The notes under the pieces are model-generated. The model was not told where the DNA came from. It did no database searches and saw only the letters and a list, made by a program, of their open reading frames with translations. Below are positions 1-42,644 of a DNA stretch of 42,644 nt, in pieces. This DNA is from a virus, in the IMG/VR virus record IMGVR_UViG_3300033148_004505, positions 1 to 42,644 of that record; one strand, given 5' to 3'. Each line of letters opens with the position of its first letter. Within the stretch, counting starts at the first letter, position 1. The translations under genes and the position numbers were made by a program.

Positions 1-81
1 CGCTGGCTTTACAATCATTTCCTTGAAGACCGTAAATTTGCTTGGTTGGCCCTGGGGATGCAGGGCTTGGCTTCGGCCTAA
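1..81 (+). CDS. possible 3' end of an upstream gene (partial)
   Basis: The frame starting at base 1 is open and ends at TAA 79-81, giving 26 residues that finish LGMQGLASA. A second forward frame is also open through this stretch, so the true end of the upstream gene is not certain. The last third overlaps structured RNA element copy 1. In copy 2 the same frame has non-synonymous changes, so the conservation there is at RNA level and does not support this peptide. No function can be assigned. Confidence 0.25.
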   Translation, partial: RWLYNHFLEDRKFAWLALGMQGLASA

Positions 82-113
82 AAGCCCCGCAGTTTGCTGT
101 GGGGAGCATTCAC
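46..113 (+). ncRNA. structured RNA element, copy 1
   Basis: This 68-nt block is about 62% GC in an AT-rich genome and recurs with the same length at 7010-7077. The copies differ at eight positions, all transitions, and the first 23 nt are identical. Visible helices are P1 (GCCCTG 49-54 with CAGGGC 61-66) and P3 (85-92 with 97-104, loop TTTG). A possible pseudoknot pairs GGATGC 56-61 in and next to the P1 loop with GCATTC 106-111. A GGC-TTCG-GCC hairpin lies at 69-78. A competing helix, 63-68 with 82-87, would exclude P1 and P3. No U-tract follows, so it is not a simple terminator. It sits 29 nt upstream of the first head gene, so a 5'-leader regulatory or processing role is inferred. I do not recognise a named RNA family. 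Confidence 0.6.
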
Positions 114-142
114 ACTAAAAGAATTAATTTTAGGAGCTTAAA

Positions 143-1240
143 ATGAAGCGAGATAATTCTTATAAGGACAAACCGATAGAAATTGAGGCGCAGATAGAAT
201 TAGTTGAAGAAACTGACGAACTTTTACAAGAAGTAGCGTCTGTTGTGGATTTGCCTGAAAATAAAACACCTGATTTGTTGTTTTTTACTGGTATATTTGT
301 GTCGTCAGGTGAAAATTTGAATAAAAGTTATTTTTTACCAGAAGAATTAGTTAAGGCGTACGCTACTATACCAAATAAGGCATTGGATATAGAACACGAT
401 GAATCTGAAATAGTTGGGCATATTTATTCATGTTCAATTATAGATCAAGAAGGGAATAAATTAGACATAGAAGAGCTTAGAAATAAAAATATTGCAGAAT
501 TAAACAGAATGAGTTTGGATATTTTAATAGGCGGTATTTTATATAAGAGCCGTTTTCCTGAGCTAGCTAAAGAGGTTAAAGACAATAAATGGAAATTGTC
601 GATGGAAACATATTATCAAGATTATGATGTGAAAATAGGCTCTACGATTTTACCTAGAAAAGAAGCGGAAGCTTTAGGCTTACTTGACGAAAGTGTTTTT
701 GGTAAAGCTGCTAAAATAATTAAAAATGGAACTGAAGTGGCCAGCGGTAAGGTTACCAAAGTTCTTAGGAATTTGTTGTTTTCTGGATGTGGTTTAGTTA
801 AAAATCCCGCTAATCCGCGATCATTAATTCTCGAAACTGCAAACAAGTTAGATGGGGCGAACGAATTAATAATAGATTTGGATAATGTTGGTAAAGATAA
901 GGCGCAAGAGTTTAACAGCCCGTCTACTGATCCAGGCGGTCTTAATGGACGGGACGTGCTTAATCAAACGTCTATTGGTGTGTGCGTGAGCTATAAAAAG
1001 CGTGTAATTGATGCTACATATGAAGGCCCAGACGTAAAAGTTTTGCATGAAGATTGGTGTATGTTATATGATAGAGCTTGTACTTCTCCGTCACGTGAAG
1101 CTACGCATCCTGATTGTTTGCGACGTAAAATTATTGAGATAACTAAAGATTATACAAATACTAAAATGGAAGCCGTATCTGCTAGAGATAAACGAGGCAA
1201 TCTTTTAGCAGAGTTGAAGGCTTTATTAAAAAATAGTTAA
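143..1240 (+). CDS. capsid maturation protease-like protein
   Basis: This 365-residue protein is preceded by an AGGAG site and is the first gene of the head module. Residues 45-230 look like a phage prohead protease: a His in DIEHDESEIVGHI (H85), a Ser in WKLSMETY (S153), then a segment ending GLVKNPANP near residue 217. His and Ser are catalytic in the herpes/HK97/T4-type prohead proteases, and position just before scaffold and major capsid genes fits. The third catalytic residue is not assigned. Residues 250-330 form a Cys/His-rich tail (C-x-SY, HEDWC, RACT, HPDC) that may bind metal and is not part of the usual protease. If the call is right, it would trim the scaffold and perhaps process other virion proteins, possibly including the giant tape measure. 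It could instead be a non-proteolytic capsid-core protein. Confidence 0.55.
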   Translation: MKRDNSYKDKPIEIEAQIELVEETDELLQEVASVVDLPENKTPDLLFFTGIFVSSGENLNKSYFLPEELVKAYATIPNKALDIEHDESEIVGHIYSCSIIDQEGNKLDIEELRNKNIAELNRMSLDILIGGILYKSRFPELAKEVKDNKWKLSMETYYQDYDVKIGSTILPRKEAEALGLLDESVFGKAAKIIKNGTEVASGKVTKVLRNLLFSGCGLVKNPANPRSLILETANKLDGANELIIDLDNVGKDKAQEFNSPSTDPGGLNGRDVLNQTSIGVCVSYKKRVIDATYEGPDVKVLHEDWCMLYDRACTSPSREATHPDCLRRKIIEITKDYTNTKMEAVSARDKRGNLLAELKALLKNS

Positions 1241-1258
1241 TGAAATGGAGGAACGCTT

Positions 1259-1663
1259 ATGCCACAAGCAATTTTAAAATCAAGAAGTATCCCAAAAGTG
1301 GTACGAGTTAATGCCGGTGATGGGGAAGCTGTGTTGTATAAAAATCTTGGCAATGGTAGGCGGGTACCATTTTTGTGGGGTGCTACAGTAACGTTGGCAT
1401 CCGGCACTACTGAAGTTGTAGTGTCCAGCGGAGTAGAATTTAATGAGCATAAAGTAGCTGATGGACATGTGTTGGCTACACCATTATCAGCTACTGCTGC
1501 TAATTTGACCTTTTATATCGATAAGAACGATGTAAATAATGTGGTTAAGATAGTGTCTACTGCCGCTGCAAGTGATGATGCTGAATTTGATGTTTTAGTG
1601 TTTATGGGCAGTGGTGTAGAGTATACTGCTGAGGATTCTAATCAAATTTGGAATAGAAAGTAA
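1259..1663 (+). CDS. small virion protein, capsid decoration candidate
   Basis: A 134-residue protein starting 18 nt after the protease-like gene, with a GGAGG site. It is rich in Val, Ala, Thr and short beta-type segments (TVTLASGTTEVVVSSGVEF, DVLVFMGSGVEY), with no membrane segment and no cysteine. A small beta-rich protein between protease and scaffold is commonly a capsid cement or decoration protein. That is inference from position and composition, since I see no family motif. Confidence 0.4.
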   Translation: MPQAILKSRSIPKVVRVNAGDGEAVLYKNLGNGRRVPFLWGATVTLASGTTEVVVSSGVEFNEHKVADGHVLATPLSATAANLTFYIDKNDVNNVVKIVSTAAASDDAEFDVLVFMGSGVEYTAEDSNQIWNRK

Positions 1664-1753
1664 TGAATTGGACTAGGAAAAGGTTTGTAGTTTTTATTTG
1701 TTTTTATTAAACGAGGTTGGCTATATTAAGATCAATTAAGGAGGTTTAGTTTC

Positions 1754-2503
1754 ATGCCTGATAAATTAGTTCAAGAGGTTAAAGAAATTGTAGACGCTAT
1801 TTTTAAACAGCAAGAAGAAGCTGCTATGCGTAAGGAAACTGAAGAAGCATTAACTCAATCAGCTGAAAAAATTACTGAGTTGACGGCATCTTTGGAGGCG
1901 AAAGACGAGGAAGTTACTCAATTGATGGCCTCTGTGGAAGAATTAGAGAAGACCGTAACAGAATTAACTGAGAAAGTTAAAGAATTGAATGAAGAAAAAG
2001 CAACTTTTGAATCCGAAAAAGAAGGATTGGTTAAAAGGGCTGAAGAGGCTGAAAAAGAGTTGGAAAGTATGAAGAAGGATCAGTTAGCTAGAGCTCGTTT
2101 TGCCGAACTTGAAGCTGAAACTGTAGCTGCTTCTACTGATGATGCTAAAGAAGCTCAATTGGCTAAGTTAAGGGAAATGAGTGATGAAGAGTTTGCTGCT
2201 TATAAACAAGAAAGAATTGAATTACGTGATCAGTTGTTGGCACAGTTAGAGCAAAATGCTACTACAGATAAAACTAACACTGTATCAGATGACAATAAGG
2301 CTGTAAATAGTGATACACAAACTGATGCGCCAGACGTAGCCACACCTGATACAGCATCTGATGATGATGTGGATGTAGCATCTTATGACACAATGCATGC
2401 TGTAGCATCATTATTAAATTTAAATGCTGTGCCTAACGAGGATATGTTAAGTAAATATAAGAAATTAGGCGAGGCGTTAGCCCAGCGTTTTGAAAAGAAG
2501 TAA
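1754..2503 (+). CDS. capsid scaffolding protein-like coiled coil
   Basis: A 249-residue, very acidic protein with a GGAGG site. Residues 1-175 are an almost unbroken heptad-rich coiled coil (ELTASLEAK, VEELEKTVTELTEKV). Residues 185-215 are a Thr/Asp-rich disordered linker. A short C-terminal helical region ends ALAQRFEKK. The design of a long helix, an acidic linker and a basic C-terminus that can bind capsid subunits is typical of phage scaffold proteins, and it lies between the protease-like gene and the major capsid gene. It would guide procapsid assembly and then be removed or cleaved. It has no cysteine. Confidence 0.65.
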   Translation: MPDKLVQEVKEIVDAIFKQQEEAAMRKETEEALTQSAEKITELTASLEAKDEEVTQLMASVEELEKTVTELTEKVKELNEEKATFESEKEGLVKRAEEAEKELESMKKDQLARARFAELEAETVAASTDDAKEAQLAKLREMSDEEFAAYKQERIELRDQLLAQLEQNATTDKTNTVSDDNKAVNSDTQTDAPDVATPDTASDDDVDVASYDTMHAVASLLNLNAVPNEDMLSKYKKLGEALAQRFEKK

Positions 2504-2535
2504 TAGTAAAATATTATTAAGGAGGAACCGTAATT

Positions 2536-3111
2536 ATGTTTATTCCTAGACATCCTGTTGTAGAAAATCAATTTTGTCAGTTTGCAGAAACTACTATTTC
2601 AGGCGGTACGGGTGATGTGTTAGCGTATGCTGGTGCTGCGTGTTATTTAGATGATGGACAGGTTGATTCAACTGTTAAAATTTTTGCAGCTGATGAAGAT
2701 AAGGAATGTTTTGGATTTTTGATGCAGAAAGTTAAAGCTGGATACCATTCAATACATCCTGTAGGATTTGTTCTTCCAGGCGATCTTGGATCATCTGATG
2801 TTATTGCCCAACCTAAATATAATAACAATGGTAGGATTGTTGGTACTAAGCCAGCTCCTGTTGGCGTTGCGCATTTAGGTATTTGGGATACAATTCATTA
2901 TAATAATGGCGGTAATGCTTTGAATGCTGGCACTATTTTAGGGGTGCGAAAAAACAGTATGTCAGAGCTTACTGGGCAAAGCGGTGATATGAATAGTAGA
3001 ACGTCTAATAAATCTGTTGCTATTGTGCTTAAAGGCGCTTCTTCTGCTCAAGTAACTGCTAATGAGAATAACACTACTTTATATCCTATTAGAGTTAAAC
3101 TTTTGAAGTAA
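2536..3111 (+). CDS. virion protein, capsid decoration or stabilising candidate
   Basis: A 191-residue, Gly- and Asn-rich, probably beta-structured protein with an AAGGAGG site. It begins MFIPRHPVVENQF and contains ISGGTGDVLAYAG, a pattern like the two-residue turns of small capsid-decoration proteins. It lies directly before the major capsid gene. There is no signal peptide or enzyme motif. I infer a minor head or cement role from position, and a second head-fibre base is also possible. Confidence 0.45.
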   Translation: MFIPRHPVVENQFCQFAETTISGGTGDVLAYAGAACYLDDGQVDSTVKIFAADEDKECFGFLMQKVKAGYHSIHPVGFVLPGDLGSSDVIAQPKYNNNGRIVGTKPAPVGVAHLGIWDTIHYNNGGNALNAGTILGVRKNSMSELTGQSGDMNSRTSNKSVAIVLKGASSAQVTANENNTTLYPIRVKLLK

Positions 3112-3174
3112 TATAATTTGTAGGATTAATGCGCTGTGATTGCGCATCCTAAACTATTGAGGAGGATGTTAAAT

Positions 3175-4245
3175 ATGGATGAGAGAGAAATGAGAGAATT
3201 GTTTAAAGCTACAGCTGCTATTAATACCCCTGAGGGTTTAATGGCTTATAAGGCTTTTGCGGCAGCTTTAACTACTCCTATCCTTCAAGCTATTGAGCGT
3301 CAGTCTATTATGCGACAGTTGTTTACTGTTGAGAGGCTTGGTCCTGGGGCACAAGCGTCTTATCCAGTAGCGGAGGATTTTGAAATTCCGGTGTGGGTAT
3401 TGCCAGGACTTGGTTATGTTGCTCAGAATTTTATTGAAGGTATAGGGGAAGAAGTCTACGTGCCTACTTTTAGTATTGATGCTTCTGGCGATTGGAAACT
3501 TAGTTATGCTAGAGATTCTAGGATCGATATACCAGCCAGGGCTGCCGAAAAAGCTGCTAAGGCTATTGCTGATTATGAAGAAGAGTGTGGTTGGCGGGTT
3601 ATTATACCGGCTGCTACTTCTAATTTCCATGGTAAAGGTTTATTAGGTTCTAGGCCTGCTCCTATTTATGAAATTAATCCTGCATCTACTGGTGCTGGGT
3701 ATTTGTCTAAAGAATTGATCAATAAAATGATTGTTGGATTTAAACGGATAGGTAGAACATTGACCGATCTTTATGTTTCACCTGAAGATGCGGCTGATAT
3801 CCGTGAATGGACCGACACTGATATTGACCCCGTTACTAGAAGGGAAATTTTTCAGGCTGCTGGTATGGGATCTATTTGGAATGTGACATTGCACGAGGTG
3901 CAACATTTAGGAGCAACTGGTTTGTATAATATTAATGGAAATGGTTCAGCTTATGGTAAATTTATAGCTGATGGATCTAATAATTTTAATGCTTATAAAC
4001 TTGATAATCCTAATATTACAGCTGCCGATGGTACTGTTAGTACTTTAGGTGAAACTCAGATTATTGGTTTTGATCTGAGTGTGAATGATTCATTGGTGAT
4101 GCCTATTAGGAAAGAGTATGAAGCTTACGATGATCCGACTTTACTTCGTGTACAAAAGCAAGGGTTTTTTGGATGGCAAGAGTGTGGTTTTGCAATTTTA
4201 GACCCAAGGATGTTAGGTCTTGGAGTAATTGATAGATCATTGTAG
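3175..4245 (+). CDS. major capsid protein
   Basis: A 356-residue protein starting at ATG 3175, placed 9 nt after GGAGG. The frame also offers GTG 3136 (13 residues longer) and ATG 3166, but those lack a properly spaced site. The helical N-terminus is followed by a region with mixed helices and strands (IERQSIMRQLFTVERLGPG, LYVSPEDAADIREW, WQECGFAILDPRMLG) of the kind seen in HK97-fold major capsid proteins. Length, position after scaffold, and a hairpin right after the gene fit the most abundant head protein. The family call rests on overall pattern and gene order, not on an alignment. Confidence 0.8.
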   Translation: MDEREMRELFKATAAINTPEGLMAYKAFAAALTTPILQAIERQSIMRQLFTVERLGPGAQASYPVAEDFEIPVWVLPGLGYVAQNFIEGIGEEVYVPTFSIDASGDWKLSYARDSRIDIPARAAEKAAKAIADYEEECGWRVIIPAATSNFHGKGLLGSRPAPIYEINPASTGAGYLSKELINKMIVGFKRIGRTLTDLYVSPEDAADIREWTDTDIDPVTRREIFQAAGMGSIWNVTLHEVQHLGATGLYNINGNGSAYGKFIADGSNNFNAYKLDNPNITAADGTVSTLGETQIIGFDLSVNDSLVMPIRKEYEAYDDPTLLRVQKQGFFGWQECGFAILDPRMLGLGVIDRSL

Positions 4246-4255
4246 TAATTTCAAT

Positions 4256-4290
4256 AAGTTATGCCCACATTTTTAACGTGGGCATAACTT
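4256..4290 (+). terminator. strong hairpin after the major capsid gene
   Basis: A perfect 13-bp inverted repeat (AAGTTATGCCCAC at 4256-4268 with its complement at 4278-4290) around a 9-nt A/T-rich loop, 10 nt after the capsid stop codon. The downstream arm is followed by AAAAACG, not a U-tract, so intrinsic termination on this strand is doubtful. An mRNA 3'-end stabiliser or processing site, which would raise capsid mRNA relative to the following endonuclease, is as likely. A similar hairpin follows the tail tube gene. Confidence 0.5.
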
Positions 4291-4350
4291 AAAAACGTGT
4301 ATTTTATGGTTTAAAAACTTTAAAATGTGGGATTCTTTGGTTGCTTCAAA

Positions 4351-5148
4351 ATGAAGATAAAATATGATATTGATGGGTTTGAGGTTTTAGACGAGTATAC
4401 ATATATTCCTAGCAGAGATGTTTTTAGGCGTAAGAATTTATATTACAAATTTATACCTGCTTGTAAAGAATGTGGCGAAGCTTTTTTTATGCGTATAACT
4501 TATCCTACAAAATATTGTTCTAAAGAATGTGCTTCAAAGAGTGTTGAAGTACGAAATAAAATTTCAGCGTCATTAAAGGGACATAAGAGAAGTTTAAAAG
4601 AGCGATTATTAATTAAACAAAGAATGTCTAAAGGTGGAGTGGTTGAGAAAAATTTACCACTATTTAATACATATTCTGAACAATTAATCCCGGTTGAAGA
4701 GGTTAGAAATAAGAATGGAATTTTAGAGGTTAGATGTACAGTGTGTAAAAAATGGTTTGTACCTAAAAGAACAAGGGTTGAAGCTAGAGCGCAGTTTATT
4801 AAGGGTAATATTACTAGGGAGTCTAGATTTTACTGTTCTGATGAATGTAAGGGAAAATGCACTGTTTTTAATAAACGTATTGATAGTTTAATTAAGAATA
4901 ATGAGTATTTTACTATAAGTGATTTACGTATATGGTCAAATGAAGTATTACGAAAAAACGATTATAAATGTATATATTGTGGTAAGAGGGCTGAAGTGGC
5001 TCACCATATAATACCAAAGAAAATTAATCCATATTTAGCTTTAGATCCAGATAATGGTATAGCATGCTGTAAAGAATGCCATAAGGTTTATGCACATAAA
5101 GATGAGTGTTCATTTGTAAATTTGGCAAAATTTAAATGTAACAGTTAA
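4351..5148 (+). CDS. HNH homing endonuclease with zinc-ribbon motifs
   Basis: A C-terminal HNH nuclease domain is clear: YKCIYCGK, then AHHI, an Asn in DPDNGIACC, and CKECH near the end. This gives the H-N-H metal site within paired CxxC zinc knuckles. Two further Cys-rich ribbons lie upstream (CKECG...YCSKEC and CTVCKKW...YCSDEC) and probably contact DNA. ATG 4351 is chosen; the frame could open 24 nt earlier at GTG 4327, and neither has a good ribosome site, a common feature of weakly expressed homing genes. No group I intron core was recognised around it, so it looks free-standing. It follows the capsid gene and likely spreads by cutting phage DNA near its own insertion site. Confidence 0.85.
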   Translation: MKIKYDIDGFEVLDEYTYIPSRDVFRRKNLYYKFIPACKECGEAFFMRITYPTKYCSKECASKSVEVRNKISASLKGHKRSLKERLLIKQRMSKGGVVEKNLPLFNTYSEQLIPVEEVRNKNGILEVRCTVCKKWFVPKRTRVEARAQFIKGNITRESRFYCSDECKGKCTVFNKRIDSLIKNNEYFTISDLRIWSNEVLRKNDYKCIYCGKRAEVAHHIIPKKINPYLALDPDNGIACCKECHKVYAHKDECSFVNLAKFKCNS

Positions 5149-5170
5149 TGTGTTTTAAGGGATTTGTATT

Positions 5171-6661
5171 ATGGTGAATTATCGTAAAAAGCATTGTAAA
5201 ATATGTGGTAGCTTATTTAAACCTATTAATCCAAATCAGAGATATTGTTCTGATAAATGTAAAGAAGAAGGAACTAAACAATTAGCTAGAATTAGGGATA
5301 GGCGTAGAAATAGAAAAAAGTATGGGTATAAAGAGTACCATAGAAAATGTGAAGCATGCGGTAAAGAATTTACTACTTATTATAGTAAAAAACGTTATTG
5401 TGGATCAGAAGAGTGTGAGAAAGAACGCATCTGTAGGAAGAACCAGAAAATTTATAAAAGGCTTGGTAAAGAATATTCACGAATTAAGTATAGAAAATAT
5501 TATGAAAATAATAAAGAGCTTTGTAGGTTACGTAAGGCAATTAAATACCGTGAGATACACAACATAGATAAAGAATATATTCCTAAAGGGTTTCACAAAC
5601 ATACTATAGATTTTGTACGTGAGTATGTAGAACAGTTTGGCTATAAGTTATTATCTAATGAATACGTTAATAATGATACTCCTATAAAGCTGTTATGTCC
5701 AGAAGGGCATGAATGGGAAACAACATTTCATAGATTTAAGGACGCATCAGCTAGATGTTTTCGTTGTTATGTGTCGAATAATTATACGTCTAAACCAGAA
5801 CAAAAAGTGTTAGATTATTTTAAAGAGCATTATCCAAATCTTGAATTAGTTCATTGTGACCGTAGACAGATAGCGCCTAAAGAGTTGGATTTATATTTTC
5901 CAGAGTATAGAATCGCTGTGGAGATATGTGGTTTGTATTGGCATAGTGAAATTTCTGGAAATACGCCTAAATCGTACCACTATGATAAATTAATGGAGTG
6001 TTATAAAAAAGGTATACGTTTGATAACTGTTTTTGAAGATGAAATTAATAATAAATTTGATATAGTTATGTCTAGGATATTAACAGCTTTGAATTTAATT
6101 GATAAAAAATACTATGCTAGTCAATGTAATATTAAAGAGATAACGAATGAAGAAGCTAATGAATTTTATAAGTTGTATCATATACAGGGTTCTACACAAG
6201 CGATTAAATCATGGGGGTTATTTTACAGTAATCAATTATTACAAGCAGTAAGTATAGGTAAAGTTATCAGAAAACATACTTCGTCAGATGGTGTTATAGA
6301 GTTAAAGAGGTTTTGTACTAAAAATTATGTTACTGTAGCGAGCGGATTTTCTAAACTATTTAAAGTCATAAAAGAATACTGCAAACTTAATAATTTAAGT
6401 ACTATAAAATCTTATTGTGATATGCGATATTCTAATATTTTTAATCCTATTTATGAAGTAGTGGGTTTTAATTTGATTGATTACACAAAATATACTCCTC
6501 ATTATATAAAGAATGGGAAAAGATTTCGAAATATATCTTTACGTAAAACGGCTGAGGAAAGGAAACCAGGTTTGACAGAATTTAAATTGAGACTTAGACA
6601 AGGATATGATAGGATATGGGATTGTGGTCATAGAACATATGTATATAGTATAGAGGATTAG
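5171..6661 (+). CDS. Vsr-like (PD-(D/E)XK fold) homing endonuclease
   Basis: A 496-residue protein. Residues 1-85 hold two Cys4-type ribbons (CKICG...YCSDKC, CEACGKEF...YCGSEEC), then a basic linker. Residues 155-200 are one copy of a treble-clef-like repeat (FGYKLLSNEYVNN...CPEGH...CFRCY). Residues 208-300 are the nuclease: PEQKVLDYF, KELDLYF (E238, D240), AVEICGLYWHSE (E251, H258) and ITVFEDE. This arrangement matches the EDxHD/Vsr-fold homing endonucleases such as I-Bth0305I. The C-terminal domain ends in IWDCGH, a signature shared by all three such genes here. It lies 22 nt after the HNH gene and 2 nt before the next gene. It probably acts as a selfish nuclease with no virion role. Confidence 0.8.
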   Translation: MVNYRKKHCKICGSLFKPINPNQRYCSDKCKEEGTKQLARIRDRRRNRKKYGYKEYHRKCEACGKEFTTYYSKKRYCGSEECEKERICRKNQKIYKRLGKEYSRIKYRKYYENNKELCRLRKAIKYREIHNIDKEYIPKGFHKHTIDFVREYVEQFGYKLLSNEYVNNDTPIKLLCPEGHEWETTFHRFKDASARCFRCYVSNNYTSKPEQKVLDYFKEHYPNLELVHCDRRQIAPKELDLYFPEYRIAVEICGLYWHSEISGNTPKSYHYDKLMECYKKGIRLITVFEDEINNKFDIVMSRILTALNLIDKKYYASQCNIKEITNEEANEFYKLYHIQGSTQAIKSWGLFYSNQLLQAVSIGKVIRKHTSSDGVIELKRFCTKNYVTVASGFSKLFKVIKEYCKLNNLSTIKSYCDMRYSNIFNPIYEVVGFNLIDYTKYTPHYIKNGKRFRNISLRKTAEERKPGLTEFKLRLRQGYDRIWDCGHRTYVYSIED

Positions 6662-6663
6662 TT

Positions 6664-6984
6664 ATGATTTTAAAAATAATTGTTAGTGTGATTTTAATTG
6701 AAGCGTTAACTAATATATTATCTAAGTCTGCTATTTTTGAGCCTGTACGTAAGTATTGCTTTACATCTAATCGATTGGTATTTAAACTTATACATAAAAT
6801 TTTAGATTGTCCTTATTGTACGTCAGTATGGGTTGCCATGTTTATAATGGCTATGTATAAATTATATAATAAAAGTTTATTACCTTCTATACTGGCGTTG
6901 TTTTTTATGGCAATTGTATTGCATAGATTATCTAATATTTTACATTTTATTATCGATAGGTTGGACTCTAATCATAGTTTATAG
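6664..6984 (+). CDS. small membrane protein, DUF1360-like
   Basis: A 106-residue protein with GAGG upstream. Hydrophobic segments lie at about 2-20 (IIVSVILIEALTNIL), 52-66 and 70-90 (LLPSILALFFMAIVLH). Between the first and second is LDCPYCTSVWVA, the conserved CPYCxSxW signature I associate with DUF1360 phage and Bacillus membrane proteins, and an H-x2-SNILH stretch follows. The role of the family is unknown. A membrane protein amid head genes and downstream of two endonucleases looks like accessory cargo brought in with them. It could affect the host envelope or superinfection, which is speculation. Confidence 0.6.
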   Translation: MILKIIVSVILIEALTNILSKSAIFEPVRKYCFTSNRLVFKLIHKILDCPYCTSVWVAMFIMAMYKLYNKSLLPSILALFFMAIVLHRLSNILHFIIDRLDSNHSL

Positions 6985-7009
6985 AGATGTCAACGCTGCG
7001 AAAAATATT

Positions 7010-7077
7010 TTGGCCCTGGGGATGCAGGGCTTAGTTTTGGCCTAGAAGCCCTGCAACTTGCTGCGGGGAGCATTCAC
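7010..7077 (+). ncRNA. structured RNA element, copy 2
   Basis: The 68-nt counterpart of the element at 46-113. P1 (7013-7018 with 7025-7030) and the possible pseudoknot (7020-7025 with 7070-7075) are invariant. P3 (7049-7056 with 7061-7068) keeps pairing through wobble changes: C-G becomes U-G at the fourth pair and G-U becomes G-C at the fifth, with only the loop-closing pair lost. The central UUCG hairpin of copy 1 is weakened here. The element starts 25 nt after the membrane-protein stop and ends 49 nt before the next gene, so this copy is fully intergenic. It probably marks the 5' leader of the connector/fibre operon. Confidence 0.6.
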
Positions 7078-7126
7078 TCTGTTTTTGTTGGAAGCGGCAC
7101 TAATTCAATAAAGGAGGAGACGGAAG

Positions 7127-7597
7127 ATGAAAGGTTATATTAAGAATAAAAGCAATGTTTGGAGACACGCACTTAAAAGATCTATCGGTCCAGGTGCAAA
7201 GGTTTCATTGGATGAGTTATACGAACAGTACGGTAAAAAACATGATCTTTCTGAAAATAAAGAGTTTGTGGATTGGCTACGAAATGTTAAACTGAGAGAT
7301 GCTGATGTTTGGGAAATTGTTTTTGAAGATGAAGTTAAAAATGATTCTAAAATTGAAGATGGTAGTCAAATTGATATAGATAGCCCTGATTTAACATCAC
7401 CATTTGTTAAGAAAGAATTGGACGTGAAAGACATTGTTTATATGCCAGTTAGAAAAGCTCGTCAAGAATTAAATAAGATAACTGATATTAAATTATTAAA
7501 ATATGCATATAGGGAAGCTAATCAATTAGCTCATAAAGAAACTTTATGTAGAATGTTGCGTAAGCGTATACAAGAACTTGAATTGACTAGAAGATAA
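7127..7597 (+). CDS. unknown protein at the start of the connector module
   Basis: A 156-residue charged protein with a strong AAAGGAGGAG site, first gene after RNA element copy 2. The N-terminus (KSNVWRHALKRSIGPGAKVSLDELYEQYG) resembles a small winged or helical module, residues 75-100 are an acidic linker, and the C-terminal 50 residues are basic and helical. There is no membrane segment or catalytic motif. Position between the capsid and connector genes suggests a minor head or head-completion protein. I do not recognise a family. Confidence 0.5.
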   Translation: MKGYIKNKSNVWRHALKRSIGPGAKVSLDELYEQYGKKHDLSENKEFVDWLRNVKLRDADVWEIVFEDEVKNDSKIEDGSQIDIDSPDLTSPFVKKELDVKDIVYMPVRKARQELNKITDIKLLKYAYREANQLAHKETLCRMLRKRIQELELTRR

Positions 7598-7617
7598 TAA
7601 ATAGGAAAATTAATATT

Positions 7618-8535
7618 ATGATAAAGTTAACAATTCAAGTATCTGATATTGATACAGTTATTCAAATTTATAATACTATACGTATTTATACATCAGATGC
7701 TAAGGAAGGAGTATACACTCTTTTAGATACAATTTCGTTACAGCCCCATGTTTCTACTTATGAATATTTGCATTTGGAAGGTACTGATAGCATATGGTAT
7801 AAATCATCTTATTATAACACTTCAACAGGCGCTGAAAGTTCGTTATCAGCTCCCACCCATGGTTCAGCTCCATCATTATTTCACAATATAACTTATCCTG
7901 CTGAGTATGAATTTGATGCTGATGAAGAAATTATTATTCGTAAAATTAGACGCTTGATAGGCGATAATAAAGAATTGGAGTTATTGGTTGTCGACAAAGA
8001 GTCAATTTGTGATTCTGAGGTATCGTGTAACCATATTTTATCAGATGGAAAAACTGTTAATTTAGATGAACGTGGGTGGCCTGTATATATATCATTAGGT
8101 GATTTAGAATTTACTTCATTAACTGATCCAGTGGTTAATGGTTATCAATATTTAACATTTAGCGGAACATTAGCTACTCTTAGTAGTGGATGTCAACATG
8201 ATTTAATCATTTGGTATTACTCTTTTAATTTTTCTGATAGGGAAATTTATGAAGCCTATGGCGATGCTATGATCCCTCCCAATGTGCCTTCCAATTGTGT
8301 TACTCAAGACCATTTGATTTTACAAGCATCTATAGATTTATTAGAAAATCTTATTAAACAGGAAGCTATGACTGATGGGGCCAGTATACGTGATGATCAA
8401 ACGACTTATGATCCATCCCCAGGATTACGAGAGCGTTCTGCATTAGTAGACCGTCTTAGAAAACAATTAGATGCTTTGATAAAAGAATCAATACGTTCAT
8501 GTATGTTAGGTTTAGAAGGCGTATTATTAGATTAG
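7618..8535 (+). CDS. head-tail connector-like virion protein with FN3-like N-terminus
   Basis: A 305-residue protein. Residues 1-85 read as a fibronectin-III-like beta sandwich (YNTIRIYTSDAKEGVYTLLD, then DSIWYKSSYYNTSTGAES, the usual end strand). The middle has the helix start EEIIIRKIRRLIGD common in head-tail connector proteins. The C-terminal 90 residues are helical (LILQASIDLLENLIKQEA, then a Ser/Asp turn and LRERSALVDRLRKQL), a pattern typical of the gp6/gp15 adaptor family. The FN3-like part may decorate the virion surface. Assignment is from pattern and gene order, and it could instead be a fibre-attachment protein. Confidence 0.45.
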   Translation: MIKLTIQVSDIDTVIQIYNTIRIYTSDAKEGVYTLLDTISLQPHVSTYEYLHLEGTDSIWYKSSYYNTSTGAESSLSAPTHGSAPSLFHNITYPAEYEFDADEEIIIRKIRRLIGDNKELELLVVDKESICDSEVSCNHILSDGKTVNLDERGWPVYISLGDLEFTSLTDPVVNGYQYLTFSGTLATLSSGCQHDLIIWYYSFNFSDREIYEAYGDAMIPPNVPSNCVTQDHLILQASIDLLENLIKQEAMTDGASIRDDQTTYDPSPGLRERSALVDRLRKQLDALIKESIRSCMLGLEGVLLD

Positions 8536-8553
8536 TCATGAGGTAATCTGTTT

Positions 8554-10227
8554 ATGTGGATACTGGCCTACTTCACACAAGATGGTGAGCCAGCCCTAGG
8601 CCTATCGCCTGTCGTTACTATACGCGACGTTGAAACTGGCAATATTGTTATAAGCGGCGCCAGCATGATTGAGAAAGGCGATGGGTTTTATGGTTACTAT
8701 TTCACTAGTTTTAATCCCGAACAAAATTATGCAATTATATGTGATAGTGTTACGCTATCTGGTGTGGAGAGGTATACCTACGCAGCTAGTGGTGAGTACC
8801 ACGATGTTTTAAATGATATAGAATCAACTGTCGGTATAGTCGATTTACGTACTGATTTGTTACGTAAGGTACAAACAAATAGGTTGGAATTATTTGATGG
8901 TGATACAGACAATTGGATATTATATGATGATGACGGCACTACGCCGCTTTTAACATTTAGTGTTAGTGATAAAGACGGTAATATTATAGTTCAATGTCCT
9001 AATACACCATCTAAAAGATCGCACGCTAAAGGTCTTTCTATTAGTGGGTCAGGTACACCAGAGATTTATATGCGTAAATCTGTATATGACCCAGATAATA
9101 ATGGATATGTTAATGCTGCTGAAACTATTACTGATGGTATTTATACTTCTACTGCGATTCAAGTTAAGAATGCTGTAGATAATTCACATTCAGCTTATCA
9201 ATTAGGTACAAAATTTGTTACTGAATCTGGTATATCTGATGGTAAAGTTTTAACTTATAATTCTAGTTTAGATAAATTAATTTATACTACTCTTTCTGGG
9301 ATTACAATATCAGGCGTTAATGATCATGGGCAGTTAATTGGGTTATTAGATGATGACCATAAACAATATATTTTAGTTAATGGTAATAGGGCTTTTACTG
9401 GTGAAGTAGAAGGTATTTATCCTACTAAATCTGGTAGTTTAGCGACCAAACAATATGTTGATGATGTTTTAGCATCTAGGGGCGCTGTTAAATATGGCAG
9501 AGAGCATTTAACTTATAATAGTACGTATGTAGATGTTGGTTTTAATAGTCAATTGAGTTCATTGGATTACTCTGTTTTGATATCATTGGAAAAGGAAACT
9601 TCACCAATATCAGAATTTAGCTATACTATTACGAATAAAACTATTAATGGTTTTAGAGTTAATTTTTCTGGTTATATAGATGATACTGACTATTATTTAA
9701 ATTGGCAAGTAGCGGCCTCTGGTATAGCGCAAGGCAATTGTTTAGGTGAAGTAAAAGACGATAAGTCTCCAGAATTAGGTGGAGATTTATTACTTGGTGA
9801 GCATGGCATAGAATTAGATACTACACCCAGTGGTAATTTTATTCATGGTTACACTATTGGATATAGCGGTAATTTTTCTTATGTTAACGTGGATTGGAAT
9901 GATACTGGTTTTGCATGTCCATTGCGTGTTAAAACAAATGGTCATTTTGAGCAGTGTACCGCTGCTAGTGGTACTTATAGAATGCCATGTATTGCATTGG
10001 CGTTAGAAGAAGGAACAGGATATAGAAAAGTTTTATGGAATGGTATTATTAGAAAAGATAGTTGGTCATGGACTCCAGGAGATGTAATTTATGTGTCTAC
10101 TGTTGATGGAGCATTAACGAATACAAAACCAACTGTAAGTGGTAGTTGGGTTCAGGTGATTGGTATAGCTATTGCTACTAATACTATTAATTTTAATTCA
10201 GGATTAAACGTAGGTTATATTAATTAA
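8554..10227 (+). CDS. tail fibre / receptor-binding type virion protein
   Basis: A 557-residue protein with a GAGGT site. Residues 1-160 are an anchor module also present as a separate gene at 12191. Near residues 255-310 there is one copy of the fibre repeat DHGxLxGLxDDDHxQY...NGxRxFT...TKxYVD. Residues 310-395 (KYGREHLTYNS...GFRVNFSG...LNWQVAASG) resemble an H-type-lectin-like binding domain. The C-terminus (WTPGDVIYVSTVDGALT, WVQVIGIAIA) is a beta module common at the end of phage fibre and decoration proteins. It would reach the host surface. The close paralogue at 10248 suggests that the two form one complex or offer alternative specificities. Confidence 0.7.
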   Translation: MWILAYFTQDGEPALGLSPVVTIRDVETGNIVISGASMIEKGDGFYGYYFTSFNPEQNYAIICDSVTLSGVERYTYAASGEYHDVLNDIESTVGIVDLRTDLLRKVQTNRLELFDGDTDNWILYDDDGTTPLLTFSVSDKDGNIIVQCPNTPSKRSHAKGLSISGSGTPEIYMRKSVYDPDNNGYVNAAETITDGIYTSTAIQVKNAVDNSHSAYQLGTKFVTESGISDGKVLTYNSSLDKLIYTTLSGITISGVNDHGQLIGLLDDDHKQYILVNGNRAFTGEVEGIYPTKSGSLATKQYVDDVLASRGAVKYGREHLTYNSTYVDVGFNSQLSSLDYSVLISLEKETSPISEFSYTITNKTINGFRVNFSGYIDDTDYYLNWQVAASGIAQGNCLGEVKDDKSPELGGDLLLGEHGIELDTTPSGNFIHGYTIGYSGNFSYVNVDWNDTGFACPLRVKTNGHFEQCTAASGTYRMPCIALALEEGTGYRKVLWNGIIRKDSWSWTPGDVIYVSTVDGALTNTKPTVSGSWVQVIGIAIATNTINFNSGLNVGYIN

Positions 10228-10247
10228 GTAGGGAGGTACAACGATAA

Positions 10248-12122
10248 ATGGCTAAGTTTACGAATGGTGATTTGAGATTAAGAGACGGCCAAAAAGTTAC
10301 ATTTGGTGATAGCCTGGATTCTAATTTATGGTGGGACGGTGCTAATAGTGAGTTGCGTTTAGATACTACTATAAGCGGGGTTACACCAACACAAGACTAC
10401 CACTTAACTACAAAAGCGTATGTTGATGCTATAAGTGGGTCTGTTGTTATAGATCATGGTAATTTAACAGGATTATTAGATGATGACCATTTGCAATATG
10501 TACCAGTTAATGGTAGTAGAGGATTTACATCTACTGTATCTGGTGTTGATCCAACGCATAGTTATGATTTAACTACTAAAAATTATGTGGATGTTGGTCT
10601 AGCAAATGTAAGTGGTTCTATTATTACTGATCACGGACAATTGACAGGTTTATCTGATGATGATCATACTCAGTATATTTTAGCTGATGGAACTAGGAAT
10701 TTTACTGGTATTGTAAGTTATGCTTCACATCCAAATTTTACTTCTAATACACAATTAGTAGATAAAGAATATGTTGATAATGTAGTAAATAATCTTGATT
10801 GGCAAGACAGTGCAATTAATTTTCAAAATACTCCACCTGGAAGTCCAAGTATAGGCGATAGATATGTTGTAGTTAGTGGTACAGGAGTGTGGTCTGGTCA
10901 TGATGATGATGTTGCGGAGTGGAATGGTTCGTCATGGGATTTTACTACTCCTAATGAAGGGTTTGCTCTTTGGGATGAAACTGGCGATCGTCTCATGACT
11001 TATAATGGGACAGCATGGGTGAAATTCGGAAGTACTATTACTCATAATAATTTAAACGGATTGCAGGGGGGTACATCTGGTGAATATTATCATTTAAGTC
11101 AAACATCTTATAACGCTTTAACTAGTGTTGGTGGGGTTGTTAATGCTAGCTCTGAGCATATTCATGATGATAGGTATTATACTGAAAGTGAAGTTGATAC
11201 AGTTAGTAGTATATATACAGTATATTATTTACATGAAGAGGATTCAGATATAGATGGTTATAAAATATTATCAGAGGTGCCGTCTAATCATGATGAAACG
11301 TATGACGAAGTGACTATTTCAGTTGCAGACGGTGAAACATTAGTATGTAGTCATGTTACAGCGTCAGGCGTGCCTAATACTACGCATGTTATTGCAGGCA
11401 CATGGGTTTGGGTGTTGTGGGCGGATGTGAATGCTGTTAGTCAAGGGCCTCATTATTTAAGAGCTAAATGGTATAGGCGGGAGCAAAATGGTACGGAGCA
11501 CCTCTTGTTTGAGCAGGAACAAGAGATTATATCTACTACACCTACTAGATATCAGGTAGAGACCTCTATATCTGGTATAGTAATGTCAGTAACTGATAGG
11601 TTGGTGCTTAAAACATATGCAGAAACATCAGCTAATTCAAACCGCACAATAAGATATTATTTAGAAGGCACTGACCATGCTACTAGATATAATACTCCGG
11701 TGTATGCCAATTGTACATATGATCATGGAAATTTGAGTGGGTTGGCTGATGATGATCACCCACAATATGTAAGAGTTGATGGCAGTAGAGGGTTTACAGC
11801 TACTATATCAGGTATTGATCCATCACATTCATATGATTTAGCGACCAAGAATTATGTAGATAATCGTACTATTTATAGAATTCATGAGCACGGAAGGCAG
11901 GCTATTGCTAATGGGTCTTCTCAAGTATCTATTGCGTTTAATACTGCATTAAGTAATACTAATTATACAGTAAATGCTACATTGGAGAATACTATAGACT
12001 CTCCTCCTTCTATTTATGCGTTTAGCGTAACCTCTAAAACTACTACAGGGTTTACAGTAACACTTGCTGGAACCACTGATTCTGCTAATTATGTGTTAAA
12101 TTGGTTTGTAATTTCTGATTAG
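10248..12122 (+). CDS. tail fibre protein with DUF2793-like and lectin-like domains
   Basis: A 624-residue protein with a GGGAGG site. It has three full copies of the DHGxLxGLxDDDHxQY...YVD repeat (residues about 66-115, 125-180, 490-540) plus a partial copy near the N-terminus. Residues 195-260 match the DUF2793 pattern (PSIGDRYVVVSGTGVWSGHDD, WNGSSWDF, GFALWDE). A glycine-rich segment (LNGLQGGTSGEYYHLS) is typical of fibre shafts. The last 85 residues, ending VLNWFVISD, parallel the lectin-like part of the previous gene. The repeats are nearly identical at some codons, which would favour recombination between the fibre genes. Host-receptor binding is the expected role. Confidence 0.8.
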   Translation: MAKFTNGDLRLRDGQKVTFGDSLDSNLWWDGANSELRLDTTISGVTPTQDYHLTTKAYVDAISGSVVIDHGNLTGLLDDDHLQYVPVNGSRGFTSTVSGVDPTHSYDLTTKNYVDVGLANVSGSIITDHGQLTGLSDDDHTQYILADGTRNFTGIVSYASHPNFTSNTQLVDKEYVDNVVNNLDWQDSAINFQNTPPGSPSIGDRYVVVSGTGVWSGHDDDVAEWNGSSWDFTTPNEGFALWDETGDRLMTYNGTAWVKFGSTITHNNLNGLQGGTSGEYYHLSQTSYNALTSVGGVVNASSEHIHDDRYYTESEVDTVSSIYTVYYLHEEDSDIDGYKILSEVPSNHDETYDEVTISVADGETLVCSHVTASGVPNTTHVIAGTWVWVLWADVNAVSQGPHYLRAKWYRREQNGTEHLLFEQEQEIISTTPTRYQVETSISGIVMSVTDRLVLKTYAETSANSNRTIRYYLEGTDHATRYNTPVYANCTYDHGNLSGLADDDHPQYVRVDGSRGFTATISGIDPSHSYDLATKNYVDNRTIYRIHEHGRQAIANGSSQVSIAFNTALSNTNYTVNATLENTIDSPPSIYAFSVTSKTTTGFTVTLAGTTDSANYVLNWFVISD

Positions 12123-12129
12123 TGCAGTA

Positions 12130-12155
12130 ACAGCAGAAAGCCGTTCTTTTGCTGT
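12130..12155 (+). terminator. hairpin after the fibre gene
   Basis: ACAGCA-G-AAAG (12130-12140) pairs with CTTT-TGCTGT (12146-12155) around CCGTT: ten base pairs with one bulged G, 8 nt after the fibre stop. There is no U-tract after it, so it may be a weak terminator or an mRNA-end structure. Confidence 0.35.
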
Positions 12156-12190
12156 GGATTCAATATATTATGATTGGCGAGGGCTGTATA

Positions 12191-12667
12191 ATGTTTTATA
12201 CCGTTTATTATAGTTCTATGGGAAATCCAGTTAATAATTTGAACCCAGTTATTAAGATACGTGAGATAGAGTCTGGGAATATTGTAGCTAGCGGTGTTAT
12301 GATCTCATTAGGGGGCGGCTTATATACTTATGATTTTCCATCATATGATTTGCGAGAAGAGCATATGGTGGTTTGCGATGCTATGACTCATTCTGTAGAC
12401 GAAAGGTATAAATTTTTGGCCAGTGGTGAGTATGGGGATTTGTTAAATACAGTAGCTATATTAAATGATAATATTGAATTAAGGACTTTATTAATTAAGA
12501 AGATATTAACTAATAAGTTAGAATTGCAAGATGGCGATGTTAATAATTGGATTTTGTATGATGATGATAATTTAACTGAATTGTTAAAGTGGGATGTTAA
12601 AGACAAAGAAAACAATAAAATTATTGAACGGTCTAATACTAATTCTAGAAGGAGTAAGGCTAGATAA
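12191..12667 (+). CDS. stand-alone fibre anchor-module paralogue
   Basis: A 158-residue protein. ATG 12191 is preferred because GAGGG lies 7 nt upstream; a TTG at 12149 would add 14 residues without a site. It is clearly paralogous to residues 1-160 of the 8554 gene: shared IRxxExGNIVxSG, CDxxTxSxxERYxxxASGEYxDxLN, the long helix LRT..I.K..TNKLEL.DGD, and NWILYDDD. The copy stops where the fibre shaft would begin. It may be a shortened fibre left by duplication, or a chaperone or adaptor that occupies fibre sockets. Confidence 0.65.
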   Translation: MFYTVYYSSMGNPVNNLNPVIKIREIESGNIVASGVMISLGGGLYTYDFPSYDLREEHMVVCDAMTHSVDERYKFLASGEYGDLLNTVAILNDNIELRTLLIKKILTNKLELQDGDVNNWILYDDDNLTELLKWDVKDKENNKIIERSNTNSRRSKAR

Positions 12668-12993
12668 TGAGCATAACAACGTGGGGATGGGGATCGTGTG
12701 GAGTTGCTATAAGTACATCTGGGTGGGGCGCATGTCCATGTCTTGAATATATTCCTTCTATTATAGCAGAGTTTTTAGCATGTAGTAAAGCATATTCATG
12801 CGTTGTTACTCGAACTTATGTACAAATTAAACATCGTACGACTGGTGAGGTTTTATTACGGGCTAAGCCGTCTTCTATACCTTCTAGAGTTATGTCTGAG
12901 TTAATTATGCGAAGTGATAATGTTGCTTCTATTGCTAAGCAGAGGAGTAAAGGTTGGCCTAGAGAGTCTAACGAAATTTGTGAGGATACGTAA
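12667..12993 (+). CDS. unknown small protein, fibre-linked
   Basis: A 108-residue protein whose ATG overlaps the preceding stop by one base (TAATG), so translation is coupled. It begins with a Gly/Trp/Cys-rich stretch (TTWGWGSCGVAISTSGWGACPC), unusual here for its cysteines, and continues as a basic region. Phage fibre operons often hold short TWGWG-type proteins, but I cannot assign a role. Confidence 0.5.
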   Translation: MSITTWGWGSCGVAISTSGWGACPCLEYIPSIIAEFLACSKAYSCVVTRTYVQIKHRTTGEVLLRAKPSSIPSRVMSELIMRSDNVASIAKQRSKGWPRESNEICEDT

Positions 12994-12996
12994 TAT

Positions 12997-13512
12997 ATGC
13001 CTCGTAAAAAGTTTAAAAAGACTAAGAAAAAGTTTAAGAAAGAATGGACTAGGTTAGTTAATGGTTTGAGTAGAAATATCTATGTATATTTGCGAGATAT
13101 AACAGCTGAATGTCCAAACTGTTATTATGATAAAGTGAATAGAGCTAGCAGTGGTGTTCCTAAATCTAGTCCTGGTGATCCTAATTATTTCGCTTATGGT
13201 AGATGTCCTGTATGTTTAGGTAAGGGAGTTATCACTACTTCACGCAAACGCTGTATTTCTGGCATTGTTAATTGGAGCCCGTCTGGCGATAGCTTGAATT
13301 CATTGACGTTTACTGAAGCTGGTTTTGAAGGTGCTACTTTAGTGGAATTAAAAACCGACCCTTGTTATTTGGATTTATTAAAAAATTCTAAATATGTTGT
13401 AATTGACGGTGTTAAATGTAAATTGGCTAGGCCACCAATTTTACGTGGTTTAGGTGATGGACATATTTTAATAGTCCATTTTTTTACCGAATATAAACTA
13501 AGTAAAAAATAA
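12997..13512 (+). CDS. Zn-ribbon neck/head-completion candidate
   Basis: A 171-residue protein. The N-terminus is extremely lysine-rich (PRKKFKKTKKKFKKEW), and a zinc site follows (ECPNCYYD ... GRCPVCLGKG, a CxxC pair similar to DnaJ-type knuckles). The C-terminal half is beta-type with a DGVKCKLARPP turn. Position between fibre genes and the presumed tail-completion genes suggests a neck or head-closure protein, with the basic end possibly touching DNA. This is inference, as I know no named family for certain. Confidence 0.5.
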   Translation: MPRKKFKKTKKKFKKEWTRLVNGLSRNIYVYLRDITAECPNCYYDKVNRASSGVPKSSPGDPNYFAYGRCPVCLGKGVITTSRKRCISGIVNWSPSGDSLNSLTFTEAGFEGATLVELKTDPCYLDLLKNSKYVVIDGVKCKLARPPILRGLGDGHILIVHFFTEYKLSKK

Positions 13513-13566
13513 TGGTTAGTATGTAAAATAATAAACTAACTATTTAATATAAAAGGAGTATCAATT

Positions 13567-14121
13567 TTGGTAGATTATAAATTGTTGAATTTATTAAAAA
13601 GAGCAGCAGAGAAAGAAATTGATACATTAACTGATGAATTTATAGCAAAATTTGATAAGGAAATCGTGGAGTATGAAGATCCTGATGATCCAGCTAGACC
13701 ATCTGTATGTCGTGATGAATTTAGACAATTTATAAAAAATACGTTGGAAAAAAATATACGTATTATAGACGGTGGGATAGAAATAGGTGTAGGTGATAAT
13801 GAGAAATTAGGGTTTGGGGAAAGATTGGATGAAGAAACCACGGATTGTTTAAAAATAATAGGTACAATATTGCAGGGTATTAATGGAGAATATGTTTTAG
13901 TTACAAGTGACATGACTGGAGGCCCAGAAGGACGTTTTGGAGAAGCGTTTTTAATGCCTTTAGATGAATACAGACGCGAAGCTCCTATTAAAGGTTGGAA
14001 TATTGATAGACCTATTTGGAGATTTTCTAATTTTAAAGGAATACCTGATTTTTTTAAAATAGATATTAGTAATGTTATGGAAAGGATAACTAAAAATTTT
14101 ATGGAGATGCTTGCTGAGTAA
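13567..14121 (+). CDS. unknown neck/tail-completion candidate
   Basis: A 184-residue protein from TTG 13567, supported by AGGAG 8 nt upstream and no other start nearby. It is acidic and helical at both ends (LLNLLKRAAEKEIDTLTDEF, VMERITKNFMEML), with a central segment that includes PDDPARPS and GGPEGRFGEAF. It overlaps the next gene by one base, so the two are coupled. Gene order before the tail tube gene suggests a head-tail joining or tail-completion part. No motif is recognised. Confidence 0.5.
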   Translation: MVDYKLLNLLKRAAEKEIDTLTDEFIAKFDKEIVEYEDPDDPARPSVCRDEFRQFIKNTLEKNIRIIDGGIEIGVGDNEKLGFGERLDEETTDCLKIIGTILQGINGEYVLVTSDMTGGPEGRFGEAFLMPLDEYRREAPIKGWNIDRPIWRFSNFKGIPDFFKIDISNVMERITKNFMEMLAE

Positions 14122-14930
14122 TGGAAGCGTTACGAAAAGAGAACTTGAGTTTACATCATTATTTGCGTTTTAATGTTTTGAATAAATATATTGAAACTGA
14201 ATTGAATGTTGAATTAGAATATATTGATGATTTATCTTCAACTGGATCATATGTTTATGGTGCTAAATCGAGTAGAGTGCCGATGCCTATTAGTTTAGGT
14301 AGAGGATGGGTTTACCTTGATGCTTATGGCGATACAAATGAACAACAAAATAGAGTTAAGGTTTATGATGGGTTGGGTACTATTATTAGTGGATCTAATT
14401 ATATGATTGATTATATAGATGGTAGAATAGTAACTGCTAGTAAAAGTATAATACCTACTAGAGTGAGTTATGATTATTTTTATGTAGCGTTGGTTAATGA
14501 TTGGGAAGCTGCGGAAAATTCTGGCGCACCAATTGTTGTGGTTGATTTAGAATCATTTCAAAAAACTGGATTTCAATTAGGCGGTGGTAAATTAGTACCT
14601 AGGAGAGGACATTTACATATTTTTGCTACTGATAGAGCAGAACGAGATGATTTGATTGAATTGTTATATGACGGTATTAATGAGAAATGCGTTCCTAATC
14701 AGGATTGGCCTAAAGGCACTATGTTAGATTGGGATGGTACTTTTAATGTAGATTATGAATATAAAACAGTTGAATATGCAAGTTGTTTGCATATAGAAAA
14801 TGTTGCCGCTACTATTTTAAATCCGCCATTATTAACTAGAATTCCTAGAGTGGATTATAGGATGTTAAGTGATCTTAATCGTTATAGAGCTAGAATAGAT
14901 TTTGACATGTTTTATTGGAGAGAATATTAG
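14121..14930 (+). CDS. tail terminator/completion-like protein
   Basis: A 269-residue protein whose ATG overlaps the previous stop. Residues 1-150 read as a beta-rich domain ending in VSYDYFYVALVNDWE. Residues 150-269 contain a core of alternating helices and strands (IVVVDLESFQKTGFQLGGG, HLHIFATDRAERDDLIELLYDGI) similar in outline to phage tail-terminator proteins. It stands just before the tail tube gene, interrupted only by an endonuclease gene. It likely caps the tail tube at the head end. Confidence in the exact role is moderate. Confidence 0.5.
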   Translation: MEALRKENLSLHHYLRFNVLNKYIETELNVELEYIDDLSSTGSYVYGAKSSRVPMPISLGRGWVYLDAYGDTNEQQNRVKVYDGLGTIISGSNYMIDYIDGRIVTASKSIIPTRVSYDYFYVALVNDWEAAENSGAPIVVVDLESFQKTGFQLGGGKLVPRRGHLHIFATDRAERDDLIELLYDGINEKCVPNQDWPKGTMLDWDGTFNVDYEYKTVEYASCLHIENVAATILNPPLLTRIPRVDYRMLSDLNRYRARIDFDMFYWREY

Positions 14931-16403
14931 GTGCGTAAGTATACTTATGAAGAGGTAAAGGCAGCGTTTGAAAAAGAAGGCTACGAATTGTTGTCTGGCA
15001 AATATGTAAACTGTAAAACTAAGTTAAAATATAAATGCCCATATGGACATATATATAGTGTATCTTTTGAAGGCTGGATGAAGGGGCGTAGGTGTTATTT
15101 TTGTAGAGCCAACATTAAATTAACTACTCAATACGTTAGAACAGCTTTGGAAAAAGATGGTTATGAGTTATTAAGTGAATATAAAAACAGCCGTGTTAAA
15201 TTTAAATATAAATGTCCAAATGGACACATAGGGTACATTAAATGGGATCATTGGAGAGATGGACATAGATGTTCTGTTTGTGCAGGAAATGTAAAAGTAG
15301 ATAAATCTATTATCGAAAAAGAATTTCATAAAGAGGGTTATTGTGTATTAAGCGTATTCAGCAGTAGAGGAAGAACTAGAGTTAGATATAAATGTTCAAA
15401 TGGGCATATACATGATATGTATTATTATAATTGGCGCAGGGGCTATAGGTGCCCAACTTGTGCTGGAAACGTTAAAAAATCTTATACATATATAAAGAAT
15501 GCAATTGAGTCTGAGGGTTATAAATTATTGTCTAAAAAATATATCAATAATAAATCTAAATTAAATTTAATATGCCCTAATAATCATTTATATAAAGTTT
15601 CGTGGGATGAGTGGAATAGGTTAAATTCTAGGTGCCCACGATGTGGTAAAGTAGGAGAATCAATACAGGAAGAGAATTTATTTAAATTTATTTCTAAATA
15701 TGGAAAGTTTATACGAAGAGATAGAGCGATATTAAATAATAAAGAGTTAGATTTTGTAAATTATGAATTTAGATTGGCTATTGAGTATTGTGGATTATAT
15801 TGGCATTCTAATAAATTTAAGAGAAGAAATTATCATTTAAATAAATTGGAAGCTTGTTTAAACAATGGCTATAAGTTAATTACTATTTTTGAAGATGAAT
15901 GGGTGTTTAAACCAAAGGTAGTGATGTATAAATTAAGAACTATATTTAACGATGTTAAAAATTTTGAACTTGATAAACACCACATTAGTAAAATTAATTA
16001 CTTATACGCTAAAAAATTTTTTGATTGTTATTCGTTTAACAGCATTGATGTTTCTAGTATTACTTTTGGTATGTTTGTAGATGATTTATTGGTATGTGCT
16101 GTTAATTTTGTATATGACGATGTATGGATTGTTAATGATATTGCGTTTTTATCTAACTATTATAATATAGAGAGTGTATATATAATATTGGATTATTTTA
16201 AAGATCGATATAATATTTCTGAGTTAAAACTATATGTTGATAGAAGATGGGATATATACGATTTTAATTCTTATGGCTTTGCATTATACAAAATTATTGA
16301 ACCAAAGTATTGGTATATTGAGAAGCAACGTCGTTTAGATAAGAAAGTTGGTAAATTTGGGGTATGGGATTGTGGTTATAAATTATTCATCAAACATTAT
16401 TGA
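14931..16403 (+). CDS. Vsr-like homing endonuclease with four zinc repeats
   Basis: A 490-residue protein that opens with GTG directly after the previous stop. Four tandem repeats of about 60 residues (1-60, 61-120, 121-180, 181-240) each follow GYxLLS...NxxxKxxYKCPNGH...W..W..G.RCPxC, a treble-clef-like zinc unit. The nuclease follows: KELDFVN (E272, D274), LAIEYCGLYWHS (E285, H292), ITIFEDEW. The end is VWDCGY. It is a paralogue of the 5171 and 18154 genes. Several zinc repeats per protein suggest modular reading of a long DNA target. It lies between the tail-terminator-like and tube genes, a conserved locus that suits homing. Confidence 0.8.
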   Translation: MRKYTYEEVKAAFEKEGYELLSGKYVNCKTKLKYKCPYGHIYSVSFEGWMKGRRCYFCRANIKLTTQYVRTALEKDGYELLSEYKNSRVKFKYKCPNGHIGYIKWDHWRDGHRCSVCAGNVKVDKSIIEKEFHKEGYCVLSVFSSRGRTRVRYKCSNGHIHDMYYYNWRRGYRCPTCAGNVKKSYTYIKNAIESEGYKLLSKKYINNKSKLNLICPNNHLYKVSWDEWNRLNSRCPRCGKVGESIQEENLFKFISKYGKFIRRDRAILNNKELDFVNYEFRLAIEYCGLYWHSNKFKRRNYHLNKLEACLNNGYKLITIFEDEWVFKPKVVMYKLRTIFNDVKNFELDKHHISKINYLYAKKFFDCYSFNSIDVSSITFGMFVDDLLVCAVNFVYDDVWIVNDIAFLSNYYNIESVYIILDYFKDRYNISELKLYVDRRWDIYDFNSYGFALYKIIEPKYWYIEKQRRLDKKVGKFGVWDCGYKLFIKHY

Positions 16404-16420
16404 TGGAGACGGTAAAGGAG

Positions 16421-16504
16421 TATACTAATATGCCTCGGTTAGTATATTTGAATTTCGGGTTTGTATTAGTTTTAAGCCAACCTCAGTTAGTTAAAATTTA
16501 TTAA
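16421..16504 (+). promoter_or_regulatory. leader of the tail tube gene: inverted repeat and possible 24-codon peptide
   Basis: TATACTAA 16421-16428 pairs with TTAGTATA 16439-16446 around a 10-nt loop. ATG 16430 inside the loop opens a 24-codon frame to TAA 16502-16504, and that stop overlaps the AAGGAGG site of the tube gene. The arrangement could couple leader translation to the tube gene. The peptide may be chance. Confidence 0.3.
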
Positions 16505-16519
16505 GGAGGAAAATTTCTT

Positions 16520-18097
16520 ATGGCTAGTAGAAATAGAATTATATTTGCCTCACAATCTGTTTGGTGTAACGGGAGTATTTTATATAGGGTGCAAACACTT
16601 GGTAGTACTACTACCTTTACATCAGAAGATATTTTTGAATTAGGTCATCTTGACATTGTAGATGTAGTCGATGATGTCCCTGCTGTTGCTGTAACTTTGA
16701 ACACCAACGATTGGGGTGACGTCAGAACTATGGCTATTCTTGCTCAGGTGGCACCAGACAAAATTACAATGAGTGGCACTGCTGATTCATCTAATGCGAA
16801 TTTGGTGGTTGTAGACAGCGATAATCAACCTACTTCTACTTATTTACATGGCGTGTCGTTAGCGGATTTCGCTATTGTCTGTGGTAATTTGCCAGGTGTT
16901 TCGTTGTGGGCTCCTGTTCAGTCAGAATGTGATTTAGGTACTTTGGCTAATAATATTGATCAAACCTTGTATATGGATGAGGTTTATATAAATAGCCTTG
17001 AATTTGGGTATACGACTGGAGCGAATGCTACAGAAAATTATGGCGCAGAAACTGACCAAAAGATGTGGTTATTGAATGATGGCCGTTTTGTTAATTGGGA
17101 GGAGCTAGCTTACACCGATTTTTCTGGCGGACATGCTACAATTGCTTCTGGTGTTACTATAGCTACATTTTCTGATGGTAGTTTTGGATTTTTGAGGACT
17201 GATGATAATGGTGCTCGTGGTGTTACTTTTTATGATGATAGTGAAGGCGAGATGTATAATGTTGCTGTTGTGAGTGGTACAGCAGCTACGTTGGATAATT
17301 TTGTGTATGATCCTGCTACGCATAGATTATATGCGCCTACTAATTTAACTATGGCAGCTGGAGATAAAGTTTTTGCGCTTTATGCTGCTAATGGTTATAC
17401 TCAATCTACAGAGAATAAATATTTTGACATTTTAGATTCTATAAATAGACCTGATACTATAGGCGCTGTTAGACAGGGGCAGGTTGAAATTTATATTGTT
17501 TCTGATAATGATACTTCTTATCGGAATGCATGGCGACTTACTGGGTGTACTATTACTTCAGACTTGACTCGTGAAGCGTTGGCTGAATTAGGACATTTAG
17601 GCCCTTATGATAGGCCGTTGACACTTCCTATTCCTATAACTGTAACAATAGACACTACAGCTGGTGATTTGGAGCACTGGTCACGCTTTGCTGATAGATA
17701 TTCAGAATATGATGCAAATACTATGACAGAAATAGACCTTGCTGACTTAATGGCGTCAGACGACCTTAAACTTGTTGTTAAAGTGTTTGCGCAGACTGAT
17801 GAGGAGGCAGGAGGTACTGGTGCTAATAGGAAAATCGCAGTTGGTTCAGATTTGATCGGACAAGCGTATTGGCATAATGGAGTAAGAGGTATATATGCTG
17901 CTGGTGACCGTGAGTATGCTTTAAAGACAATTATTGTTGAGCATTTAAAGATTACTGATGAAGCTTACACGCTTGATATGGGAGCCAATGCAACGCAATC
18001 GTTTGGGTTTAGATCAACAAACGATTTATACGTTGTTAAAGGTGACTTAGATATTACATATATTACTAGTGGTAATAAAATTAGACGTAATAGTTAA
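16520..18097 (+). CDS. major tail tube protein with internal duplication
   Basis: A 525-residue protein with a strong AAGGAGG site. Two halves share signatures in the same order: ELGHL (40-44 and 356-360) followed by P-x-VTL/VTI and an acidic/Gly turn, then GANAT (167-171 and 488-492) followed by Y/F-G. Between the halves lies a 130-residue insert that may be an extra surface domain. Position after neck genes and before the chaperones and tape measure identifies a tail tube protein. Common tube proteins are 150-250 residues with one barrel and build six-fold rings. A double-barrel chain could build three-fold rings, as reported for Thermus phage P74-26, which has a very long tail. No sheath gene is seen. 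Confidence 0.75.
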   Translation: MASRNRIIFASQSVWCNGSILYRVQTLGSTTTFTSEDIFELGHLDIVDVVDDVPAVAVTLNTNDWGDVRTMAILAQVAPDKITMSGTADSSNANLVVVDSDNQPTSTYLHGVSLADFAIVCGNLPGVSLWAPVQSECDLGTLANNIDQTLYMDEVYINSLEFGYTTGANATENYGAETDQKMWLLNDGRFVNWEELAYTDFSGGHATIASGVTIATFSDGSFGFLRTDDNGARGVTFYDDSEGEMYNVAVVSGTAATLDNFVYDPATHRLYAPTNLTMAAGDKVFALYAANGYTQSTENKYFDILDSINRPDTIGAVRQGQVEIYIVSDNDTSYRNAWRLTGCTITSDLTREALAELGHLGPYDRPLTLPIPITVTIDTTAGDLEHWSRFADRYSEYDANTMTEIDLADLMASDDLKLVVKVFAQTDEEAGGTGANRKIAVGSDLIGQAYWHNGVRGIYAAGDREYALKTIIVEHLKITDEAYTLDMGANATQSFGFRSTNDLYVVKGDLDITYITSGNKIRRNS

Positions 18098-18106
18098 TTT
18101 GAAAAT

Positions 18107-18136
18107 GTACCTCTACATTATTTAGTGTAGAGGTAC
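18107..18136 (+). terminator. strong hairpin after the tail tube gene
   Basis: A perfect 11-bp inverted repeat (GTACCTCTACA 18107-18117 with 18126-18136) around TTATTTAG, 9 nt after the tube stop and 17 nt before an endonuclease start. GAAAAC follows, not a U-tract. It parallels the hairpin after the capsid gene in place and shape, though not in sequence, and may protect or separate the abundant structural mRNA. Confidence 0.5.
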
Positions 18137-18153
18137 GAAAACATGAGGATTTT

Positions 18154-19800
18154 ATGTATAGACATAGTTTTAAGTTTGTAAGAGAGGCTTTTATTAGGGA
18201 GGGGTATAGATTATTAAGTAGTAAGTATATTAATAATAAAACTGTTTTAAAATATATATGTGGTAATGGACATATAGGTTATATAAGATGGTATAGTTGG
18301 ATTGCTGGTAAACGTTGTCCTGAATGTAATAAAGTTTATAGACGTAACGCTATAAAATTAAATATATTAAAGAAATTAAAAGCTAATAAGTTTAAGGTAT
18401 TAACAATTAAACATGTTAATAATAATTATTTAATAACAGCTGTTTGTAATAACGGACATAAATTTACTAAAACTTGGTATAAATGGAAGGCTGAGTATTG
18501 TCCTAAGTGTAGATTGCACGTAATACCGCTGGCTGCTATTAAGCAAGCGTTTGAATTAGAAGGGTATACATTATTAAGTGCTTTTTACACTAACAACAGA
18601 ACAAAATTAAAGTATAAATGTCCAAACGGGCATATACATGCAATATCTTGGAATAAGTGGTTATTAGGTAGAAGATGTCCTTTTTGTTCTGGTAAAGCAA
18701 AACATACTTTAATGTATGTGAGTGAACAGTTTAGTAAAGAAGGGTATACTTTATTAGAAAAAGAATATTTAAACTGTGCTCAGAAATTGAGTTATGTATG
18801 CCCTAATGGGCACAAGCATTATATAACATGGAGAAATTGGGTTGGCGGACACCGTTGTCCTTATTGTTATGGTAATAGATTAGATTTTGTTGATGTAAAA
18901 ACGGAGATAGAGTCTGCTGGGCATACATTACTTTCTACTGAGTATTTTAATAATAAACACCCTTTAACTATTAAATGTAAGCATGGACATATTTTTAAGC
19001 GTACTTTTAGTAATTTTGGGCATAATAAGTCTTGTCCGTTTTGTAAAACTAAAGAACGGTTGACTGCTCCTGAACGATTATTAAAAACTGTACTATTAGA
19101 TTGTTGTGTTGATGTGGTAATTCACGATAGAGATTTGATAGCTCCATACGAGTTGGATTTTGTATTGCCAAAGCATAAATTAGCTATTGAATATTGTGGT
19201 TTATATTGGCATTCTAATGAAAAATTAAATGATAAGTATTATCATCAGAAAAAATTAATAAAGTGTGGGTCTGTTGGTTATGATTTATTAACTATTTTTG
19301 AGGATGAGTTTGAATATAAATTTGATTCGGTAATTTCGCATATATATTTTTTGTTGAACAGCCAGCCAAACTTGGATATAGCAAGATGTAATGTTGAACT
19401 TATAAGTAAAGAAGATGTAGTTAAATTTTTTGATTTATATTGTTTAGGTAAATATGAATTAGGTTTTAAGCGTGTAGGAGTATTTTTTGATAATAGTTTG
19501 GTTGGGTGTTTAACAGGTGATAATAATTTAGTATATTTTTGTAATAAACCATTTAACTATTTTGATTTTGTAGATATATATGAAGTATTAAATAAGTTTT
19601 TTGGTAACGTAGCATTATACGTAGATGCAAGATTGTTTAATTTGGATGATAAATTGTATGACGTAAATAAGTGGTATTTTGGTTATTTTAATGGGGCTTA
19701 TGTACGCAATTCAAGAAGATTTGATGATGTACGGGGCCACATATTTGATTGTGGTTATTATTTGATCAAAGGAGGTATTTATGAAAGAAACAACGGATAA
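18154..19800 (+). CDS. Vsr-like homing endonuclease with five zinc repeats
   Basis: A 548-residue paralogue of the 14931 gene. Five repeats of about 60 residues (starting near 1, 68, 121, 181, 241) have the GYxLLS...YKCPNGH...RCPxC pattern; the second is diverged (NNGHKF...CPKC). The nuclease has APYELDFVLP (E333, D335), LAIEYCGLYWHS (E346, H353) and LLTIFEDEF, and the chain ends IFDCGY plus a short tail. The last 20 bases overlap the next gene and contain that gene's AAAGGAGG site, so insertion replaced or rebuilt the leader of the tail gene. The start has only a GAGG site. Confidence 0.8.
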   Translation: MYRHSFKFVREAFIREGYRLLSSKYINNKTVLKYICGNGHIGYIRWYSWIAGKRCPECNKVYRRNAIKLNILKKLKANKFKVLTIKHVNNNYLITAVCNNGHKFTKTWYKWKAEYCPKCRLHVIPLAAIKQAFELEGYTLLSAFYTNNRTKLKYKCPNGHIHAISWNKWLLGRRCPFCSGKAKHTLMYVSEQFSKEGYTLLEKEYLNCAQKLSYVCPNGHKHYITWRNWVGGHRCPYCYGNRLDFVDVKTEIESAGHTLLSTEYFNNKHPLTIKCKHGHIFKRTFSNFGHNKSCPFCKTKERLTAPERLLKTVLLDCCVDVVIHDRDLIAPYELDFVLPKHKLAIEYCGLYWHSNEKLNDKYYHQKKLIKCGSVGYDLLTIFEDEFEYKFDSVISHIYFLLNSQPNLDIARCNVELISKEDVVKFFDLYCLGKYELGFKRVGVFFDNSLVGCLTGDNNLVYFCNKPFNYFDFVDIYEVLNKFFGNVALYVDARLFNLDDKLYDVNKWYFGYFNGAYVRNSRRFDDVRGHIFDCGYYLIKGGIYERNNG

Positions 19801-20041
19801 ACACAAGGAGAAATTAACAAAAACTGTATCGGAAGAGGTAACAACTTTATTTGAAAAAGTATTAGATTATGCAGAAGTAGCTGTACCTAATTCTGATCAG
19901 TATAAAAAGTTACGATCAAAAATTTTAAGGGTTGGTAATAATTGTATTAGAAATATTTCAAAAGAAATTAATTTGCATTATGAGGTAAAGTATATAGCTC
20001 CTACTGAAACTGTTATTGAATCGAAATTAGCTAATAAGTAG
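19781..20041 (+). CDS. small conserved-looking tail-region protein
   Basis: An 86-residue helical protein with a strong AAAGGAGG site that lies inside the end of the upstream endonuclease gene. Its sequence (VLDYAEVAVPNSDQYKKLRSKILRVGNNCIRNI) has the look of small phage proteins found between the tube and chaperone genes. No known function; a role in tail assembly is only a positional guess. Confidence 0.5.
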   Translation: MKETTDKHKEKLTKTVSEEVTTLFEKVLDYAEVAVPNSDQYKKLRSKILRVGNNCIRNISKEINLHYEVKYIAPTETVIESKLANK

Positions 20042-20077
20042 GGTAACGGATTATTAATAAACGGAGGAGGAATAAAA

Positions 20078-20839
20078 ATGAGTGATGAAAGGAATATAAA
20101 TATAAACAATGATTTAAATTTGGATAAAAGAGAATTTGAAGACCCCATTACTGGTACAAAATACTATATTGCGCCTCCAACGGCTGACGATGTTCGTGGT
20201 GCAGATTGGCAATATAGCAAAACTTATACTAAGTCTTTAATTGAAGGTATTACTACCGCAGCTGAAATGATGGATATTTTAATGCGGAGAGGTGTAATAG
20301 GGCCGGAATTTGAACAGCGTCAGAAAGAACTTACTGATATATTATCAGAAAAAGTAGAAGCTTTACAAAACGCTAGAAATTTGGAAGAAAAGCAAGCTTT
20401 AGCTTTTGAAGTTGCACAGGCGCGCGAGGAGCTTTTTAATTGGAATCAGAGACTTAATGGCCCTATGGCTAATACATGTGAACAAATAGCTGATGATGCA
20501 CGTTTGGAGTACTTAACATCGCGAATGGTTCGCAATGAAAAAAACGAACGTGTATGGGATGATTATTCTGATTTTTTGACAGATAAAAACCAGGCTTTAA
20601 CGATGAAAGCTCGTTTTGAGGTTATGTTATACTTGCAGGGATTAGAGTCTGACTTTCTTGAAAAAACTCCTGAAGCTATGGCGTTGCGTGAAATCGAGGA
20701 AGAGATACAGAACAAGGCTGATGAGATTTTGAATGAAATAGAAAAACGTGTCGACGAAGATGATTCTAAATCTAGTACAACTAAGAATATGAAAAAGACT
20801 AAAGGTACACCTAAAAAGCGTGGCGGTAAGAAGAAGTAA
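20078..20839 (+). CDS. tail assembly chaperone-like protein 1
   Basis: A 253-residue protein with GGAGGAGG upstream. An N-terminal beta segment (FEDPITGTKYYIAPPTADD) leads to helices with ADWQYSKTYTKSLIEGITTAAEMMDILMRRGVI, and the tail is Lys/Gly-rich. The place between the tube gene and the tape measure is that of the gpG/gpGT-type chaperones, which coat the tape measure during tube growth. It shares a helical layout with the next protein, suggesting duplication. No canonical X-XXY-YYZ slippery site is seen at the end. The next gene is in the same frame after TAA and one codon, so any fusion would need stop readthrough. Confidence 0.55.
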   Translation: MSDERNININNDLNLDKREFEDPITGTKYYIAPPTADDVRGADWQYSKTYTKSLIEGITTAAEMMDILMRRGVIGPEFEQRQKELTDILSEKVEALQNARNLEEKQALAFEVAQAREELFNWNQRLNGPMANTCEQIADDARLEYLTSRMVRNEKNERVWDDYSDFLTDKNQALTMKARFEVMLYLQGLESDFLEKTPEAMALREIEEEIQNKADEILNEIEKRVDEDDSKSSTTKNMKKTKGTPKKRGGKKK

Positions 20840-20842
20840 CAT

Positions 20843-21856
20843 ATGGAATTAAAGATTGATGAGATTGAAAGATATATAGAAGAAATTACTACTAGACGAC
20901 GATTAGTTGAAATTGATAGTGAATTATTGTTTTTTAGACAGCCATCTACGCTATTGTTACAGCAGGCTCGATTTGTACGTGATAGAGAGTATAAAAAGGC
21001 GCTGAAAGATGGGTTTTTGTCTAAGGAGGATATTAAGAAGGTTTTAGAACAGCGTAATATTATTTCTGATAACGATAAAGCTAGATTAACTAAATTATAT
21101 AGTCAGTTGGAAGCTCAGAGGGTGTTGTTGGCTAAAACTACTAAAGTTAAGGCCAATCAAGAAAGAATTAAGAATGTAATTGCTAAATTAGAAAGTAATA
21201 TAGCTGAGATAGAGAATAAGGAAAAAAGTAAATTGAGTATGTCAGCTGACGTTAAAGCTGAAGAGTCTAAAATTATTTATTTATGTTGGGCCTGCACTTA
21301 TTCATATGAAACCAATGAATTGTATTGGATTGATTTAACATCTTTTTTAGAAGAGAGGCGTTTGGGATTTAGACAGAAAGTTTTAAATGAATTTATTGTA
21401 TTTCATAGCGGATTTTCTACTGATATTATTCGGGCTATAGCTAGAAGCAATTTATGGCGTATTAGGTATATGACAAGTATAAAGACGTCTGAAGCCGTTT
21501 TTGGTGTTCCGACATCTGAATATACGTCTGACATGTTGAACTTGTTATATTGGTCTCATTATTATCAAAATATTTATGAAATGTTGCCTGAAGATAGGCC
21601 TCCTGATTTTATAATTGACGATGATGAGGCACTAGATGCTTTTATGGAAGATTATTATAAGGAATATGAGAAAGAAACCGCTGCTAGGCGCGATAAAAAA
21701 CGTTTAGGAAATTCTAAATTATCAGCTTTTGATCAAGAGGAAGTTATTGTAACACGAGCACATGAATTGTATGAAGACATTGAGTATGATAAACCACGAG
21801 AAGCACAAGTTATTAAGGATAGGAACATTATTAGAAAAAGAACCCGCCGAGGTTAA
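20843..21856 (+). CDS. tail assembly chaperone-like protein 2
   Basis: A 337-residue protein starting 3 nt after the preceding stop, in the same frame and without a good ribosome site, so reinitiation is likely. Residues 35-105 repeat the pattern of the previous protein (RDREYKKALKDGFLSKEDIKKVLEQRNII), followed by a coiled coil and an enriched aromatic region (IYLCWACTYSY, LNLLYWSHYYQNIYEM). The C-terminus is charged. Directly upstream of the tape measure, it is the second chaperone candidate. Confidence 0.5.
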   Translation: MELKIDEIERYIEEITTRRRLVEIDSELLFFRQPSTLLLQQARFVRDREYKKALKDGFLSKEDIKKVLEQRNIISDNDKARLTKLYSQLEAQRVLLAKTTKVKANQERIKNVIAKLESNIAEIENKEKSKLSMSADVKAEESKIIYLCWACTYSYETNELYWIDLTSFLEERRLGFRQKVLNEFIVFHSGFSTDIIRAIARSNLWRIRYMTSIKTSEAVFGVPTSEYTSDMLNLLYWSHYYQNIYEMLPEDRPPDFIIDDDEALDAFMEDYYKEYEKETAARRDKKRLGNSKLSAFDQEEVIVTRAHELYEDIEYDKPREAQVIKDRNIIRKRTRRG

Positions 21857-21884
21857 TCCTCAAGATTGGCAAGGTAAGGTCCGA

Positions 21885-21926
21885 ATGAATTTATTATTTC
21901 TTAGTATATATCATAAGAAATATTAG
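21885..21926 (+). promoter_or_regulatory. leader hairpin and possible 13-codon peptide before the giant gene
   Basis: ATG 21885 opens a 13-codon frame (MNLLFLSIYHKKY) ending at TAG 21924-21926, whose last bases merge with the AGGAGG site at 21925-21930. Within it, TATTTCTTA 21895-21903 pairs with TAAGAAATA 21914-21922. The pair could meter ribosome entry on the giant gene. The peptide is unproven. Confidence 0.35.
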
Positions 21927-21941
21927 GAGGACTAGTAACCC

Positions 21942-24900
21942 TTGCCACCTACCGATAAATATACTATTCTATTAAAAACTATTATTGATAATCCTAATAT
22001 AGATAAAGAAAAGAAAGACCTTATTGCCCAGTTTGTTAAAGTGGTAAAGGCCATAGAAAAACTGTCTGCTGTTACTGAACGGACAGCCAAGAAAGCTCCT
22101 ACCTCTACTGACATTTCTGTAGATATTAGAAAATTATTGAAAAGGTTAGGTATTTTAGAGGATTTAAATAGTAAGTTAGGAATATTAATAAAACAACTAG
22201 GAAAAGTTGGCGCATCGGAGCAGGTAAAGCCTCTTATTGATGAATTGCGTAAAGCATTGAATATAGAGTCGGTTGTTTCAAAGCTGGATAAAATAAATAT
22301 TGTTCCGGCTGTAAGAGATTTATTGGGTGAATTAGTTAGATTACGTAACGAAGTTAAGAAATTAAAAGATCCATCTATATCTAAAGATTTAGAAGAATTA
22401 TTAAGAGTTTTATTAAGCAGCTCTAAAAATAATGTTAAAATTACAAATTTATTAGAAGAATTAAAACGTAAACTTAATATTAAAACTTATAACAAACCTA
22501 TACAAATAAATAGTCCTGAATTAGAAGTTGCCGGTAGAACATTAAAATTAGCAGGTAAGGATTTAAGCGAAGCGATCGAAAAATTAAAGCGTAAACAAGC
22601 TGTTTTATTTGATTTAGAGACGTCTGAGATAATTAAACGTGGTATTGAAAAGGGTTTAGCAAAACATATTAGACAGATTGGTTACCAGAAAGGCACTATT
22701 AATCAGTTATTGCAAGGAACTGCTAAACGTGGAGAGATTTTTATTAAACCATCTAAGCGGGTACAGGAATTATATAATAAAGGGGAGATAGACAAAGCGG
22801 TAGAAGCGTATAAAAAAGAGTTAGGAGATTTAGGTGCTGCAAGCGTGGATTTAAAAGAAGAATTAAAAAGGGTTATGAAGTATGGTAAAGAGTTGGAATA
22901 CGCTTTACAAGAGTTTAAAGATATATTGAAAGATAGTTCAACTGTTATAGGGCATAACATTGCTTCTTTTGATTTGCGTATATTAGATAAAAAATTTAAA
23001 GAGGTAGGCATTAAATTAGAAGGAGCAGTGTCTAACTACATTGATACGTTAGAATTAGCAAGAAAAGAATTTCCTGAGAGGCCATCAAAATCATTAGAAA
23101 GTTTTAAAAAGGATTTTGAAGCAGCTGGTATAAAAATACGTGATTTTGGTAGAGAAATGCATGACGCTTTGCATGATACTGAAGTGGCTCGATTGTTATT
23201 ACGTGCAGAAGCGAAGATAGGTAAGGAATACGTAGCTGCGAAAACCGGATTAGTTACTACAATTAAGCAAGCAGGAAAACAGTTAGCTAACGATGTTAAG
23301 GAAGCAAGTAAAAGTTTTAAAATATTAAGTGATGTTAATATTGAAACCGCTGATGTTGTTAAAAAGGCTAGAAAACAAATGAAGCGGTTACAATTAGATA
23401 TTAAAGATGTTAGAACTTTACGTTCTGGTCTTCAAACTTTTGATTTTAAACCTATGACAATTAAGCCAACTCCTACTGGTATGGATTTGCGTACTCCGCC
23501 AGGAATACCTGGTATGGAACGTACTGTGGCATTAGTACGTGACATGTCTAAGTCGTTGTATAAATTACAAGAGACAATTATTAAAAGCCTTGAAAATGGT
23601 TTATCAAAAGGGATGGAAATTATTAAAGATGAAGCTGGAAATGTGTTTCAATTAGCTAAAGGCGGCAGAGAGTATGAAATAAAAATAGCTAACGTTAGAC
23701 AACTTACAAAGGATTTAGAACGTATTTATAATAAAACAATACCAGGCGGGGCTACTCCTAAGTATTTAATTAATTTATTTAAAGAAGCTTATGTAAGTGC
23801 TCAACTGTCTAAACACATTGATGAAAGTAGGATGGCTGAAAAAGTAGCCATTAGTTTACGTCGATTGTCTTCTGAAGAAGCAAACAATTTAGGTCGAGTT
23901 GTTGGTCAGTTGTATACTAGTTTAAAACAAGGCAAATTGAATATTCAAGATATTGCAAAACGGCCTGATTTATATGATTTATATAAAAATTTAGTGTTAG
24001 TATCAGAAGCAGAGGAAAAATTAAATCAGCAATATATTAGACGTTTAGCTATCCCAGCTGCTAAAATTTCTAAACGTGGTATAGTATCGTTTGAAACCAA
24101 ATATGGGTCTGAACGAGTTGCTTCGCAGTTTGCGACTATAACTACTGGTTTAGAAAAATTGGTTAATGAATTAGAACGTATAGGCGCACCACGAATGCAA
24201 GTATTAGAATATAGACAGCAAGTTGGCGCTTTGCCTTTACGTATACGTTCTGGATCGCCCGAAGAAGCAAAAGCTAATAAGCTTGCTTATGAATTAATGC
24301 AAAAACTTGTTGCAAAAGGTGCTACAGCTTTTACTCGTGAAGGATATCAACGCGCTATTGCATTACGGAAGTTAGAGCTAAAACAGTTTACACCTGAGCA
24401 AGCGCGAGAGTTTTTAAATACAGTTAAAAGTTTAGATGATTTACGTGAGGAAGCTAAAAAATTAAAAATAAGTGCTTTAGAAGCTGCTAAAGCTTTGGAT
24501 GAAATACATATTGATAATTTTTATGATATGTTAGAAAAGTTGTTTTTGAAAGGTCGTCCAATACCGTTTCTTGAGCGGCAAGCTAAAAGATTAGGCTCTC
24601 CATTTGATCAAAGTGTTAGGAGAGCTATATCAGCTGTTGTAAATGAACTTCAAGGTTTATTGCCGTTAGCTGAGCCGGGTAGAGTTAAACGAGAAGCTTA
24701 TCAAGAAAAACTTTTACGTGTTTTTACTAGAAAGCCTGTTGAGGAATTGAGGCCTGAAGAACAAAAGAAAGTTATTATTGAAACAAATCTATTATGGAAA
24801 GATATATTAGAGCGTTCTAAAAAACTGCAAGAGCCGCTTATTCGTGCTAAACCATATTTGGGGCAATTTGAAGCTACGTCTTTAAATTTGAGTGACGCTG

Positions 24901-27900
24901 CTAGTTCTGAATTGCAAGAATTTACACAAAACTTTGAAAGTAGTGTAAAAGAATTGAATAGGAATATGATGTCATTAAATGCAGCAAATGTTAGAGCGTT
25001 AGCACCATTTAAAGAGTTTAGTTCAATCCAACGTCAATTATCGTATACTACAGCTGCATTGGGAGGCGGTGTAGTTACTAAAAAGGGTATAAAACCATTA
25101 GAAGTTCCTCGTGTATTGAGTAAAACTGAGGAAGAGCTGATTGAATCTGGTAAATATGGAGCTGGATACGGTTTAAATGTATTAACTGAATTAAGACACA
25201 CTGCTGGCACATTTGAAGATCAAATTTTAATTTCTGGAAGACTAGCTAAAACTTTTACTAAAATAGTTAAAAATTTAGTGAAGCCGGCAGAAAAACTATC
25301 AGAAGAAGGCGTTATTAGTAAGCTTGAGTCTGGTGTACAACGGTTGACTCCTAGAGCTGCTAGATTTTTTGAGCGCGACCTAAAAGAGGTTATGGACAAG
25401 TTTCAAACTATTTTGGGGGTGCCTCAAAAATATAAAGGTCGTGCAGACTTAGCTGAAATTGGAAAAGAAGTTGTAAATGTTATTAGAGAACATCGTGGTG
25501 AAACGATTGAAGTTCAAACAGCTAAAATTGCAGAAGTTTTTTTAAATTATTTTGGTCGTAAATTTGCAACACGGTTTGGTACCAAGGGTGTTTCAGTAGC
25601 TATAAAACCAGGCGAAGCATTAGGATATGCTAAAATTCCTAAATCGATGGGTGATTTATTAGCGGAGCTTTTTGAAAAAGAGGTTGAACGTGCTGACGAC
25701 GTAATTAAGAGTCAAATATCTGATTTAGCGCGTGTACTACGTCGTGCTGGAAATGCATTTATTTTAGATTTGTTTAGTGATGCGTCAAAAGGTTTAGTTA
25801 CTGAGGAGACTGCTAAGAAGTATAGAGCATTATTTGATAAAGTTTATACAACGTTTGAAGAGTTTTTTAATCGTAAGTTGCCTCGTAATCTTGAAGGTAT
25901 AAAAACTATAAAAGAATTATATAAAGAAACGTTTGGCGAAAAAAGAAAGTTATATGTAGAAAAACCTATTGAAGCTAGAATAAGTTCACGTGGTATAGCT
26001 AAACGTGGGTTAATGCCTGAAATAATGGAGGGGTTGGTAACTAATTTATTAGGGCCTACGGCTACTGGTGGTGTTGTACTTAAGGATGTTATTCCTAAAA
26101 AAGCATTTTTAGAATCTAAAAAAGCACGTGAAGAACTTAATAAGATTATGAAAGAATTGGGGTATGAGTCGATAGGCTCTTTTAAGAAAGTTATTGAAAA
26201 TTTAAGGTTAGAAAAAGCAGATTTAGATCAAGCTACCATTAATAAATTACGCAAATTTGAATCACAGTGGGATGTATATACAAAGGTTCGTACTGAATTT
26301 GGTAAAAAATTGAAGTCTTTTGTAGCACCAAAATTTTTACAAATTATTGAGGAACCAACTCTATTTAAGGAGTGGTCACCAGAAGAGATAGCTAAAGGGT
26401 TGAAGGGTTTAAAGCTTGATTACCAATCTTTTGCAGCTTATATGGACATTTTTGGCGAAGGTTCTAGCATGATTAAAGAGTTGGGAAAATCATTGTCTTT
26501 TACTTCACGTGAAGGGTGGGATTTGATTAAAGCTTTTCAATTATTAGACCCGTCTATGAAACAATTTAAAGAAAGCCTATTAAAGTCGTTGCCTGAAGTA
26601 AGTGTGGATGAAGTACGTAAGTTTGAAAAATCTACTGGTACATTGGAAGATTTTAAAGATACGATTTTTGATCTATCAAGATTTCCTACCGAATTTAAAT
26701 TAAAAATACCTACTACTGCCATAGGCGCAAAACGAGCATATGAAGAATTATATATCCCTAGTGCTGCAGTTAGAAAAACGTACCAAGAAGAATTATTAGG
26801 TAAAGCTGCCCCAACTAACTTAGGACGCTATCTAGATAATCTTATTGCTGCTGCACAAAAAGTTGAACAGTATTATAAAATGCTGGCTTCTGGCAGTATA
26901 GGAAAGGCTTCAGAGTTACAAGAGAAAACTGTTACTACTATTAGAAATGCTTTAGTTGAAGAGCTTACTAAATATATAAAGACATTCAGAGTTTGGGAGA
27001 GGCAGGGGCCTACTGAGGAACAAATTGTTAGGATGTCTGAAGTAGTTAATAGATTTAAAAAAGCACTAACTGAAAGGGAAGCACCAGCAGTTTATCAGAC
27101 GGGCGGGGCTATTACTGAAAAAGAGGTTGTTGAGTCACTGGAACGTAATACTAAAAGTCAGTATAAATATAGTACAGTGCTTGGGCGTATTTCTGATTTA
27201 TTAATTGGAGCTAGTCCTCAATCTTTGATAGATGAAGAGCGTAAATTAACTGCAGCGTTGGCAATGTATAAACAGACTGGCAAGATACCACAAGAGTTTA
27301 CTACACCTCAGTATTTTAAAAAATTACAGTATTTTGGCGGCAATTTTGAAAAAATGATAAACACTTTTCTTAGTCGAATTGAAGCTAAGAAAAAAGCTCC
27401 GGCTATTTTTGATATTGAATTAGAGGCTGGTAATTTAACAGAATTTGCTAAACGCATAGGTTTATCAGTACAAGAAGCTATTGAAGAAGCTTTGAACAAG
27501 GCTAAAGAGAATTTAAGTAAAGCTAAAGTTAGATATTTTACTGAGTTGGGGAAAAGTTTAATAGGTAAAAAGAAGGGCATAGAAGAAGCTTTTTTCAGGA
27601 GAGTGACTCCTGCTATAACTGGTAAAGCTGTAGTTGCTATTACAGATAAAACTAAGGAATTAGCAGAACTACTTGAAACTTTGCGAGATACTAAATTTGC
27701 CGTTGATTTAGATATCCCAGGGCTTCGTAAATTATTGGATGGGCTTAGAGAGTTGAAAAAAGAACATTTTAAATATATTAAACGAGCCAAGGAATTAGGG
27801 TTACCTGTTTTGCGCGAAGGTGAAATAGGCATATCACCGCATATGGCTCAGCGTATTAAGGTGCGTACGGGTGAAAGAAATGAAAGAGAAATTACTTTAG

Positions 27901-30900
27901 CAAACCTTATTAAAAAACAAGGCAGAGCTTTTGTTGAGTCTGTTAGGTATCCGTTTACTGGCACTTTAAGTGTGCAGCCTAGGATAGCTAGATTACTGTC
28001 AGCACTTCCCAGTAAATATGCTATTGCTGAACCTGGTATGCCTCAGTTAGATTTAGCTAAACTAACTAAAATTATAGGAACTTTAAGAGAATATGTTGGA
28101 GTTGTTCCTAGAGAAAAAAGGGTTTATTTATCAAAAGATATTAAGAGTTTAGTGGAACGTAGAGAGGAAGAGTGGGCTAAAGGTACTGAAGAAGGAGCTA
28201 AAAAAGCTAAAGCATTAACTGAAGCTATTGAAAAATTATTAAAAGTTATTAATGATGCTACACCTAAGTTTTTAGCGCATGAACAAAAATTAGATTTTGA
28301 CGGTGATGCGTTATTTATACATACTGGAGCATTAAAAGAATCACGTAAAGAGATAGAGGCTCATTATAAAGCATTACAAGATGATGTAACTTCTGTACGT
28401 ACATTATTTAGATCTGTGTTTACGGCTATTAAAGAGGGCGAAACTAAAAGCTTAGCGGAGATGGCGTATATTTTTGGTAAGAGACACCCAGCTGAACAAG
28501 GCTATGCATTTTTAACTAAACCATATATACGTGAGAAAGTAGCGAATTTAAAAATGCCTGAAGTTATGCAGGGACTATTTTCGTATCAAAGCGCTGCTAA
28601 AGATATTAAAAAAGGATCTAAAGAATGGAGGGAGGCTGTACAAAAATGGTCTAAAGAATTTTTAAAAACGGAAATTTTACCAGAAGTGTTTAGTAAATTT
28701 AACGTAAGCCCTGAGCAGCAAACGGAATATTTAAAAAAAGTTGATGAAAGCAATCATGGTTTTATTAAAGCCTCGTCAGGTTTGGAAGATGCTATTAATT
28801 CTATGGCTAAAGAATTGGTACGGCAACAGTTATGGGAAAAGAAATATACTGATGCTATTTCTGGACAATTATATAAATTGCATACTGGACAGACAGTAGA
28901 AGGAATAAGTCGATTGTTACGTATTTCGGAAGTTGAAACAGGGTTTGGAAAAGGTTTAGCAGGGACTGGTAAATTTGTTGCACCCCCATCTCCTGAATTT
29001 TTAAAAAAATGGCCTAAAGCTAGTGTAGCTTTAGCTGGTAAACCTGTTGAAGAGTTTTCTGCTAGAGTAAATGAGATTTTGCGTTTTATTATCCAAAAAG
29101 GTATGGATGTAAAACACGCTGGTGTAAAGGCTGTTGGGACAATTGTATTGGAAAATATCGCTAAAAAAGGCGGTATTAAAACTATTATGGGGGCTATAAA
29201 ACAGCATGCCGATGATTTTGATGAGTTATTAGATTTTGAACAACAAATAATTAATTCTGCTAAGTTACGTTTGGGTAAATTATCGACTAAGTTATTAAAA
29301 AGAGAGTTACAGCTATTTGAACCGGATGTTGATTTACAGACACTATCGTCTGATAGAGACAAGTTAATTAAACGTATTGTTAGTCATTTGGGTTTGGAAG
29401 CCACATTTAAAGAATTGTATAGCCAAATTGAGCGTCAAGCTATAAAAGCTACCGAAGTAGCGTTAGCTAAAAAATTAAAAGAGTTACCAGAAGGCCGTAC
29501 TAAGGCAACATTGCTACAAGACATTGCTGCAGCTGGGGGTTTACGGCGGTTAGCAGAAGAACGTGTATTGAAGCAGGCTAAGTCAGAACGTGGAATAACT
29601 ATACCGTCAACTATTATTGCTAATTTACAGCCGTTGTACCAAATGCGTACTAGTATGGAAACATTAAAATCTGTGGCTGGTAGAACTCGTGTTAAGTTAC
29701 CAGTTGAGCAATTAGTATTACCAAAGGGTGAACAAGGCAAAGAGTTTGCTCAACGGCTTGAAGAAGCTACTAAAGCTGCACATGTATTAACTTCAGCTAT
29801 GGAACAAGCAGCGCAAGCTCCTAAGCGAGGTATGCATGGCTTGATGGTATTATCTGCAATTAAAACTAGGTATAAAGAATTAAGTGAAGTAGAAGAATTT
29901 GTAAAACAACTACGCGGTACAGGTGGAATTACTGGTGGGCCTGGCACATTATTTGGAAATTTGTTGAAACAGGTGGCAGCTGAAAAGAATATTAATTTGC
30001 AACAGCGCCTAATGAATATTAATGATTGGCTAGAAACTTTGCCCAAATTAATTAAAGGCGTAAAATCTAAAGTACAGCCAATATATGAAAAAGCAGGTTT
30101 ACCGCCATTAATGCCTCAAGAAGAAGAGGCTATTAAAGCTGAATTTTTAGCTAAAGCTGGAAAAAATATTATGGCTACTGCTAAAGAATTTGCGCGTAGG
30201 GTATTAGGCGGTGAGGTAAAACCTGAACAATTTGAAAGGACGGTGGCTGAGATTGCTAATACACTTAGTAATTATTATGAATTTATAGCTACTATTCAAG
30301 AGAAATTACGTAGAATTAGTGAAGTTGCGAATGTTGTTCCATTACAAAAAGAATATATTAGAATAGCGTTTAAAGGTGTAGATCCTACTAAAGGCATAAA
30401 GGATTTTATTGATAGCACTGAGGATTTAAACCGTCAGGTTGTTAATAGCTATAATATAAGTTCACATGAGGTTGAACAATGGTATAAAGAGGTACAACGT
30501 AGGGATATTAGTAAGCAAATTAAAGACGATACTGCTAAAACTAAGGAATTAGTTGATTCTGTATCACAAGCTGCGGACGATTTAACCGAAGGGCTAAGCG
30601 ATGTTATTATAAGAAGGAAAACTAAAGCTTTACGTAATTTATTGAAAAAAGCTGAAGGTGGACAATTAGCTGAACAAGAAACAGAGTTGTATAAACTGTT
30701 TAGAGCTAGTGCATTACATAGAGGAGGAACATTTGGTGGAGGGCGTCAGTTAGAGGCTATTGTTTCGGAAATGGTTGGTGTTCCTAAGAAGTACCCAGTA
30801 TTGATGGAATTAACTAGTGCGCGTGGTATATTGTTACATAGGAAGATTCAAAAGGAGTTTTTGCGGAAATTTCCTAAAGCAGAAATTGAGAAACCTATTG

Positions 30901-33900
30901 AAGATTTTGAGAGCGGTATTACTGGACATTTAGACGTTTTATACGAAAAAGCTGGTAAGAAAGTTATTACTGATATTAAAACTATTTATAATACACGGAC
31001 ATTTGAACGGCTTAAGGAGATTGCCAAGGATATTACTAATAGACGAATTACAATTCAAGATAAATTAGATGAATTAAAATCTCAAAATGTTATAAGTCAA
31101 ATCGATAAAGATGTTATTCGTAGATTAGAAGATTATTTAAGTCAGATAAATGTTTATTTAAAACATGTTGAAGGAGCGGTAGGAGAGATATTATTTGTTA
31201 GTACTCAGCGGCCTGAAGAAAGATTTACTATTCCTATTGGTGAGTTTGATCCTGTACGATTTAAAGCAGATATAGCGACTGTTAGGAAAGCACAAAGTAT
31301 TGTAGCGTCAACTATTGATGCGATTAGTAAAGGAGAACCAATACCTAAAGATTTATTTAAGAGTATGCCAGAAGTTTATGATTATGTTGTGTCTGAGTTG
31401 AAAAAATTAGGGCCTGATGAATTTATTAAAAGATTGCCTAAACGTCCTGTAGAAGAGTTACAAAGAAGCGCTAGGGAGATTTTGAGTACTTTAACTGAGC
31501 AAGAAACTCAAGTAGCTGAGCGATTAAGTAGAGAGTTGTTGGATTACTATAGGCGTTTGGGAGGAACGAGAGGAGGAGAAAAGACATTTCAATATTGGCT
31601 GACAACTAGTGCTGGTGGTGGAGGGGGTATGGGATCAGTACCTCCTGGAGGAGGGGTTCCTCCTACTTATGGTCCACCTCCTGGTGGAGTTGGTGGCGCA
31701 GGCGGTGAAGGTGGCGGCTTTGATGATGAGTATTATAGACGTATTAAAGATATAATTGCTAAAATTAAGCGTGGTCAAGAATTAAGTAGCCAAGAAAAAA
31801 TAAAATTATATAATACGTATAAAGAGTTGCAAGACATTGTTTATAGTATGTCTGAGGATGACGAGTTAAATAAACAAACGATTCAAACTCTTAGGGCAAT
31901 AGAAAAGTATATTAATGAAGCTGGATTAACTGAGGCTAGTATTAATAAAGTAAAGGAACAATTACGCCGTTTAGGTGAAATTAAGGGTACTATACCTAGT
32001 TATGGTGAATTTAGAAGGTTTAAACCAGAGTATAAAGAGCCAATGCGGCCTGAAGCTAAATTTAGAAATTTAAAAGCTATGTTTCAAGAGGCGGTTAGAT
32101 ATTATGGGTTGGGGGATGTTAAGGAAGGTGAACGGTATAGTACAGAGATTTATAAATTGTTGAAAAAAACACGTGAAGAAGGCCCATCAGTTGAGTTAGC
32201 TAGGCAAATACGTGAAGCAATAATGAAATTGCCAGAGGAAAAACGTGGTGGGTTGGTACGTATTTGGATGCTTTATAAAAAAGAGGTAGGTGAATATTTT
32301 TTAAAGAGGTTGGAAGATTTGAGGCAAAAGATTGACGAGGAAGCGTCTGGGCCAGAAGCTGAACGTGCATATAGAGAGTTTGAAGCTGTTGTAAATAGAT
32401 ATGTTAAGAATATTGAGAATACACTTGGTCAAACAAGCGATATTTATACTAAGGCTGTAGATAGTGCTAAAAAAACTAAATTTGTTGCTCCTGAATTAGC
32501 TAAGTTGGTAGGTATTTATCGTGATCCAGAACAGTTGGCACGTTTGATTGAGCAGCGTGCTATGATTAGGCCTAAATTTAAGTCTATTTATGATATGTTG
32601 GTTGGGGATTTGAAATCTGGTAGTATTAATGAGATGTTGTCTCCTATATATAAAGTTCAAACAGCTTTTGATATGCTTGCGAAATTAGACCCTAAGCTTA
32701 AAGCTTTAATTGAAGATGCTGATTTATTACGTAGAATGGGAGATAAAGTTTTAAATGCTTGGGATTTTAAAACATTATTGGAGGGAGTTATACAATTAAG
32801 AAACGCTTTAGAAGCTTATAATAGATTACAAATTGGTGGGTTTGCTGGCCCGGCTGAAGAGTTTACCATTGAAGCTAGGAAGAATTTAGAAGAGACTATT
32901 AAATATTTTAGACAATTAGAGCGAACGCTTTCAACGTTAAGTACAAGATCTAAATTAGGAATTGTAAACGTGCCGCAGTTTATTGCGCCAGAGGCGCAGC
33001 GTTTATTGCATAAGCGTAATATAGCGGCTATACGTGAGTATTTTAAAAAGGCGGCTGGTGAGGGTGGCCCGCCTATAGGTAAAGCTTTTACATATAGATA
33101 TAAAGTAATGGACCCAGCCACTAAACAAGTTTTAGATAGTATTTCTGTTGAATTTAGAAAGATAGGAGAAGAAAGTTTAGAGGCTGGTAAAAAAGTAGGT
33201 ATTTTTACCGAAAAAACTGAAGATTTAGTGAAATTAGTTCAAGGTAGGAGAGGTTTTGGTCAAGCTTTTGGACGTGTTGTTAGATGGGGCGTGGCTAGTA
33301 GAACAGTTTATGGTTTAGTTGCGGCATTTAAGGAGATGGTAAATGTTATTGCAGACGTGCAAACTGGAATGGCTGTTTTAAGACAAGTTATGAATCCGCT
33401 TCAAACTGATTTTGATGCATTACAGCAGTCGGCTGTTAATTTTGCAAAAGAGTTTGGTTTGCCGATTAGGCAAGTTATAGATGCTATGCGTGTTTTTGCA
33501 CAACAAGGTTTAGCACAAGCTGAAGTTATTGATAGAACACGAAGTTCGTTGTTAGCTGCTAACGTTACAACGTTGGCAGCAGAGGATGCTACTGAAGCTT
33601 TAACTGCTGCAGTTAAGATATATGGACAAGAAGGGGAAAGTACTATTAGATTTTTGGATGCATGGACTGAAGTTGAGTCACGTCATGCTATTACCTCAAA
33701 GAATCTAGCATTAGCTTTAAGAAAGAGCGCTGCTGCAGCTAAAACTGCTGGCGTAACTTTTGACCAATTAAACGCTATTGTTACTGGTATAGGTGAGACT
33801 ACGAGGCAAACTGGTAATGAAATAGGTACTAGTTTGCGTTTTATTTTTAGGCGGCTTTATTCTAAAAAAGCACCACAAATGTTAGAAACGTTAGGCATAC

Positions 33901-36900
33901 CTGTTATAGGAGAAACCGGAGAATTACGTAGTGCGTTTGATGTATTGGGTGATTTGGCTGATAGATGGGGCGATTTAACTAAGGTACAGCGATTAAACAT
34001 TGCTACAGCCATTGGTGGTAGACGGCATTATAATAGTATCATTGTTTTAATGGAGCATTGGAATGATGTTTTAGATACATTGTCTGATAGTATTAATTCT
34101 AAAGGGGCTGCTGAACGGCGAAACGCTATAATTATGGAGACTTATGCTAAAAAGATTCAGCAGTTACGTGCTGCAGTTGTTGAATTACAATTACAGTTCG
34201 GCAAATATGCATTACCTATTGCAACTAAGTTTGTAAATGGGATGCGATATCTTATAGAATCTATATCAAACATTTCGCCTGCGATTAAAGTTGCCGCAGC
34301 TGCTTTGGGCGGGTTTTTCTTAATAATGACTAAAGGACAAGGAGTTATTAATAGACTTACTGATTATATAAAGTCATTTAGCTCTATGACTTCTTTAGTA
34401 AAAAGTGATTTTATGAAAAAATTGGGTGCAGGTATTTTTGAAGTTTTTGGAAAAATGCCAAAAGGGCTTAATGTTAATGTTACTGGATTAAAAGTAATAG
34501 GCGAGTCAGCTAGAAGTATACGTGATTTGGAGACTGTTTTAGGCAAAACTGGCTATGTTTTGGCTAAATTTGGTAGAGTTTGGAATGATGTGTTGTCTAT
34601 TATGGCGCAAAAAGGAGTATCTGTTTTTGAAGCTGTTGGTAAAGTGTTTGGATGGTTAGGAAAAGTTATACGTAAAGTTGCAGAGGCGTTTGGGTTTTCT
34701 AATAAACTATTAACTGCTATTTTTACTACAATGTCTGCAGGACTGAAGAGCGGGGAAAAAGCTTTTTATAGTTTAGCTAAAGCTGCTGGTGTACCTGCAG
34801 TAAAATTTCAGGAGTGGGCACAAATTAATAGCACTTTTGTCAAATCGTTTGGACCATTAGCCGCCACCGTTGCAGCAGGTATACCTGTATATGGTAAATT
34901 AAGCGATGCTATTAAACGAGTTACGTTTTCTGCTGAGGGGTATGAAAAATCATTAAGCGGTATTAGACGTAAACAAAGTAGCGAATTACAGACCATTAGT
35001 GATTTAGCTAAACGTTATGCTAATTTGGAAAATAAGCTACGGAAAATTAATAAATTGTCTGCAGAACCTATTACAAAAGAATTAGCTAGAGAAGAGTATA
35101 TTAGTCCGATTTTACAGTATGATAAATTGGTTAGTGATTATAGTGATTTTGCTAATGAAATAGCAAGAACAGCACCAGATCTAGTGTTATATTTCGATAA
35201 ATTTGGTAATGCTGTTTTAAATTCTGGTTATAAGTTTAATGAAGGCATTGAATTAATGCGTAAGGCCAAGTTGTCTGAAATGGCTGATACTAATATAAAA
35301 GCGTTAGAAAAATTTGCAGAAGAATTAACTAATTCTAGCACGTTTTCTGCTAGATTTAGGTCAGAGTTGAAAAAGTTTGTTAAAGAGGTTCCTGCCGCTG
35401 GTCCTATTTTAGCTAAATTTATTCAAGTTTCTCCAGCACAAGAACTTAAAGAAGCTGTAGACGCTATGAATAAGATTTTGGAGGTTAAATTACCGCTGAG
35501 TCCGGCTTTTGATAAGCTATTTAATAAATATTATGAACAATTAATTAAAGCTAGGAATAAATTTAGGGAAGCTTATAAACGTTTTGGTGAAATATTGAGT
35601 GAACTGCCGCCAGGTTTAAGTCCAGCTAAAGTTACGTTGTTATTAGATCGTGAAATTTTTAAACCGATGTATGAAATGATAATTCAACAAAGACGTAGTT
35701 TGCAACGATTGGCGGAAAAAGGAATTATAGATTGGCGGGATGTTTTGGGAGTTCAAGTTTTACGTACTTTACATCCAGAACGACAGTTAGATTTTGCTGG
35801 TGTGCTAACTAAAGAAATGGCTCGACAAGCTGAAATTATTGAGCGTAAAGGAGAAGTTTTTGCTGGTGATACGATAGTTTTTATGAAAGATATAGATAAG
35901 TATATGAAGGTGGCTGGACAACAAGGTATAGTAAAGTTTAGAGAGGGTTTAGGGTGGTTTGTTGAAGTTTTTGATAAAGAATTACGACAAGTTAGAGAAG
36001 TACCATTAGATGCGGTTGAACAATTTATAGACAGTGTATTTCCAGCACACCGCATGGTTGAAGCTATTGATAGGAATTTAGATATACTTAAGGAAAATTT
36101 AACTGGCGCTGCTGCTGGAATGGTTGGTATAACTCAGCAAGAGTTTAGAAAATTATATAATTTAGGTCCTAGATTTTTTGAAAACATTCCTACAGAAGTA
36201 CTAATGCAAACAAGTAAAGGTATAAATATAACTACTGGTAAGTTTGGTGAAATACCTTTTAAGGAAACATTTGCTAAAGATTTAAAGAAATATTTTTTTG
36301 AGCCATTAGATCAATTAAATCAATTAACTGAACCATTAGCTAAACGTTTGGGCGCACAAGCTCCATTATCAAAAGGACTTGAGGAGCAAATTAATAAATT
36401 ACAAAAGTTAATTAGTAATAATCAAATTTATGTACAATTAATCAGAACATACGCTGAATTAGAAAAAACTATAGCTAGTATTACCAGAACTGTAGAAGCC
36501 AACATAGCTGTTGAAAAAGAACGGTTTAAAGTTTTAGAGCATACAGCGGGTTTATTGCGAGGACTATCGGAGCAGTTAAAAGATGTTGATTATGGTATAC
36601 GAGATTTGTCTAAGCTATCAATTCAACAAAGAGCATTTATACGTGAACTGGCATTACCTCCTGAAAGAAGAGTAATTACTGAACGTACTAAAAATATACA
36701 AATAGCTATGTTGCGTAGAGCTGGAGTAATGCAAGAGTTAGAAGCGATAGTCAGACATGCAGCGGAGGCTAGATATATTGTTAGGCAAAGTAGAGAGGCT
36801 GGTACGCAGTTAACACCACAAGAATTGGAAGGAATGAAAGAAGCTGTTGCTAAAGGTATAAGTCCAATAGAGAGTCGTAAGCTTAAAATACAAACAGATA

Positions 36901-39900
36901 TTCGTAAATATCAGGTAGAGACTGTAAATAAACTTGATGACATAGTTAATTTATTAGATGAGCAAAGAGCTACTGCGTTTAGAAAGAATGAAATTGATAG
37001 ATTGACTAAGTTAATTGAAAGTAAAATAGCTTATGCTTTTAGTGAGCGTAAGGCAGGTAAATTATTGGCTGGAGGGGTAGATTTTCGTTCTGCACTTTTG
37101 GATAGCACTAAAGTTTATTTTGACCGTCTTGTTAAATTACGTAAATTTTATATAGCTAAAAACCAGGCTGAGTTAGTAAGGCACGTTGATACTGCGTTAG
37201 ATAGAATAAGTAAAGATTTAGTTAAAAAGTTTGGTATAGCAGAAGCTATGCGTTTTGCTTCGACGCAACCTAGTCGATTTATTAAACCATTTAGAGCTGT
37301 GAATGAACCGGCTTATTATGCAGATTATTTTAAAGGGCGCTATACAGTAGAACGGTTGTTAGCAAGTATTACTAATACACGCACTTTACGTATGTTTGTT
37401 GCTGGGTTGGAGGCTCGTGCATCTGGTATGATTCCAGCTGGCGTAGGGGGTAAAAATAAAGAGCAGTATTGGAGTAAGATGATTGATAAATATAGCGCAC
37501 AGAGTATTGTAGCCTCTAAAGAATTTAAAGAACTTAAGAAGGCATTAGATGCGCAATATAAGCCGTTATGGCTATCAAGTGAGACACTGCAAAAACTATT
37601 GTTTACTCAGTTAGGTTTGGCACATATATTTAAACGAAGTGCTGAGCGGGAAGCATATGGGTATGAAATCCAATTGGAACAGTTAAAAGAGCAGCGTAAG
37701 GCTTTAAAAGTACAGTATAAAACCGGTAAAATATCACAAGAAGAGTATAAAAAGCAAGTAACTCCTATTTTACAAAAAATAGGTGAGACTAGTTTGGCTT
37801 ATAAAGAAGCAAAAAGTACGTTTCGACGTAGAGCTTCGTTTGAGGCTGTTTCGTTGATGGGCGGTGCTTTTTCTCAATTTGCGAGGTCTTTGGGTGTAAG
37901 TGAAAAAGCATTGAAAACTTTTGATAGCGCTGCGATGAGCGCTATAGCCTCGTGGTGGTTGTGGTCTAAGTTTACAAAAGAGAAGGCTCCAAAAGTTATA
38001 GGCGATGCTATTAAAACTATTAAAGATAAAATAAGTGAGGCTGAGTTTACAACTGCAAAGGGTAAAGCTAAAGCATTTTTTGGTATTGGTGCTGAAGGCG
38101 CTATTAAAAAGTCTATTGATAAGGTTAAGGAATATTTAGAGAGGGAAGGTAAAAAGAAGAAAGATATTTTTACAGATAAAGAGAAACAGGATATTATTAA
38201 AGCTAGGGGAGATATACCTAAAGTAGCTAAGGAATTGAAAAAAGAAGATGTTAAGAATTTAGATGTGCAGCATGCTATTTTGAAAACTAATAAGGATCAA
38301 ACTTTATTATTGTCTTCTATCGAAGAAAATACGCGACGTAGTAGCGAGCTTGGTGAACAACAATTAAAACATGACACTAAGGATGGTAAAGTTGATGATA
38401 ATAAAGAATTTCGAAAAGCTGCTAGTATTGCAGAAGATATTAAAAAGAAGGTTGATGAGATTAAGAAAGCTCAATTAATGGAAGGCGGATCAGCTGCTGA
38501 TAAAATTAGTACGGCTTTAGCATCACTATTTATTATGACTGGCGGTAGGTATTTAACAGCTAAATCTCAGTTACCAAATCAATTAGCGATAGCAAGAGAA
38601 CAACAAGCTAAAGTAACAACTGCTTTTAAAAATTTAATTGATAAATATGATAAAGAAGTTGCTAATGTATTAATGAAGTTTATAACTAAACGTGAGAAGA
38701 TAGAAGCTGCTCCTGAATTGACGAAAGAACAAAAAGCTATAGATATTCAGAAAGCTGCTAATGAAATGTATAATGAATTTGCTAAATTAGTAGAATCTAA
38801 GGAGAACGTGTTAAGAGCTATTAATGAAGGCATTTCAATTTCTAAGGAGTTACATAGATTAGATCTTGTATCTACAACAGCTATTAAGGCTTTTAACGAC
38901 TTTTTGTTTAATATACGCGATTCTTATATACGAGCTGTGGTTGAATTTAAGTATAGTACACGTCAGATAGGCGCAGCTGCTGGATTGCCAATGCTGCAAG
39001 AAATTCAACCGGTAAAAATCGCACAAGAGTTGACACCTACTGAACGTTTGATGAGGTTAGGAGGGGGCGACTGGAAAAAATTTTATATTAATTTACAATC
39101 ATTTAGGAAAGCTTATAACGTGTTAGTTGAACAGGTACGCTCTACTATGAAAGAAGCGTCTGACAATACTGTTAGTTTGACTAACGAACTTTTTAAATAC
39201 GATGTGTCTGGAGGGTATGCAACATTTAGAAAAGTTTTTAATGCTGCGTTAGAAGAATTTTCTGAAAATGTTGAAGACTCGGCTAAGATGTTGGAGCATG
39301 TTAGTAGAGCTAGAGTTGGCTATACTAATATGTTAAGGAATAGTTATAAAGATAAAATACGTGATGTTGTTAATGAACAGTTAGAATGGCTTGGAGAGCG
39401 ATATAATAATATAGATACTGCTGTAGTGAATGGGGTTAAGAAAATTTTTAATGTAACACTAGAGAAATCTTCTAGGGATGTTGAGCGTTTAACTGAGGCG
39501 TTGAAGCGCACGCCTTTAGCTAAAATTAAATTTATGGATGTGTTGAAAGTTGATGAATATAAAGATAAAGTAAGTAAGATAGTTAATAAAAAGTTAGGCT
39601 GGCTTGGAGAACAGTATAGAGATATTAATGATACTATGACTATAAAATTGAAAAAGATTTTTAAGAGAGTATTGGAAGAGTCATCTAATAGAGTTAAGTA
39701 TTTGGCTAAAATGCTGGAACGCATCCCTTTAGCTAAGATTGGTTATATGGATATGTTTAAGGGCGGTAGATATGAAGGTAAAGTAAAAGAGGTAATTAGT
39801 AGGAGATTAGAACAACTTGGAAAACAATATAAAGATCTTAACGATGTTATGACAACTAATTTGGAATATATTCAAAACATTAAACCGTTTGTTGATAAAA

Positions 39901-42644
39901 TTAATCGTGCTAAAGACAACACTCAGCTTGTAAGGATTATTAATAGTGAAATTGAGAAGAGGATTAATGCTTTAAAAGAAATTGATGTTAAAAGAAAAGA
40001 ATTACTAGCAGAGTATAAAAAAGCTTCTCCTGAGATGAAAAGAAAAATGAGCGGTACGGATTTTGCTGACGTGTTGTCTAGTTTGAACCAGCAGTATAAA
40101 AAGCAACGAGATGTTTTTAGATTGCTGTTTGCTGATCCTTTTATTGAATTAAACAAATCAATGACTAAGACTAATAAGATACTAGGTATTTTAGATACTA
40201 ATACTAAACGTTATAGTGAGGAATTAAATAAATTAGCTCAAATTATTGGTGATGTACGACCATTTATGAAAACATATGAGGCATTGGCTCAATTAGGACG
40301 TGGGTTAGCTGCTGCAGATCAGGCAATGGTTAAATTAAAAGCTAGTTTAAACCTTAGTGAGGCATTAAATGCGTTGGAAGATTCTATAGCTAAGGTTAGA
40401 GGTATGCTTATAGGTGGAGAACATCCATTGGCTCCACAATATCCTATTTATGAAATGCTGCAGGCTGGAGTCCCTGCAGATCAGTTGTTTTCGTTTAATA
40501 AATACCAACAGCGTTTATTACAGATTGTTATGTCGCAAGGCAGAATGCCTACAAAAGAAGAACAACAGCGTGTAGAATTAGATAGAAGAATAGCAATTGC
40601 AAATTATGAGAATCAGCGTACTTTGCGTAAAATAGCAGAGCAAGTTAGCGGTGGAAGACAGCTTTTTACAACATTGTATGAAGAACGTAGGAGAGCTAGA
40701 GAGCTAGTTGTTACTGGTGGCGGAACAAGAGCTGAGGAAGTTGCTGATGTTATAGATAAATATATGCAAATATTGAAGGAAAGATTATCAAAGGCATACG
40801 AGGTAGTTGGTGTTACTACTGAAGGAAGGTTGAAGTTGAGAGGGTTTGGTCCTGAAGAATTGCAGAAGTTTATGGCTGAATTTGAAGCTGAAGTTGTACC
40901 GTTGCTTAGCCAATTAGGAAGTGATGGTGAAAAATTGAGAGAGGTTTTTAGGAAGAAAGTAGACGAAATTGCTAGAGGGGACCAATTAAAAACTAATGGC
41001 GAGAAGTTAGACCATTTAGCTAATATATTACATGATGAAACTAATAAGTTTTTAAATAATATGGATAAATCATTAGATCAAATGTTGATTTTAATGACGA
41101 AAGATTTTAGCGAAAGGTATAAGGATAGTACAAAAGTTTTGTCTGATTTAAAGAATTTAAGTAAAAAGCTGGGTGATGTGTTTTTTAATAACGACAAAAA
41201 AGCAGTTGGTGGTATTATTACTGGGCCAGGAGGTCCGCGTGAAGACAAAGTTCCTATTTTGGCAAGTCCAGGCGAGTATATCATTAGAGCTGACTCAGCT
41301 AAAAGGCTTGGAAAAGAAGTGTTGGATTATATAAACCAACGTGGGGAGTTACCAATTAAACATAGAACGTCTAGTATTTTAACAGGCGAGAAGGATGGTG
41401 TAAGCGAACATCTTCAGAAGCAAGTTGTTGTAAAAATGGCTGACGGTGGCCATATTGTTGAATCTATAACTTTAGTGCCAAAGTTAATAGAGAAAGCTAA
41501 TATAGATAAGATTTATAACTATGCAGACATACCGTTAGCGTTGTTGGGTAAATCAGCATCATATTTAACGGATACTGCAAAGCGTATACAAAAATCACGG
41601 TTAAAAACAGATAAAAATGTGTTTAAGAAAGGATTAGCTGCTTTTAATGAAATTATGTTGTACGGCGGAGCGTCAGCTTTAAAATCTGTGGAATCTATTG
41701 GTAGGTTAGGCGTAGCTAATGTTAAATTTATGTTAGATCCGTATAGCGGCAGTAAAAAATTATTTGGGACTCTTACTAATATTGTAAATAATAAAGACGT
41801 GTTGTTTTCTGCGTTGCAGGACGAGTTTGAAGGTTACAAGCAAGATATAACTAAGGGAGGTACTAAGATTACTGGCGAATTATTAGCATCGTTAGGTGTT
41901 GGTGCTTTAGTGTCTAAGGTTGGAAAACTTAGTAAAAACGTTGTATCGTTGAAAACGTTAGTAGGAAATAAAAATAAATTTAGAAATTTTGGCATAACTG
42001 TATCAAAGTTTAATGAAAATGATTTTACATCGTTTTTTAATTTGTTTGATAAATTTGAACAAAAACTACCTAAAAATTTGTTTAAAGATTTTTATTTTAA
42101 ATCTATAGGCAGTTTACGCAAAAGTGGTTTTAATAAACTAGATTTTGCTAAACCTAAGACTGATGTTGTTCGTGATGTTAAGTATGCTCCAGATGATTTT
42201 GTAAATATGATTAAGACAAATAAAGAGTCTCCTACAAAATTAGCTTATTCGATGGGCGAAGATATTTTTAATAAGGGCAAACTACGTATAGCTGATTATA
42301 AAAATCTTGTTAAAGCTGGTAAAATTTTAAAGGCTGAGGTTGATAGAGTTCGTGCTGCTAAGGAATTTGATAAGTATATATCTTCTGCTACTAATTCGCA
42401 GGTTGTGCGTGAAGCTATTGAATCTGTACAATCATTAATGGCTCTTAAAAAAGGAAAAACTTTATCAAGGGTAAGTGCTTGGAAATATTATCAAGAATTG
42501 TTTGAAAAAGGCCAATTGGAGTTTGGAAGTGGAGGTCAGGTTGATGACTCATTTAAGTTTGTAAATCCAATCACTTGGTGGTTGAAGAAGCTTGGGTTTA
42601 TTACTAAAACCCAAAACGTTTTTTCAGCTAGCGATCGAGCTATG
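21942..42644 (+). CDS. giant tape measure fused to RNA polymerase and nuclease domains (3' partial)
   Basis: One frame is open from TTG 21942 (AGGAGG 11 nt upstream; stops at 21924, 21933 and 21936 exclude an earlier start) to the last base, giving at least 6,901 residues. Domains in order: helical N-terminus; DEDDh exonuclease about 218-425; RNA polymerase beta-type part about 1070-1250; beta-prime-type part about 1995-2140; RecB-family nuclease about 2955-3085; Gly/Pro linker 3225-3259; TP901-type tape-measure core about 3765-4130; long helical region; 71-residue repeats about 5731-5972; GPGG...SPGEYII at 6426-6448; then a mixed C-terminal region with a hydrophobic patch (LLASLGVGALVSKVG). 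I found no in-frame Cys codon. Residues 425-1070, 1250-1990, 2140-2950 and 4130-5730 are mainly helical with no motif I can name. At about 1.5 A per residue the whole chain would span about 1 micrometre, and the part after the linker about 0.55. It follows two chaperone-like genes, as tape measures do. Enzyme functions are inferred from motifs; assembly and injection roles are inferred from family knowledge. Confidence 0.9.
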   Translation, partial: MPPTDKYTILLKTIIDNPNIDKEKKDLIAQFVKVVKAIEKLSAVTERTAKKAPTSTDISVDIRKLLKRLGILEDLNSKLGILIKQLGKVGASEQVKPLIDELRKALNIESVVSKLDKINIVPAVRDLLGELVRLRNEVKKLKDPSISKDLEELLRVLLSSSKNNVKITNLLEELKRKLNIKTYNKPIQINSPELEVAGRTLKLAGKDLSEAIEKLKRKQAVLFDLETSEIIKRGIEKGLAKHIRQIGYQKGTINQLLQGTAKRGEIFIKPSKRVQELYNKGEIDKAVEAYKKELGDLGAASVDLKEELKRVMKYGKELEYALQEFKDILKDSSTVIGHNIASFDLRILDKKFKEVGIKLEGAVSNYIDTLELARKEFPERPSKSLESFKKDFEAAGIKIRDFGREMHDALHDTEVARLLLRAEAKIGKEYVAAKTGLVTTIKQAGKQLANDVKEASKSFKILSDVNIETADVVKKARKQMKRLQLDIKDVRTLRSGLQTFDFKPMTIKPTPTGMDLRTPPGIPGMERTVALVRDMSKSLYKLQETIIKSLENGLSKGMEIIKDEAGNVFQLAKGGREYEIKIANVRQLTKDLERIYNKTIPGGATPKYLINLFKEAYVSAQLSKHIDESRMAEKVAISLRRLSSEEANNLGRVVGQLYTSLKQGKLNIQDIAKRPDLYDLYKNLVLVSEAEEKLNQQYIRRLAIPAAKISKRGIVSFETKYGSERVASQFATITTGLEKLVNELERIGAPRMQVLEYRQQVGALPLRIRSGSPEEAKANKLAYELMQKLVAKGATAFTREGYQRAIALRKLELKQFTPEQAREFLNTVKSLDDLREEAKKLKISALEAAKALDEIHIDNFYDMLEKLFLKGRPIPFLERQAKRLGSPFDQSVRRAISAVVNELQGLLPLAEPGRVKREAYQEKLLRVFTRKPVEELRPEEQKKVIIETNLLWKDILERSKKLQEPLIRAKPYLGQFEATSLNLSDAASSELQEFTQNFESSVKELNRNMMSLNAANVRALAPFKEFSSIQRQLSYTTAALGGGVVTKKGIKPLEVPRVLSKTEEELIESGKYGAGYGLNVLTELRHTAGTFEDQILISGRLAKTFTKIVKNLVKPAEKLSEEGVISKLESGVQRLTPRAARFFERDLKEVMDKFQTILGVPQKYKGRADLAEIGKEVVNVIREHRGETIEVQTAKIAEVFLNYFGRKFATRFGTKGVSVAIKPGEALGYAKIPKSMGDLLAELFEKEVERADDVIKSQISDLARVLRRAGNAFILDLFSDASKGLVTEETAKKYRALFDKVYTTFEEFFNRKLPRNLEGIKTIKELYKETFGEKRKLYVEKPIEARISSRGIAKRGLMPEIMEGLVTNLLGPTATGGVVLKDVIPKKAFLESKKAREELNKIMKELGYESIGSFKKVIENLRLEKADLDQATINKLRKFESQWDVYTKVRTEFGKKLKSFVAPKFLQIIEEPTLFKEWSPEEIAKGLKGLKLDYQSFAAYMDIFGEGSSMIKELGKSLSFTSREGWDLIKAFQLLDPSMKQFKESLLKSLPEVSVDEVRKFEKSTGTLEDFKDTIFDLSRFPTEFKLKIPTTAIGAKRAYEELYIPSAAVRKTYQEELLGKAAPTNLGRYLDNLIAAAQKVEQYYKMLASGSIGKASELQEKTVTTIRNALVEELTKYIKTFRVWERQGPTEEQIVRMSEVVNRFKKALTEREAPAVYQTGGAITEKEVVESLERNTKSQYKYSTVLGRISDLLIGASPQSLIDEERKLTAALAMYKQTGKIPQEFTTPQYFKKLQYFGGNFEKMINTFLSRIEAKKKAPAIFDIELEAGNLTEFAKRIGLSVQEAIEEALNKAKENLSKAKVRYFTELGKSLIGKKKGIEEAFFRRVTPAITGKAVVAITDKTKELAELLETLRDTKFAVDLDIPGLRKLLDGLRELKKEHFKYIKRAKELGLPVLREGEIGISPHMAQRIKVRTGERNEREITLANLIKKQGRAFVESVRYPFTGTLSVQPRIARLLSALPSKYAIAEPGMPQLDLAKLTKIIGTLREYVGVVPREKRVYLSKDIKSLVERREEEWAKGTEEGAKKAKALTEAIEKLLKVINDATPKFLAHEQKLDFDGDALFIHTGALKESRKEIEAHYKALQDDVTSVRTLFRSVFTAIKEGETKSLAEMAYIFGKRHPAEQGYAFLTKPYIREKVANLKMPEVMQGLFSYQSAAKDIKKGSKEWREAVQKWSKEFLKTEILPEVFSKFNVSPEQQTEYLKKVDESNHGFIKASSGLEDAINSMAKELVRQQLWEKKYTDAISGQLYKLHTGQTVEGISRLLRISEVETGFGKGLAGTGKFVAPPSPEFLKKWPKASVALAGKPVEEFSARVNEILRFIIQKGMDVKHAGVKAVGTIVLENIAKKGGIKTIMGAIKQHADDFDELLDFEQQIINSAKLRLGKLSTKLLKRELQLFEPDVDLQTLSSDRDKLIKRIVSHLGLEATFKELYSQIERQAIKATEVALAKKLKELPEGRTKATLLQDIAAAGGLRRLAEERVLKQAKSERGITIPSTIIANLQPLYQMRTSMETLKSVAGRTRVKLPVEQLVLPKGEQGKEFAQRLEEATKAAHVLTSAMEQAAQAPKRGMHGLMVLSAIKTRYKELSEVEEFVKQLRGTGGITGGPGTLFGNLLKQVAAEKNINLQQRLMNINDWLETLPKLIKGVKSKVQPIYEKAGLPPLMPQEEEAIKAEFLAKAGKNIMATAKEFARRVLGGEVKPEQFERTVAEIANTLSNYYEFIATIQEKLRRISEVANVVPLQKEYIRIAFKGVDPTKGIKDFIDSTEDLNRQVVNSYNISSHEVEQWYKEVQRRDISKQIKDDTAKTKELVDSVSQAADDLTEGLSDVIIRRKTKALRNLLKKAEGGQLAEQETELYKLFRASALHRGGTFGGGRQLEAIVSEMVGVPKKYPVLMELTSARGILLHRKIQKEFLRKFPKAEIEKPIEDFESGITGHLDVLYEKAGKKVITDIKTIYNTRTFERLKEIAKDITNRRITIQDKLDELKSQNVISQIDKDVIRRLEDYLSQINVYLKHVEGAVGEILFVSTQRPEERFTIPIGEFDPVRFKADIATVRKAQSIVASTIDAISKGEPIPKDLFKSMPEVYDYVVSELKKLGPDEFIKRLPKRPVEELQRSAREILSTLTEQETQVAERLSRELLDYYRRLGGTRGGEKTFQYWLTTSAGGGGGMGSVPPGGGVPPTYGPPPGGVGGAGGEGGGFDDEYYRRIKDIIAKIKRGQELSSQEKIKLYNTYKELQDIVYSMSEDDELNKQTIQTLRAIEKYINEAGLTEASINKVKEQLRRLGEIKGTIPSYGEFRRFKPEYKEPMRPEAKFRNLKAMFQEAVRYYGLGDVKEGERYSTEIYKLLKKTREEGPSVELARQIREAIMKLPEEKRGGLVRIWMLYKKEVGEYFLKRLEDLRQKIDEEASGPEAERAYREFEAVVNRYVKNIENTLGQTSDIYTKAVDSAKKTKFVAPELAKLVGIYRDPEQLARLIEQRAMIRPKFKSIYDMLVGDLKSGSINEMLSPIYKVQTAFDMLAKLDPKLKALIEDADLLRRMGDKVLNAWDFKTLLEGVIQLRNALEAYNRLQIGGFAGPAEEFTIEARKNLEETIKYFRQLERTLSTLSTRSKLGIVNVPQFIAPEAQRLLHKRNIAAIREYFKKAAGEGGPPIGKAFTYRYKVMDPATKQVLDSISVEFRKIGEESLEAGKKVGIFTEKTEDLVKLVQGRRGFGQAFGRVVRWGVASRTVYGLVAAFKEMVNVIADVQTGMAVLRQVMNPLQTDFDALQQSAVNFAKEFGLPIRQVIDAMRVFAQQGLAQAEVIDRTRSSLLAANVTTLAAEDATEALTAAVKIYGQEGESTIRFLDAWTEVESRHAITSKNLALALRKSAAAAKTAGVTFDQLNAIVTGIGETTRQTGNEIGTSLRFIFRRLYSKKAPQMLETLGIPVIGETGELRSAFDVLGDLADRWGDLTKVQRLNIATAIGGRRHYNSIIVLMEHWNDVLDTLSDSINSKGAAERRNAIIMETYAKKIQQLRAAVVELQLQFGKYALPIATKFVNGMRYLIESISNISPAIKVAAAALGGFFLIMTKGQGVINRLTDYIKSFSSMTSLVKSDFMKKLGAGIFEVFGKMPKGLNVNVTGLKVIGESARSIRDLETVLGKTGYVLAKFGRVWNDVLSIMAQKGVSVFEAVGKVFGWLGKVIRKVAEAFGFSNKLLTAIFTTMSAGLKSGEKAFYSLAKAAGVPAVKFQEWAQINSTFVKSFGPLAATVAAGIPVYGKLSDAIKRVTFSAEGYEKSLSGIRRKQSSELQTISDLAKRYANLENKLRKINKLSAEPITKELAREEYISPILQYDKLVSDYSDFANEIARTAPDLVLYFDKFGNAVLNSGYKFNEGIELMRKAKLSEMADTNIKALEKFAEELTNSSTFSARFRSELKKFVKEVPAAGPILAKFIQVSPAQELKEAVDAMNKILEVKLPLSPAFDKLFNKYYEQLIKARNKFREAYKRFGEILSELPPGLSPAKVTLLLDREIFKPMYEMIIQQRRSLQRLAEKGIIDWRDVLGVQVLRTLHPERQLDFAGVLTKEMARQAEIIERKGEVFAGDTIVFMKDIDKYMKVAGQQGIVKFREGLGWFVEVFDKELRQVREVPLDAVEQFIDSVFPAHRMVEAIDRNLDILKENLTGAAAGMVGITQQEFRKLYNLGPRFFENIPTEVLMQTSKGINITTGKFGEIPFKETFAKDLKKYFFEPLDQLNQLTEPLAKRLGAQAPLSKGLEEQINKLQKLISNNQIYVQLIRTYAELEKTIASITRTVEANIAVEKERFKVLEHTAGLLRGLSEQLKDVDYGIRDLSKLSIQQRAFIRELALPPERRVITERTKNIQIAMLRRAGVMQELEAIVRHAAEARYIVRQSREAGTQLTPQELEGMKEAVAKGISPIESRKLKIQTDIRKYQVETVNKLDDIVNLLDEQRATAFRKNEIDRLTKLIESKIAYAFSERKAGKLLAGGVDFRSALLDSTKVYFDRLVKLRKFYIAKNQAELVRHVDTALDRISKDLVKKFGIAEAMRFASTQPSRFIKPFRAVNEPAYYADYFKGRYTVERLLASITNTRTLRMFVAGLEARASGMIPAGVGGKNKEQYWSKMIDKYSAQSIVASKEFKELKKALDAQYKPLWLSSETLQKLLFTQLGLAHIFKRSAEREAYGYEIQLEQLKEQRKALKVQYKTGKISQEEYKKQVTPILQKIGETSLAYKEAKSTFRRRASFEAVSLMGGAFSQFARSLGVSEKALKTFDSAAMSAIASWWLWSKFTKEKAPKVIGDAIKTIKDKISEAEFTTAKGKAKAFFGIGAEGAIKKSIDKVKEYLEREGKKKKDIFTDKEKQDIIKARGDIPKVAKELKKEDVKNLDVQHAILKTNKDQTLLLSSIEENTRRSSELGEQQLKHDTKDGKVDDNKEFRKAASIAEDIKKKVDEIKKAQLMEGGSAADKISTALASLFIMTGGRYLTAKSQLPNQLAIAREQQAKVTTAFKNLIDKYDKEVANVLMKFITKREKIEAAPELTKEQKAIDIQKAANEMYNEFAKLVESKENVLRAINEGISISKELHRLDLVSTTAIKAFNDFLFNIRDSYIRAVVEFKYSTRQIGAAAGLPMLQEIQPVKIAQELTPTERLMRLGGGDWKKFYINLQSFRKAYNVLVEQVRSTMKEASDNTVSLTNELFKYDVSGGYATFRKVFNAALEEFSENVEDSAKMLEHVSRARVGYTNMLRNSYKDKIRDVVNEQLEWLGERYNNIDTAVVNGVKKIFNVTLEKSSRDVERLTEALKRTPLAKIKFMDVLKVDEYKDKVSKIVNKKLGWLGEQYRDINDTMTIKLKKIFKRVLEESSNRVKYLAKMLERIPLAKIGYMDMFKGGRYEGKVKEVISRRLEQLGKQYKDLNDVMTTNLEYIQNIKPFVDKINRAKDNTQLVRIINSEIEKRINALKEIDVKRKELLAEYKKASPEMKRKMSGTDFADVLSSLNQQYKKQRDVFRLLFADPFIELNKSMTKTNKILGILDTNTKRYSEELNKLAQIIGDVRPFMKTYEALAQLGRGLAAADQAMVKLKASLNLSEALNALEDSIAKVRGMLIGGEHPLAPQYPIYEMLQAGVPADQLFSFNKYQQRLLQIVMSQGRMPTKEEQQRVELDRRIAIANYENQRTLRKIAEQVSGGRQLFTTLYEERRRARELVVTGGGTRAEEVADVIDKYMQILKERLSKAYEVVGVTTEGRLKLRGFGPEELQKFMAEFEAEVVPLLSQLGSDGEKLREVFRKKVDEIARGDQLKTNGEKLDHLANILHDETNKFLNNMDKSLDQMLILMTKDFSERYKDSTKVLSDLKNLSKKLGDVFFNNDKKAVGGIITGPGGPREDKVPILASPGEYIIRADSAKRLGKEVLDYINQRGELPIKHRTSSILTGEKDGVSEHLQKQVVVKMADGGHIVESITLVPKLIEKANIDKIYNYADIPLALLGKSASYLTDTAKRIQKSRLKTDKNVFKKGLAAFNEIMLYGGASALKSVESIGRLGVANVKFMLDPYSGSKKLFGTLTNIVNNKDVLFSALQDEFEGYKQDITKGGTKITGELLASLGVGALVSKVGKLSKNVVSLKTLVGNKNKFRNFGITVSKFNENDFTSFFNLFDKFEQKLPKNLFKDFYFKSIGSLRKSGFNKLDFAKPKTDVVRDVKYAPDDFVNMIKTNKESPTKLAYSMGEDIFNKGKLRIADYKNLVKAGKILKAEVDRVRAAKEFDKYISSATNSQVVREAIESVQSLMALKKGKTLSRVSAWKYYQELFEKGQLEFGSGGQVDDSFKFVNPITWWLKKLGFITKTQNVFSASDRAM
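22593..23216 (+). other. domain: DEDDh (DnaQ-like) 3'-5' exonuclease
   Basis: All five catalytic positions are present and in order within the giant protein: VLFDLETSE (D224, E226), IGHNIASFD (D344, with H338-N339) and HDALHDTEVARLLL (H407, D412, the H-x4-D of the DEDDh subgroup). The spacing between motifs I and II is longer than usual because of a charged helical insert at about 255-330. The fold removes nucleotides from 3' ends of DNA or RNA. In a virion protein it could degrade host nucleic acid or trim entering ends. Confidence 0.85.
25149..25691 (+). other. domain: RNA polymerase beta-type double-psi barrel
   Basis: Two beta-subunit signatures occur in the right order. GLNVL...TFEDQILISGRL (E1092, D1093) matches the GQN...NFEDAILISERL region that holds E813/D814 in E. 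coli. GRKFATRFGTKGVSVAI carries two lysines exactly eight apart (K1207, K1215), as in GDKMAGRHGNKG with K1065/K1073. These lysines contact the RNA 3' end and NTP. The flanking lobes of a cellular beta subunit are not recognised. Together with the DFDGD domain it makes a single-chain two-barrel polymerase likely. Confidence 0.8.
27924..28361 (+). other. domain: RNA polymerase beta-prime-type double-psi barrel (DFDGD)
   Basis: VRYPFTGTLSVQP (R2002, P2004) resembles the RxPTLHRLGIQAFEP strand of beta-prime. About 115 residues later LDFDGDALFIH (D2118, D2120, D2122) matches NADFDGDQMAVH, whose three aspartates hold the catalytic Mg. A helical insert separates the two. No Cys-type zinc site is present. 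Single-chain two-barrel polymerases with this motif are known from SPbeta YonO and crAss-like phages. The domain lies about 900 residues after the beta-type motif, in the order beta then beta-prime. Confidence 0.85.
30804..31196 (+). other. domain: RecB-family PD-(D/E)XK nuclease
   Basis: The motif set is complete: RGILLHRKIQ (H2966), ITGHLDVLYEK (D2998), VITDIKT (D3011, K3013) and SQINVYLKH (Q3068, Y3072, the QxxxY that marks the RecB/Cas4/AddB branch). A 50-residue helical insert lies between DIK and QxxxY. There are no cysteines, so the Fe-S cluster of Cas4 and AddB is absent. Metal-dependent cutting of DNA is expected. Confidence 0.8.
31614..31718 (+). other. domain boundary: Gly/Pro linker in the giant protein
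   Basis: Residues 3225-3259 are almost only Gly and Pro (GGGGGMGSVPPGGGVPP and similar), the one clear low-complexity spacer in the chain. It separates the enzyme-bearing half from the tape-measure half and would be flexible and accessible to protease. Confidence 0.8.
33234..34331 (+). other. domain: TP901-type phage tail tape measure core
   Basis: Residues 3765-4130 show the TP901/PhageMin_Tail pattern: FGRVVRWGVASRTVYGL, a helix with AKEFGLPIRQVIDAMRVFAQQGL, then AALTAAVKIYG-type and KTAGVTFDQLNAIVTGIGE segments, TGNEIGTSLRFIFRRL, LETLGIPV and LADRWGDLTKVQRLNIATAIGG. A hydrophobic stretch (AAAALGGFFLIM) follows. This is the most specific evidence that the giant protein sets tail length. 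Confidence 0.9.
39132..39857 (+). repeat. tandem 71-residue repeats in the giant protein
   Basis: About 3.5 copies. Unit landmarks YKDK/YEGK recur at bases 39345, 39558 and 39771, exactly 213 nt apart. Each unit has (Q/R/K)LxxLGxxYxxI/L, KKIF...LExSS, a leucine-rich helix and PLAKI-x-MD. The first copy is diverged. Helical units of fixed length suit a protein that acts as a ruler. Confidence 0.85.
41205..41339 (+). other. domain: tape-measure C-terminal motif (GPGG...SPGEYII)
   Basis: GGIITGPGGPREDKVPILAS followed by PGEYIIRADSAKRLG (residues 6426-6457) matches the GG-x-V-x-GPG...DxVPAxLSPGEYVI...A...G pattern found towards the end of many siphovirus tape measures, here at 6442-6448 for SPGEYII. 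A related VKMADGG lies about 50 residues later, and SGGQVDD near the window edge. Confidence 0.8.

Follow-up and report, generated by a model that had tools for sequence, protein, structure and literature searches.

In phage T5, the tube protein pb6 carries a duplication and fusion of the tube domain and assembles as pseudo-hexameric trimers, with one domain lying outside the duplicated N-terminal part (PMC5717097). The tail tube protein (TTP) of phage P74-26 contains two similar domains with 16% identity and also forms trimeric rings, and in this phage a tape measure of 5,006 aa is paired with a tail almost 1 micrometre long (PMC10034513). The window analyzed here is the whole 42,644 nt stretch, positions 1 to 42,644 of the IMG/VR virus record IMGVR_UViG_3300033148_004505. 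A first-pass annotation had proposed that it encodes an internally duplicated tube protein of the P74-26 kind next to an ultra-long tape measure, and the tube gene was delimited as follows.

16520-18097, plus strand, gene of the major tail tube protein (525 aa; a single chain with two tube barrels)
16580-17083, plus strand, predicted barrel 1 (residues about 21-188; AF2 elements E24-32 to E182-185; family alignment)
17084-17479, plus strand, predicted beta domain between the barrels (residues about 189-320; AF2 pLDDT about 80-96 over most of it)
17519-18049, plus strand, predicted barrel 2 (residues about 334-510; AF2 elements E342-348 to E503-507; aligns to barrel 1)

The duplication had been read from two short motifs, and their positions were all exactly right: ELGHL at residues 40-44 and 356-360 (nt 16637-16651 and 17585-17599) and GANAT at residues 167-171 and 488-492 (nt 17018-17032 and 17981-17995). 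When residues 1-310 of the window protein were aligned with residues 311-525 by the Smith-Waterman method, a single collinear path was obtained, pairing residues 30-185 with 346-506. The score of 56 was equaled or exceeded by 7 of 1,000 shuffles. Taken from this protein alone, the local alignment is modest, which favors reading the repeated motifs as short words that arose by chance or convergence in a single-barrel protein. The relatives strengthened the evidence for a repeat considerably. IMG/VR searches for related loci returned 8, then 54, 66, and 80 loci, many of them from the same contigs; the relatives lie on contigs of up to 545 kb, plus one genome-bin contig. No shuffle in 200 matched the half-versus-half alignment in 25 of 36 members tested, and 24 of these 25 showed the same collinear pairing (about 18-190 with 334-506). 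The z-scores exceeded 10 at the top (L034, 10.7; L058, 11.3), while L062, L039, L037, and L014 showed no significant repeat on their own. The N-terminal and C-terminal profiles scored 29.8 in hhalign, above all 200 column shuffles (maximum 28.6) and the reversed control (14.3). An independent profile alignment gave 43.2 against a null of 18.9 ± 3.1 (null maximum 32.8), with 17 of 56 positions identical in its best block. In total, the duplication was seen across about 60 distinct relatives, most of them far above shuffled controls. Together with the two predicted barrels described below, the collinear family-wide alignment and the profile tests leave the chance reading with a negligible probability. 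Chance falls far short of explaining the repeat: the tube protein does contain the claimed internal duplication, of which the ELGHL and GANAT pairs are the visible tips.

The fold of the window protein was then considered. A first AF2 run on 9 sequences was poor (pLDDT 57) with weak Foldseek matches, so it was replaced by a run on 59 sequences, which reached pLDDT 85.2 and pTM 0.85 and predicted two barrels rather than one. The single-barrel prediction that the first-pass annotation had named as refuting its claim was thus not what the run gave. The predicted barrels share one order of elements: a strand, a low-confidence ELGHL loop, a strand, short helices, and strands, followed by a particularly long strand (146-165; 469-484), another that lies at GANAT or immediately after it (171-178; 492-500), and a final strand. 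The domain between them, which the first-pass annotation had overlooked, is less conserved (0.52 versus 0.74 and 0.69 for the barrels in the family alignment); its sequence is variable, and its length ranges over 132-199 aa. Foldseek against the PDB placed T5 pb6 (5ngj, 9iny) first at 6.8e-9, P74-26 gp93 (8ed0) second at 1.5e-7, then DT57C (8.7e-7) and the major tail protein of Acinetobacter phage SH-Ab15497 (8xan; 1.7e-6), with both barrels covered. The likening to P74-26 thus held at the level of fold. Single-barrel tubes ranked after the two-barrel ones and matched one half, and in BFVD many uncharacterized and some named phage proteins matched across both barrels. Over the whole chain, the TM-scores were moderate, at 0.34-0.38 by query with an rmsd of about 10; the middle domain accounts for part of this. 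In pb6, the extra domain is C-terminal, not between the barrels as in the window protein. The P74-26 TTP (348 aa) has a mere linker where the window's family has a domain of about 130 aa, and the SH-Ab15497 protein (307 aa) lacks a middle domain.

At the sequence level, the protein stands apart. Pfam and PHROG scans of the window tube protein gave no match, and tblastn with it and one distant relative found none among 50,697 phage records. The tube-protein profile had no match to PDB sequences up to E = 10, gp93 included, and hhalign with gp93 aligned 10 columns at E 0.51, so that no sequence homology to the P74-26 protein was found. In sequence terms, the tube proteins form a new family of a known architectural class.

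The part of the tail to which the protein belongs was also considered. Tail-tip proteins of T5 and DT57C were also among the fold matches (7qg9_G, 8hqz_L, 9ioz_A), as a two-barrel distal tail or hub-type protein of the same fold would predict. However, the fold scores were better for tube proteins than for tip proteins, and the gene lies upstream of the tape measure beside chaperone-like ORFs, the usual place of a tube gene, making a tail-tip role very unlikely. The main tube protein would have arisen by an old in-frame tandem duplication of a tube (gpV/Hcp-type) module, so that a single chain now carries two barrels on either side of a variable beta domain. Three chains would form a ring, three-fold by chain and nearly six-fold in shape; a trimer is the best inference here because the T5 and P74-26 rings are trimeric. 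As in T5 and P74-26, the rings would be stacked with the tape measure inside them, and the middle domain, given its variability, probably faces outward as decoration. Taken together, we consider it highly probable that this is the main tail tube protein, built from a module duplicated in frame, that it forms a three-fold, pseudo-six-fold ring, and that its duplication is independent of tape-measure length.

The tail genes downstream of the tube gene were examined next.

20078-20839, plus strand, probable tail assembly chaperone, between tube and tape measure, gene order kept in relatives
20843-21856, plus strand, another probable tail assembly chaperone, encoded by its own non-overlapping ORF, gene order kept in relatives
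21942-42644, plus strand, tail tape measure protein of 6,901 aa or more, interrupted by the assembly gap at 42645-42664
22803-23189 (also given as 22608-23189), plus strand, DEDD-type exonuclease domain (tape-measure residues 288-416; PF00929, 5.5e-13)
28293-28307, plus strand, DFDGD motif within the tape measure, in a region that is probably of RNA-polymerase type (double-psi barrel)
33426-34019, plus strand, PhageMin_Tail core, PF10145 (tape-measure residues 3829-4026; 6.3e-28)

The presence of a PhageMin_Tail core, which matches 59 phage records, in a long protein downstream of the tube gene and the chaperone-like ORFs identifies the tape measure. As in P74-26, the tube gene lies just upstream of chaperone-like genes and a very long tape measure. 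The ORF at 20078-20839 had no family match in Pfam and PHROG scans. By eye, the two chaperone-like ORFs gave the impression of tandem paralogues, but blastp similarity between them was nil. A PD-(D/E)XK-like motif (GHLD...ITDIKT) was noticed in the tape measure at about 30924-30983, by eye and pattern only.

The ultra-long tape measure beside the tube gene is real, and its frame stays open as far as the window reaches. The last nucleotide of the window directly abuts a run of 20 Ns (42645-42664) in the 67,051 bp record, and since the ORF runs into this gap, its true end lies outside the window. The gap is flanked by a 60 bp identical repeat (window 42531-42644; record region 42645-42777), and the next ORF past it, 42668-43819, matches the last 276 residues of the tape measure of a gapless relative. 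The flanking repeat and the C-terminal match indicate that the window holds an incomplete tape measure, whose full length is probably about 7,300 aa (7,531 aa in the relative G001) and which is probably split artificially in the record.

The first-pass annotation had suggested that fused barrels and giant tape measures co-evolved, with fused rings keeping very long tubes stable, and this idea was examined as well. Both groups with very long tape measures that were examined, the window's family and P74-26/P23-45, do have two-barrel tubes. Eleven relatives of the window's kind have tape measures of 7,473-8,639 aa, and one tape measure is split as 4,530 + 4,028 (G010). Shorter ones of 2,542 (G012), 3,587 (G007), 3,903 (G022), 4,554 (G015), and 4,651 aa (G013) occur in the family, and the longest reach 13,616 aa (G016, 211 kb contig) and 14,711 aa (G014, 545 kb contig), against 5,006 aa in P74-26. 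These two, about three times the length of those of P74-26/P23-45, are single open frames with no N, followed by further tail genes (G014, loci L234/L235/L248; G016, loci L224/L225/L246). The two-barrel tube was present in all family members with the tape measures listed, unchanged from 2,542 to 14,711 aa. In the tube-protein tree, length classes follow clades and short and long are interleaved, with several deep forks weakly supported. Outside the family, two-barrel tubes go with short tape measures in SH-Ab15497 (860 aa), T5 (1,219 aa), and probably Sansa (1,801 aa), whose tail subunit is two-barrel by fold match only; in the halovirus HVTV-1, taken as an extra control, no tail genes were annotated in the stretch examined. 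With a constant tube across lengths and short controls outside, barrel fusion neither requires nor tracks a giant tape measure. Joint evolution of the two is improbable and was rejected as a rule, but in some lineages a two-barrel tube may still be of benefit to a very long tail.

Tape-measure length would vary through cargo before the core (exonuclease, polymerase-like) and a longer part after it; this cargo, which the first-pass annotation had also overlooked, makes up some of the tape measure's length. If the whole chain measures, the tail of the window's virus would be about 1.1-1.4 micrometres and that of G014 at least two. Should length be set by nothing but the core and what follows it, about 9,060 aa in G014, the tail of G014 would still be about 1.4 micrometres at 0.15 nm per residue. 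A literature search for earlier reports of tape measures this long found none, which is not proof of their absence.

The cargo region was examined for a polymerase. In the window, LDFDGD lies at tape-measure residue 2117, N-terminal to the core at 3829, and a DFDGD motif is also N-terminal in the tape measures of P74-26/P23-45. Counting the window, 20 family tape measures were examined, and 17 of them hold LD[FY]DGD ahead of the core, mostly followed by xxxxH and preceded by R.P.T at a distance of about 100 aa; the motif is missing from the three shortest. This pattern corresponds to the surroundings of the catalytic aspartates of RNA polymerase beta-prime. PF00623 matched weakly in 7 of 16 aligned relatives' regions (best 4.7e-4, below the family cut-off), and a narrower scan of ten regions gave three matches at the motif and one upstream of it. 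The window's own tape-measure sequence had no PF00623 match, a profile search of the PDB with the region returned noise only, and the match to P74-26 was confined to the motif. P23-45 has a proven polymerase at the same place in its 5,002 aa tape measure, and P23-45 relatives without the polymerase exist (PMC10770324). A polymerase in the family's tape measures is likely. The chance is somewhat better than even that the family, whose tube is unrelated in sequence to that of P23-45/P74-26, is a second lineage in which a two-barrel (three-fold) tube occurs together with a virion-RNA-polymerase tape measure, its largest tails being the longest known.

The surroundings of the tube gene were also inspected. 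Three HNH or homing-type endonuclease genes (phrog_559, phrog_3339) lie inside the virion module:

5171-6661, endonuclease gene
14931-16403, endonuclease gene
18154-19800, endonuclease gene

Two of them sit on either side of the window's tube gene, which is intron-bearing in relatives. In at least nine distinct relatives (L047, L061, L111, L002, L007, L041, L050, L059, and L060), inserts of 0.57-2.35 kb split the tube gene at several nearby sites within codons 38-54, in the region of the conserved ELGHLDIVDVVDDVP stretch. An ORF of about 270-360 aa is present in most inserts, but the inserts of L047 and L061 have none. Rfam detected group I introns in five of seven insert-bearing relatives examined: three in a row in L047 (9098-9935), two in L061 (10080-10627), and in L111 (8302-9939) two above the family cut-off and one below, with matches below the cut-off in L002 (6.9e-8) and L041 (0.0016). 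The window's tube gene is uninterrupted, and Rfam found no group I intron in the window. Two relatives encode, away from the tail genes, a small protein of 165 and 135 aa, respectively (L244:4396-4890, plus strand; L245:4420-4824, minus strand), that resembles only tube-protein residues of about 411-486 (the QTDEEAGG...KT region); a role as chaperone, cap, or decoy is guesswork.

These results add to the duplicated tail-tube class a large family that had gone unseen in the phage and PHROG collections searched, and they separate two ideas previously lumped together, namely that the tube module is doubled and that tails can be extremely long. The tape measures of 13,616 and 14,711 aa and the stacked group I introns in tube genes are the more surprising by-products. 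If the family is indeed a second polymerase-bearing lineage, the viruses with these two tape measures would have tails well over 1 micrometre, longer than any known, and the polymerase would be delivered through the tube. Because one tube design is kept while the ruler varies almost six-fold, the family is a natural system for tail-length questions, suited to asking what sets or limits tail length and how a polymerase could pack into the tube and pass through it.
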